Shown here piece after piece: positions 1-43,646 of a stretch of DNA of 43,646 nt. The notes below the pieces were generated by a model. That model was not told the origin of the DNA, did no database searches, and saw only the letters and a program-made list of their open reading frames with translations. Position 1 is the first letter of the stretch, and every line of letters begins with the position of its first letter. The position numbers and the translations under genes are program-made. Source of the DNA: a virus; IMG/VR virus record IMGVR_UViG_3300037493_001662, positions 1 through 43,646 of that record. The stretch is one strand, 5' to 3'.

Positions 1-541
1 TAGTAGTTGTTTATCAATAGTTAAGGAAAAATCAATAAGAACCTCCGCCAAGGGGCTTATAGGAGTTTGAATCTTCATAGACTGGATTCATAACTACAAT
101 GTATCTAAGTGCGTCAATGGGGTCTTTGGCGGCTCCCTTGTCTCCATCACTACCGGTCCATTCACGCATAGAATAGATTAGGTTTTGACACTTATCTGAT
201 ATAAACAGTTTGGGCTTATTGATATATGATATAGGTTGGCTTTGGTCAAAGTAGAGCCAGTCGTTGATTATTGACACACCTTGGTCAATCTTGATACCAG
301 CGGATGGCTTGAAATACATAGGGTCTTCTCCGTCATCAAGAAGGTTTATAAGCGTAACCCCTCCATCTTTGCCAATGGCTTGTGTTGCACCAGCACGAGG
401 GTCAATATAACGCTCTTCTATTTCTTCTTTTCCTCCCTCAAAGTCTCGAATAAGTCCTTTATACTCATCAATACCGCGACCAGCACTCGAACGCTGTGCA
501 GGGCCTTCTCTACCATCTGCTTTAGAGTCAGGAAGTGCCCA
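1..541. repeat. Terminal redundancy, left copy
   Basis: This segment matches 43106-43646 across its whole length with no gaps. I count nine base differences, at 128, 212, 227, 236, 296, 302, 311, 347 and 443. All fall in the terminase gene and none changes the protein. A true direct terminal repeat would normally be identical, so this looks like a circular or permuted genome assembled past its own start from a mixed population. The non-redundant length is about 43,105 bp. Confidence 0.93.
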
Positions 542-1651
542 CTCGCCGTAAGTCTCGTCCGGGAATTCCCTGTATATGTAGTAGTCGCCTTCTTTCGTGA
601 CCCTGCACCAGAGCATAAACCAGTTTCTCGCCCCCGCTGGGTCGCACGACATATAGTTCGTCCCTTCTTCTGGGATTTTGCCTTCTTCAATGATGTGCGT
701 TTCCCCGAACATCGGGAATTGCGAACCGACGAGGGCTTGTGCCCACCCATACGCTCGGATTTTCTTTTCATAGTCGGTTTTGTTATCTAATTGCTTCACC
801 ATTTGGTCAAATGGAGAATATACGTTAAATTTAGAGTGAAACCATATGATTCCCGATGTTTTTGAGCGACCTTCTGCCAAGTATGGCATATGACCCTTTG
901 GACAACCAGCAACGTGAATCAAATTCTGCGGAAGGATTTCCGCTTTCTTGGTTTTTGTGAACTTGCAACCATTTACATACTCTTTGACGACTTGAGAGAA
1001 ACCCCCAATAGGAGTGAAAGTTATTAACAGCCGTCCCCTGCGTGTCAAGATGCGGTAGCGAAGCGTTTGCACCCAGTCAAGTGGAACAAGTTCGTCGCAC
1101 CAAATGAAATCTGGCTCTCCACCCTCGATAACAACCTTATCTTGGGCATAGTTCATAAAGATACATTGGCTTCCGTTGGGAAATACAAACGAATTATGCG
1201 AAAAACCATTCTTAAGACTGTATTGAATGTTCGTAATACGTCCTTTCTTCATTGTCTTGTATTCCGATGGGATATACTTCCAGATTACATTCTGTTGCAT
1301 CTGAACCGAGGACTGAGAAGTAGTGTGGATACACCAAACTATTGAGTTCGGCTTGTTACAAAGCGTAAAAATGGCTCTTTTGGCTGCATATTCGGTCTTT
1401 CCTGCACGATTTCCGCCAAGAATTAATAGTTCTTCCTTCTTTTGTAACATCTCATCAGCATCTAGCCAATGAAAAGGCTCGTAGCCGTGCCGATATGGGT
1501 CTTCCTTCTCAGCATTTATCTTATCTTCTCTTAATTGAATCAACTCCGCAACCTTTTCAGCACCATCTCGCTCAATCATTACCTTGAGTTGCTCTTCCGT
1601 TGGCTTTATCAGCAACGGATGGTCACTCATTTTATCAAGAATGGTGCTCAT
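32..1651 (-). CDS. terL: Terminase large subunit (TerL)
   Basis: This is the ATPase and nuclease that drives DNA into the procapsid and cuts the packaged genome. The 539-residue length is normal for the family. A Walker A motif, GGNRAGKT, is at residues 79-86. Walker B, FIWCDE, is at 182-187. A coupling motif, TFTP, is at 211-214. The C-terminal RNase H-like nuclease shows its first acidic residue in SCDPAG (D337), further acidic residues near YIDPRAG, and the final DPIDALRY. The gene lies 3 bp after the 357-residue gene, and across the redundant end the portal gene starts about 30 bp downstream. No adjacent small terminase was recognised. The start codon has no Shine-Dalgarno motif. The assignment rests on motifs and synteny. 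Confidence 0.95.
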   Translation of the reverse strand: MSTILDKMSDHPLLIKPTEEQLKVMIERDGAEKVAELIQLREDKINAEKEDPYRHGYEPFHWLDADEMLQKKEELLILGGNRAGKTEYAAKRAIFTLCNKPNSIVWCIHTTSQSSVQMQQNVIWKYIPSEYKTMKKGRITNIQYSLKNGFSHNSFVFPNGSQCIFMNYAQDKVVIEGGEPDFIWCDELVPLDWVQTLRYRILTRRGRLLITFTPIGGFSQVVKEYVNGCKFTKTKKAEILPQNLIHVAGCPKGHMPYLAEGRSKTSGIIWFHSKFNVYSPFDQMVKQLDNKTDYEKKIRAYGWAQALVGSQFPMFGETHIIEEGKIPEEGTNYMSCDPAGARNWFMLWCRVTKEGDYYIYREFPDETYGEWALPDSKADGREGPAQRSSAGRGIDEYKGLIRDFEGGKEEIEERYIDPRAGATQAIGKDGGVTLINLLDDGEDPMYFKPSAGIKIDQGVSIINDWLYFDQSQPISYINKPKLFISDKCQNLIYSMREWTGSDGDKGAAKDPIDALRYIVVMNPVYEDSNSYKPLGGGSY

Positions 1652-1654
1652 TCT

Positions 1655-2728
1655 TTATAGTCCTAAGATACTACTCCAATCTTTGCTTCCAGACATTTTG
1701 TTTAGCATACCAGCACCTGCATCAATAGCATCGTTAGTCTTTTTTCTTTCCTGTTTGGCAAGTAAAACTTTTCCAAGTTCTTCAAGTCTTTTGGTTTCGG
1801 CATCTTGTTTAAGTAGTTCTTTTCTATAGTTAGCCATTTCTTCATCCGTGGAAATTCTAAATGAGCCTCTGAGTTCCTCTGGGACACCGGCATCCTGTTG
1901 CATTTCAGACTTGCTTTGAATCATTGGAAGTCCGTCTGGACTTACGCCAATACCACCACCACCAGCAAGTCTTCCAGCGTCTGCAATCATTGAGACACCG
2001 CCAGCAGCATTTGATAACAAATAGCCACCTTTGTTAATACCTATGCCTAATTTACCTGCAAGTTCATTCCAGTTTCCAAGATACTTATTTAAGTTTAATA
2101 ATGCTTTAGGTTTGTTTTTGGGACTTGCAAACTCATAGTCTCTTGCTGCTTGTTCTGCTAATTCTGCAGTAGTATTAACATTTACACCACCAATTGTGTT
2201 AATTTGTTCTCTTACTGCAGAGATACCAACTTGTCTGGCATAATTACCTTGTTCAATATATGCTCTTTCCTTAAACACACGAGCCAAGTTGCTTCTTCTA
2301 GAATAATCTGCTGCAAGTTCATCAAGGTCTGCCTGTAAATGCTTCTGTTGGTATGGGAACTCGTTCAACTTATTTGCGTGCATTTTCCACATTGCATTTG
2401 AGTGTTGTGCCTTTCCATCTTGTAAGAATGATTGTTGTGCCCAGTAATTTGGGTCTTGGACACTAGCCAATGGCATTATTCCTGGGTCGTAATTTATACT
2501 TACTATTGGAACTCTCCCAGCAAATGCCGGAGGAGTCGAAGGAATATAACTTACGTCAACTCCTTGAACATTGTTAATAGTTCTCCATCTATTGGCAGGA
2601 GAAGTTGACCATTCAAATTGTGGTTTGCGAATAATGTCTGTTTTGGCTTGTTCAGCAGCAAACCGACGCATTGCCATATAATCATCCCATTCCATCTTGG
2701 GATTACCTCTGGGTGGTCCTTCTTCCAT
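1655..2728 (-). CDS. Unknown virion-associated protein, 357 aa
   Basis: I do not recognise a family. The N-terminal 100 residues are rich in Pro, Trp and Tyr. Residues about 120-200 look helical, followed by a glycine-rich stretch around residue 250 (AGGGGIG) and a charged helical C-terminus. The gene lies between a 50-residue basic gene and terL in the late operon, only 3 bp before terL. Its composition and place suggest a minor structural or internal head protein. A role in packaging is possible, but no small-terminase DNA-binding helix-turn-helix is visible. Confidence 0.75.
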   Translation of the reverse strand: MEEGPPRGNPKMEWDDYMAMRRFAAEQAKTDIIRKPQFEWSTSPANRWRTINNVQGVDVSYIPSTPPAFAGRVPIVSINYDPGIMPLASVQDPNYWAQQSFLQDGKAQHSNAMWKMHANKLNEFPYQQKHLQADLDELAADYSRRSNLARVFKERAYIEQGNYARQVGISAVREQINTIGGVNVNTTAELAEQAARDYEFASPKNKPKALLNLNKYLGNWNELAGKLGIGINKGGYLLSNAAGGVSMIADAGRLAGGGGIGVSPDGLPMIQSKSEMQQDAGVPEELRGSFRISTDEEMANYRKELLKQDAETKRLEELGKVLLAKQERKKTNDAIDAGAGMLNKMSGSKDWSSILGL

Positions 2729-2767
2729 ATTACCAAGCCTTGCAACTCCAGTATCTAGGGGTTGTCA

Positions 2768-2920
2768 TTAGCAAGCATTACCTTTGTAGTTCTTGCCACG
2801 GGCACCACGACCCTTGCCATGCATCTTGCCTTCAATCATCTCCATCTTTTCGTGACCACTCTTCTTCTCGGCGGCTTCATGACGCTTAACGGCATCCATC
2901 TTCTTCTTAGTCGGCTTCAT
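2768..2920 (-). CDS. Small basic protein, 50 aa
   Basis: An ATG at 2920 opens a 50-codon frame ending in TAA at 2768. The peptide begins MKPTKKKMDAVKRHEAAEKK and ends in a Gly/Arg/Lys-rich tail, GRGARGKNYKGNAC. It is strongly basic, with an amphipathic helical first half and a nucleic-acid-binding-like tail. It fills the gap between two late genes in the same orientation and spacing style as its neighbours, which supports its being real. It could be a minor head-packaged DNA-binding protein. Its function is unknown. Confidence 0.6.
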   Translation of the reverse strand: MKPTKKKMDAVKRHEAAEKKSGHEKMEMIEGKMHGKGRGARGKNYKGNAC

Positions 2921-2944
2921 AGTAGTGTTATGCAATGTAAACAG

Positions 2945-3205
2945 TTATTCCTTCTTGTCAAGTAACGCTTTGACTCCAGCAGCCGATGCCTTGCTACATT
3001 CTCGGAGTAACTTGACATACTCCCCGTTCTCCGTGCTAACAGAAAATACAAATACATTGTCATCTGCATCTGGTATCTTAATAAAGAGCACTCCGCTAGC
3101 CCCGTAATGCTCTAGGTTAGTCAGAAAAGCCTTGGCATAAGCCTCCATCTGTTCTTCTGCGTGAGCAGTTAGAACTGCGTTTTTACGAGATTTTTTTTTA
3201 GCCAC
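2945..3205 (-). CDS. Hypothetical protein, 86 aa
   Basis: This small gene lies near the promoter end of the late operon. A GTG start at 3205 (MAKKKSRKN) overlaps the stop of the upstream gene by 8 bp. A TTG at 3226 would add seven residues. The basic N-terminus is followed by an alternating alpha/beta pattern with LFIKIPDADDNVFVFSVST, then a helical C-terminus. It does not match a family I know. The small size and position allow a packaging or regulatory role, but nothing specific supports either. Confidence 0.65.
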   Translation of the reverse strand: MAKKKSRKNAVLTAHAEEQMEAYAKAFLTNLEHYGASGVLFIKIPDADDNVFVFSVSTENGEYVKLLRECSKASAAGVKALLDKKE

Positions 3206-3671
3206 GGGGACGGCCTCTTTGGTCAAATCGAGCGTTGGACACGTATCCGCTAGGGTGTTCGATTATGTCAATGAATGTTCCGAGTTTAATAAATTGATTA
3301 TCCCAGACCTTTACTCGGTGCTTTTGCCCTCGCACTTCGCAATCTATCAATCTGCGGTTTGGGTAGATACGCTTGACAATGCCTACGGACTGGGGAGTTA
3401 AATCCTTCTTAGCCACTTCAGGTGCGTCAGGGGGGAGGGGGTCCGTTACGGCAACAACCTCTGGGATTACTTCCTTGGGGGCTTCCAGACCCTTTGACGC
3501 TAGTAAGGCTATCACCCCCTTCATCGTCCAACAAAACGCCCCCTGTCGGTTCGGCTTATCAGCCTCCTTAATCCAATCTACTCCTTGTTGATACTTCTCC
3601 GAAGCCCTGCTCGCAACTAACTCGGTTTTGGTGAACGGATACTCGGCAATGATGTGCTTTTCTTTGAACAT
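3198..3671 (-). CDS. Hypothetical protein, 157 aa, OB-like C-terminus
   Basis: This is the first gene of the long late operon. The N-terminal half (residues 1-70) contains GAFCWTMKGVIALLASKGL. A Pro/Val-rich linker follows, then a C-terminal beta-rich region from about residue 95 with a pattern like an OB or S1-type barrel (GIVKRIYPNRRLIDCEV, then VKVWDNQFIKLGTFIDI). That fold guess is weak. The ATG at 3671 follows an AT-rich leader without a Shine-Dalgarno motif. Position suggests early-late expression from the 3.7 kb control region. Confidence 0.7.
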   Translation of the reverse strand: MFKEKHIIAEYPFTKTELVASRASEKYQQGVDWIKEADKPNRQGAFCWTMKGVIALLASKGLEAPKEVIPEVVAVTDPLPPDAPEVAKKDLTPQSVGIVKRIYPNRRLIDCEVRGQKHRVKVWDNQFIKLGTFIDIIEHPSGYVSNARFDQRGRPRG

Positions 3672-3748
3672 GGATTCCTAATCTACACATCGAACTTAAT
3701 ATGTCGATTTAATTCACCGCCTGTATCTAATACTCTATTTATATCCAC

Positions 3749-3828
3749 TAGTCTTATATGGTGCCAGAAAACTGGCGGGGGGGCCGCCAGAAAATAGGTG
3801 GGGGGGTGCCAGAAAACTGGCGGGGGGG
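3749..3828 (-). repeat. Iteron cluster A: three quasi-palindromes separated by G7 runs
   Basis: On the plus strand there are three units, each ending in seven G: TGCCAGAAAACTGGC, CCGCCAGAAAATAGGT and TGCCAGAAAACTGGC. The outer two contain GCCAG and CTGGC arms around AAAA. On the minus strand the cluster is followed by TGGCACCATATAAGACTA, an exact 18-base match to the flank of cluster B at 14497-14514, then AT-rich sequence also loosely similar to that after cluster B. This is probably a binding array for the phage initiator. Confidence 0.85.
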
Positions 3829-3950
3829 CATGCGTAGATTACAGACCCCTAATATACGCAAAGTGTCAACCTTTTTACAATAAATTATGCAAGTGAAGAT
3901 GATTAGCGTCCTGGCCGCCTGACCGGATGGCGCGACCCCCTCCCCGCCAG

Positions 3951-3965
3951 TTAGAATCGTTCTAA
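3951..3965. promoter_or_regulatory. Palindrome TTAGAA-TCG-TTCTAA, operator-like
   Basis: A perfect 6-bp inverted repeat with a 3-bp spacer lies in the non-coding control region. Its size fits a repressor half-site pair. No partner regulator can be assigned. Confidence 0.35.
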
Positions 3966-4080
3966 ATGACGGATTCGGGCAGGGCTTTTGACACCCGAAA
4001 AGGTGGGGTTCGGGGGCTTTGTATGACCCGACAATTCAAAGGCTTCCTAGGGCATTCTAGAGGGGTTTAAAGGGGTGTTT

Positions 4081-4099
4081 CAGTTGACACTCTCAACTG
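4081..4099. promoter_or_regulatory. Palindrome CAGTTGA-CACTC-TCAACTG, operator-like
   Basis: A perfect 7-bp inverted repeat overlaps a TTGACA-like element at 4084-4089. The core CAGTTGAC recurs at about 4283 (in GTCAGTTGACTG) and about 4559 (in GTCAGTTGACTC). A repeated operator for the plus-strand operon is plausible. Confidence 0.35.
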
Positions 4100-4339
4100 G
4101 GGTTTGAGAGGTTTGGAAGTGGGGGTAAAAATAACTGAAATTAGGCATCGCCAGACCCGATTGGTTCGGATTGTATATCGGAGTTGTTCATTGATAGGGT
4201 CTAGTTAATCACTCCACGCCACCTGCGGGGCTTCCAGTCGAGTAGAACGCCTACGGCGAACGAAAGCGGAAGCAGAGTCAGTCAGTTGACTGAATCCGAG
4301 GAGTGATTGAAGCCCAACCCAAGAGCGACATCCACGCAT

Positions 4340-4702
4340 ATGTCGGCAACCCCCAAAAAGGCAGTACTGTCCTTTGAACAGTATCGGTTGGCAAAAGCAA
4401 AGCAGTCGAACCCCGAACAGGTTCAGTTGGTAGAGGCAGTCAATGCCTACCAAGACAAGGGTATGGGCAAAAAGGCAATCCGTGCCCGCCTTGTCCTCGG
4501 CGGAAAGGTTCTCGGAATCGTAGTGGTTCGGTTCGAGGATATCGATGACTGCAAGGGTCAGTTGACTCCTGCCGTCATTCGCTGGAAAGCGGATTCGGAT
4601 TCGGTCGCTACTATGACGGAAGCGATTGAAGCACTCGGGTGCGAACTCGAACCCGAGGTTCGCACGAAAGAGGACAATGGTGAAAGTGAGGTAAACGCCT
4701 AA
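4340..4702 (+). CDS. Hypothetical protein, 120 aa
   Basis: This is the first gene of a two-gene plus-strand operon. The chosen ATG at 4340 gives MSATPKKAVLSFEQYRLAKA. A TTG at 4307 would add 11 residues and lies only 3 bp after a GAGGAG. The N-terminal 60 residues form a charged helical region with EAVNAYQDKGMGKKAIRARL, reminiscent of a small helix-turn-helix, then a short beta segment (GKVLGIVVVRFEDI) and an acidic tail. A regulatory DNA-binding role is possible, but no family is recognised. Two stable hairpins follow its stop. Confidence 0.65.
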   Translation: MSATPKKAVLSFEQYRLAKAKQSNPEQVQLVEAVNAYQDKGMGKKAIRARLVLGGKVLGIVVVRFEDIDDCKGQLTPAVIRWKADSDSVATMTEAIEALGCELEPEVRTKEDNGESEVNA

Positions 4703-4736
4703 TACCCCGAAAGGTATAGACCCCCCGAAAGGGGGG
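4702..4736 (+). other. Two consecutive hairpins with GAAA-type loops
   Basis: ATACC-CCGAAA-GGTAT (about 4702-4717) is followed by CCCCCC-GAAA-GGGGGG (4721-4736). The second is a perfect 6-bp GC stem with a GNRA tetraloop. Both lie between two plus-strand genes. With no T-tract they are more likely RNA-processing or stability elements than intrinsic terminators. Confidence 0.6.
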
Positions 4737-4760
4737 CAACTATTTCCCCCCACACACACA

Positions 4761-4991
4761 ATGAAACACAAAGCATATAGCAGTAAAGTTAGGAAAAATG
4801 GACAGTTCGATACTGGTAACAGTAACCGGACTATTTGGTATAATAGCAAGTTGACGGCAAAGGTGGCAAAGGTAGTAGCACCACCACCTGCGAGTCCGTT
4901 CGACCCTATCGGTTTCACTAGGTCGCACAAGAAGGCAATCAATCAGGCGTTTTGGTCGCTGATTGAGTTCAAAAAGAACGATTCCAAGTAA
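4761..4991 (+). CDS. Hypothetical protein, 76 aa
   Basis: A small basic protein begins MKHKAYSSKVRKNGQFDTGN and is the last gene before a strong terminator. The sequence has a Lys-rich N-terminus, a PPPASPFDP segment at about residues 41-49, and a C-terminal helix. No family is recognised. The ATG follows an ACACACACA leader with no Shine-Dalgarno motif. The operon structure (hairpins before it, terminator after it) supports expression as part of the short plus-strand unit. Confidence 0.65.
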   Translation: MKHKAYSSKVRKNGQFDTGNSNRTIWYNSKLTAKVAKVVAPPPASPFDPIGFTRSHKKAINQAFWSLIEFKKNDSK

Positions 4992-4995
4992 ACAC

Positions 4996-5023
4996 AAGCC
5001 CCCAGTAAAATGGGGGCTTTTTT
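4996..5023 (+). terminator. Rho-independent terminator
   Basis: AAGCCCCCA and TGGGGGCTT form a 9-bp stem around GTAAAA, followed by a T6 tract. It lies 5 bp after the stop of the 76-residue gene and closes the plus-strand operon. Confidence 0.9.
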
Positions 5024-5138
5024 GTGCCTATTTTACTCGCGTCACTAGCACCGGCGATTTTGATCGAACCTGGAGTTGCCCGGATTCTCGCGCGGCCTGG
5101 ACTCAACTAATTTACAATCAGACCATACACACATTAAT

Positions 5139-5400
5139 AGCGTTACGTGTTTTATAGCGTTACTACTATTAAAGCGTTACCACTAACTTACATTTATAGC
5201 GTTACTAGTATTAAAGCGTTACTACTATTACACTATTACAACTATCCTATATTACTAGCGTTACTAGTTTTATAGCGTTACCATTATCAGCACTATCAAA
5301 CAATCGTGCTTTCAGAACCATTATTTGCTTGACAACATTAGTTTCATCCCCCCTAATAACCCCCGTTCTCTTAAATTACTCTTATTAGTATTAGCGTTAC
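5139..5400 (+). repeat. Phased AGCGTTAC repeat array
   Basis: Exact AGCGTTAC copies start at 5139, 5156, 5173, 5198, 5215, 5257, 5274 and 5393. A degenerate ACTATTAC sits at 5232. Spacings run 17, 17, 25, 17, 17, 25, 17, making a 59-bp higher-order unit repeated about 2.5 times. The last copy is 119 bp (7 x 17) from its neighbour. The typical 17-mer is AGCGTTACTAGTATTAA. The regular spacing suggests a multi-subunit DNA-binding site. Confidence 0.85.
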
Positions 5401-5538
5401 TAGTTGAGATTAGTCTTTTCAATCTGATTAGTCAATAGGTATTGGTGTATTGACTCAGCCGGTGGCTTCGTCTGTAGGAACTGCGTAAATTGACAGATAG
5501 GTGGATTAGTAGTAATACCGGTGCTGATATAAAGGCAC

Positions 5539-5561
5539 AAAAAAAGGTGCCGAAGCACCTT
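5539..5561 (-). terminator. Rho-independent terminator of the minus-strand early operon
   Basis: Read on the minus strand, AAGGTGC-TTCG-GCACCTT forms a 7-bp stem with a C(UUCG)G tetraloop and runs into a T-tract. It lies 24 bp beyond the stop of the 41-residue gene. Confidence 0.9.
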
Positions 5562-5584
5562 GTGTAATTCCAGGATTAGTGGGA

Positions 5585-5710
5585 TTAGTCAAACCAACTG
5601 TCGTAGTAGGATTGCTCGTATTGAGTAAACAGGTAGTTTACATAACGCCAGTATTGCTGGTAATCTATTACGTGCTGATTACTGTCAATAACAGGTTTGT
5701 TACTTTGCAT
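5585..5710 (-). CDS. Small Tyr/Gln-rich protein, 41 aa
   Basis: The ATG at 5710 overlaps the stop of the upstream gene, and the frame runs 41 codons to TAA at 5585. The peptide contains HVIDYQQYWRYVNYLFTQYE and ends in YDSWFD. It is unusually rich in Tyr, Gln and Trp, suggesting an amphipathic helix. It is the last gene before the early terminator. Overlapping start, correct strand and terminator placement argue that it is real. Function is unknown. Confidence 0.55.
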   Translation of the reverse strand: MQSNKPVIDSNQHVIDYQQYWRYVNYLFTQYEQSYYDSWFD

Positions 5711-6137
5711 CGGTTGGTGGGACTTTGGGCTTAGTAAGAGTCAACTGGTCTTTGCGACGCTGGCGATACTCGCGTTGATAGCGAAGTATCTTTTCCTTGT
5801 TGAGGAAGTAATACTCGTTATAGGTGGCTCGATACTCTTCACGGGTTTTAAGCGTTTGCTTAAATAGTCCGCAACTAACACCCATTTGATATATAGAAGC
5901 AGCAGTTTTAGGTGTTTCGCGGGATACTTTGATTCGTGCTTCTTCAGCAATACGTGCTTCCTCTTTTTTCTTCCAATCCGCAGTTGATATCATCTTGTAG
6001 ATTACAACTTTACGAGTGTTGCAACTACCCTTAGGCTTCACACCAAACTTCTTTTTGTCGTGTTGCTTGAGTTTGATTGCTAACACATTGTCTAGCAATA
6101 CAGTAGGAACATATTGAACTTTAGTCCGAGTCTTCAT
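5700..6137 (-). CDS. Hypothetical basic protein, 145 aa
   Basis: This highly basic protein follows the amidoligase in the minus-strand operon. Residues about 55-75 form a charged helix (WKKKEEARIAEEARIK). Near the C-terminus is YYFLNKEKILRYQREYRQRR, a pattern resembling the basic linker often found before or after HNH nuclease domains, but no HNH motif is present. Two Cys occur (CNTRK near residue 39 and SCGLF near 88), too few for an obvious zinc site. It may bind nucleic acid. Its place in the amidoligase operon makes it a possible partner or substrate, without direct evidence. Confidence 0.7.
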   Translation of the reverse strand: MKTRTKVQYVPTVLLDNVLAIKLKQHDKKKFGVKPKGSCNTRKVVIYKMISTADWKKKEEARIAEEARIKVSRETPKTAASIYQMGVSCGLFKQTLKTREEYRATYNEYYFLNKEKILRYQREYRQRRKDQLTLTKPKVPPTDAK

Positions 6138-6160
6138 AGGTTTGTGGTTTTACCGGTATT

Positions 6161-6190
6161 AGGGTAATCACCGGAATTGGTGACTACCCC
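6161..6190 (-). other. Intercistronic inverted repeat
   Basis: AGGGTAATCACC and GGTGACTACCCC can pair around GGAATT, nearly perfectly, between the amidoligase stop and the next gene. No T-tract follows on the minus strand, so mRNA processing, stability or attenuation is more likely than full termination. Confidence 0.45.
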
Positions 6191-6201
6191 TACCAGTGGG
6201 A

Positions 6202-7674
6202 TTATTCGATCGCCCCTTCTGTTGAGTTAACAGCGATTGCGTAAGTATCGAAGTCTTTCAATACAGGCAATGATGCTGCTACATAGGACGGTTGGAACTT
6301 GAGGATACGATTAACTACGTAATGCTTCAAGTCGAAGGGTGCATCAGACTGCATAAAGTCCTCGAAGGTAGCAACACTAGTATAAGGCTTAGCCAAGTAT
6401 TGCATAAAGGCACACCAATACTTCAACTTGTGGAAGTTGAGAGTTGGCATACCTAGTCGGACTTCTACAGTATTATGCTCCGATAGGCATTGGGTATTGA
6501 CAGCAGTATAGCGATTACCGTGATGGTCGCGGTCGATGCCACAGTAGTGATTGTGGGAACGAGAGTAAGATACGGTTCGGTGTGCCCAGCCATTGATAGC
6601 ATCACGCAGTTTAGTAGCCGTGCGTAAAGCCGACTGATTCGTGCGATGACGCATATCAATATGGACGTGATTCCCACAAGTGTTATTAACCTTAGCACCT
6701 GCATCGGTCATAGACTTCATCACTTCCTGCATAGTCTTCCAATCCTTCGGACTAGAGCCATTGATGAACCACGTCAATTCCTGGTAAGACGCTAACTGTT
6801 CGGACTGTAGGTTAGTGCGAATAGAACCATCACCCTTAAAGCACAACCAAGGGTGTTGAGGGAATCCATCTGTATCCCAATTTACGATATCGCTATTACG
6901 ATTAGCAACAAACTCTAACTCGATTCCTAGGCATTCACCTTCCGGTCGGAGTCGTTTAGCGATAGCAAGACTATGACTATTGAGACTACGCATCCAGTTG
7001 TGGGGACGGGTTTGCACAATATGCTGAATCATAATATTGAAGCGTTGAGGTAATGACTGAGTTGCGGTGCGACTAGTAAACTGTGCACTACGACGAATAC
7101 GACGAAGACGGATTCGCTGGAACCACTTAGCCGCAGTAACCGTATCTCCGTGCATCATCATCGTTTTCTTCTTATCATCCGAATCGACAAACTTGCAGTC
7201 GTTAGGGACAATCTCATTCATACCATTATGGAAATGAGGTGCTTCGATAGTTGCTACGAACGCTTCCGGTTGATACTGATACTGTTCTAATACCACTTGG
7301 TGGTTCTTACCAACCCAACCAAGCAAGTTATTAGCAGACTTACCGGATAACTTGACTTGCTCCATTCGTAGCAGAATGGTAACTCGGCTAACGATAGTTG
7401 ACATATTAATGTCAGCCCAGTTGTCATACTCGAACCACTGGGAACCCATAATTACCATCTTAATGAGGGTCGGATTATTCCGAACGAATTCAGGACTCTG
7501 ATTCCACTGGGAAACCACTTCTGCTACCTGTTCATCCTTTTCGTTATACTGACGACCGATACGAGTGCTAGCAATCAACATAACGATGATATCGTTCTGT
7601 TTCTTGCGAAGCGTGGGATTAGCGGAAAGAAGGAGTTGTTCCTTCTTGTCATTCTTACTGTCGTTGATACTCAC
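6202..7674 (-). CDS. Amidoligase-family enzyme with long N-terminal extension
   Basis: The C-terminal half matches the putative amidoligase family (glutamine-synthetase-like fold, ATP-dependent carboxylate-amine bond formation). Motifs in order are GIELEF (about residues 247-252), DGSI (about 283), CGNHVHID (about 333-340), a YCGIDRDHHGNRY segment and NTVEVRLG (about 399-406). These acidic, His and Arg residues would bind Mg-ATP. The first 240 residues are not part of that domain and I do not recognise them. The gene starts with GTG. It lies downstream of a class II glutamine amidotransferase on the same strand, the pairing expected if ammonia or an amide group is handed over. The substrate is unknown: a peptide, cell-wall component or metabolite are all possible. 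Confidence 0.8.
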   Translation of the reverse strand: MSINDSKNDKKEQLLLSANPTLRKKQNDIIVMLIASTRIGRQYNEKDEQVAEVVSQWNQSPEFVRNNPTLIKMVIMGSQWFEYDNWADINMSTIVSRVTILLRMEQVKLSGKSANNLLGWVGKNHQVVLEQYQYQPEAFVATIEAPHFHNGMNEIVPNDCKFVDSDDKKKTMMMHGDTVTAAKWFQRIRLRRIRRSAQFTSRTATQSLPQRFNIMIQHIVQTRPHNWMRSLNSHSLAIAKRLRPEGECLGIELEFVANRNSDIVNWDTDGFPQHPWLCFKGDGSIRTNLQSEQLASYQELTWFINGSSPKDWKTMQEVMKSMTDAGAKVNNTCGNHVHIDMRHRTNQSALRTATKLRDAINGWAHRTVSYSRSHNHYCGIDRDHHGNRYTAVNTQCLSEHNTVEVRLGMPTLNFHKLKYWCAFMQYLAKPYTSVATFEDFMQSDAPFDLKHYVVNRILKFQPSYVAASLPVLKDFDTYAIAVNSTEGAIE

Positions 7675-7764
7675 GGTTTTGTTGTTTTTTGGTTTTTACT
7701 GCTTTAGTCGGTTCTACAGAGTGTAGGATTGCCAATGTTAGCAGGAAAGGGGGGGAAAGTTTTA

Positions 7765-7784
7765 CATCCCTATTACTAGGGATG
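7765..7784. promoter_or_regulatory. 8-bp palindrome between amidotransferase and amidoligase genes
   Basis: CATCCCTA-TTAC-TAGGGATG is a perfect inverted repeat in a 185-bp spacer. On the minus strand a TTGAGT lies 16 bp before a TAATAG that overlaps the palindrome, so this may be a promoter with an overlapping operator for the amidoligase. There is no T-tract for termination. Confidence 0.35.
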
Positions 7785-7859
7785 CCTTAAAACTCAATTT
7801 AGTTCTGTTTTTGAACTATGGTAATTGATGAATTGAAGGATTTTGATCGAACTGACCGA

Positions 7860-8939
7860 TTAGTAGCCCCAGTCGGAATCCTTCCAAGCCTTGGTTTGCT
7901 TGCGACTGTTCTTCTTCGACTGCTCCATCGACTTCTTGTGATACGCGTCCAACATCGCTTGCTCGGATTCAGTAACTACTTCTTCTGGTTCAGTAGAAGG
8001 AGTGCTAGGAGTAGCCAGAGTCGCAGGACTGTAGGACTTGTAGGTTCCTGGTGAATAACCACCGCTATAGCCACCAGTATAACCACTAGCACCAGCACTA
8101 CCAAGACTGCGATAGATGCTAGCGGTGCTGGCATAAGACATAGAACTATTGAACTTGGGAAACTCCGATGAGGTGACTTCACCATTCTGTTGGAATACGT
8201 GTTTTACGTAATCTGCTAGCATCATAGGAGTCGATACATTCGCAGTTTTGATCGAATTGAAGTCGCACAACATCTTGGTCAATTCAACGCAATGCGTCTT
8301 ATCCGTGCAAATGACGTAACTGTCCAATTCCACGATATAGGACATATATAGTGGTGCTCGGTTATCACGCAATACAAACATATTGCCTATTGAATCAAAT
8401 CCTACAACTGCAGCATAACCAGCAAGACCATCTTTGAAGGATTGCTCGCCGTTAAGGTGAAGGAAGCAATTTAGGATATGCTCCGAATCGCAGGTAGTAT
8501 GTAGTGGTAGTTTCTCACCAGTCCACTCGACTACACCATTATGTGCAATCGTATAAGTCCCGTGTTCGTTGGAACCGGTAAATGGGTGAGTATTATCAAT
8601 ACTCTTACCACAAGTAGCGGTGCGACCGTGAGCAATGATGGAACCGTTAATTGCACCTTTCTTAGGTTTCACACCATTCACATCAAAGTCGATACCTTCG
8701 ACTAGTTTCGTTTTGATATTGCTTTTAAGCATATCAATACCCTCTTTAAGAGTGCCCATACCAGCAACGGTATCTGCGGAAAGATACCGTTCTGTGTATT
8801 GACCATTCTGGTGTTTGATGGAATAACCGAATCCATCTTTTTGACTAGCACCTAGCAAAAATGCCATTTTAAGCACTAATGCTGATGCCTGTTTGCTATT
8901 TTTAGTAGCAATACGGCTAATTGCAATCATCTTACACAT
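7860..8939 (-). CDS. Class II glutamine amidotransferase
   Basis: This enzyme would hydrolyse glutamine to release ammonia for a partner. I chose the ATG at 8939 because it places the nucleophile at Cys2 (MCKMIAISRI), which becomes N-terminal after Met removal, as the family requires. Further motifs are DGFGYS (35-40), AHGRTATCGKSIDNTHPF (103-120; the substrate-binding Arg and Asn region), AHNG (132-135; oxyanion hole), TCDSEHIL (149-156) and RDNRAPLY (191-198). The C-terminal 100 residues are unusual: a Ser/Tyr/Gly low-complexity stretch (GYTGGYSGGYSPGTYKSYSP, about 286-305), then an acidic and a basic segment ending in WGY. The frame stays open to an ATG at 9065, adding 42 residues. That would need propeptide cleavage as in some PurF or GltB enzymes. 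Confidence 0.85.
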   Translation of the reverse strand: MCKMIAISRIATKNSKQASALVLKMAFLLGASQKDGFGYSIKHQNGQYTERYLSADTVAGMGTLKEGIDMLKSNIKTKLVEGIDFDVNGVKPKKGAINGSIIAHGRTATCGKSIDNTHPFTGSNEHGTYTIAHNGVVEWTGEKLPLHTTCDSEHILNCFLHLNGEQSFKDGLAGYAAVVGFDSIGNMFVLRDNRAPLYMSYIVELDSYVICTDKTHCVELTKMLCDFNSIKTANVSTPMMLADYVKHVFQQNGEVTSSEFPKFNSSMSYASTASIYRSLGSAGASGYTGGYSGGYSPGTYKSYSPATLATPSTPSTEPEEVVTESEQAMLDAYHKKSMEQSKKNSRKQTKAWKDSDWGY

Positions 8940-9178
8940 ATGTTTATTGTTTTGTTGGTATAAGTCCGAGTGATGCTTTGCAACGACTGTTGCAATCGAT
9001 AGCATATTCCGATCAATCGTGTTGATGGAACTGTTGCTTCGGATAGTTGCACTACTTGGACTCATAGATGTAATAGTATCAACTGAATTGAATACAGCAA
9101 GCCATCATTTGACTAAATGGACATAGATAGATGGACTCTGCTATTACTAGTAAAATGATCGACTGTAGTAATAAACAA

Positions 9179-9406
9179 TTACAATCCAATGTATGATAGT
9201 GGGATGTATTGTATCACGGGATGCATAAGGTTGCTAGTATCTACTGGAAGTCCAGGATACACAGTAATTTTAGTATCTACATACTTAATACCATCTTGGT
9301 GATAAGTTTTATAATCAACAATTATATTGCTGACGTAGATTGTATTGGGCACGGGAATATTAATCCGGTTGTTTTCAGTCGTCTTGATGTTTATAGTGTT
9401 TGACAT
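9179..9406 (-). CDS. Hypothetical protein, 75 aa, upstream of amidotransferase
   Basis: This small Asn/Ile/Tyr-rich protein has a beta-like pattern (NRINIPVPNTIYVSNIIVDY). It has no signal peptide, membrane segment or known motif. It lies on the same strand about 240 bp upstream of the chosen amidotransferase start (about 110 bp upstream of the earlier one) and could be co-transcribed. Amidoligase operons sometimes encode short peptide substrates, so it is a candidate substrate or accessory factor. That is inference from position only. Confidence 0.6.
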   Translation of the reverse strand: MSNTINIKTTENNRINIPVPNTIYVSNIIVDYKTYHQDGIKYVDTKITVYPGLPVDTSNLMHPVIQYIPLSYIGL

Positions 9407-9532
9407 ATTGGTAGTTGTTGGGAATAGTTGTATTCCGGTCAGATACTGATTAGTAGCAGCCGGTATTTGGTGGGTTTTGTATTTTTCTGACTTTTATTTT
9501 TCCGCGTCCGCTGTTGGGCCAGGAGTCAGTCT

Positions 9533-9636
9533 ACTATTAAATGCGTTACAATTTTGATTCTGTAGGATTTATCCTAAAAACTAAACTATTAAATGCGTTA
9601 CAATTTTGATTTCGTGGAATTTATCTGAAAAAGTGA
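9533..9636. repeat. Tandem 52-bp direct repeat, two copies
   Basis: Copies at 9533-9584 and 9585-9636 agree at 44 of 52 positions, and the first 27 bases are identical. Each carries CTATTAAATGCGTTAC, close to the CTATTAAAGCGTTAC of the 5.1-5.4 kb array. The pair lies immediately beside the tRNA cluster and may bind the same protein or mark a mobile segment boundary. Confidence 0.8.
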
Positions 9637-9707
9637 GCATCTGGACGGACTTGAACCGACAACAGCCTGTTTACAAAACAGGTATTCTACCATTGAATTA
9701 CAGATGC
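9637..9707 (-). tRNA. tRNA-Thr (anticodon TGT)
   Basis: A 71-nt cloverleaf with 7-bp acceptor (GCATCTG/CGGATGC-type pairing), T-arm loop TTCAAGT, and anticodon stem CCTGT/ACAGG around TTTGTAA. It reads ACA. CCA is not encoded. Confidence 0.93.
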
Positions 9708-9712
9708 GAAAT

Positions 9713-9784
9713 ACGGCAAGCGGGGGTCGAACCCGCAACATCCTGCTTGGAAAGCAGACACTCTGCCAATTGAGTTACTGCCGT
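9713..9784 (-). tRNA. tRNA-Gly (anticodon TCC)
   Basis: A 72-nt cloverleaf with acceptor ACGGCAG-type stem, T-loop TTCGACC flanked by GCGGG/CCCGC, and anticodon loop TTTCCAA. It reads GGA. Confidence 0.93.
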
Positions 9785-9791
9785 GAAAGGT

Positions 9792-9863
9792 AGGCGTGAG
9801 GGGAATCGAACCCCCGACTTAAGCCTTATAAAGACTCCACTCTAACCGCTGAGTTACACGCCT
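9792..9863 (-). tRNA. tRNA-Ile (anticodon TAT)
   Basis: A 72-nt cloverleaf with perfect acceptor AGGCGTG/CACGCCT, T-loop TTCGATT, and anticodon loop TTTATAA. The TAT anticodon reads the rare ATA codon directly, without lysidine modification. Confidence 0.88.
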
Positions 9864-9870
9864 GTAAAGT

Positions 9871-9954
9871 AGAGGATATCCGATTCGAACGGATGGGGCT
9901 TTTACACCCAGTAGTTTTCAAGACTACCGCAATAGACCACTCTGCCAACCCTCT
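9871..9954 (-). tRNA. tRNA-Ser (anticodon TGA)
   Basis: An 84-nt tRNA with a long variable arm. The anticodon stem GTAGT/ACTAC encloses CTTGAAA, the acceptor ends pair as AGAGG/CCTCT, and the T-loop is TTCGAAT. It reads TCA. Confidence 0.93.
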
Positions 9955-9960
9955 GAAAGT

Positions 9961-10041
9961 TGATGGTGCTGGAATCGAACCAGCCGTAGATATAATCCAA
10001 CAGATTTACAGTCTGCCGTCCCGCCACGGAACATACCACCA
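9961..10041 (-). tRNA. tRNA-Tyr (anticodon GTA)
   Basis: An 81-nt tRNA with a long variable arm, as expected for bacterial tRNA-Tyr. The acceptor TGGTGGT pairs with ACCATCA with one wobble. The T-arm is GCTGG/CCAGC with loop TTCGATT. The anticodon loop is CTGTAAA. Confidence 0.9.
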
Positions 10042-10050
10042 GTAAAGTGC

Positions 10051-10136
10051 GGAGAAGGCAGGATTCGAACCTGCGGTAGTTTTTAGGCTACAAGTCTTTA
10101 GCAAAGACTCGCATTAAGCCTCTCTGCCACTTCTCC
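10051..10136 (-). tRNA. tRNA-Ser (anticodon GCT)
   Basis: An 86-nt tRNA with a long variable arm. The acceptor GGAGAAG pairs with CTTCTCC, the anticodon stem AGTCT/AGACT encloses TTGCTAA, and the T-loop is TTCGAAT. It reads AGC and AGT. Confidence 0.93.
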
Positions 10137-10154
10137 TCGAATGTTAAAGAACAT

Positions 10155-10224
10155 ACCAGCACTAGGACTTGAACCTAGACTAAAAGGACCAAAACCTTTC
10201 GTGCTACCATTACACTATGCGGGT
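10155..10224 (-). tRNA. tRNA-Gln (anticodon TTG)
   Basis: A 70-nt cloverleaf. The anticodon stem AAAGG/CCTTT encloses TTTTGGT, and the T-arm CTAGG/CCTAG encloses TTCAAGT. The acceptor has one mismatch (ACCCGCA against TGCTGGT), slightly weakening the call. It reads CAA. Confidence 0.85.
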
Positions 10225-10230
10225 CAAATG

Positions 10231-10734
10231 TCAACGTTGCTTCTTCTTGTATTCCATCACTACTTCCTTGCCGTCGATATACACTACATCGAACTCATCC
10301 CACAGTTCGAATTCATTAGTGGACTCCATCTCGAACATCAAGTCTGGATATTGTGATGATAATTCCTTCATCCACTTCAATGGTGAACAAGAGCGAGTGC
10401 GGAACTCATAGCGAATCTCCCCTTCATTAATCTGAGAGAACTGTGCGTCTATTGCGTCTGTAGGACAGCCCCAGTTCTTGATGGTGTATTCGTGTAGCGT
10501 TCCGTATCCAGTCATCTCAATGTTTTGACTCAAGGTGAATTCATCATTTTCTCCGGCTGTCTCAATCAACATTTGAGGGATAGGTGAGTGTGTAAAGAAT
10601 GTTAAGGGCGACTTGTCGTCCAAATCAACCAAATCTTCCTGTAGGTAAAACAGGTCGAGTGCTTCCTTTTTATCTTCGTGTATAGTGCTGATTGTTAGGG
10701 TGTTGTAAGCCCACTCAATAGATACTTTTTTCAT
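10231..10734 (-). CDS. Api92/DUF1281-like protein
   Basis: A 167-residue acidic protein. The core YTIKNWGCPTDAIDA (about residues 84-98), then IRYEFRTRSCSPLKWMKELS and a segment with FEMES, resembles the ferredoxin-like Api92/DUF1281 family, whose hallmark is an NWG-T/C-K/P-x-D motif, a threonine/serine-proline segment and a later aromatic strand. Such proteins occur in phages and mobile elements and their role is unknown. It is on the same strand as the tRNA cluster that follows. The family link is from memory of the motif pattern. Confidence 0.7.
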   Translation of the reverse strand: MKKVSIEWAYNTLTISTIHEDKKEALDLFYLQEDLVDLDDKSPLTFFTHSPIPQMLIETAGENDEFTLSQNIEMTGYGTLHEYTIKNWGCPTDAIDAQFSQINEGEIRYEFRTRSCSPLKWMKELSSQYPDLMFEMESTNEFELWDEFDVVYIDGKEVVMEYKKKQR

Positions 10735-10756
10735 TTGTTTCGTTATTGGTTGTTGA

Positions 10757-10990
10757 TTAGTAGGAGTTGTAGTCCATCCACTCTTGGCGTTCTTGTGGAT
10801 TCATTCCATCAAGAGGGTCGCTGGTAGTGGCTGGCGTGTTGAATACAGTAGTATCAAACAGCAACTTAAAGGCACTCTTGCGAGCCGTTTCTGTAGGGAT
10901 TTCTCCACCAAAGTATTTGGTGAGGACTTCTTTGAAAGCGGTGCTTTCGTTTTCGTATAATTGGTTCTCTGGTAATTCTTCGTTACTCAT
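10757..10990 (-). CDS. Hypothetical acidic protein, 77 aa
   Basis: A small acidic protein begins MSNEELPENQLYENESTAFK. It has a predicted helical centre and ends in PQERQEWMDYNSY. No domain is recognised. It lies directly downstream of a folded RNA element with a U-tract (11021-11080), so its expression may depend on read-through of that element or on a nearby promoter. The gap to the next gene is 22 bp. Confidence 0.65.
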   Translation of the reverse strand: MSNEELPENQLYENESTAFKEVLTKYFGGEIPTETARKSAFKLLFDTTVFNTPATTSDPLDGMNPQERQEWMDYNSY

Positions 10991-11020
10991 AGTGTTGTAT
11001 TGTTGGTAGAAAGGGAAACT

Positions 11021-11080
11021 AAAAAGAGGGCTGGCTTAGTGCCACTTTCGTCCTTGACTCATCGAGTCCAAGAACCCTCT
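11021..11080 (-). terminator. Branched hairpin with U-tract, terminator or leader RNA
   Basis: Minus-strand RNA has an outer stem AGAGGG/CCCTCT. It encloses a long hairpin (GTTCTTG paired with CAAGGAC plus ACTC/GAGT above it) and a short TGGC-ACTAA-GCCA hairpin, giving a three-way junction joined by GAAAG. A T5 tract follows the outer stem. It lies between two early genes, 30 bp before the next start. It could be an intrinsic terminator, an attenuator or a structured leader. Confidence 0.55.
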
Positions 11081-11166
11081 CGTCAGTCAACTGCAGTTTC
11101 AAGGTGCAGTTCGTTACGAAATTAACAATGCCCGCTATCTCCGAAATAGCAAGCAGTCTAGGTTTG

Positions 11167-11628
11167 TTATTTTGCCGTGCTGATGTTACGCAGGACTTCC
11201 TGCAATACGGCGGTGCGATATGTCATACCGCTTGGAATATGAAACTCAAATGGAGTTACATTACCCATAATCTCATCTACTTCAATAGGCTTAATTGCTC
11301 GCAGTTCCTTTATCTTGAGGTATGCCTTGCGTTGCTTTTCGTATGCCATCACAAGTTTAGAGCGAGACTGCGTTTGCACATCACTTACTGTAGTGTTTCC
11401 GGTGATATCAATAGCGTATTGGTTCTTGTCGATGTTCGGTTCCTTGCAGAAGATTTTATACGAAGCCAACTTTAGGTTTGAGTTGTGCGACTTGCACAAA
11501 GACTCAAAGTCGGTATAGTTAATAAACAGTTCTGCAAAGCGAGTTGCTTCTCGGTTGTTCAAGTTATGCATTTTGGCATACAAGAACATAGGTGAGGACT
11601 TAGTTTCTGGGCTGATGGATTTGGTCAT
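11167..11628 (-). CDS. Hypothetical protein, 153 aa
   Basis: The start at 11628 (MTKSISPETKSSPMFLYAKM) is chosen because it follows the upstream stop by one base, in the arrangement TAATATG. An open extension upstream overlaps the preceding gene. The protein is largely helical and basic, with LNNREATRFAELFINYTDFE near the N-terminus and a C-terminal helix. It might be a DNA-binding or regulatory early protein, but I see no diagnostic motif. It is followed by the branched RNA element. Confidence 0.7.
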   Translation of the reverse strand: MTKSISPETKSSPMFLYAKMHNLNNREATRFAELFINYTDFESLCKSHNSNLKLASYKIFCKEPNIDKNQYAIDITGNTTVSDVQTQSRSKLVMAYEKQRKAYLKIKELRAIKPIEVDEIMGNVTPFEFHIPSGMTYRTAVLQEVLRNISTAK

Positions 11629-11629
11629 A

Positions 11630-12064
11630 TTAGTTATTTTTTTTGGTGGAAGAGTTTTTCTTGGATTTCTTGAGTTTGCCAGTCTTAGGCTTCTTGTCAA
11701 GGGTTGAAATGACGTTCATTTTCTTTTGCTTGGAAATGATTTTGCTGAGTGCTTCGAATGTAGCCTTTTCAAATTCATCATCAATGATGCCTTCGTCACG
11801 GAGCATATTGCAACCTTGGTCGAACAACTGCTGGAACTGCTTAACATCATTGGATAATGAGAACACAGTAAGAACTCCATACTGTGGAAGACCGCACTTA
11901 AGTTCTTCTTGATGAACCAACTGAAGCACTTGCCACGCTTCGAATCGACTAATCATTCCTTGATTAATCATTTGGATAATACCGATTGGTTCCTTCTCGG
12001 TTAGAATGTTGCTAGTGAAAAGGCAAGAGGGAACACCATCTTGCTCATTGTTGTTTGTAGTCAT
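11630..12064 (-). CDS. Hypothetical protein, 144 aa
   Basis: An early minus-strand gene with ATG at 12064 after a pyrimidine-rich leader (CTCTCCCT). The body is helical (IGIIQMINQGMISRFEAWQV) and the last 20 residues are almost entirely Lys, Ser, Thr and Asn, a typical disordered nucleic-acid-binding tail. No family is recognised. It stops just before the start of the 153-residue gene, so the two are co-transcribed. Confidence 0.7.
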   Translation of the reverse strand: MTTNNNEQDGVPSCLFTSNILTEKEPIGIIQMINQGMISRFEAWQVLQLVHQEELKCGLPQYGVLTVFSLSNDVKQFQQLFDQGCNMLRDEGIIDDEFEKATFEALSKIISKQKKMNVISTLDKKPKTGKLKKSKKNSSTKKNN

Positions 12065-12072
12065 AGGGAGAG

Positions 12073-12372
12073 TTATTTATTTTCCAGATTGTTCATAGAG
12101 TCAAGAAGATTATCGAGATTCTTCTTCAAGGCTTCAACAACCATTAGCAGTTTCAAGTGCTGATTGGAGGCATCGGTGAACTCTTGCTTGAAGAATTCAA
12201 CCTGTGCGTTAAGGTGGTTAATGGTCGCTAGGTGCTCGCCGAGAACCTTCTGGGATGTGACCCAGAGGGCTTCGTGCATCGCAATCTTGATGTTCGCTTT
12301 ATCAATGTGGTCATTAAGCCCTTGGATATAGGCTTTTTGTAATTCTTCGTTATTGCTGGAGTTTTGGGTCAT
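12073..12372 (-). CDS. Coiled-coil protein, 99 aa
   Basis: The start at 12372 (MTQNSSNNEELQKAYIQGLN) gives a 22-bp overlap with the upstream gene. An in-frame ATG at 12399 would add nine residues. Almost the entire sequence has a heptad-like pattern of Leu, Ile, Val and Asn, with a C-terminal LVxEALKKNLDNLLDSMNNLE-type coiled coil. It is likely an oligomeric accessory protein of the upstream helix-turn-helix protein. Function is unknown. Confidence 0.65.
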   Translation of the reverse strand: MTQNSSNNEELQKAYIQGLNDHIDKANIKIAMHEALWVTSQKVLGEHLATINHLNAQVEFFKQEFTDASNQHLKLLMVVEALKKNLDNLLDSMNNLENK

Positions 12373-12841
12373 TTTCGTTGTTTTGGATTGGGTTGGCATC
12401 TGTGACTTTGCCTATAACCTCGGTCGTGTCAATGTCGAAAGCACGATTAAGTTCATCCTGCGTAATTTTCAGGCGAGCCTCGATGCGGACTGTGGGAGCG
12501 TCAGCCAAGTCTCTCACCTTGTCGATGGCGATAGCGATAGCCATAGGTAGTTGCCCTATAGGGATGTTTTCTGCTTGTTCTGATAGTCTGGTAGCCCCCT
12601 TGAGGACAAAGTCGCCCAGAAGCCCTGCCACTTCACGCTTCCACGCACCGAGTTCCAGTTTCCCGTCAGACTCCATCTGTTGTCTTACGGAAACAATAGT
12701 TGACTTTCTAATAGATACTAGTTTTGCTGTTTCTTCACAACTCGTTCCTTCCATCAAAAGTTTTTCCGCAATCTTTCGCACCGGCTTAGGAATGTTCTTA
12801 GTCGGGTCATTGAGTGATTCGTTATTTGCTTGATAATCCAT
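12350..12841 (-). CDS. Helix-turn-helix protein, candidate regulator or small terminase
   Basis: The N-terminal 60 residues contain a helix-turn-helix pattern: KIAEKLLMEGTSCEETAKLV followed by a recognition-like helix, RKSTIVSVRQQM. The middle is helical (GDFVLKGATRLSEQA, then IAIAIDKVRDLADAP) and the acidic C-terminus is likely disordered. Such an HTH plus oligomerising helices fits either a transcription regulator or a TerS-type packaging protein. No other TerS candidate is evident beside terL. It is the first minus-strand gene at a divergent junction, only 23 bp from the resolvase start, a typical regulator position. Confidence 0.7.
   Translation of the reverse strand: MDYQANNESLNDPTKNIPKPVRKIAEKLLMEGTSCEETAKLVSIRKSTIVSVRQQMESDGKLELGAWKREVAGLLGDFVLKGATRLSEQAENIPIGQLPMAIAIAIDKVRDLADAPTVRIEARLKITQDELNRAFDIDTTEVIGKVTDANPIQNNENDPKLQQ
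12810..12837 (+). promoter_or_regulatory. Candidate sigma70-type promoter for the replication operon
   Basis: TTGAGT (12810-12815) and GATAAT (12832-12837) are separated by 16 bp. Transcription would begin near 12844, about 20 bp before the resolvase ATG. The promoter would lie inside the start of the divergent gene. Confidence 0.45.
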
Positions 12842-12859
12842 AAATATTGGTGTAGTTGC

Positions 12860-12890
12860 ATAACATGGACGAAATCATAATGGATGTCAA
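12860..12890 (-). promoter_or_regulatory. Candidate divergent minus-strand promoter
   Basis: On the minus strand TTGACA (12890-12885) is followed after 19 bp by TGTTAT (12865-12860). Spacing is long, so support is modest. It would drive the HTH gene and overlap the start of the resolvase gene. Confidence 0.3.
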
Positions 12891-13296
12891 TATCATTCCA
12901 ACCAAGGCTACACATCAGTCATCTTTAAGAATAATGAGACGTAAGTCTGGTCAGATGTTTGTAGGCAAGTTTGCTAAGAGTGCTATTAAAGGATGGATTG
13001 AGGAGTTTAAGTTAAAGATTAGAAAACATAGACCGGCAAAGCCCTGGAATTGTCCAACTGAAGTAAACATAGAGTTTAAGTTTCCCTGGAACAAAAGCAC
13101 TCCTCAGAAGTATTTGTTGAAGGAGGAATGGAAAACTACACGACCAGACTTGGATAATATGGAAAAGGTTGTTTTAGATTCACTTACGGATGAAGGATTC
13201 CTAGTAGATGACTCAATCATCTGCCTTAAAACCACATCCAAGAAGCACTCCAGCACCCCGAAAATTATTATCCGATTGAAGCAGATTGCCCCTTGA
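12865..13296 (+). CDS. rusA: RusA-like Holliday junction resolvase
   Basis: This predicted structure-specific endonuclease would resolve branched recombination or replication intermediates before packaging. The RusA signature is clear: RPDLDNMEKVVLDSL at residues 93-107 (acidic residues D95 and D97, K101, D105) and FLVDDSII at 112-119 (D115, D116). A typical basic C-terminus follows. At 143 residues the length fits the family. The ATG at 12865 is preferred. A TTG at 12856 and an ATG at 12880 are alternatives. It is the first gene of the plus-strand replication and recombination operon. Confidence 0.9.
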   Translation: MDEIIMDVNIIPTKATHQSSLRIMRRKSGQMFVGKFAKSAIKGWIEEFKLKIRKHRPAKPWNCPTEVNIEFKFPWNKSTPQKYLLKEEWKTTRPDLDNMEKVVLDSLTDEGFLVDDSIICLKTTSKKHSSTPKIIIRLKQIAP

Positions 13297-13341
13297 CCAG
13301 CCCTCGATTATGTGGATAGTGAGGTTTCACCCACACCACAT

Positions 13342-14154
13342 ATGCAAATCAAAACAGGACAGTTGGTTAACAAAATCGGTCAAACAATGTATGACGGATG
13401 GACTGGCATCAACGCCTCGTCCCTCAAGAAGTTTTTGGTAAGCCCGCTTCACTACAAGACTTGGATTGACAACAAGCCAGACGAAAAGGTTGGCGATGCC
13501 TTCCGTATTGGGACTGCCGTGCATATGGCAATCCTTGAGCCAGACCTGTTCCCACAGCGTTATATGTATGCTCCAGAAGTTGACCGCCGAACGACTGCTG
13601 GTAAACTTGCTTGGACTGAATTCACCGCTGGCTTGAATGCCAAGCAAGACAACTTCCTGTTCCAAGAAGAAGTTGCAATGGTTGATGGTATGATTAGCCG
13701 TGTTCGTGAAAACCAGTTCTGGAAATTACGCAATGACTGGAATGATAATCTTTATGTAGAAGCCGGTTTTGAGTGTGAATATCTTGGCGTTAAGATTAAG
13801 GGTCGCTTGGATTTCTACAACGCCAGTCAAAACGTAATTATCGACTGGAAGACTATCAATGATACTCCTACCAAGCGAACTGTTAAGTCCGAGATTTACT
13901 CAAAGGGTTACGATGTGCAAGCCTTCTTCTACCAGAAGGGTGTTGAAATCGTAAGTGGCACGAAGCCTAAGTTCCTGTTCGCCTTTATCGAGAAGAAAGA
14001 ACCTTACTCGATTGGTTTCTACGAATTACCTCAATGGCGTATTGATGAGGTTCAGCAGGTCGTAGATGTTGAGTTGGTGCGTATGCAGAACGCCAAGGAA
14101 ACTGGTATTTACGCTGGACTTCCTGCGGAGAGTTCGCCTATCATTGTTGAATGA
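13342..14154 (+). CDS. RecE-like PD-(D/E)XK exonuclease
   Basis: This 270-residue predicted 5'-3' double-strand exonuclease would generate single strands for the ERF annealing protein. Features are ASSLKKFLVSPLHY near the N-terminus, GTAVHMAILEP (57-67; H61), the metal-binding core GRLDFY (153-158; D156) and IIDWKT (165-170; D167, K169), and YDVQAFFY (189-196; the conserved Gln). This order matches RecE/exonuclease VIII-type PDDEXK enzymes. I start at ATG 13342. A GTG at 13312 is possible. The stop overlaps the initiator start as ATGA, indicating translational coupling. Confidence 0.9.
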   Translation: MQIKTGQLVNKIGQTMYDGWTGINASSLKKFLVSPLHYKTWIDNKPDEKVGDAFRIGTAVHMAILEPDLFPQRYMYAPEVDRRTTAGKLAWTEFTAGLNAKQDNFLFQEEVAMVDGMISRVRENQFWKLRNDWNDNLYVEAGFECEYLGVKIKGRLDFYNASQNVIIDWKTINDTPTKRTVKSEIYSKGYDVQAFFYQKGVEIVSGTKPKFLFAFIEKKEPYSIGFYELPQWRIDEVQQVVDVELVRMQNAKETGIYAGLPAESSPIIVE

Positions 14155-14822
14155 GCGACAATAAACCAATGTTTGCAGGGGTATTCATCCCTCGTGAAGT
14201 TTTGCTGGACGCAGACATTTCTGCGTCTGGCAAGATTATCTTCGCAATTATCCAGTCGCTTGACAACGACAAGGGTTGCTTTGCGAGCAATGAATACATT
14301 GGCAATATGCTAGGACTGTCGGAATCATCGGTTCGTGCGTCCATTGGAGACTTGGCGAAGAAGAATTATATTCACCGAGTAATCAATGAATGTGGCACTC
14401 GAACCATCCGCACTTGTTCCTCTGCATCCTTCCTACCCCCCCAGCAGAAAACTGGCACCCCCCCGCCAGAAAACAATCGCCCCCCCGCCGGAAAACTGGC
14501 ACCATATAAGACTAAAGATAAACATAGTAATATAGATACAAAGGGTTTGCTCCTTCAACCTGTTCCTCATTCAGAAGCCTTCGGCAAAGTCTGGAACGAC
14601 TGGATGCAATACCGCAACGAACGCAAGAAACCTTTAACACCAACAACAATCAAACAACAAATCGAATTCCTCTCCAACCTCAACGAAAATGACGCAACAC
14701 AATCCATTATTCTCAGCATCCGAAATGGATGGCTTGGTATCTTCCCTCCTAGCGGGGGAAACTCCTATCGTTCCAAGCAACCGACCAAGCCCCTCACAGA
14801 AAGTGACCACGAATCCTTCTAA
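14151..14822 (+). CDS. Replication initiator, lambda O-like architecture
   Basis: A 223-residue protein with an N-terminal winged-helix or helix-turn-helix domain (about residues 20-80, with FASNEYIGNMLGLSESSVRA as the HTH), a Pro-rich disordered linker (95-120), and a C-terminal domain (about 140-195) likely to contact the loader. The linker is encoded by three iterons (14436-14500) followed by AT-rich DNA, just as the lambda origin lies inside gene O. It begins in an ATGA overlap with the exonuclease and is followed by a DnaC-like loader, as O is by P. I infer that it binds the iterons and recruits host DnaB through the loader. Sequence identity to O is not claimed. Confidence 0.75.
   Translation: MSDNKPMFAGVFIPREVLLDADISASGKIIFAIIQSLDNDKGCFASNEYIGNMLGLSESSVRASIGDLAKKNYIHRVINECGTRTIRTCSSASFLPPQQKTGTPPPENNRPPAGKLAPYKTKDKHSNIDTKGLLLQPVPHSEAFGKVWNDWMQYRNERKKPLTPTTIKQQIEFLSNLNENDATQSIILSIRNGWLGIFPPSGGNSYRSKQPTKPLTESDHESF
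14436..14514 (+). repeat. Iteron cluster B inside the initiator gene, putative origin
   Basis: Three 22-bp units each consist of C7 plus 15 bases: AGCAGAAAACTGGCA, GCCAGAAAACAATCG and GCCGGAAAACTGGCA. They are followed by CCATATAAGACTA and AT-rich DNA. Because 22 is not a multiple of 3, the encoded peptides differ between repeats, so the DNA rather than the protein appears conserved. TGGCACCATATAAGACTA (14497-14514) is exactly repeated, inverted, at 3749-3766. Confidence 0.88.
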
Positions 14823-15492
14823 ATGCTCCTGTGGGGCGTTTAAAGTGCCAATGACGGACGGCAGTAAGATTATCTGGCCCGACTGGTTCTGCTACTCCTG
14901 CAAGGACCAATACACTTGGGAGAATGACTCTCGCTATACTCGCTTAACTTGGGCACACGAACCCATTGGTATGCCAGTAGTATTCCAAGAAACAGTAGCA
15001 GATAAAATCCCCTGTCCCAAGATGCGTGATGTGGCTACAAACTGGGCTTCTTGGGGTAAGCGTTCCCTGTTGCTTCACGGCACTACTCGCCTAGGTAAGT
15101 CTCGTGCGGCGTGGGAAGTGTCTCGTCGCTACTGGAAGGCTAACTATAAGCGTCAGCAATTCAATACGATGCGTAAGTTCGAACAGAACATTGAGGAAGG
15201 TTTCTCCAAGTTTAACCACAACCAATTAGTCACGAATATGATTAACGTCCCATTCCTGTTCATTGATGATTTGGGCAAGGAGAAGATGACTGCCCGCATT
15301 GCCTGTGACCTGTTTGCCGTAGTTGATGAGCGAACCATCAACCAGCGTCCCACCATAATCACCACGAATTTCACCTCCGCTGGGCTTCTGGAGCGTTTTG
15401 ATGATGTGGAACTAGGGAAGGCACTCATTGGTCGCTTCAAGGACTTCTTCGACTGCGTAGGGGCTACGAAGAAAGATGAAATTACCCCTTGA
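14689..15492 (+). CDS. DnaC-like AAA+ helicase loader
   Basis: This would load the host replicative helicase at the phage origin. An N-terminal zinc-binding candidate has C46, C48, C68 and C71 (CSCG ... CYSC). The AAA+ module has Walker A GTTRLGKS (131-138), Walker B FLFIDDLG (189-196), sensor-1 TTNF (225-228) and an arginine finger in IGRF (R249). This is the DnaC/IstB-type pattern. The start at 14689 overlaps the initiator by 134 bp in another frame. ATG 14725 is an alternative that keeps the cysteines. The leader CAACGAAA before the ATG resembles that of another phage gene (12372). Confidence 0.88.
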   Translation: MTQHNPLFSASEMDGLVSSLLAGETPIVPSNRPSPSQKVTTNPSKCSCGAFKVPMTDGSKIIWPDWFCYSCKDQYTWENDSRYTRLTWAHEPIGMPVVFQETVADKIPCPKMRDVATNWASWGKRSLLLHGTTRLGKSRAAWEVSRRYWKANYKRQQFNTMRKFEQNIEEGFSKFNHNQLVTNMINVPFLFIDDLGKEKMTARIACDLFAVVDERTINQRPTIITTNFTSAGLLERFDDVELGKALIGRFKDFFDCVGATKKDEITP

Positions 15493-15538
15493 CCTTATCC
15501 GAATTATACCCATACCTAACTTCTCACCCACATATAAC

Positions 15539-16291
15539 ATGTCATTAGAAAACACACTCGATACCTATTCACTCACACTCGTAAAGCAACAAAACGCCTT
15601 GCAAAAGGCTCTTATTGAAGCAATTGCAGAGACTCCAGAAGTCCACGCTGATAGCGTTAATCCGTTCCATAAGAGCAACTATGCGTCCCTCAACGCACAC
15701 CTTGCACTTGTGAAGCCAATCTTCTCGAAGCACGGACTTGCAATCATTCAATGCCCTACTGGTCATAACGGACATATTGGTATCACCACCAAGGTAATTC
15801 ACAAGGATGGCGGTTCTTTCGAGTTTGAATCAACCATTCCTGTCAGTAGTGGGATTAAGGCACAGGAGGCTGGTTCAATCTACTCGTATCTCCGTCGTTA
15901 CTCTATCGCCGCAGTTGCCGGTATTGCTACTGATGATGATGATGCTAATACCACAGTTGCATCTGCTCCTGCCGTTAAGCCAACCTACAAGGCTGTTACG
16001 CCTAAGAAGTTGATTGCAACGAACAACGCTCCGTCTGCTCCCTCTGGAGATGTTGACTTTGCGTTACAAGTTCCATTTGGTAAGGCTAAGGGGACTTCCC
16101 TGCAAGACCTTGCGATGAATGACTTAAACTATTGGGCTAACACTTGGGAGCCAAAGCCGTGGGAAAAGACTGGTAAGGTTGGTATTAAGGATTTGACACT
16201 CAAGTCATCCGCACAAGCACTCTGGGTTCTCAAGAACTCCGAGTCTGAAGGCGAGAATGATGAACCCTCTGAGGACGCAATCCCCTTCTAA
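15539..16291 (+). CDS. erf: ERF-family single-strand annealing protein with SSB-like tip
   Basis: This predicted recombinase anneals single strands made by the exonuclease. The ERF core spans about residues 15-137, with NPFHKSNYASLNAHLALVKP (41-60), a central GITTKVIHKDGG, and YLRRYSIAAVAGIATDDDDA (117-136). A linker follows, then VPFGKAKGTSLQDLA (178-192), which resembles the small FGK-KG domain at the C-terminus of exodeoxyribonuclease X-like proteins. The last residues, EPSEDAIPF, mimic the acidic IPF tip of bacterial SSB. ATG 15539 is chosen; an earlier ATG at 15476 overlaps the loader. Confidence 0.9.
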   Translation: MSLENTLDTYSLTLVKQQNALQKALIEAIAETPEVHADSVNPFHKSNYASLNAHLALVKPIFSKHGLAIIQCPTGHNGHIGITTKVIHKDGGSFEFESTIPVSSGIKAQEAGSIYSYLRRYSIAAVAGIATDDDDANTTVASAPAVKPTYKAVTPKKLIATNNAPSAPSGDVDFALQVPFGKAKGTSLQDLAMNDLNYWANTWEPKPWEKTGKVGIKDLTLKSSAQALWVLKNSESEGENDEPSEDAIPF

Positions 16292-16305
16292 CTAACGCTT
16301 GAAAT

Positions 16306-16376
16306 AGCCCTGTAGTTCAATGGATAGAACACTCGCCTTCTAAGCGAGTCATCTAGGTTCGATTCCTAGCAGGGCT
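16306..16376 (+). tRNA. tRNA-Arg (anticodon TCT)
   Basis: A 71-nt cloverleaf with acceptor AGCCCTG/CAGGGCT, T-arm CTAGG-TTCGATT-CCTAG, and anticodon stem CTCGC/GCGAG around CTTCTAA. It reads AGA. It stands alone on the plus strand, inside the replication operon directly after the ERF gene. Confidence 0.94.
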
Positions 16377-16391
16377 ACTTCAACAACCACT

Positions 16392-16580
16392 ATGAGCAAA
16401 CGAGATTGCCGACACATTGAAAAATTCAATCCACGCATTTTTGGTCCGTATATGTATGTCACCTATGCTGATGGAGATTGCAAAGAATTCATCGGCTATA
16501 CCTGCGAATACTGCCCTAAATGTGGTCAACGCATACATCCAGACCTAACCAAAGACGCTAAAGAATCCGACGATGAGTAA
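16392..16580 (+). CDS. Small zinc-finger-like protein, 62 aa
   Basis: The sequence MSKRDCRHIEKFNPRIFGPY and a later CEYCPKCGQRIHP give a C-x2-H near the N-terminus and a C-x2-C-x2-C cluster near residue 40, a likely zinc site. Such miniature zinc-ribbon proteins are common in phage early operons and are usually uncharacterised. It follows the tRNA by 15 bp, its leader is TTCAACAACCACT before the ATG, and its last 8 bp overlap the next gene. A DNA- or protein-binding role is inferred. Confidence 0.75.
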   Translation: MSKRDCRHIEKFNPRIFGPYMYVTYADGDCKEFIGYTCEYCPKCGQRIHPDLTKDAKESDDE

Positions 16581-16911
16581 AAAACAAAACAGTTCAATCA
16601 AGGTAGCGGCAATGTCACTTGGATTGACAGTAGAAGAAACCGAAGAACTTCTTGATATGAAAATGCTTCTGCGTGTAGCAGATAACGAGCGTCGCCAAGT
16701 ATCTGAAATGTATAAGAAGTTATACGAGCAAAACGAACAACTGGAGAAATCCTTTGTTAAACTTAAAGAATGTGCAGTAGCGTTCGCATTTATAATTCCA
16801 GAACCGCACAAGGATTCATCCGACTCCATCACTAATACGGAACTCTACCGAGTTCAACATAAGATGGCTAAGAAGCAATGGCTTGATTGGTTCAACAATA
16901 ACCCTCAATGA
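16573..16911 (+). CDS. Hypothetical coiled-coil protein, 112 aa
   Basis: A helical protein starts MSKKQNSSIKVAAMSLGLTV. Residues about 25-70 form a probable coiled coil (ETEELLDMKMLLRVADNERR and onward). No enzyme motif is visible. It overlaps the zinc protein by 8 bp and the phosphoesterase by an ATGA, so all three are translationally coupled. It may be a small adaptor for its neighbours. Confidence 0.65.
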   Translation: MSKKQNSSIKVAAMSLGLTVEETEELLDMKMLLRVADNERRQVSEMYKKLYEQNEQLEKSFVKLKECAVAFAFIIPEPHKDSSDSITNTELYRVQHKMAKKQWLDWFNNNPQ

Positions 16912-17675
16912 GTAAATATAAAACTTTCCTTTGCGTAGGAGATAACCACGGCGATATGTGTGACCCAGAGGCATTCTCGGGATTAAAGGAGTTCATTAAG
17001 GACTTCAAGCCTCAACACAGAATTCACCTTGGAGATTGTTTCGACTTCCGTTCATTGCGTAGAGGTGTTTCCTCTACTGATAGTGAATCGCACGAGTCGT
17101 TGGTCGACGACATAGAGTGCGGAGTGGAGTTCATTGAAGCAATGAAGCCTACAGCATTCCTATATGGTAATCACGAAGACCGCTTGCACCAGATGCAAGT
17201 AGGAAGCAGTATAGGTGCTATTAGAGATTACGCCGGTGATTTAGATTCTAAGATTAAGTCAATTCTCCGTAAGAACGGATGTAAAAACATCTTACCATAT
17301 CACGCGGACAAAGGGTATTACCGCCTTGGTCCTATTACAGCCGTGCACGGATACACTTGCGGTGTCAGAGCCGTGCAGGAACACGCAATCCATTATGGTG
17401 AGGTTGGTGGTGCTGTTATTATGGGTCATATCCATAGCATCCAGCAGACCAATGCAAAGCGTCACGGAGGAGTTGTAGGCTTCTCTGGTGGCTGTATGTG
17501 CAAGAAGGACGAGATGGACTATGCTAAGAACCGATTGGCTACCTCTATGTGGGGTCTTGGCTGGACATATGGAGTCATTGAAGGCAACGAATGGAAGGTA
17601 TGGCAAGCCCACCGATTCAATAATGGGTGGATTTGGACTAACGAAATTCGCACTTGGAAACACCCACGAAAGTGA
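16908..17675 (+). CDS. Calcineurin-like metallophosphoesterase
   Basis: A 255-residue enzyme with the full set of dinuclear-metal ligands: GDNHG (D12, H14), GDCFD (D43), YGNHED (N88, H89), AVHGY (H147) and MGHIH (H174, H176). Family members cleave phosphomonoesters or phosphodiesters, including nucleotides and DNA ends. In phage replication operons they may act in DNA processing or nucleotide scavenging. The substrate cannot be told from sequence. The gene begins in an ATGA overlap and ends in a GTGA overlap with the next gene. Confidence 0.9.
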   Translation: MSKYKTFLCVGDNHGDMCDPEAFSGLKEFIKDFKPQHRIHLGDCFDFRSLRRGVSSTDSESHESLVDDIECGVEFIEAMKPTAFLYGNHEDRLHQMQVGSSIGAIRDYAGDLDSKIKSILRKNGCKNILPYHADKGYYRLGPITAVHGYTCGVRAVQEHAIHYGEVGGAVIMGHIHSIQQTNAKRHGGVVGFSGGCMCKKDEMDYAKNRLATSMWGLGWTYGVIEGNEWKVWQAHRFNNGWIWTNEIRTWKHPRK

Positions 17676-17959
17676 AATCACAAAACCTTAAAGTAATATA
17701 CCGACAAGCACTTGTTAAAGGTATGACTGCAAAGCAAGCAGGTGCTTTCTTTAAAGTTAACCATAACTCGCTGGCTGGTCTTAAACGACGATACGGGTTT
17801 CCAAGTCTTATATCTGAATGGGAATTTGCAGACCGAAAGGTTTTTGAATCAATGACTATCAATGAACTTAAGTCATATATCGCCATACTGTCAAAAGACG
17901 GAAAGGACTCTGGAAAAGAGTGGACTTACTCCAACGATGAACTTAAAAAGAGAAAGTGA
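17672..17959 (+). CDS. Small helix-turn-helix protein, 95 aa
   Basis: The GTG at 17672 overlaps the preceding stop as GTGA and is preferred over a TTG at 17654. The first 50 residues hold an HTH-like pattern, IYRQALVKGMTAKQAGAFFK followed by NHNSLAGLKRRYG. The rest is helical and charged. It could be a small DNA-binding regulator. It belongs to a run of three small HTH-type genes. Confidence 0.65.
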   Translation: MKSQNLKVIYRQALVKGMTAKQAGAFFKVNHNSLAGLKRRYGFPSLISEWEFADRKVFESMTINELKSYIAILSKDGKDSGKEWTYSNDELKKRK

Positions 17960-18342
17960 ACAAACTTAAACGAGAAACAAACCAGAAGATGGTCATCCTA
18001 AACGGAGTGCGTATGGCACAGCGTGTGGCTGACTTCATCACGGCTAACGAGCAATATATCCGAGATATGGATGAAAAGGAACGACTCAACATCCCAGATA
18101 TGTGTGCTCGATTTGCTGTATCAGAGGGAACGATGCGAAAGTATCTCGAAATCCTTAAACTAACACTACACAACTATCGTCCTTGTCCTTTCTATGACAA
18201 GAAGGACTGGAAGAACCGAATCCCAAAGATGCTTGCAAAGGGAATGCTATATAAGGATATAGCACTTAAACTCGGAACCAGTCATTCTACTGTATGTCGC
18301 TGGGTATGTGACAATGGGTTAGGCAAACGAAATTTACAATGA
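17956..18342 (+). CDS. HTH protein, 128 aa, two HTH segments
   Basis: The GTG start overlaps the previous stop as GTGA. Two helix-turn-helix-like segments are visible: IPDMCARFAVSEGTMRKYLE (about residues 46-65) and MLYKDIALKLGTSHSTVCRW (about 97-116). The second resembles resolvase or Trp-repressor-type HTHs. A duplicated DNA-binding protein without a catalytic domain fits a regulator of the early or late switch. No precise family is claimed. Confidence 0.7.
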   Translation: MNKLKRETNQKMVILNGVRMAQRVADFITANEQYIRDMDEKERLNIPDMCARFAVSEGTMRKYLEILKLTLHNYRPCPFYDKKDWKNRIPKMLAKGMLYKDIALKLGTSHSTVCRWVCDNGLGKRNLQ

Positions 18343-18590
18343 AAACTACTATGAAAACAACAATCAAGAAACTAATCAAAGCATTAAACACGCCAAAGAA
18401 TCTACCAGACCAGATTCCTTACGGATGGTTTACTACGCAACAACTATCAATAGAGTGGGATAAGTCTCTATCACATACCAGTAAACAACTACGCAAGCAA
18501 GTAAAGTTAGGTAGCGTATTGGTTAAGAAGTTTAATGCATATGTAAGCAAAACTATTATTCGTCCAGTTCCTCACTTTAAACTAAAATGA
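18339..18590 (+). CDS. Small basic protein, 83 aa, winged-helix-like
   Basis: It begins in an ATGA overlap with the preceding gene. A second ATG four codons on (MKTTMKTT) is an alternative. The sequence YGWFTTQQLSIEWDKSLSHT followed by SKQLRKQVKLGSVLVKKF looks like a compact winged helix. The protein is strongly basic and probably binds DNA. It forms a regulator-like series with the two upstream genes. Confidence 0.65.
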   Translation: MKTTMKTTIKKLIKALNTPKNLPDQIPYGWFTTQQLSIEWDKSLSHTSKQLRKQVKLGSVLVKKFNAYVSKTIIRPVPHFKLK

Positions 18591-19000
18591 GCCTAGGGCA
18601 AAACGACAACTATCTCATTCTTGAGTTCACCAAACTAAAGGACGAGAACGCCCGCCTACAGGCCGAGGTCGAGCGGCTCGGAGCGTTTCGCACCCATACA
18701 ATAATCCCGAATGAAATACTTAAAGCGGATAACGCCCGCCTTCAAGCCGAGGTCGAGCGTCTGGAGCATCTAGTTAATTATTGGCGTATTGAAGCCGAGA
18801 CTGACAATGCTCGTTGGTTACGATGCCTTGAAGATATGGATAAACTCCGCAAGGCTTGTAAACTTGTGTTTGACGAGTCCGCAAAGCGTAAGTTTCTAAT
18901 GTGCTATCCCGGAAATGATTTTTATGTGTCAAAGGAAGCAATGGAAGCAATGAGCGTAGCCTTGGGGTATAGCAAAGCCAAGGAGGGCAAGCAGTCGTGA
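18587..19000 (+). CDS. Coiled-coil protein with duplicated NARLQAEVERL motif
   Basis: A 137-residue protein whose first half is a coiled coil carrying NARLQAEVERL twice, at about residues 21-31 and 49-59. The DNA encoding both copies is markedly GC-rich (for example AACGCCCGCC and GCCGAGGTCGAGCG), unlike the AT-leaning codons around it. The second half is helical with VSKEAMEAMSVALGY. The unusual codon use and internal duplication suggest recent acquisition of the N-terminal module. Function is unknown. It starts in an ATGA overlap. Confidence 0.7.
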   Translation: MSLGQNDNYLILEFTKLKDENARLQAEVERLGAFRTHTIIPNEILKADNARLQAEVERLEHLVNYWRIEAETDNARWLRCLEDMDKLRKACKLVFDESAKRKFLMCYPGNDFYVSKEAMEAMSVALGYSKAKEGKQS

Positions 19001-19203
19001 TTCACGAATTCAGAAACCCTATGCCAGTAGAGACACCACTAGGCTACGGAATGGTAATCTATGTCCGTGATGGCGGGACTTTCTCTAACGATGTGTTTGC
19101 TGTTGTTCTAGACAAAGACGGCACTATCCGTCACTTTACATCAGAACAGTTTAAGTTTGTTATAAACAATACCTTTGGAATCCGTGATGCCGATAGCCAA
19201 TAA
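18997..19203 (+). CDS. Hypothetical protein, 68 aa
   Basis: The GTG start overlaps the previous stop as GTGA. The sequence is mostly beta, with VETPLGYGMVIYVRDGG, VFAVVLDKDGTIRHFTSEQF and a final NNTFGI. This pattern recurs in small phage proteins of unknown role, as I recall. It is the last gene of the plus-strand operon, and a hairpin element follows its stop. Confidence 0.7.
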   Translation: MIHEFRNPMPVETPLGYGMVIYVRDGGTFSNDVFAVVLDKDGTIRHFTSEQFKFVINNTFGIRDADSQ

Positions 19204-19246
19204 AAACGGAGGTAACACCGCCCTTGCAGGAGTGGCGGTGAAACCT
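19202..19246 (-). terminator. Terminator of the minus-strand late operon
   Basis: On the minus strand AGGT-TT-CACCGCC pairs with GGCGGTG-TT-ACCT around an 11-base loop. A T5 run follows three bases later. It lies between the converging ends of the late operon and the plus-strand operon, about 75 bp beyond the spanin stop. On the plus strand no T-run follows, so termination would be mainly of the late transcript. Confidence 0.6.
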
Positions 19247-19318
19247 ATAGTATGCAACTTGGCACCCAACGGATAACAACGAAACATGAACAACATCCTC
19301 TGCAAGACCAAGTTGCTT

Positions 19319-20053
19319 TCATTCGTGACTATGACCATCATTTTCGTTTTGTCCAGTCTTTTTAGCCCGTAGGAAGTCGATAGTTTTCTTAATCACAATA
19401 AATATCAAATCTGCTACAATAAAACCAACTCCAATACCGGCAATCCAATGAAACCATTCACTATCAAATATCCACGCACACGATACTGCGAGAAGCCCAG
19501 ATACAATCAACACGGACCCTCCAACCTTCTTGGATGTGAACGCTATTACCATTACACCAAGCGAAAAGATAAATATGCCTACAGAAGTGACCATAAAAAG
19601 TATCCTGTCCTTGATAGCCCTAGCCTTTTCCTCGATGGCAAGTTCTTTGGCGGCATTTGCTATGGCAAGTTCACCATCAAGGGACTCCACTCTTTCCCAC
19701 AAAGCAGAGGTTTCCTCGTCAACCTTCTGGGCTTCAACCTTGTCTTTTTCGGCGGACTTGACATCGTTGTTGCCAACAATCGCTCGTTGTTCAGCCAGTT
19801 TTGGAATTGTGGGGGGCTTTATACCCCCAAGCCTGACCCCCTGAGCCTCTAGGACAGCATAGGTGATAGAACCCCTAGGGGTAACCTCCAAAACGGCTTG
19901 TATGCCCGCCCCAGCATCAGAAATTACCTGTTCAATCTTGTTTATGTAAACATCCTTCTCCTTGTTGTCCAAGACCACCAAGGTAGGTTCTGGCACAGTC
20001 GAACAGCCAGCCATTGACAGTAGGAAGCCAGCAATGCAGATATACTTAATCAT
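19319..20053 (-). CDS. Candidate unimolecular spanin (lipoprotein with C-terminal membrane segments)
   Basis: The last gene of the late operon encodes 244 residues. A lipoprotein signal ends in LSMAGC, with lipidation at Cys17. The periplasmic part includes a charged helical stretch (about 97-150) likely to be a coiled coil. Three hydrophobic segments follow: about 151-171, 178-195 and 202-221. An outer-membrane lipid anchor plus a C-terminal inner-membrane anchor is the layout of a u-spanin such as T1 gp11, which fuses the two membranes after wall digestion. T1 has one C-terminal segment, so three is unusual. The start overlaps the endolysin stop by 4 bp. Confidence 0.7.
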   Translation of the reverse strand: MIKYICIAGFLLSMAGCSTVPEPTLVVLDNKEKDVYINKIEQVISDAGAGIQAVLEVTPRGSITYAVLEAQGVRLGGIKPPTIPKLAEQRAIVGNNDVKSAEKDKVEAQKVDEETSALWERVESLDGELAIANAAKELAIEEKARAIKDRILFMVTSVGIFIFSLGVMVIAFTSKKVGGSVLIVSGLLAVSCAWIFDSEWFHWIAGIGVGFIVADLIFIVIKKTIDFLRAKKTGQNENDGHSHE

Positions 20054-20676
20054 TCGTCTTTCATTTCTATTTGGCTTGCTTTTCTTCTATTTTCCAGTCC
20101 AGGCATAATTACAAGTTTACCATTAACTCTTCCTTTTCTGATAGTCAACAGTTCCTTATCAAGTTCCTTTAGTTTTGCTTTATCTTTAGATGTAAGTATT
20201 CCTTTTATAATAGGCCATTCGTTAATCTTGCTTGCATCTGCGTTCCATATTACATCCATTAATCTTGCTTCCATTGCCGGTGTCATGTTTGCAACATTAG
20301 GATAAATATCTAATTGTTTACGTCTTCTATCATACTCTGTTTTAAACTTATCTTTGGCTTCTTCTTGTGTCATTTTCATGCCTTTAACAACTGGTTTGTC
20401 GTCAATATATTGCTGTCCATAACCAATTGCCCATTTTCCATTGGTATCTAAATATGCTTCTGGCTGGAAAGTCTCATATTTTTGAATAAATGGAGCAGCA
20501 TATTCATAGGCTGTCTTTGGGACTTTTGGTGGAACTGTTGGTGTAGCCAATACAATAGGAGGTCCACTAGTAGCACTCGAACCAACAGGCGTTAGTGTTG
20601 CTGGCTTTTCTGCTCCTTTTGCGGAAGGTGTAGTTGGTGCAGCATCTTCCTTAAACCAGTTATCAAATAGTCCCAT
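20050..20676 (-). CDS. GH24 lysozyme-type endolysin
   Basis: This predicted muramidase would degrade host peptidoglycan at lysis. Residues 1-55 are a Pro/Ala/Thr-rich tail without a signal sequence. The catalytic domain begins near 56, with YETFQPEAYLDTNGKWAIGYG (67-87). E68 and D77 match the T4 lysozyme catalytic Glu and Asp. The Thr of the usual W-T-I-G-Y-G is Ala83 here, so the classic E-D-T triad is incomplete. PGLENRRKA near the C-terminus fits the family's GL-x-x-RR motif. It lies between holin and spanin candidates, typical for a lysis cassette. A tail-associated lysozyme is a less likely alternative. Confidence 0.85.
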   Translation of the reverse strand: MGLFDNWFKEDAAPTTPSAKGAEKPATLTPVGSSATSGPPIVLATPTVPPKVPKTAYEYAAPFIQKYETFQPEAYLDTNGKWAIGYGQQYIDDKPVVKGMKMTQEEAKDKFKTEYDRRRKQLDIYPNVANMTPAMEARLMDVIWNADASKINEWPIIKGILTSKDKAKLKELDKELLTIRKGRVNGKLVIMPGLENRRKASQIEMKDE

Positions 20677-20677
20677 A

Positions 20678-20986
20678 TTATTTAGTTTCTCCCTTTATAA
20701 GCCTAGAGCGTATAATGTCAAACAGTTCGCTTGATACAGCCCCAGAGATTGAATACAGGATGCCCTTATAGATTGGCATTATGTCAACATAATACAAAGC
20801 ACAGTATGTCAAAACCCCAACGCAAGCACCTGCAAAAACCTTCCGGCCCCAGATGAAGATATGATACTTCTCATTGGTAAGAACTAACTTAACAAACGCA
20901 CCCATCGCTCCGAGTATGATTACCACCCATCCTCCAGCCTTAAAGTCCGCTATTACCGCCCGAAACGATTGGTCGTCATTGTTCAT
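20678..20986 (-). CDS. Holin, LydA-like
   Basis: A 102-residue protein with three likely membrane segments (about residues 19-36, 49-68 and 72-90) and short charged ends. Size, topology and position directly before the endolysin support a holin that triggers lysis by permeabilising the inner membrane. The FIWGRKVFAG linker between the first two segments is reminiscent of the LydA/phage_holin_3 group. The ATG overlaps the stop of the giant upstream gene as ATGA. Confidence 0.8.
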   Translation of the reverse strand: MNNDDQSFRAVIADFKAGGWVVIILGAMGAFVKLVLTNEKYHIFIWGRKVFAGACVGVLTYCALYYVDIMPIYKGILYSISGAVSSELFDIIRSRLIKGETK

Positions 20987-23900
20987 CGTGGTGCAGGCTT
21001 GTTATAGCGATTGGCTGGGTAAACTCCACCTTCTGGGGCAGGACGCTCTCTCATAGACTCTGGTATCGGTCCAGAATCTAATCCAGACCCTTCAGCAATA
21101 AATCTCTTCATCCATATTGCCTGTCTAGATGCCTTGTTAACTGCTTCTTGAGCATCCTCAAGGCTGTTGGTTCTTGCAATTATATTTGCACCATTGTAAA
21201 TAACGAATGTTGCCTTTCGAATATCTGTTGGGTCACCCTTACCAAGCACTCGCTTGCCGAGAATATCAAGAGAACCAGTTTGTTGAGAAATAATAGTAGG
21301 CATATTGACTTCCAAGCCCATTGTTGGCGTATCAGACGAAGAAACTGTTAAGCCAAAGGCAGAAGTGCTTCTAAAGCCAGAAGCCTTAGGCATTAATTGT
21401 TGGATTATAAAGCCCATCTTATTCACATAGAATGTAGCCTCTCCAGACACTTCGCCTTCCCTCATACTATTTCTAATTTGAGCCAACTTACCAGCAACTT
21501 CCTTGCCTTCTGCAATTCTATTTGCTTGATTACTAAGACCTCCGAGGACACTAAGAAGCCCGTCAAATTCGCCTTGTCTTGCTTTCATACCCTTAGCATA
21601 AGCAACAAGTGACGCAATTTCGTCTTCGTCTATTGGTCTTTCTCTGATGGCTCTATTTTGCTTATCCCATTCAATTGCTTCCTGTAGATAATCCTTTTGT
21701 GCCTGTTCAAACTTATCACGGGCTTCCTGTGAAGCATTTGGTTTAACACCTGCTGGCTTCTTAGGTCTGCTCCAAGCCCATGCTTGACCAAGATTCAGTC
21801 TGTCAACGGCTCGCTTGTCTTCAAGTATTTGCTCTAGTTCAAACTTAGCCTCTTTTGACGCTTCACTTGTCATTTCCTTCAATTTTTCAGCAGACCATTC
21901 ATTAGTCCACTTTTCAACCCAATCGCTGACAGCCTTATGGTCGTTATCAACGACAGTATCACCGAGTTCTTTACGCATTAATTTAGTAATAGTATTAACC
22001 GCATCCCATCCCATGCTTTCAGCAAAACGCTTTCTCATCTCATAGTAAATAGGATTTCTCTTAGCAATTAATCGCTTGTCTGGAGCACCAGTATCTCCGT
22101 GAACAATGAAATAATCAGCAAGACCCAATTGTCCGCTAGTAGGATGCTTGTAACCTTTTACATCTTTTTCAAACTTATCAGCCACGGCAATCTCAACCAT
22201 ATTACCTTCTTTTGCAGCCTGTATCGCTGCATTTAGGTCTTTGACATTTGGGGTCAAGCCATCAGACTTAAAGCCAACACTAATTCCCTTAAATATAACA
22301 AGTCCACTATTTATGTCAACAAGTTGATATCCAGACTTACTATTGTAAACCTTACGTTCGGCTTGCCACTTGCCATCCTTAGAAACAAATGTATCTCTAA
22401 TCGTTCCAGCAAAGTTTATACCCTTAGGAAGCCAGCCTTCGTCTCTTAATGCAAGTTCAAGGACATTTGCTCTTTCTGGTGGCAATGTAAGTGTAAGAGA
22501 GTGAGACTCAGCAAAGTCAAATGCAGTTTCTTTATTGTTATAATTTCTACCGGCAAGTCCTCGCGTTGGGTCAAAAACAAGATACTCTTTCTTTATAACA
22601 TCTGGCTTTTCTGTTCCATCTGGTCGTTTTCCTCCCTTAAGGATTCTTTCCTGTCTAAATATAGAATATCCAGACTTGTGAAGATATCCCTCTGTTAGGT
22701 TTTGACCCTGCATATTAAACAGGCTTTGATTCGAGGTAATGTCCTCTGGGGTCATTTGAACCCAATTCTTAGATGAAAAGTTAGCCGCACCCCACCCTTG
22801 TGTGAATTGATTAAACTGAACCTTTGAAGGACCATTGTTGGTCATATGCGGAACAGCAGTCCCTTGGAATCTGTCAATTCTGAACAGAGAAAACGGATTC
22901 TGGGTATCTCTCATTCTTTCTCCACCAAGTGAATTAGGATGTTCGCCATACAATCTAGCAAGTTTCTTTTCAGCCGCAGAAATACCCTCTAAAGGACTAA
23001 ACCCTCTGTCGTCTTCGTTTTCTGGGTCAAACTTCTCTCTTAATTCATCTCTTCTTGCTACTTGTGCAGCACTCATTTCCTTTACCTTCATTTGTTCAAG
23101 CCCATTAAGTTCAACAAACTCAGTTCTAGTAAATCCAAGAATTCGATTAATTGCTGATGCCATTAACTTTGCATCACCGGGATTATGTCTAGCAAGAGGC
23201 ATAAGCAGTTCCCAAGACTCATTAGGAGGTCTTTGTGCCGTAGGACCAGTTGCTCTCGCTATGTTGCCTCCTTGTTGATAACCTGTAAGGACAATATTAA
23301 TTCCTTCGTTTAAGTTTTCAAGTCTTCCGTGGAACAAGTCCTGTAGTTGTTGCTTTCCGTCTTTATAACCCTTTTCTTTTGTTCCCCAATAAGGAGTGCC
23401 AGTTTCATCAAAGATAAGGTTATTCCAACCATTACGAGTTGACTTACCAAGAGCCACCATGTCAAGCATTTCAACGTAAATGTGGTCAGTAACTTCACCA
23501 TCTGCATATTTCTTACCAGAAACATCTAATCCAGATGGTCTAATAACTAAACGCATTGGAACGAGCAATCTTTGTTGAACGTGAGTGTTCTTAGTTCTTT
23601 TTGTTGTTCCTTCGCCCACACCTTGAGTCGCACCTTCGTATTCTGCCATAAACACTTGAGTCCAACCGCGACTATCCTTAGGAGCACCTGGGTCAAACAT
23701 ATTGCCGTTAGCAATTGCCTCCATAAAGATACCAAGATTTTCCATTACTGCTTGATTTCCTTCTGAACCAATATTCTTATATTCAGTCTTAATGTGTTCA
23801 AGGATTCTCTTTGTTTGTGCTAGGTTAGGGGCACCAATAAGAACAGTTCTTCCATCGACAGTCTTCCTGACAGTAAGGCCAGACCAGTCTTCCCCTTCTC

Positions 23901-26900
23901 CCATTTTAGGTATAATGACTCTATCAACAAGGCTTTGAAGTGGTTTCCACTCGTCGTGCATCAACTTGTCTAGTGACTTCTTGAACATCAATGTATCTGG
24001 ATTGATGAAGTGTGGACGACCAGATGCCAAAGCCCATTGCCATCTTTGATTCTTTGCCTCTGGGGATGAATCATTTTCTCTAGCGAATACGCTTTCCGTG
24101 CTGAAAATATCCCACGTATCTATCTTTCCACCTCTGTTTCTGCTTCCAATAATCATCTGCTCTGCCCATCTCATTGCTATTGGGTCGATTGGATTCAACT
24201 CTCCAGTCATTGGGTTTCTGATAACGCCGGTCTTGTAGAATGTTAAATCTGGAGTGGACTTTGCATCATCAATAACAAACCCAAGGTCTTGCAGTTTGCC
24301 CTTGGTGTATTCAGTCAACATCCCATCCCAAGCCCCGTTAACTTTGAAGATTTTCAAGAAGTTTGCAGCCATTCTTACATTTTCAGCCAAGGTAGCCTTT
24401 GCATTATCTTTTAGTTTATCTGGACCCTTACCGCTAAAGTCAACATCCGTCCCATTGATTGGATTGCCATCGTTGATTATGTCGTTAACAGTCAAATCTC
24501 CAACAACAAGTTTCATCAACAGTCGGGCCTTAGGCTCAAGTTTGCCTGAGACACTTGCGTTTTTACCTAAGAACCAAGAAAGCGAACCAGCCTGTGCATT
24601 GTTACCTTCTTGTCCAATTGGAATGTTCCCATACTCAAGCGAACCACTCTTACTACTTCCCTGTTGTCCCATTCTTCCAAACTGAGGATTGGCAAGTTCC
24701 ATTCTTGCTTGATATAGTCTTCCAGCAAATTCAATGAAGCCAGCCTGCAGTAGTCTTGTGTCATCTGGGTTCTTTCCAATGTTTACCTTACCCTGTTCCC
24801 ATCTTGCCTTAAAGGAAGCACCCTCGGCATCGCTCATAGTAGTTGCGTGTGCATCTATGAACATATCCAACATTGCAACTGATTTTTCAACAGTTCCGCC
24901 AAGAAGCGGACCCTTAACTAATACTCTTTGCCCATCTTGGTTAACCTCATACTGACCAAAGATTATGTTTCGCAGATATGCTCTGGAATCTCTCATGTTC
25001 TCCGTATAGAACAATGCGTGAGAAATTTCCTCTCTTGCGTCTGCAGTAGAGAACTTGTCTTTGTCTAGGTAAATTCTGACCTTTCCGTTTTGCTCCCAAA
25101 CTGTTATACCATTCTTGAAAGATGTAAGGAAAGCCCCATCTGGACCCATAGTAATTGCACCATCTCTGTATTCTGCAATAGGATTATCTTGTTCAATACC
25201 CTTTGCTTCAATATCTAGTTCTTCTAACTTCTTAGTAATATCAAGAGCCTCAAAGTTATTCTTTCTCTGAAGTTCTTTTATTCTTAAAACTTCTTCTCTA
25301 AAAGTTCTGAGTTTTTTGACAATGTTTTCAGGAAGTCCAGCAGTAGGAATACCGCCAATTGTTGCGTTTCTATCAATGTTTTCTCTATGCGTTACTTCAG
25401 CAACCTTATTTCTATTGTCAACCTCTTCGCGTCTGTCAAGGTTCTCCTGTTCAATCTTGCGTCTTTCAACCGGAGTTGCATTTGGGGAAATAGGCTTTGG
25501 TGTTGGATATGGCTCTGGAACAAATGGGACAATGGTTTCAACTGGGCTTAAGAACGAATCTGGTGACATTCCAGCATCCTTTGCAATCTGTTCAGCCGCA
25601 AGTGCTTGTTCATCTACTTCCTTGCCAGTTGTTTCTTTTAATTTCTGCAGTCTTGCTTCAAGAATACCTCTCTCCTTGCTGATTGAACCTCTTCTGACAC
25701 CGGCAGCGTTATTCCTAACTGTTTGCTCAATCATTTGATTGGCATATGCAACTGCTGTTTCTCCAGTAAGTCCCTGTCTTGTGGCAACAGACATATAATG
25801 GTCACGCAACTTATCTGCGTGTTCTGGGTTAGCCAAGTTAAGGGATTCCATCAACGAAACCAATCCGTGTCTTACGCCAGCATCAGTCAATTCAATGGTT
25901 GCACCTATTCTAAACAGATTCGCCATCGTGAACACTTCTCTGGCTAAAAATGTATCAGCAGCCTCATCTCCCGACTTTTTTCTGATGACTTCTGCATTGT
26001 CCTTTGCTTGAGTCAGAGCCTTAAGGATATACAGATTTTGCACATCTCCCTCGACTCCAACATTGTCGGACATTCGTGCTCTCAACTCATCCAAGTCATA
26101 AGTCATTCTTTCTTGCAATTTCTTATTCTTTGTGAAGTGAGTAACCCATCCGCTACTGATTGAGTTCACCCCAGTTCCAAACAAAGCAAATCCTGTCCCG
26201 TTACCAATGCCCTGCATACCACTAAACATACCAAAGAAAGCCTCATTAGTTGCAGCACCAACAGAAGCATCACGGAATAACTTTGTAGCACCAGCAACAG
26301 CACCATTTCTAGACCAAGAACTTAAGTTGTGTGCCCACCAATCTTTTACATTGAGGTTGTCGTATTGCTTTTCAATTAATGCTAGTTCCTTCGCTACATT
26401 GACAGACGAAGCAGTCGTTTGTGGAACCTCTCTGACAGTTGTTTCACCAAGTTCGGCTAATTCCTTTTGAATGGCAGGCCAATCAGATGGACTAATTGAT
26501 GCCTTTCTAATTAATAACGCTCTCTTTTCTCGATTGAATTTATTACGCATAGCCAGAAGCGTAGAGTTGTATTCACCGCCAAGAGTTACCTTATTTAGAG
26601 TTTCAAATTCCATTAGGAAGTCACCCATTTCCCCTACGGCACCAGCCATTCTTAGGAATGGAACAATCATTGAAACTACTGCGTATTTTTCTGCGGCTTT
26701 CAAGCCCCCTTGCTGAAGGGTTGCAACTGAAGTTCCGGCTGGACCAGACATTCTTGCTGAAGTCATTACAGGAGCAATTGGGAGTCCGTGAACCCTATTG
26801 AACTCCTCAAGTCGTTCAGCCATCCAATTGCCACTTTTCAATAACCATGTCGCTCCTGTGAATAAATGATTCTTATGTATGTAATCAATTTGAACTGGAC

Positions 26901-29199
26901 CAAGACCGCTTCTTTTAAGTCCGGCAATTCCGTCTGGGTCAATAGCCTTCCAACTTGAACCAACTTCCTTTTCAATGGCACGAAGTTCATTTGCATTGAT
27001 GACTCCTGTTCCCTTTCCTTTAGGGAAACTACTTCTTCTCATTCTGTCATAAATAACATTATCTGCAATACCAGCAACATACATGTCTGGGTATGTGTCC
27101 TGAAGAATCTGTCTAGCCTTAGCCAAGGTCTTTAGTGACTCTGGGGAATACTTTATGTTCTTGCCAGCCCAAGCCGCCCTTGCAATAGCATCTCTTACAG
27201 TTTGAACACCTGCAGCCTTTTCTGAAATCTTTTGACTTAGTTGGTTTAAGGTGGTTCTTGGAACTTCAATTAGTTCATTTGGATTCTTTGGGTTCTTGAT
27301 TTTCCCAGTTCCGTTAAACGCTCTTTCAATGGCTTCATAGTCATCAATCCCTTTACCGCCATTTTCTAACTTTGCACCATCTTTAATTTCGGAAATAACT
27401 CTTCTAATCTCAATGCTTTCAGTTGCTGAAGTAAAATCAACTCCTTGGGCTGCTAGTTTTCTCAACTCGGTAGTCATTGCTTCCCGAGTAGCCTGTAAAC
27501 CAGTATTTTCCATAAAACTTAGGTATCCTTTACCACCAGTTTTAATTCCAGCATACTTCAAGACACCCTTGCCAGCAGCAAGTCCTCCCCTGACCACACC
27601 AGCACCTTCAATAGTCGTAAAGAACATTGACATATCTTGGTGGTATCTCGTGTCCGTCATTGATGGGAAAATCCCATTGGTGGACAAGTGATGATGCCAG
27701 CGACTGTATGTAACTGCCGTGTTCATTCGCTTCATTTCTTCTTGTTCAATTCTTTCTCGCAAAGTCATGTCAGGACTTGGATTCCCAGTTACATCTCCAA
27801 TAGTATCAACAAGTCCGCTTGTTGCAGTAGAAGTTCCAGCCATAATCTGACTCCACCATCTGTCTGGACCTGTGTCAATTCCCATACCAGCCATACCGAT
27901 TGTTCCGGTAACCGCAGCAGAAAGCATGGTCATTATTTGAGTAATTCCCTGCGTTTTAGAGTCAAAAGCACCTCTAGCATCTAGTTCCTTGTGCATAATG
28001 CCAAGTTGCATTACAAGTTCTGGCAACTGCTTTCTTTTTTCTGAATCAAAGAAATCCCAGTCAACTTTTCCAGTAGATGTAAACTGCTTATCAACCAAAT
28101 CAAGTGCTGCCTCTTCCGTGAACCCTTTCAACACCTCGCCACTTTGCTTTGCTGAAATCAAAGTCAACATAAGCGTTTGATATTCGGCCTTCGACTTCTC
28201 ATCCTTAAAGTCTGGATTCCAACCAATTTGAGGGTCGCCAACGGACTTCATTGACTGATAACCAGTATTAATAACAGCATCAGTAAGCATCTTCATTGCA
28301 TTTACTGAGTTTTCGCCAAAGGTTTCCATTATTCCTCTTTGGTCTGGATGTTCTGTATTCCACTTACGGAACTCTCTCCACATCTTTACGTCTCTAGGGT
28401 TTTTGTAATTTAACAGAAAACCAGTCTTTCTCATTTCGGCTTCCAGTTGAGATGGATGGAAAGTTCCACTCTTACCAATCTCCTCCAGATTCATTTTTTG
28501 AATTAACAGAAATGGACTTGTGTCGTATTCTATTGAGCCAGGATTTTCAGCAGTTGAACGGAAGAACTCTTCTTCTTCTTTTGTCTCAAACATACCGCCA
28601 GCCTTAGACATAGCATCAGCCAACGCTATTGGTGTTTTAAGCAAAGTATCATCGCTCTGAAGCAGTCGTTGGAAACGAGGGTCGTCTTGGTATTTACCAG
28701 CAAAATGCTGGGCTTTAGCCTGTGCTCTACCTAGTCCAATTAATATATCCTTTGGTGTTTTACCAAAGTTAACAAGGAACTCTGCCTTTGGGTGAAGTGT
28801 TGGAATCTCTCTTAATGGAATACTTCCACCACCGGGAAGGACATTGGCATTAGCCATTGCTTCCTTATCCCACTTCTGCATATCTTCACGATGTAACTTT
28901 TGTGATTCAAGTGCAAAAACAGCCTTTCGATTAATTTGAGCACCGAGTGGGTTTTTTTGGTCAATAATGCGTTGATACGCTTGCTCGGACTCTGGACTTC
29001 CATCTTGAAGTTCGATAGGAGGGACAAAGGATGATTCACCCTTTCTAACAGGTATAAAAGGTGGAAGTTCGCCTCTTTTTATTGCCTTTGTATCAATCTC
29101 ATTAGCAATAGATTCAACGGGTCTTGTGACTGCTCCTGCAGTCAAAGGGTTGGGCGTGGGCGTTTTCTTAGGTAAACCAGAAGCAGGTGTCTCAGCCAT
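20983..29199 (-). CDS. Giant internal virion (ejection-type) protein, 2738 aa
   Basis: This single gene takes about 19% of the genome. Its place at the end of the structural genes, just before the lysis cassette, and its size suggest an internal or ejection protein delivered with the DNA, as in N4-like and other podoviruses. The N-terminus is Pro-rich. Segments around residues 450-560 and 830-860 contain hydrophobic stretches. Near residue 1390 lies REEISHALF, followed by DAHA and FIEFAGRLYQ. This resembles the zinc-peptidase helix found in large phage proteins, but the first HExxH His is Glu. I searched for T7-like RNA polymerase motifs and saw none convincing. Multiple domains are expected and most are unrecognised. 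Confidence 0.85.
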   Translation of the reverse strand: MAETPASGLPKKTPTPNPLTAGAVTRPVESIANEIDTKAIKRGELPPFIPVRKGESSFVPPIELQDGSPESEQAYQRIIDQKNPLGAQINRKAVFALESQKLHREDMQKWDKEAMANANVLPGGGSIPLREIPTLHPKAEFLVNFGKTPKDILIGLGRAQAKAQHFAGKYQDDPRFQRLLQSDDTLLKTPIALADAMSKAGGMFETKEEEEFFRSTAENPGSIEYDTSPFLLIQKMNLEEIGKSGTFHPSQLEAEMRKTGFLLNYKNPRDVKMWREFRKWNTEHPDQRGIMETFGENSVNAMKMLTDAVINTGYQSMKSVGDPQIGWNPDFKDEKSKAEYQTLMLTLISAKQSGEVLKGFTEEAALDLVDKQFTSTGKVDWDFFDSEKRKQLPELVMQLGIMHKELDARGAFDSKTQGITQIMTMLSAAVTGTIGMAGMGIDTGPDRWWSQIMAGTSTATSGLVDTIGDVTGNPSPDMTLRERIEQEEMKRMNTAVTYSRWHHHLSTNGIFPSMTDTRYHQDMSMFFTTIEGAGVVRGGLAAGKGVLKYAGIKTGGKGYLSFMENTGLQATREAMTTELRKLAAQGVDFTSATESIEIRRVISEIKDGAKLENGGKGIDDYEAIERAFNGTGKIKNPKNPNELIEVPRTTLNQLSQKISEKAAGVQTVRDAIARAAWAGKNIKYSPESLKTLAKARQILQDTYPDMYVAGIADNVIYDRMRRSSFPKGKGTGVINANELRAIEKEVGSSWKAIDPDGIAGLKRSGLGPVQIDYIHKNHLFTGATWLLKSGNWMAERLEEFNRVHGLPIAPVMTSARMSGPAGTSVATLQQGGLKAAEKYAVVSMIVPFLRMAGAVGEMGDFLMEFETLNKVTLGGEYNSTLLAMRNKFNREKRALLIRKASISPSDWPAIQKELAELGETTVREVPQTTASSVNVAKELALIEKQYDNLNVKDWWAHNLSSWSRNGAVAGATKLFRDASVGAATNEAFFGMFSGMQGIGNGTGFALFGTGVNSISSGWVTHFTKNKKLQERMTYDLDELRARMSDNVGVEGDVQNLYILKALTQAKDNAEVIRKKSGDEAADTFLAREVFTMANLFRIGATIELTDAGVRHGLVSLMESLNLANPEHADKLRDHYMSVATRQGLTGETAVAYANQMIEQTVRNNAAGVRRGSISKERGILEARLQKLKETTGKEVDEQALAAEQIAKDAGMSPDSFLSPVETIVPFVPEPYPTPKPISPNATPVERRKIEQENLDRREEVDNRNKVAEVTHRENIDRNATIGGIPTAGLPENIVKKLRTFREEVLRIKELQRKNNFEALDITKKLEELDIEAKGIEQDNPIAEYRDGAITMGPDGAFLTSFKNGITVWEQNGKVRIYLDKDKFSTADAREEISHALFYTENMRDSRAYLRNIIFGQYEVNQDGQRVLVKGPLLGGTVEKSVAMLDMFIDAHATTMSDAEGASFKARWEQGKVNIGKNPDDTRLLQAGFIEFAGRLYQARMELANPQFGRMGQQGSSKSGSLEYGNIPIGQEGNNAQAGSLSWFLGKNASVSGKLEPKARLLMKLVVGDLTVNDIINDGNPINGTDVDFSGKGPDKLKDNAKATLAENVRMAANFLKIFKVNGAWDGMLTEYTKGKLQDLGFVIDDAKSTPDLTFYKTGVIRNPMTGELNPIDPIAMRWAEQMIIGSRNRGGKIDTWDIFSTESVFARENDSSPEAKNQRWQWALASGRPHFINPDTLMFKKSLDKLMHDEWKPLQSLVDRVIIPKMGEGEDWSGLTVRKTVDGRTVLIGAPNLAQTKRILEHIKTEYKNIGSEGNQAVMENLGIFMEAIANGNMFDPGAPKDSRGWTQVFMAEYEGATQGVGEGTTKRTKNTHVQQRLLVPMRLVIRPSGLDVSGKKYADGEVTDHIYVEMLDMVALGKSTRNGWNNLIFDETGTPYWGTKEKGYKDGKQQLQDLFHGRLENLNEGINIVLTGYQQGGNIARATGPTAQRPPNESWELLMPLARHNPGDAKLMASAINRILGFTRTEFVELNGLEQMKVKEMSAAQVARRDELREKFDPENEDDRGFSPLEGISAAEKKLARLYGEHPNSLGGERMRDTQNPFSLFRIDRFQGTAVPHMTNNGPSKVQFNQFTQGWGAANFSSKNWVQMTPEDITSNQSLFNMQGQNLTEGYLHKSGYSIFRQERILKGGKRPDGTEKPDVIKKEYLVFDPTRGLAGRNYNNKETAFDFAESHSLTLTLPPERANVLELALRDEGWLPKGINFAGTIRDTFVSKDGKWQAERKVYNSKSGYQLVDINSGLVIFKGISVGFKSDGLTPNVKDLNAAIQAAKEGNMVEIAVADKFEKDVKGYKHPTSGQLGLADYFIVHGDTGAPDKRLIAKRNPIYYEMRKRFAESMGWDAVNTITKLMRKELGDTVVDNDHKAVSDWVEKWTNEWSAEKLKEMTSEASKEAKFELEQILEDKRAVDRLNLGQAWAWSRPKKPAGVKPNASQEARDKFEQAQKDYLQEAIEWDKQNRAIRERPIDEDEIASLVAYAKGMKARQGEFDGLLSVLGGLSNQANRIAEGKEVAGKLAQIRNSMREGEVSGEATFYVNKMGFIIQQLMPKASGFRSTSAFGLTVSSSDTPTMGLEVNMPTIISQQTGSLDILGKRVLGKGDPTDIRKATFVIYNGANIIARTNSLEDAQEAVNKASRQAIWMKRFIAEGSGLDSGPIPESMRERPAPEGGVYPANRYNKPAPR

Positions 29200-29239
29200 A
29201 CGGATTATAGTCTATATAAGTCAATAAATAGCAAGTAAA

Positions 29240-31963
29240 TTACTTGGCTGGCTTTGCTGGCTTGGCTTCCTCTGCTTCTGCCCTTGCGTTGAGACTGTCA
29301 AGAAGTCGGTTAGCGTATTCTTGGACGCTTGCTTTGTTAGGCATTTTTGCTGTCTCGCTATTTCGATATATAGTCTTCTGTTTTTCCCAATCATTATACA
29401 GCCCCTTGAAGTTTTCTGGGGTAACCTCATAGCCAAGAACTTGACCTATTTGATTGCTATACATCTTTAACGTTTCTTGTGTCGGGACAAGGCCATTTGA
29501 AATCATGCTGTTATAATGGTGAAGCATTGAGATTGTAGCCAACGCTTGAAGTCTTGCCTTTTGTCTTGATGGAATTGTCAAGATTTCAGATGGTTCTGGA
29601 ATGATTGAGGCAAGGACTTCTTGCTCATAATTTGATGGATTTCCCGGTCCAACAACTGATTCACGAATAGCACCAACTAAAGTCTTTTGCAATGTTCCAG
29701 CAGTTGCCAAGTCCCCATTAGGCATTCTTACTTTCATAAGTGCTACAGAAGCCCAACTACCACCCTTGCTTTTTTGTTCTTTAATAAGTTCATTATTCAG
29801 TTCATACAATCTATTCATAGGATAAATTGATTCATCCCACTTCTTCTGTTTGTCGTAAATGCCAGTTCCTTGATTGTTTCTCATTTGCTCTTCTGTAGGC
29901 ATATTTCTGGTAATTCTTGCAATGGTCTTGTAATCTCCATTCTTTCTTAGTGCCTCAAGCAACTCGCCACTATCAAGTCTGTCTGAGTAAAACTTTCCAG
30001 TTGGGTTCCCGTTTACAATTATAGGAATCTGCTGTGCAATAACTGGCAAATCTTTAAGTCCTTGAGCAACAAACCCATTGGTTCTTTTTAAGTCTGCTGG
30101 TCTGATGCCAATCCATCTTGTAACAAGTTTTTCAATGTCATCGGTCTTTTCTCTTCCCAACTTGTCAAGTCTAGCCACGGATTCATCCAATGCTAACGCG
30201 TCAGCAGCAAGTTTTTGATTTGCAATATGTTGTTTATTTAAAACATCCAAGTGGGTAATTTGGTTTTGAATGTGGATAGTAATCTTGTTTTCAGCCTCAA
30301 GTTGAGTAACAGCACCTGCCCGCTTATTTTTCATTGCAGCAAGCGTAGGGGGGTCATTGACTGTATTTCGGTCACCCAGAATCCTGTCAAGTCTTGCAAT
30401 CTCACCTCTCCAGTATTTAAGTTTTGTTTCGTTGTCTTTAATAGATTGGTCAAGTGCCTCTGGTTTTGTAGGTGCACTTGACGTGTCTTCGAGTGCTTTA
30501 GCCATTCTTCCCTGTTGAGTTGCTTGAAGTGCAACCGAAGCAGATGGGGTAATGTATTCTTGAATTATTGCATCACCTTGGGCAATAAATTGTGATGGAC
30601 GCTGACCATACTGCAGTTCAAATCTAGAACCCCACATATCGGATTCAATGCCACCACCTGTTCTATTCTGAAGGTTTCTGTCAACAAACGCATAGGCTTG
30701 TCTAATTGCAGGCATATCAAGTGCGTTGTCTGGAGTTCCAACAGCATCATCTGCAGCGTCTCTTTCAAACTGTTCAAGAGGTGACACATTCTTGTATTCA
30801 CCGCTTTTCAGAACTTCATTAACCAAAGTAAGTCTTCTCAACTCCATATGTGCGTCTGCATTTGGACTGCCATCTGGATTAACAAGGTTTTTAGAGTTAT
30901 ATTTAACAGTCGGAGTTCTAATCTTTTGACCAGTGCTCGGGCTTACGGTTTCTTCAAAGAAGATTGTCCCTTGTCTATTATCTCTATTACTTGACCCATT
31001 AATAGGAGCAAGAGGCTCAGTATTGAAATACTTGCTGTTTAATGGTCCGTTCAACGCCACTCTTTCCTCTACAGGTGCAGGAGTAGGTCCGGGGGTTTCA
31101 CTACCAGAGGGAGTTCCATAGGCATCTCCAGCACTTGACGATTCCATAGCAGTAACCACTTGGTTAATTGCTGGAAGGTCGTCTTCTGATACCCAGCCGC
31201 CTACGCTATGCTTTGTTCCATCAGGAGAAACTACCGAAGAAACTCTTCCCCCAACCACTTCGGCTTTTTTTGGTGAACCTCCAAATGCTACTGTTTTTGT
31301 AACATTGTCTTCCCTTCCTGTAAAGGATGGGGGTTGATATGCAGGGGATTGATAGTAACTGGTTGGAACTGTTGGAGGTGTTCCTCGCTCTGGAAGTGCA
31401 GCACCCGGAACTGCTTGACGAGTTCTTGCGTCTCTAATCTTCTGTTGACTTTCTTGGAACGAATCAAAGGTAAGTGGAGCCTTCTTAGACAAAGCAATCA
31501 TTCCTTTCGTAGAGTCAGCAAAGTCAATTTTGGTTTGCTTTAACTCAAGTGCCGCTTGTCTTCTTCTTTCTGGAGTAGTATCTGCGTTTGAAATTTCTTC
31601 CTCCAGAATTTTCATAGAACCTCCAAGTGCAGAGGTAGCATCCTTTATTCTGGTGTATGCTCTTTCTTCAGAATCAGCCGCAAGACTATAAGCCTTATAT
31701 GCACTTTCAGAATCAAGACCTTGTTGCTTTAATTGGTTTGCTTTATCTGCAGCATCCGCTTTTCTGGAATCAATTGTTCCCTGTTTGTTAGCAACCTCAA
31801 GTTTGGCTTTATCTGCCATACCTTGAGCAATAAAACTAGCAACCCCTTGGGCTGCTCTACCCATTGAACTCATTCCTTCTATATATCCTGCTGGAATCTG
31901 CTGGACCTGCTCACCAGAGTATCTGGTAAACATATTTTGTCTTTGTTGAGGTTGATTAGGCAT
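29240..31963 (-). CDS. Internal virion protein, 907 aa
   Basis: The start at 31963 (MPNQPQQRQNMFTRY) is chosen because it overlaps the upstream stop by 8 bp. An open 16-codon extension runs into the upstream gene. Residues about 25-60 are Gly/Ala/Met-rich (GMSSMGRAAQGVASFIAQGM) and could contact membrane. A long helical region follows (to about 170), then a Pro/Ser/Thr-rich disordered part (about 190-320), and a large mainly helical C-terminal half. Order and composition fit an ejection-type inner virion protein next to the giant one. No enzyme motif is recognised. Confidence 0.78.
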   Translation of the reverse strand: MPNQPQQRQNMFTRYSGEQVQQIPAGYIEGMSSMGRAAQGVASFIAQGMADKAKLEVANKQGTIDSRKADAADKANQLKQQGLDSESAYKAYSLAADSEERAYTRIKDATSALGGSMKILEEEISNADTTPERRRQAALELKQTKIDFADSTKGMIALSKKAPLTFDSFQESQQKIRDARTRQAVPGAALPERGTPPTVPTSYYQSPAYQPPSFTGREDNVTKTVAFGGSPKKAEVVGGRVSSVVSPDGTKHSVGGWVSEDDLPAINQVVTAMESSSAGDAYGTPSGSETPGPTPAPVEERVALNGPLNSKYFNTEPLAPINGSSNRDNRQGTIFFEETVSPSTGQKIRTPTVKYNSKNLVNPDGSPNADAHMELRRLTLVNEVLKSGEYKNVSPLEQFERDAADDAVGTPDNALDMPAIRQAYAFVDRNLQNRTGGGIESDMWGSRFELQYGQRPSQFIAQGDAIIQEYITPSASVALQATQQGRMAKALEDTSSAPTKPEALDQSIKDNETKLKYWRGEIARLDRILGDRNTVNDPPTLAAMKNKRAGAVTQLEAENKITIHIQNQITHLDVLNKQHIANQKLAADALALDESVARLDKLGREKTDDIEKLVTRWIGIRPADLKRTNGFVAQGLKDLPVIAQQIPIIVNGNPTGKFYSDRLDSGELLEALRKNGDYKTIARITRNMPTEEQMRNNQGTGIYDKQKKWDESIYPMNRLYELNNELIKEQKSKGGSWASVALMKVRMPNGDLATAGTLQKTLVGAIRESVVGPGNPSNYEQEVLASIIPEPSEILTIPSRQKARLQALATISMLHHYNSMISNGLVPTQETLKMYSNQIGQVLGYEVTPENFKGLYNDWEKQKTIYRNSETAKMPNKASVQEYANRLLDSLNARAEAEEAKPAKPAK

Positions 31964-33044
31964 AAATTTGGAGGTATTTTCTACGAGGTTCGACGACCCT
32001 ATCCATAGCAAACTTCACCAGTTTCTTAAGGTAAGGTTTGTCTGAAATAAATTTGGCAAATCGCTCACCGTTTTCAAGGTAAAGTTCCTTAAACCAAGTA
32101 GGTGCTTCAGTAAACAGCCACTTTCTAAAGATAAGCCAGTCATTGTTTTCTTCTCCATAGACTTCTCTCGCAACCCAACAAGCAAGAATCGCGGCTCCAC
32201 CAAGAGTTCCAAGAGCACCAAGGAAACCGGCGTTTTGTTGTGCTTTTGCTGCTTTGTCTGCGTTTTCTTGAGAGATTCTGTTGCCTCTGATATTGGCAAG
32301 ATACTGAGACTCTGGTTGTAGGAACCGTGGACCCATATCTTGGAATGAATTCTGAGTAGCACCATAAAGTTCTCCAACCCCATATAGATTTTGTGAAGTT
32401 TGCATTGCTGGAGAATTATAAACTTGCTGACCAAATTGTTGTTGCTGATTAGCCATTTGATAGGCTTGTGCACCCATTGCTTGACGCTGTTGAAGTCTTT
32501 GATTGCCGAGTTGATACGAATTAAGGACTTCTTGTCCAACTGCTTGATTGCCTGTCAGCCCACGGGAAGCCATCGCTGCTCTGGCGGACTGTTGAGCATA
32601 CATCTGGTCTGGGTAGCCAAGTCCAGAACCCATAGCGAGTCCTTCTCCAGCCTGTTGCTGGAACATATTGTAATTATATGCACCTTGTGGTCCAAGCGAT
32701 TGAACGGCATAATCAGTAGCCATTTGACCACCTTGACCATACATACCAATCAACTGACCTTGGTATTGCTGTTGGGCTTGATTTGCATACGGCTGTAGTT
32801 GTCCGTATTGCCCCAAAAGATTCTGGGACTGAGATTCCGTGCTTCTTGCTTGATATCCCTGCAGTTGCGGAAGCATTGCTTCCTCCGCTTGCATAGCCGC
32901 AGGAATAATCTTCTTCTGGGCTGCGATTGCCCCCATGTTTTCGTTGTAATACTGCTGTGCATCAGCAGTCATAAACTCACCATAGTTTGCTTTGCTTTTA
33001 AACAACTTGTTGGATGCTACTCCCATCGTGTAAGTGTGTTCCAT
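31956..33044 (-). CDS. Gln/Gly-rich virion protein with conserved C-terminal module
   Basis: The ATG at 33044 (MEHTYTMGVASNK) lies 4 bp after the upstream stop. A second ATG six codons on is possible. About 250 residues are rich in Gln, Tyr, Gly and Ala (QQQYQGQLIGMYGQGGQMAT), suggesting a flexible or helical internal protein. The C-terminal 85 residues are different: ILACWVAREVYGEENNDWLI then FRKWLFTEAP and basic helices. From memory this C-W/F-x-A-R-x-V-Y-G module recurs at the ends of unrelated phage structural proteins. Its role is not established. Confidence 0.75.
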   Translation of the reverse strand: MEHTYTMGVASNKLFKSKANYGEFMTADAQQYYNENMGAIAAQKKIIPAAMQAEEAMLPQLQGYQARSTESQSQNLLGQYGQLQPYANQAQQQYQGQLIGMYGQGGQMATDYAVQSLGPQGAYNYNMFQQQAGEGLAMGSGLGYPDQMYAQQSARAAMASRGLTGNQAVGQEVLNSYQLGNQRLQQRQAMGAQAYQMANQQQQFGQQVYNSPAMQTSQNLYGVGELYGATQNSFQDMGPRFLQPESQYLANIRGNRISQENADKAAKAQQNAGFLGALGTLGGAAILACWVAREVYGEENNDWLIFRKWLFTEAPTWFKELYLENGERFAKFISDKPYLKKLVKFAMDRVVEPRRKYLQIYA

Positions 33045-33048
33045 AGTA

Positions 33049-34170
33049 TTAAGCGGTTTTGTATTTGTAGATGCGAAGTTTGGACGGAGCAAGAGTCGAA
33101 GATGGAAAAGTTGTGTTAGTGGTTACTGCTCCAATGGAAAATGCGTTGCCTTGATTAATATCGAGTTTAAGTGTGTCGGTCATTGAGATTGCTGGTTGAA
33201 TTATAAATCTTCCGTTGAATGTGTTAATATTATAAGCACCGCCGCCATCCCCATCATGAAAACGCTCGATGAAAAGATAATTTCCATGACCATAAGGTTG
33301 ACTTCCGTATCTAATGCCAAACTCATAAACATAACCACGATAACCAGCGTGTTGCATGGAAAACTCAAACGCCCAGATTTCACCAACAGGTTTTGTAAAA
33401 GAAGCCGAAGTCCAAAGATTGCTTTGGCTACCGCCTGATAAAGTGTATGGGATTGTTTCCTCGTAAACTTCAGTCAGCACATAACCAACAGTTCCATTGA
33501 CTTGTAAAGCACCAGTAAAGTTAGCAGTTCCAGTCACATTAACAGTTCCAGTTTGTGTTACAGTTCCACTTTGAACAACATTGCCATTAACATATTCATT
33601 CCCCAAAATTACCAAATTCTCATCAACAAACACAGTTGCTACTTTAGTATAACTGCAAGTTCCAGAGCCAGGAGTAACTGCGGTTAAAATGGTATATGTA
33701 ATGGTATCGGTAGTAACAGAAGTAATCCTGTAATTACCGCTATACGCACCAACAGATGCAGTAACTAAAATTATTTGATTTACTACAAGTCCGTGTGCTA
33801 TTGAAGTAATTACAACAGTAGTTCCATTTACGGATGTAAACGCCTTGCCGGTAACTGCGACTCCATCGTTAGCAATAATTGAAATGTCTTGATTTGTTTG
33901 TCCTGTGTAGTTACTTGAAGTAACCAGTGATGCAATTACAGGCAAATTGCTTTGCACTAAACTAGAAGCATTAACTTGTCTGAGATTATCAGCAGATGTA
34001 TCAACAACTAGAAACTTGTCGTCAGATGCAAGTATTGGTGACTCAATTTGAGTCTGCTCCTTAATCGCACCTTTCAATATAATAGCACCATTAATATGGT
34101 TGTTTAGTCTCGTTCCGTCAACTTGTTGACCATTAACAAAGACTTCTCCTGCTGATATTTGGACTGGCAT
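33049..34170 (-). CDS. Tail fibre or spike protein, 373 aa
   Basis: A beta-rich protein begins MPVQISAGEVFVNGQQVDGT, a common opening of fibre adaptors. The middle has Thr/Val/Gly-rich repeats (GTVTQTGTVNVTGTANFTG), typical of intertwined fibres. The C-terminal 120 residues form a compact beta domain (YRGYVYEFGIRYGSQPYGHG and beyond) that could bind receptor. It lies 1 bp after the nozzle-like gene. Receptor binding is inferred from architecture only. Confidence 0.8.
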   Translation of the reverse strand: MPVQISAGEVFVNGQQVDGTRLNNHINGAIILKGAIKEQTQIESPILASDDKFLVVDTSADNLRQVNASSLVQSNLPVIASLVTSSNYTGQTNQDISIIANDGVAVTGKAFTSVNGTTVVITSIAHGLVVNQIILVTASVGAYSGNYRITSVTTDTITYTILTAVTPGSGTCSYTKVATVFVDENLVILGNEYVNGNVVQSGTVTQTGTVNVTGTANFTGALQVNGTVGYVLTEVYEETIPYTLSGGSQSNLWTSASFTKPVGEIWAFEFSMQHAGYRGYVYEFGIRYGSQPYGHGNYLFIERFHDGDGGGAYNINTFNGRFIIQPAISMTDTLKLDINQGNAFSIGAVTTNTTFPSSTLAPSKLRIYKYKTA

Positions 34171-34171
34171 T

Positions 34172-35788
34172 TTATTTAGTAGAGCGTATATTGTTACCTG
34201 TTCTTATTGCTGTGACAAACAAAGACCTAACAGATGAAGGTTTATTGTAAGATTCTATCTTGATTAGACAGGATGAGGCAACTTTGCGAATAGGCAAGTC
34301 CCTAGTGCTGTAAGTTGACAACGGAACTCCGAAATTGTCAATAACAGTCTCCGAGTATGGGTTTTCAGCCAAAACTGTGGTTTTAACCTGTGAGCCAGCA
34401 TTAGCCTTTAGGTCAACCTCGACCTGTGAATAACGCTTATCCTCAGAGAACCCGTAGTTGTATGAGCGTGTAATCAACTTACTGTCAATATGGAATCTGG
34501 TAAACGCATTGGCATCCAGAGGGTCATACAGGGTAAATGGCAACTCAAGTGGCAAGACCAAGTTAAGAGTGCTATTGTCGTAATGGTCACCATCTTCTAG
34601 TTCTTCGGTAAGGAAGATACCAAAATCCTTATCAATAAAGAATAGCCGTCTTTTACCATTGAAAATGCCGGTCGTCATAAACGATACATCCATACCAGAC
34701 TGGAATGTGTCAATCGACTCCCATTGTTTGTTGATGAAGTTGAAGATAACTACAACATTGTTAGTAACACTACCATCAATTGGAATAGCAAGATAGTATC
34801 TATTGTTGAAATACGCACCAACTGCCTTCGAAACAGCATTTTGGTTAATTCTTTGAATGATATCATCAATAGGAGAACTAAGAGGCTCACCCATTACACC
34901 CGCCCGCATACCCTCAGGAGTCGTTGCAGCCTGTGGGGTGAGCATATATACCCCCCCGTCAGAAAGGAACAGCATACCGCCAGCGGCTTGGGCAATTGAC
35001 CCCCTAGCAATACAACCAATATCCGTAGCCAGAATCTTGACATATGAATCAGCCGCTACAGGGGCATCTCCAGCCACATAAGCACCAGCACCAACAGAAG
35101 CGTAATACATCCGATTACGCATAAATACCACAAACTCGTTTAATACCCAAGGTGCAATCGCAACAATAGAGTCATTAGACCCATCGTTAATTTTAAACAC
35201 ATCCATTAAGTTAAAATGAGTTTGTTCAAGGTAATGTGAAACACTTATTTCATCAGATGAACTTTGAAGTATTCCTCTGTTATTGACATATATGCCCTGT
35301 ATTGCATTAGGCATATGGGTTGATGGACTCTGCGGAACTGTAGTAATAGAACCACCTCCATTAGTCCAAACAAACGGATGCTGTAAAAGACCCCTTAATA
35401 TATAAAGGTTTCCACCCGCTTGATATGCTCCAACCTCGTCGGTTGATAGGATTACCTGTCCAGCAGGATATGCAATCGGACCGGTTCTTGTGGCTGTTAC
35501 TGTATTGAAATAATAAAGACCAGTTTCAGCAATAAGAACAACAAGGTCAACACCAGCAGTTGTTTTAAAGGTAGTTACAAATCTTAATGGAACATTGTCA
35601 ACTCCAGCAGGGGTAAGTTTTTGCAACCCCTTTCTGGTTTCAGCAATGCCTCTGTTAAGTCTGTAGTTCTGGCACAACGACAGCGTTCCCTTTTCCAATG
35701 ACTGAGGGTTGTCTTTAGAGTTAAACCCTAAAAAGCCTTGGTCACCATCAACAAGGTAACTTCCTGCTTGTTGTGCCTGTTCAGCCAT
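34172..35788 (-). CDS. Tail nozzle/stabilisation-like protein, beta-propeller type
   Basis: A 538-residue beta-rich protein. QNYRLNRGIAETRKGLQKLT near residue 40 resembles the opening of phage nozzle proteins, and later repeated strands such as MLFLSDGGVYMLTP and VIFNFINKQWESID look like propeller blades. P22 gp10 and T7 gp12-like proteins close the short tail beneath the portal adaptor. The gene sits between fibre genes and starts in a TAATG overlap with a 44-residue membrane peptide. The family call is structural inference. Confidence 0.65.
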   Translation of the reverse strand: MAEQAQQAGSYLVDGDQGFLGFNSKDNPQSLEKGTLSLCQNYRLNRGIAETRKGLQKLTPAGVDNVPLRFVTTFKTTAGVDLVVLIAETGLYYFNTVTATRTGPIAYPAGQVILSTDEVGAYQAGGNLYILRGLLQHPFVWTNGGGSITTVPQSPSTHMPNAIQGIYVNNRGILQSSSDEISVSHYLEQTHFNLMDVFKINDGSNDSIVAIAPWVLNEFVVFMRNRMYYASVGAGAYVAGDAPVAADSYVKILATDIGCIARGSIAQAAGGMLFLSDGGVYMLTPQAATTPEGMRAGVMGEPLSSPIDDIIQRINQNAVSKAVGAYFNNRYYLAIPIDGSVTNNVVVIFNFINKQWESIDTFQSGMDVSFMTTGIFNGKRRLFFIDKDFGIFLTEELEDGDHYDNSTLNLVLPLELPFTLYDPLDANAFTRFHIDSKLITRSYNYGFSEDKRYSQVEVDLKANAGSQVKTTVLAENPYSETVIDNFGVPLSTYSTRDLPIRKVASSCLIKIESYNKPSSVRSLFVTAIRTGNNIRSTK

Positions 35789-35922
35789 TACTTTCCGCTA
35801 AGTTCTTGCAGAAGAGTCTTGGCTTTCTCAACCTTTGCTGACTTGGCGTTCTTATAGCCAATCCAGATGCCTCCAACAAGGAAGGCTGTATGAGTAATAA
35901 GTAGAAGAAGGAATGTGAACAT
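35788..35922 (-). CDS. Small membrane protein, 44 aa
   Basis: The ATG at 35922 opens 44 codons, ending in TAA whose last base is the A of the next ATG (TAATG). The peptide begins MFTFLLLLITHTAFLVGGIW, a single membrane helix, and continues as a basic, probably cytoplasmic, amphipathic tail. Overlap with the downstream start and tight packing after the fibre gene support its being translated. It may be a second lysis factor, an antiholin or a membrane-acting virion component. Confidence 0.6.
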   Translation of the reverse strand: MFTFLLLLITHTAFLVGGIWIGYKNAKSAKVEKAKTLLQELSGK

Positions 35923-35930
35923 AGAATTAA

Positions 35931-36443
35931 TTAAAGTTGAACCCAAGCACCATTGTTTCGTGCATAGTTATTTCCATCAGAAGGTGCGTCTGTAATACCA
36001 GCGGTGTATCCATTTGGGTTGCCGTTTGGATAGCCAGCCGTAGTTTGAGTTGTTCCGTCTGGGAAAGTTAGCCCGCCTCCGTTAGTGGCTAGAAGAAATC
36101 TTCCGTCCGTGTTGGTAAATGTGTGCAGATAGTGCGTTCCCATCCCTGTATCATTGTAAGCATCAATAACGAAGTCCGTGTTATAAATTCCGTTTACTTG
36201 AGAAAGAGTGAGAGTCCCAGTTAATTGACCACCAGATAACGGCAAATACCCGCTAATGTTAGCCCCAGCAGGGATTGTAACAATTCCAGTAAATGTAGGG
36301 TTTGCCTTTGGTGCGTAGTTAGTTGCAACAAAGGTCTGAGTTGCTAGAGTCCCGCTGTTAATTTCATTAATCTTAGCCTGTGTAATTTCATTGCCAATTT
36401 CAACTACATTGGCTGGTAAATTTGGACTAATGGAAATTGACAT
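35931..36443 (-). CDS. Tail fibre-like protein, 170 aa
   Basis: The sequence has classic phage-fibre features: YAPKANPTFTGIVTIPAGAN, LPLSGGQLTGTLTLS and FPDGTTQTTAGYPNG, Thr/Gly/Asn-rich short strands as in collar and fibre shafts. The C-terminus GITDAPSDGNNYARNNGAWV is a motif often found at fibre tips or chaperone junctions. It is likely a short fibre or a fibre segment that works with the small neighbours. Confidence 0.8.
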   Translation of the reverse strand: MSISISPNLPANVVEIGNEITQAKINEINSGTLATQTFVATNYAPKANPTFTGIVTIPAGANISGYLPLSGGQLTGTLTLSQVNGIYNTDFVIDAYNDTGMGTHYLHTFTNTDGRFLLATNGGGLTFPDGTTQTTAGYPNGNPNGYTAGITDAPSDGNNYARNNGAWVQL

Positions 36444-36446
36444 AGG

Positions 36447-36632
36447 TTATTCAGCAACAGTAGTTGCTTCAGTAATTTTGGTGTTTAATTCAGTCAAGGT
36501 CTTGCCAAAGAAAAACTGAACGCCATCAATGTAATCAAATTGTTGCTTGTCTTCAACTGCACCAACAATGACAATCTTTCCGTCAAGGGTAAATCCAGCG
36601 TAGCCTTTGTATGGTGCGTTAATTGTATTCAT
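36447..36632 (-). CDS. Hypothetical protein, 61 aa
   Basis: A small protein with a beta-like first half (YAGFTLDGKIVIVGAVE) and a helical second half. It starts in a TAATG overlap with the preceding gene's stop and ends 3 bp before the fibre gene. Position suggests a minor tail or fibre assembly component. No family is recognised. Confidence 0.65.
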   Translation of the reverse strand: MNTINAPYKGYAGFTLDGKIVIVGAVEDKQQFDYIDGVQFFFGKTLTELNTKITEATTVAE

Positions 36633-36958
36633 TATCCAATTTGTCCGTCTGAAAGACCGCCTCCAATTTTGATTTTATATTTATTAGTATCGCCAATAGT
36701 AAAATTAGAACTTCCTCCAGAAGAAAAATAAGTTGTATTTCCAGATTGAGCCGCACTTTGTTGGTATCCACCAGTTACTTGATTCACAATTCCCCAATTT
36801 CCTACTCCAATGTATTGAAGGAAAAATGGAACTGTTGACGCTCTCCAACCCCAATTAATAGCACCATTGGGTCTGTCAACAGACACACAAGAGTAAGCAA
36901 TGAAGTTTGCTTGCTGTTTTTCAACAGAGTCACTTGCCGTTGTAATGCTAATAGCCAT
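36632..36958 (-). CDS. Hypothetical tail-region protein, 108 aa
   Basis: A beta-rich Gly/Ser/Thr protein with WGWRASTVPFFLQYIGVGNW in the middle and a Gly/Ser-rich C-terminus (SSGGSSNFTIGDTNKYKIKI). The composition is that of small virion decorations or fibre accessories. It sits between two other small beta-rich genes in the tail module. Confidence 0.65.
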   Translation of the reverse strand: MAISITTASDSVEKQQANFIAYSCVSVDRPNGAINWGWRASTVPFFLQYIGVGNWGIVNQVTGGYQQSAAQSGNTTYFSSGGSSNFTIGDTNKYKIKIGGGLSDGQIG

Positions 36959-36961
36959 AAC

Positions 36962-37264
36962 TTATACAATAGAATAAGCGATGTGAACTGGAGTAGAGGC
37001 TGCAGATGCAGCAATTCTAATCGTTCCAGCATAGTTATCAATTGAAAATAGGGTAGCAGGTTGCAATGTAAATCCGACAGTCCCAGTATCATTCAAGATG
37101 AGGGTAATTGTGGCTGTCGCAGACTTATTTTGAATAAGTGTGGTAATTCTTCGCCCTGTTCCTGGAGCCATAGTAGCAACGAGATTAGTTGCAGTAACAC
37201 CAACAGTAAAATCGGCGTGTGTAAACTTTCTGCTAAATGGGGTTGAAATAGAAATATTAGACAT
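36962..37264 (-). CDS. Hypothetical beta-rich virion protein, 100 aa
   Basis: A Thr/Ala/Ile-rich protein with alternating hydrophobic residues throughout (TTLIQNKSATATITLILNDT), suggesting a single beta-sandwich. It lacks enzymatic motifs. Its place between the head-tail adaptor and the fibre genes suggests a tail or capsid decoration protein. The leader is AT-rich without a Shine-Dalgarno motif. Confidence 0.68.
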   Translation of the reverse strand: MSNISISTPFSRKFTHADFTVGVTATNLVATMAPGTGRRITTLIQNKSATATITLILNDTGTVGFTLQPATLFSIDNYAGTIRIAASAASTPVHIAYSIV

Positions 37265-37268
37265 TGTA

Positions 37269-38120
37269 TTAGTATATTTGATTAAATTTCATTCTAGGTT
37301 GAATACCTTGCTGGACAATAGCCTTATTTACTTCCATGTCAAGCAATGCGTTAGCCTCTGCATTAACTCTGTCGCCAAAGTCAATCTGCATTTCAGACCT
37401 AAGCCAATCTGCGTGTATTCCTTTGATTAGGTATTGACCAAACATAGCAGGGATTTTTACCTTTTCCCACTTATCAGTTCCTAGCGGTTCTGAGTTTCCG
37501 TCGATATTAGGCTTTGTGTTAGTCTCAACAAGGCACTTCCAGAAGTTGCCCTTCTTCCCTGCATAAAGAGCACCAGTAGTAGGGGCAAAATAGTTATTTG
37601 CAAGATATGCCCAGTAAACAGTCTGTCCGGGTCTATATGTAATAGTAGAGTCATATAATTCCCCTACAAACTCTGGGCAATTAAGCCTGTATGTAATAAA
37701 GACCTCAGTAGCGTCTGCAATATCAATGATTATGCGTCTAACTGTTTGATAGACAACTCCATTTACAAGTGTTTCATACTCGTCAAAACTAAACCCAATC
37801 TCCTTTACCTTACCCTTAATTCTAGGGTCTTCAAGGGTGACTTGCATAATAGTTCCAACATCAATCTTAAAAGTCCCCTCAGAGTTAGTTATAGTGCTCG
37901 TATTGGGTATAACAACATAATGCAAATCACCGCTGTTAACCACAGGAAAGCGGGTGCTTCTGATAAGGTCAGGCCAAGCATCGTGCTCCCAAGCAAACTG
38001 GATGCGGTTATTGGCAAAATCTCTTATCTGCGAGAAGGATTGAGTCGTAACATTATGTCTGTCAAGTCCAGTCAATTGCATTGATTGGGCAAGGATTGTT
38101 TCGAAGTCAATAGTTCTCAT
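37269..38120 (-). CDS. Head-tail adaptor-like protein, 283 aa
   Basis: The N-terminus (TILAQSMQLTGLDRHNVTTQ, then INNR-like FANNRIQFAWEHDAWPDL) is a helical pattern seen in phage portal adaptors. The middle is beta-rich. A compact segment about residues 165-220 (YWAYLANNYFAPTTG ... WKCLVETNTKP) resembles a small carbohydrate-binding or decoration fold. The ATGA overlap with the preceding gene and position after the capsid gene support a connector role. The exact family is uncertain. Confidence 0.65.
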   Translation of the reverse strand: MRTIDFETILAQSMQLTGLDRHNVTTQSFSQIRDFANNRIQFAWEHDAWPDLIRSTRFPVVNSGDLHYVVIPNTSTITNSEGTFKIDVGTIMQVTLEDPRIKGKVKEIGFSFDEYETLVNGVVYQTVRRIIIDIADATEVFITYRLNCPEFVGELYDSTITYRPGQTVYWAYLANNYFAPTTGALYAGKKGNFWKCLVETNTKPNIDGNSEPLGTDKWEKVKIPAMFGQYLIKGIHADWLRSEMQIDFGDRVNAEANALLDMEVNKAIVQQGIQPRMKFNQIY

Positions 38121-38488
38121 TTAGTAAGTGTTCCAGAAGAATCAAATAGACCGCTGTATCCATTGACACAGGTGCGTTTCATTCGATTGCGGACAGCAAC
38201 TTCTGGGTTGTCCCGAATGAACTCTTTTCTGAATTGTTTGTCTTCCCAGCATTCATAGCCGAGACGTTGCCCCCAGTAGTGGAACGCACTTCTGGGAATT
38301 CTGGCAACCATTTCGCCAACGCCATCTAAGGCTCTGGCTTCATTAGCATGACCGAAAATAGCCAATTGTTTGGCTTCGGATTTAGCCTTGATTTCTTGTT
38401 GGTTCCAACCGAAACGAAGTTCCCTCTCCACCTCCTTGCGGAGATGGGAGGGAATAACGTCAGCCAGACTTTGGATAAAGTCCGACAC
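38117..38488 (-). CDS. Small late protein, 123 aa, near head-tail genes
   Basis: A helical protein starting with GTG 5 bp after the capsid stop. Residues about 65-105 read YWGQRLGYECWEDKQFRKEF then DNPEVAVRNRMK, a pattern that as I recall recurs beside capsid genes in uncultured podovirus-like phages. The function is not known. It may be an accessory of connector assembly. A small stem-loop (CCTC ... GAGG) covers the start region, which could modulate translation after the abundant capsid protein. Confidence 0.7.
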   Translation of the reverse strand: MSDFIQSLADVIPSHLRKEVERELRFGWNQQEIKAKSEAKQLAIFGHANEARALDGVGEMVARIPRSAFHYWGQRLGYECWEDKQFRKEFIRDNPEVAVRNRMKRTCVNGYSGLFDSSGTLTK

Positions 38489-38493
38489 CTCGC

Positions 38494-39561
38494 TTATGTG
38501 AGGTCCAACTTGCCGAAGGCAAGAGGGTTATGAACAACGAGGCCAGCGACGGCTTCGATAAGGCGGGCAGGACCACCACCATTGTCTGGGAGAGCAGTCA
38601 CTTCAGCGACATTTCCACCATAACGGACTTCCACCATGTCAAAAGGAATCACATAACCAACAGTATGATTCTTAAGGAACAGCGAAGGGTGCAGTCTCAG
38701 ACCACCAAAGTCACCTTCGAAGAGGTCGATAGAAGACTGGTATGACGAATCAGACGCATCTCTATTGAAGTTTCTTTGGGACTGTGAAGCCAGAGGAGCA
38801 GCCTGTGTGCCAGCAATTTCCTTGGTCGTATAGACGAGATTTGTGAACGCTCTCTTGAGGAGAGGACCGCAAAGCAAGTCATAGGTCTTGAACTGACCAG
38901 TCTGCTTGTAGATGGATGTAAGGACATTCTGAACTTGGAGTTCAGTAAGGTCACCAACAACACCAGTCGTGACAGACGAGGATGTAGCGTCACCAGCATT
39001 GTAAGGCAGACAGAAGGCATCTGGAACAAGCGTAGCGGCGTGGGTATCCTTGTCAGCAGCCTTAACAAGCCACTTATCAAGACCTCTGGTGAGGTAAGGA
39101 AGAGTGCCGTTGTCAGTCTGAGAACCATTGGAAGAACCAAAGGTCTTTTCCATGTCACGCTTCAGAAGCGTAATAGCCTTAGCGACATTGTTAGCGAGTT
39201 CATCCTTAACACCAGCGATGTTCGTAACAGAAGTCTGAGTCAACTTTGAGACTCTGGTCTTTCTACGGAAAATCTGAATGTGGGCGGCAAGTTCGTTGCG
39301 GTATTGAGTCGCACCTTCCTTGACATAGTTTTCGAAGTCGCCAGCGGCAACGTCGGTGCCATCAACAGTTCCAGTCGTAACCGGGTCGGGGAGCGAGTCC
39401 ACCTGCCAGCGGAACAGGGTCTGTTGAGGTTGTGAACCCTTCTTAGCCATTGAGGTAAGTGGGGTATCCTTCGCGTCAACGAGGGAAATGAGGTTAGCAA
39501 TCTCTTCACGACGACCAAGTTTATTGGCCTGTGAAAGGTTGCGTTCTGTGAGCATAGCCAT
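38494..39561 (-). CDS. Major capsid protein, SU10/DUF5309-like
   Basis: A 355-residue protein with the SU10-type major capsid pattern: an N-terminal segment ending in LVDAKDTPLTSMAKKG (about 27-42), QTLFRWQVDSLPD (about 47-59), an acidic-Gly loop, YRNELAAHIQIFRRKTRVSK (about 88-107), a central helix with KAITLLKRDMEKTFG, and a C-terminal AGLVVHNPLAFGKL. These match the HK97-fold SU10/DUF5309 family. It follows the scaffold gene by 22 bp. It is the most abundant virion protein by expectation. Confidence 0.88.
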   Translation of the reverse strand: MAMLTERNLSQANKLGRREEIANLISLVDAKDTPLTSMAKKGSQPQQTLFRWQVDSLPDPVTTGTVDGTDVAAGDFENYVKEGATQYRNELAAHIQIFRRKTRVSKLTQTSVTNIAGVKDELANNVAKAITLLKRDMEKTFGSSNGSQTDNGTLPYLTRGLDKWLVKAADKDTHAATLVPDAFCLPYNAGDATSSSVTTGVVGDLTELQVQNVLTSIYKQTGQFKTYDLLCGPLLKRAFTNLVYTTKEIAGTQAAPLASQSQRNFNRDASDSSYQSSIDLFEGDFGGLRLHPSLFLKNHTVGYVIPFDMVEVRYGGNVAEVTALPDNGGGPARLIEAVAGLVVHNPLAFGKLDLT

Positions 39562-39583
39562 AGTAGTATATGTATATTAGAGG

Positions 39584-40585
39584 TTAGAGGTATTTTGACA
39601 CTATCGTCTTTAAGTCATCACGATTCCCATTTCTTGCGAAACGAGATTCAACACTCCTTGCAGTAGTATCACTTCTGCTTGATTGTGTATTTGCCGAGGA
39701 CGGTTTTACTGCCAATTGTTGCGTTCCCTTGATAGGGACACCTTTCTTAGCAATTTGACTAGTTCTAGAGGTGTAGCCTCTAACATAGTCTCCAATGAAC
39801 AACTCAAAGTCTGGGAATCGTTTGAACTGCGGGAATGTCTTCAGAACTTGCTGGGCTAACTTGTATTCGCTAGATTCCTTGTTTTTCAACCAAGGATAAC
39901 TTTCGAAAGCAACGGGTTTCCATTGCTCTCTAGCCTTTACAAACTCCAACTGCTTTGGTAGATGAACTTCCATAGCCTGTAGTGCATTGAGTTTCATGTT
40001 TCGAACCTGTTCGGAATCGAAGTATGTCTCACCCATCTGAAAGCCTTCGGGATTGGCTTCGCACTTATATCTGATTTGTCTCGCTTGCTCGTATTCGTTC
40101 TTAATTGCTTCTTGTGAAGAGAGGTCTGCGAATGGGCTATCAACTGTTGGTTGTGGCTTTTCGTTACTCTGCTCAAAGTCCGCAATTTGGGACTTATACT
40201 TCTCGACTTCCTGCTTCATTGTTTCAACCTGCTCTTCAGCCGTCTTACGCAATGCCGTCAGTTTGTCGATACGCTTCTGAACACCTGTTTGTTCGGTGGT
40301 TTCTTCCGTCTCTACTTGTGAAAGAACTTCTTCGCCATCTTGGGCCTCGGTAGTGTTTTCTGTATCCTCAACTAGACCGTCATCTAGTGTATCAACTTCC
40401 TCACCCCTTTCCTCAGTCTGGACTTCGCCCTCTTCTCCTAGAGGTTCGGGCTGACCTTCATCTTGTTCGTCGGAGAACAGTATGTTTCTCAGTTGTGCTG
40501 AGAGTGGGCTTTCATTTTGAGTGATTCCGATATCACTTTCCACGGGATTTAGTGCCTCTCCGTTATCGGCATTGTTTGTAGTCAT
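39584..40585 (-). CDS. Capsid scaffolding protein
   Basis: A 333-residue protein with a strongly acidic N-terminal 90 residues, then a coiled coil (IDKLTALRKTAEEQVETMKQ and onward, about residues 106-140), a central region, and a basic C-terminus (SQIAKKGVPIKGTQQ, then RSDTTARSVESRFARN) that can dock on the capsid protein. Composition, length and position directly before the capsid gene are those of a scaffold that is removed during maturation. No protease gene or protease motif is visible nearby. Confidence 0.85.
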   Translation of the reverse strand: MTTNNADNGEALNPVESDIGITQNESPLSAQLRNILFSDEQDEGQPEPLGEEGEVQTEERGEEVDTLDDGLVEDTENTTEAQDGEEVLSQVETEETTEQTGVQKRIDKLTALRKTAEEQVETMKQEVEKYKSQIADFEQSNEKPQPTVDSPFADLSSQEAIKNEYEQARQIRYKCEANPEGFQMGETYFDSEQVRNMKLNALQAMEVHLPKQLEFVKAREQWKPVAFESYPWLKNKESSEYKLAQQVLKTFPQFKRFPDFELFIGDYVRGYTSRTSQIAKKGVPIKGTQQLAVKPSSANTQSSRSDTTARSVESRFARNGNRDDLKTIVSKYL

Positions 40586-40646
40586 CAGTCAGCGTTTAAA
40601 GTTCGCAGAAACTTAATTCAACAAGTTAACCATTGATTTGGTTTTG

Positions 40647-40907
40647 TCAAGAACCATCTCTATCCTTCAACTTAAGAGCCATTGCTCTAGTATCTTCAAT
40701 GAGTTCCTTGAAATAGACAATGCCATCTGCTCTACCTGCCTGATGGCTTCTCTTTTCCTCTTCAATGTTTTGATTTATAGCAAGACTTGTCTCCTGCTTG
40801 ATAGTTTCATCAAGGATAAACATAACAGTATCCCAAACGTCATTCTGGCTAAATACCAGAGAGTTCTGAATCTTCTGCTTTCTGTCTTGGTCTTTTGTGG
40901 TTCGCAT
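40647..40907 (-). CDS. Small helical protein between portal and scaffold, 86 aa
   Basis: A charged helical protein with SLVFSQNDVWDTVMFILDET and RAGDGIVYFKELI-like sequence near the end. It lies 3 bp after the portal and 60 bp before the scaffold. Small proteins at this place occur in other SU10- and T7-like genomes and are often conserved but uncharacterised. An assembly accessory is likely. Confidence 0.7.
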   Translation of the reverse strand: MRTTKDQDRKQKIQNSLVFSQNDVWDTVMFILDETIKQETSLAINQNIEEEKRSHQAGRADGIVYFKELIEDTRAMALKLKDRDGS

Positions 40908-40910
40908 GAA

Positions 40911-43106
40911 TTATTGAGGTCCAATGCCAACAGGGTTCATTGCCTGTTGCATATCTGCTGGTTCTGCAAGTTCTTGTTGCTCACCGCTTTGCGCTTGTTG
41001 AGCGAACTTATTGCCAACAGGGGATACCCCAGTTCTGCCAATTTGAGCATTTTGTTGCTGTGTAATTGACATTTGGAGGTTCTTTGAATAGTTCTGGAAC
41101 AGGGCTTGGAACACAGGGTCGGATTGAGAGGCTTGTTGTGCCTTGGGGTTCTTTGACATAATGTCCTGCATCGCTTGCAACTTCTGACCAGCCACAGGGT
41201 CGTTTTCGGTGTATTGGGCTTCCAGACCCAACATCATCAAGGCAAGGTCATTCTGGACTTCCTTGTATTGCTTCTGGGTAGCCGTCTTCTGGTCAACCAA
41301 GATATCGTGGGCAGTCTCTGGGGCAACTGCTTGAACCAACTTAACAATCAACTTAGAACGGTCAATTGTTCCAGTTGAGTCCATAGGAAGGATGAACTGG
41401 TTAATGGTCTTCAATTTCTCAAGGACGAAATCCGTATCGTGTTCGCGAATGTCGAATTTCACCATAAAGTCGAACTGGTGATGGTTCTCCATAAAGGTAG
41501 CCGTGATAGGAACACCGGTGACTCTGGTGATTTCATCTGGCAACATAAACTGGATGCAAAGCGAGAATACTTGCTTATACACAGAACTCCAAGCGTTGAA
41601 GAAGTTATTAACAGCAAACTGCTGGGTCATCTGCGTGTGCGTAGGCACGACCTGCGGATGGTAAAGACCAAACTGTTGTGCAACCTTGAGTTCAATACGC
41701 TCCATCAAACTAAAGGCAGTAGCAGGAGTTCCACTCGGACCGCTGAGATACTGATACTCGTCTGGAGAGTTAACTGGTAGCAACTGTCCCGGTCCGATTC
41801 TTGTCTGTGATGCAAGACGCTTCTTAACCATCAACGGAGGACTAACCTCAAGTGCGGTTCTATCTCTGATGGCATCCTTCTGTGCCTTGAGTTCCTCTTG
41901 CTCTGTATAGAGAACTTCTGGGATACCTCTTGACTCAACGATTGAGCGTCTGAGGCGTTCTCTTCTGAACTCCACAAACGGATACTGCCCGTGTGCGTAT
42001 TCAAGGATTTCGTGTTTACCAAATAGATGCTCTTCAACCATTGGGCAGAACACAGTATAATAGATTGCGGAGTTACCAGCCTTATCTAGTTGTCGAGCAT
42101 AGGAGTAAACAATCTCAATGAGATTATTGGCTTTCTCAACAGCGTTAGGAACTGTATTGATAAGCGGAATTAAATTTGAATCTTGAAGATAGCCAGTCTT
42201 ACCAGCGGTATTAACCGCTTGTTCCATAAAGTCTTCAGACCAACCTTCGGTTCTACCAATGCTACGCATCTGGACTTCCGACATAAAGGTTCTCTTGAAG
42301 ATAACTCTGGCATCTTGGATATCAACTGTCTCTGGGGGAAAGGCAATCTCGTCAAACGGCTTAAGTGCGGCTACGACTGGAAGGTTTAGGGAGATATAGG
42401 GTTGCTCATACTCCGACCATCCTTGCTTGTTTAGGTTCTTGCAGATTACCTTGGCTTCCTTTTCCGTGCACATCAAGGACTGCTGAATCATCATAACACC
42501 CATATCTGTGTTTGGGTCGGCTTGAATCTGTTGAATAGCCGTTGCCAACATCCCGTTGCCTTGCATAGCGGCTTGAGCAAGGTCTTCCATTCGGATGATA
42601 TCGTTCTTCTTTGAGATGACTCTATTCCATCCAATGTGGACAGCAGACCAACCAAATTGCATTGTGTATTGAATCCACAGTTCGGCTTCTCTTTCAAGTT
42701 CAGCACGAATCTTGTTGTTAACAACCCAAATCATTAATGTCTGGGCTGCAGATGATTGTTCTGCGTCATTTACTTCAACTCCAGACACCTTAATGTTGGC
42801 TCTAGTCCAGGAAGTCATCAAAAGCACAACCAACTGGTTAATCACATCGTCAATAAGTCTGACTCTTACATCAGACGCACCCTCGAAAGGGAAAGGCTCA
42901 AATCCCAAAGCATCTTCGTGCTTTCTTCCATCATCCGACTGACCTTCCCAGCGACACATTCTCTGGTCGTCAGAACTTGTGAGTCTAGACATATTACCAC
43001 CATAAAACAGAGAGCGATTAAGTTCGTCATTGAGGTATTGTATATCTGGTGTATCGCTTGCTAGGGCGATTTTGTCTGTTCCGTTAGGATAAAAATGTTC
43101 GGACAT
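40911..43106 (-). CDS. Portal (head-tail connector) protein
   Basis: A 731-residue protein typical in length for large podovirus portals. Near the N-terminus CRWEGQSDDGRKHEDALGFE and FPFEGASDVRVRLIDDVINQ form the characteristic clip-and-wing entry segment. The central part has YARQLDK and a P-rich region. The C-terminal 120 residues are Gln-rich and probably disordered (QQQNAQIGRTGVSPVGNKF). The portal forms the dodecameric ring through which DNA is packaged by TerL and ejected. It directly follows terL across the redundant end. Confidence 0.88.
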   Translation of the reverse strand: MSEHFYPNGTDKIALASDTPDIQYLNDELNRSLFYGGNMSRLTSSDDQRMCRWEGQSDDGRKHEDALGFEPFPFEGASDVRVRLIDDVINQLVVLLMTSWTRANIKVSGVEVNDAEQSSAAQTLMIWVVNNKIRAELEREAELWIQYTMQFGWSAVHIGWNRVISKKNDIIRMEDLAQAAMQGNGMLATAIQQIQADPNTDMGVMMIQQSLMCTEKEAKVICKNLNKQGWSEYEQPYISLNLPVVAALKPFDEIAFPPETVDIQDARVIFKRTFMSEVQMRSIGRTEGWSEDFMEQAVNTAGKTGYLQDSNLIPLINTVPNAVEKANNLIEIVYSYARQLDKAGNSAIYYTVFCPMVEEHLFGKHEILEYAHGQYPFVEFRRERLRRSIVESRGIPEVLYTEQEELKAQKDAIRDRTALEVSPPLMVKKRLASQTRIGPGQLLPVNSPDEYQYLSGPSGTPATAFSLMERIELKVAQQFGLYHPQVVPTHTQMTQQFAVNNFFNAWSSVYKQVFSLCIQFMLPDEITRVTGVPITATFMENHHQFDFMVKFDIREHDTDFVLEKLKTINQFILPMDSTGTIDRSKLIVKLVQAVAPETAHDILVDQKTATQKQYKEVQNDLALMMLGLEAQYTENDPVAGQKLQAMQDIMSKNPKAQQASQSDPVFQALFQNYSKNLQMSITQQQNAQIGRTGVSPVGNKFAQQAQSGEQQELAEPADMQQAMNPVGIGPQ

Positions 43107-43646
43107 AGTAGTTGTTTATCAATAGTTAAGGAAAAATCAATAAGAACCTCCGCCAAGGGGCTTATAGGAGTTTGAATCTTCATAGACTGGATTCATAACT
43201 ACAATGTATCTAAGTGCGTCAATGGGGTCTTTAGCGGCTCCCTTGTCTCCATCACTACCGGTCCATTCACGCATAGAATAGATTAGGTTTTGACACTTAT
43301 CTGATATAAACAGTTTAGGCTTATTGATATACGATATAGGCTGGCTTTGGTCAAAGTAGAGCCAGTCGTTGATTATTGACACACCTTGGTCAATCTTGAT
43401 GCCAGCAGATGGCTTAAAATACATAGGGTCTTCTCCGTCATCAAGAAGGTTAATAAGCGTAACCCCTCCATCTTTGCCAATGGCTTGTGTTGCACCAGCA
43501 CGAGGGTCAATATAACGCTCTTCTATTTCTTCTTTTCCTCCCTCAAAATCTCGAATAAGTCCTTTATACTCATCAATACCGCGACCAGCACTCGAACGCT
43601 GTGCAGGGCCTTCTCTACCATCTGCTTTAGAGTCAGGAAGTGCCCA
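43106..43646. repeat. Terminal redundancy, right copy
   Basis: This matches 1-541 with nine substitutions and no indels. All substitutions are synonymous in terL. It marks closure of the circular assembly, not a true exact terminal repeat. Confidence 0.93.
43137..43646 (-). CDS. terL: Terminase large subunit, partial second copy
   Basis: The 3' third of terL recurs at the window end, truncated upstream by the window boundary. The encoded residues are identical to those of the copy at 32-541, including the DPIDALRY nuclease motif. It is the redundant end of the assembly and should not be counted as a second gene. Confidence 0.92.
   Translation of the reverse strand, partial: WALPDSKADGREGPAQRSSAGRGIDEYKGLIRDFEGGKEEIEERYIDPRAGATQAIGKDGGVTLINLLDDGEDPMYFKPSAGIKIDQGVSIINDWLYFDQSQPISYINKPKLFISDKCQNLIYSMREWTGSDGDKGAAKDPIDALRYIVVMNPVYEDSNSYKPLGGGSY

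Follow-up and report, generated by a model that had tools for sequence, protein, structure and literature searches.

The stretch of DNA from an uncultured phage analysed here (the window, 43,646 nucleotides of IMG/VR virus record IMGVR_UViG_3300037493_001662) carries, in a gene-free island between two opposing operons with facing terminators, an array of short, same-facing sites repeated about every 8.45 bp, and in its closest relatives this place and pitch are kept while the letters of the sites change. We read it as a cis-acting multi-site element onto which many copies of a helix-turn-helix (HTH) protein would be loaded, its likeliest use being a pac-like mark for packaging, and we give this reading a probability of roughly 0.38. 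Packaging was ranked first, with modest confidence, because of the same-facing sites, the invariant box beside them, the shielding from transcription and the parallels with SPP1/SF6 and ICP1.

The two ends of the record overlap by 541 bp (1-541 versus 43106-43646), with 532 of 541 positions identical (98.3%, nine mismatches), so that the record looks complete, with a circular map of about 43.1 kb in which the join shows slight strain variation. Full-length contigs of this group break at different points, namely at the terminase in the window, at the array in L034 and at RusA in L038, which a circular or permuted map would allow; assembly can also cause such variation, and the breaks do not bear on where packaging starts. 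For the large terminase and the portal protein no close solved or cultured relative was found, the best cultured terminase match being 32%, and a search of bacterial genome contigs (hosts and prophages) returned no relative of the phage. The GC skew follows gene direction and was uninformative. Seven consecutive tRNA genes lie on the minus strand at 9635-10224, with a further tRNA-Arg at 16306-16378, and this set differs among relatives. At 6202-9065 an amidoligase gene adjoins a class-II glutamine amidotransferase-like gene, a pair kept in relatives in either order. The features in and near the array are the following.

32-1651, minus strand: large terminase gene (terL), about 3.5 kb from the array
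4996-5028, plus strand: intrinsic terminator facing right, with its stem-loop at 4996-5019 and TTTTTGTGCC at its end; bounds the island on the left, a layout shared by relatives
5131-5290, plus strand: phased array, TTA every 8-9 bp, peak at 8.4-8.45 bp
5139, 5156, 5173, 5198, 5215, 5257 and 5274 (block 5139-5281), plus strand: seven exact copies of AGCGTTAC
5232, plus strand: degenerate copy ACTATTAC, one unit within the same block
5393-5400, plus strand: outlying exact AGCGTTAC, in phase at 119 bp from the previous copy (about 14 x 8.5), also present in L014 and L028
5477-5496, minus strand: conserved box, reading CTGTCAATTTACGCAGTTCC on that strand and containing RGTTCC
5534-5561, minus strand: leftward intrinsic terminator (stem-loop 5561-5544, then a T-run and GTGCC); bounds the island on the right

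The array is genuine and lies far outside what chance would give. The eight exact 8-mers and one degenerate copy that a preliminary description had placed between 5139 and 5400 were all confirmed at their positions, while in 1000 dinucleotide shuffles of the 505-bp island no 8-mer exceeded five copies. Beyond the array, the window contains a single further exact AGCGTTAC, at 2962 on the minus strand. The array block, with a GC content of 31%, shows 18 TTA against 4 TAA on the plus strand, and strong half-sites (AGCGTTAC) and weak ones (TASTATTAA, for instance) follow in alternation, in all some 16-18 half-sites that face one direction. The spacing of 17-17-25 described earlier holds for the first eight units (17, 17, 25, 17, 17, 25, 17), the eighth exact copy (5393) lying outside the superperiod. 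Since TTA every 8-9 bp is the basic half-site, 17 bp corresponds to two units, 25 bp to three and 119 bp to fourteen. The eight exact copies share one period of 8.46 bp (R = 0.986, unmatched in 5000 random placements) and the first seven a period of 8.43 bp (R = 0.997), but they do not fit periods of 10.5 or 11 bp (R about 0.24). The spectral peak of TTA was at 8.4 bp, equalled in none of 2000 shuffles, and a lag analysis independent of the letters gave a pitch of 8.45 bp with z = 11.7 against shuffles. The array took first place when all 3- and 4-mers were scanned in 150-bp windows, both in this genome and in a set of about 100 loci that are related or look alike. A role as RNA was rejected, as the folding of 5125-5410 was unremarkable (z = -1.36) and the only Rfam matches were tRNAs.

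Next, the borders of the array were examined by a terminator scan of positions 1-12000. The array does sit between converging terminators as first proposed, a rightward one at 4996-5019 and a leftward one at 5561-5544, and the 10-mer TTTTTGTGCC occurs just twice in the window, once at the end of each. Inside the right-hand terminator, at a distance of 19-53 bp, RGTTCC was found in 12 of 12 islands, in most of them as TGTCAAA-N-CRGTTCC, and L034 and L038 have a second RGTTCC further into the island. The TTGACA within the box resembles a sigma-70 promoter element and was not called as one, since no conserved -10 partner was seen by eye. A conserved box thus stands beside repeats of divergent letters, as in the pac of SPP1/SF6.

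A terminase scan yielded 80 loci. In close relatives the array lies between the terminator that follows the amidoligase/5700 operon and the terminator of the opposite operon. L014 and L028 retain AGCGTTAC, whereas the arrays of L029 and L149/L208 are built of ATTCATTA-AATGCATTA, that of L048 of GTTATAGT-type units and that of L212 of TAACGC units in locus orientation, that is, GCGTTA in the orientation of the window. The letters are not wholly free, as the window and its closest relatives share TTA. Lag analysis gave a pitch of 8.5 bp for L014, 8.55 bp for L028, L029, L149/L208 and L048, and 8.65 bp for L212, so that with the window the peaks fall at 8.45-8.65 bp with z from 4.5 to 19.6; L149 was also recovered independently by a search pattern for the rhythm. 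Other islands are periodic at 8.2 (L034), 8.7 (L031) and 7.9 bp (L038). Against a conserved pitch stand L033 and L213, whose islands gave no significant pitch in the lag analysis; in L033 (6174-6720) the terminator-bounded island holds TAACGGTTGTAAG at steps of about 100 bp in place of the array. Therefore, the expectation that close relatives would carry the array at the same place with regular spacing was borne out, while the 59-bp superperiod was not kept: it is visible in the window, with a self-identity of 79% at lag 59, and other lags lead in the relatives. We take it for a block of seven units that was duplicated in the window's lineage.

The pitch claim is limited to this phage family. 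TTA arrays with 8/9-bp steps were found in 97 viral contigs and those of a 9/10-bp control pattern in 79, with long arrays at both pitches, figures so close that a virosphere-wide excess was dropped; unrelated viruses have TTA arrays with other pitches, so that among viruses at large 8.5 bp is nothing out of the ordinary. AGCGTTAC-N9-AGCGTTAC occurs in 24 stretches of viral contigs, L014 and L018 among them being from relatives. Two further arrays were set aside, the GATC array of L052 with steps of 8-9 bp, as that locus is GATC-rich throughout, and the ACAC array of L057 as a simple repeat. In L052 (1-13308), a related phage, GATC occurs about 20 times per kb over the locus and most densely before 8.5 kb, the 8-9-bp run lying at about 6556-6700. 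In the unrelated contig L144 (6537-6660), AGCGTTA and GACTTTA alternate every 8-9 bp, with AGCGTTA at 17-bp steps, and a small gene without assigned function and a primase-helicase gene adjoin; this resemblance may be coincidental.

Tandem repeats can grow by slippage, and the array could on this account be a functionless expansion within a gene-free gap. The 59-bp block does resemble a lineage-specific duplication, and arrays with a pitch of 9-10 bp exist in unrelated viral contigs. Slippage by itself, however, would preserve letters and not pitch, whereas the window and its six closest islands keep 8.45-8.65 bp at one place, with partly different letters and a conserved box adjoining, and we regard neutral expansion as very improbable.

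Two predicted proteins were considered as possible binders of the array, and they are listed here together with a second small site.

9533-9601, plus strand: two copies of ACTATTAAATGCGTTAC, 52 bp apart, just beyond the 3' end of the tRNA cluster
12350-12841, minus strand: HTH163, HTH followed by a helical hairpin, a small-terminase-like layout and possibly TerS
17956-18342, plus strand: HTH128, 128 aa, two predicted HTH domains (residues 22-66 and 85-119), candidate array binder

We infer that HTH128 is the best candidate. Among 20 relatives its gene is present in L028, L029, L048, L149 and L212, exactly those with TTA-type arrays, a co-occurrence based on about six genomes; in L033 the corresponding locus would fall past the contig end. 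A tree built from four core proteins places L212 outside the window's clade with a support of 85-90 (below 95), so that the pairing of HTH128 with a TTA array needs two changes. The recognition segments also differ with the array, CRWVC in the AGCGTTAC group versus YxWCV in the GCATTA group, and taken together the pairing is suggestive. An AlphaFold-type model of HTH128 (mean pLDDT 80) predicts two three-helix HTH domains, the first matching Fis and the second NarL/LuxR-type proteins, in each case over a single HTH domain with Z of 5-6 and with no family named. A search for further genomes with HTH128 returned near-copies or fragments of known ones. Near the corresponding place in the genome of L213, the early operon encodes a cytosine DNA-methyltransferase-like protein (L241, 5315-6520).

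The preliminary description had singled out the 163-residue HTH protein instead. As a putative small terminase, HTH163 might contact regularly spaced sites through a ring of HTH motifs; its HTH and hairpin (helices 19-59 and 64-114 in an AlphaFold model with mean pLDDT 65) and the G20C small terminase among its structural matches (Z 5.7, rmsd 1.5 over 44 residues) would fit such a role. These matches, however, span the HTH alone, tie with unrelated HTH proteins at Z of about 5-6 and name no family, and the HTH domains of the SF6 small terminase show little DNA sequence preference (PMC4737164). HTH163 is found in 19 of 20 relatives irrespective of the type of array, and among close relatives with different array letters its recognition helix barely changes. 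The presence of the 128-residue protein follows the array more closely, and HTH163 as the binder appears highly unlikely.

The gene for HTH128 lies in an operon with replication genes, downstream of those for an O-like protein, a helicase loader and Erf, a position that counts against a packaging role for this protein and in favour of a replication element, either a second origin or an enhancer, at which an initiator-like HTH protein would bind the array and AT-rich DNA would open. Low GC content (31%) agrees with this, and so do direct repeats in many copies, which are typical of iteron origins (for example the PLE RepA iterons, PMC7145576). On the other hand, a distance of 9 kb separates the array from the O-like gene, its 8.45-bp pitch is unlike the usual 17-22-bp iterons, and the O gene is kept in relatives without HTH128. 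Moreover, a candidate origin is already present in the O-like gene's own repeats. This lambda-O-like gene contains, at 14435-14503, three repeats of 22 bp that include the palindrome GCCAGAAAACTGGC and C-runs, and a matching three-copy set at 3760-3828 precedes the gene at 3198-3671, with similar sets before that gene in L031, L033, L036 and L038; O-protein sites at two places are a possible interpretation. We therefore judge a replication role of the array unlikely.

HTH128 also gave weak scores against the regulators phrog_836 and phrog_323, and it may act as a regulator at promoter-side sites, the array serving to titrate the protein, to silence or to insulate between operons. The main support comes from 9533-9601, where the 16-17-bp composite of the array stands as a pair. 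This site precedes the minus-strand operon whose end is marked by the array's right-hand terminator; L028 keeps the pair at the same place as two copies of AGCGTTAC 52 bp apart. In L029 and L048, though, the pair could not be recognised, and the array itself sits between convergent gene ends, where no promoter of conserved sequence was noticed, so that a regulatory array seems improbable to us. The partition-like centromere also suggested for the array seems unlikely as well, since no integrase or partition gene was seen among the proteins scanned, a subset of the ORFs; in the same subset, scanned with PHROGs or Pfam, no ParA-, ParM- or TubZ-type motor with its adaptor gene was found.

For the pac-like element we propose the following mechanism. 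Facing terminators would keep free of transcription a stretch in which 16-18 same-facing half-sites, at a pitch of 8.45 bp, adjoin the conserved RGTTCC box. Many copies of one phage-encoded HTH protein, with HTH128 as the best candidate, would bind side by side; the regularity had earlier been taken to suggest an oligomeric protein, and a multi-copy protein-binding site is supported here as an inference. As 8.45 bp corresponds to about 290 degrees of B-DNA twist, neighbours would be offset by about -70 degrees, and successive subunits would thus wind left-handed about the DNA, with roughly five to a turn, instead of lying on one face. Judging from its conservation, the box could be a recognition or cutting point and the array a fast-evolving loading site, the bound array marking the phage genome for packaging. 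A more specific form of this proposal, in which pitch (about 8.45 bp) and half-site direction are conserved in place of letters and a left-handed filament of the co-evolving two-HTH protein marks the genome for packaging or replication, is tentative and somewhat doubtful. A two-domain protein on every 17 bp is difficult to reconcile with the 25-bp step of three half-sites, and L034, L038 and L031 are periodic without HTH128, so that another protein would be needed there. A pac site is often in or near terS, and the distance of the array from HTH163 (about 7 kb) and from terL (3.5 kb) also speaks against packaging.

The selection of phage DNA for packaging has been reviewed as still unclear and controversial (2022; PMC9611059). 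A series of related phages with changing letters at constant pitch and place makes it straightforward to test how a protein bound in many copies reads regular spacing, and HTH128 with the array is a specific gene-site pair testable in vitro.

T7-type phages have arrays of short imperfect repeats beside their terminal repeats, near the DNA-processing site, and differ from the window in repeat, pitch and terminase group. For omega/ParB on the 7-bp heptads of pSM19035 parS a left-handed protein spiral round straight DNA has been modelled (PMC9499535), and as there, the sites are contiguous, short and of one length. However, parS heptads are served by a ribbon-helix-helix protein and ParA, whereas the window has half-sites of 8-9 bp, a candidate predicted as HTH and, among the proteins scanned, neither a ribbon-helix-helix family match nor a ParA. 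ICP1, for which headful packaging is predicted, has its pac site in a 1.3-kb gene-free stretch (PMC7145576), and the passages on it mention no 8-9-bp array. Both phages thus have a gene-free stretch, with the termini mapped in ICP1 and the window known from its sequence. In SPP1 the pac lies across the start of the small-terminase gene and its repeats are few, unlike the gene-free, terminator-bounded island with its 16-18 half-sites at 8.45 bp. Nevertheless, in the pac of SPP1/SF6 the boxA repeats have been replaced while the box across the cutting point keeps about 90% identity (PMC4737164), and the window likewise brings direct repeats and a better conserved box together within a short stretch.

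Follow-up and report, generated by a model that had tools for sequence, protein, structure and literature searches.

A conserved amidoligase and glutamine amidotransferase gene pair in a phage lineage, with a fast-evolving amidoligase N-terminal domain

Which genes make up the unit around a predicted amidoligase and glutamine amidotransferase in a phage genome, and what might that unit modify? The window analysed here is the whole of IMG/VR virus record IMGVR_UViG_3300037493_001662 (43,646 bases, positions 1 to 43,646). In it, the genes for a class II glutamine amidotransferase (GAT) and a glutamine synthetase (GS)-like amidoligase lie on the minus strand, with a terminase gene on one side and seven tRNA genes on the other.

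Amidoligase/GAT pairs are widespread among phages, with guesses as to their substrate going back to 2009. They were predicted by Iyer et al. 2009, including the pair of phiEco32 (as relayed in PMC10580990 and PMC11318856), and both genes were reported in the OM43 phages MEP401/402 and in more than 30 related genomes (PMC10580990). The pair has also been described as a peptidoglycan modification cassette (PMC5498523, PMC11945000), carried by the podoviruses RIO-1, PSA-HP1, LUZ24, tf and PA11 (PMC5498523, PMC3890496), for which PMC5498523 cites Hardies et al. 2013. Peptidoglycan modification and a block to superinfection are the predicted roles of the phiEco32, LUZ24/tf, RIO-1 and OM43 phage pairs (PMC10580990, PMC5498523, PMC3890496, PMC11945000). 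The window pair belongs to this published kind and is no new system. A preliminary description of the locus had called phage versions largely uncharacterised; this overstated their novelty, since both the pair in phages and what it probably does were already in print, and stands as regards experiment, the literature searched having yielded no experiment that shows activity of any phage amidoligase/GAT pair. What is new here is the clear two-gene minimum and a fast-evolving N-terminal domain on the amidoligase.

Two apparently intact enzymes

The GAT (359 aa; positions 7860-8939, minus strand) was recognised in a Pfam profile search by PF13522 (E=8.1e-10). Its listed open reading frame spans 7860-9065, but homology in all relatives begins at the sequence MCK, at base 8939; the gene was therefore taken to be 7860-8939, which places a cysteine at position 2. 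The preliminary assignment as a Cys2 amidotransferase was thus retained with a corrected start. The MC start is kept wherever the N-terminus is present, with one relative beginning VC. Conserved motifs comprise the MCK start with C2, H104-R106, H133-N134-G135 and D151-S152-E153, and across 19 aligned GATs the residues C2, H104, R106, T109, N134, G135, D151, S152 and E153 were invariant. All the class II features that were looked for, namely the HxRxAT arginine, the oxyanion NG and the acidic D-S-E, are present.

In the predicted model of the GAT (pLDDT 73.0), a PurF/GlmS-like domain at residues 1-250 is followed by a disordered linker at about 270-322 and a C-terminal helix. The best PDB fold matches were PurF and GlmS (E to 5e-9; Ntn-hydrolase fold), with AsnB ranking lower. 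The GAT domain has a dN/dS of 0.08-0.16 when compared with closer relatives, indicating purifying selection. GAT-II enzymes free ammonia from glutamine.

The amidoligase (490 aa, GTG start; positions 6202-7674, minus strand) matched PF12224 (Amidoligase_2; E=1.9e-9, 38.2 bits against a curated cut-off of 22) and phrog_2443 (1.4e-13), and shares only ~25% identity with the closest amidoligases of named phages. The alignment comprised 24 amidoligases and reached as far as those of LUZ24 and an Arthrobacter phage. G250, E252, E254, D282, S284, H336, R372, E404 and R406 were invariant in all of them and H338 in 23, such that the G-x-E-x-E, D-x-S, H-V-H and E-x-R residues, the expected metal, ATP and substrate ligands, are invariant or nearly so. 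The predicted model (mean pLDDT 87.2, pTM 0.59) had GS-superfamily proteins as all of its best 24 PDB fold matches (GS, YbdK or a homologue, GmaS), with E values reaching only 3e-3; in BFVD it matched amidoligases of phages (E to 3.8e-13). For both proteins a PDB sequence search returned nothing useful, so only the fold searches inform on structure. GS-like ligases activate carboxylates with ATP.

Judged from these residues, both active sites appear intact and neither enzyme looks dead; loss of the amidoligase's ATP or Mg ligands, which the preliminary description had raised as evidence against its reading, is therefore not what was found. Its proposal that the two enzymes are encoded together was borne out by the profile matches, the intact motifs and the GS/YbdK and PurF/GlmS folds.

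The pair as the conserved unit

Eleven further contigs from the window's phage lineage, some of them partial, have the two genes side by side; one more, L016, breaks off at the amidoligase. Gene order is swapped in two of the eleven (L008 and L017). In a wider scan, 34 of 36 viral contigs with a GAT carried an amidoligase adjacent to it or overlapping it on the same strand, a count that holds for the window's own GAT family only, as the scan patterns were derived from GATs of that family. The two exceptions were L049, a contig whose end falls within the GAT, and L065, whose protein Pfam does not recognise as a GATase and which was dropped as a GAT. Co-occurrence in relatives, on which the preliminary reading depended, was thereby confirmed.

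The pair is kept in differing, unrelated genomic neighbourhoods and in both gene orders. When all neighbours within 5 kb were clustered, no third gene family was common to the window lineage and the distant lineages. As no further family is shared among its contexts, the pair itself is the unit, and with just two genes kept it lends itself to a simple expression test. Taken with their apparently intact active sites, the two enzymes are tied together as a unit.

Bacterial genomes yielded four loci, of which at least two appear to have phage-like neighbours; one of them holds three amidoligases and a single GAT. None of the four showed a clear cellular pathway context. At L072:7278-13084, binned as Proteobacteria, three different amidoligases surround one GAT, and a pyrimidine dimer glycosylase-like gene lies among them.

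The preliminary description had proposed an operon of five genes, with three small open reading frames as candidate substrates or accessories. This did not hold: only the two enzymes are conserved, and the small neighbours are local to a sub-clade or probably spurious. The basic 145-aa protein (5700-6137, minus strand) and the 41-aa protein (5585-5710, minus strand) are encoded by frames that overlap by 11 bases, at the end of the 145-aa gene. Homologues of the former were found at 35-66% identity in the five nearest relatives (L014, L016, L015, L003 and L004) and were absent elsewhere, with a dN/dS of about 0.65; the latter was clear in two relatives only (L014 and L016; 73-78% identity, dN/dS about 0.23). 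These two proteins may be accessory to the pair, which for the 145-aa protein is the most that can be said, and the pair occurs elsewhere without them.

The 75-aa open reading frame (9179-9406, minus strand) had no relatives in any fetched locus. In the nearest relative that has this stretch, L014 (92% GAT identity), a TAA comes directly after the ATG of the frame, whose body carries indels, with both flanks conserved. Being broken there and without relatives, it is probably no gene of the pair's system. As substrates, the small neighbours were rejected, the 75-aa frame on these grounds and the 145-aa and 41-aa proteins for being confined to near relatives. The non-coding stretches flanking the 75-aa frame (9060-9180 and 9410-9530) are strongly conserved in L014, unlike the frame between them, and may serve the GAT gene as leader or promoter.

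The unit is closed by an intrinsic-terminator-like hairpin (AAGGTGC-TTCG-GCACCTT followed by a T run; 5544-5561, minus strand). At its start no specific promoter was found, promoter-like matches being at chance level. Behind the terminator, non-coding positions 5140-5400 hold eight copies of an iteron-like repeat with a GCGTTAC core, and two further copies lie at 9543-9601, between the tRNA genes and the GAT. These two regions hold 10 of the 13 GCGTTAC sites of the window, and L014 retains six plus two copies at the corresponding positions. The repeats may mark an origin of replication or be sites for a regulator.

In the window the seven tRNA genes lie directly upstream of the pair, an arrangement that would suit modification of phage DNA or tRNA by the two enzymes. 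Against this, five contigs (L005, L007, L008, L017 and L021) keep the pair with no tRNA gene beside it, and no DNA-modification gene was recognised among the window genes scanned. Such a target is very improbable, and since the pair exists without tRNAs, a tie between it and the tRNA cluster was dropped.

A fast-evolving N-terminal domain on the amidoligase

The 240 residues that precede the GIELEF motif (residues 1-240; positions 6955-7674, minus strand) are predicted to form a helical domain, mostly at high pLDDT, for which there was no Pfam match. The domain is present in every full-length amidoligase of the window lineage, and the extra N-terminal region noted in the preliminary description is accordingly real, being folded, helical and lineage-wide. 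Amidoligases from more distant phages are much shorter, at 352 aa against the 490 aa of the window protein.

Identity to L014 is 59% over the N-terminal domain compared to 88% over the core, and identity to L003, L004, L005 and L015 is 25-35% compared to 57-72%. The domain has a dN/dS of 0.53-0.59 compared to 0.18-0.27 for the core, which is under purifying selection; the N-terminal part thus evolves two to three times faster, with the reservation that several of the underlying dS values are above 1 and near saturation. Recombination may contribute to the contrast, since in L014 dS also differs between the two parts. We infer that the fast-evolving domain is the specificity or partner-binding part, and it is where to look for target specificity.

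A large helical addition that evolves two to three times faster than its core is what would be expected of a domain following a changing partner. This favours a reading in which the pair modifies a phage or host protein bound by the N-terminal domain, through side-chain or C-terminal amidation or the attachment of an amino acid. The title of Iyer et al. 2009, as given in PMC10580990, indicates that peptide modifications of proteins were proposed for the family. However, no conserved substrate candidate travels with the pair, the three small neighbours not being conserved with it, and we regard this reading as possible though clearly less probable than the one preferred below. A narrower form, in which the domain directs the amidoligase to a particular host protein (for example a receptor or a defence protein) that is amidated with ammonia from its own GAT, appears doubtful.

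Candidate targets of the pair

Our preferred reading, to which we assign a probability of about 0.4, is a two-protein glutamine-dependent amidoligase whose N-terminal domain chooses the target, the likeliest being a peptidoglycan precursor. The GAT would hydrolyse glutamine by means of its N-terminal cysteine to yield ammonia. The amidoligase would use ATP-Mg to activate a carboxylate, by way of an acyl phosphate, and then capture the ammonia, or another amine, to form an amide. Transfer of ammonia from the GAT to the amidoligase is, from the chemistry of the two families, highly probable. The N-terminal domain would pick the target, for which a carboxylate of a host peptidoglycan precursor, D-gamma-Glu or diaminopimelate, is the best candidate, and the resulting change of the wall during infection might render other phages or lysins less effective. 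The peptidoglycan target is a guess from published work, and both it and the benefit to the phage are proposed with low confidence.

Staphylococcus aureus MurT/GatD resembles the phage pair in principle, as an ATP ligase and a glutamine amidotransferase that amidate a carboxylate; its folds are unrelated to those of the phage pair, being a Mur ligase and a class I amidotransferase. Through that system, such a combination is known to be able to amidate peptidoglycan Glu (PMC3267633).

Among phage systems, the pairs of the phiEco32/OM43 type likewise combine a PF12224 amidoligase with a PF13522-type GAT in the same tailed phage, whereas the window represents another phage lineage and its amidoligase carries the long, fast-evolving N-terminal domain. 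Genes 97 and 98 of the Arthrobacter Laroyevirus Edmundo show the same two-gene form, as neighbours on the same strand, but the Edmundo amidoligase has 337 aa, is 24% identical over the core and lacks the long N-terminal domain. The podovirus cassette likewise has an amidoligase and a GAT adjacent to each other (LUZ24 gp18 and gp19). In LUZ24, a COOH-NH2 ligase, the amidoligase, the GAT, a RimK-like ATP-grasp protein and GGCT are encoded in one run.

Peptidoglycan is favoured because related phages pair the amidoligase and GAT with gamma-glutamyl enzymes, an argument that is drawn from other phages and not from the window lineage. Unlike the podovirus cassette, the window lineage has a bare pair, with no detectable GGCT/GGACT or RimK-type ATP-grasp gene: GGACT (PF06094) and RimK (PF08443) were found in 0 of 14 records, which covered the window type and its relatives, in searches whose controls were positive. 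A search with PF14395, a second COOH-NH2 ligase, gave no match, and gave none in any positive control either. A link of the window-lineage pair to GGACT or RimK genes was therefore dropped, and the transfer of the gamma-glutamyl and wall argument to the window is weakened.

Of the named phages, C75C1 has the terminase closest to that of the window (32% identity). Near an amidoligase it encodes a protein in which an N-terminal GAT-II-like domain is fused to GGACT, and the annotation of this protein mentions only a gamma-glutamyl cyclotransferase. In the fusion (L032:16095-16991), PF06094 was strong, PF13230 reached 9.4e-5, just under the cut-off, and the D-S-E motif was not visible in the alignment. 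The fusion, together with the GGCT genes of LUZ24 and Clostridium prophages (PMC11318856), would fit a GAT that feeds no ammonia but serves as gamma-glutamyl hydrolase or transferase, beside an amidoligase that joins an amine or amino acid, the two making or remodelling gamma-glutamyl compounds. We consider this rather unlikely for the window, given that its GAT is nearest in fold to the ammonia-donating PurF and GlmS, more so than to AsnB, and that none of the 14 records has a GGACT gene.

Still less likely is action of the pair on a small soluble metabolite, for instance to divert glutamine nitrogen or to make a signal or inhibitor. YbdK and gamma-glutamyl-methylamide synthetase are among the nearest folds of the amidoligase, and the OM43 study counts the genes among auxiliary metabolic genes and cites, for phage Marvin, a suggested secondary metabolite (PMC10580990), but no other metabolic gene is linked to the pair.

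Three further observations concern the window at large. Positions 20983-29199, in the late region between the endolysin and other structural-type genes, encode a protein of 2738 residues that matched no PHROG clearly. Shine-Dalgarno-like sequences are nearly absent before window genes (mean longest match 0.63 compared to 1.06 at random places) and A-rich leaders precede many of them, which is compatible with a Bacteroidota-like host and is no proof of one. At non-coding positions 3760-3829, a short unit of 22-23 nt (GGTGCCAGAAAACTGGCGGGGGGGC) is present three times in tandem and could fold into a small hairpin.
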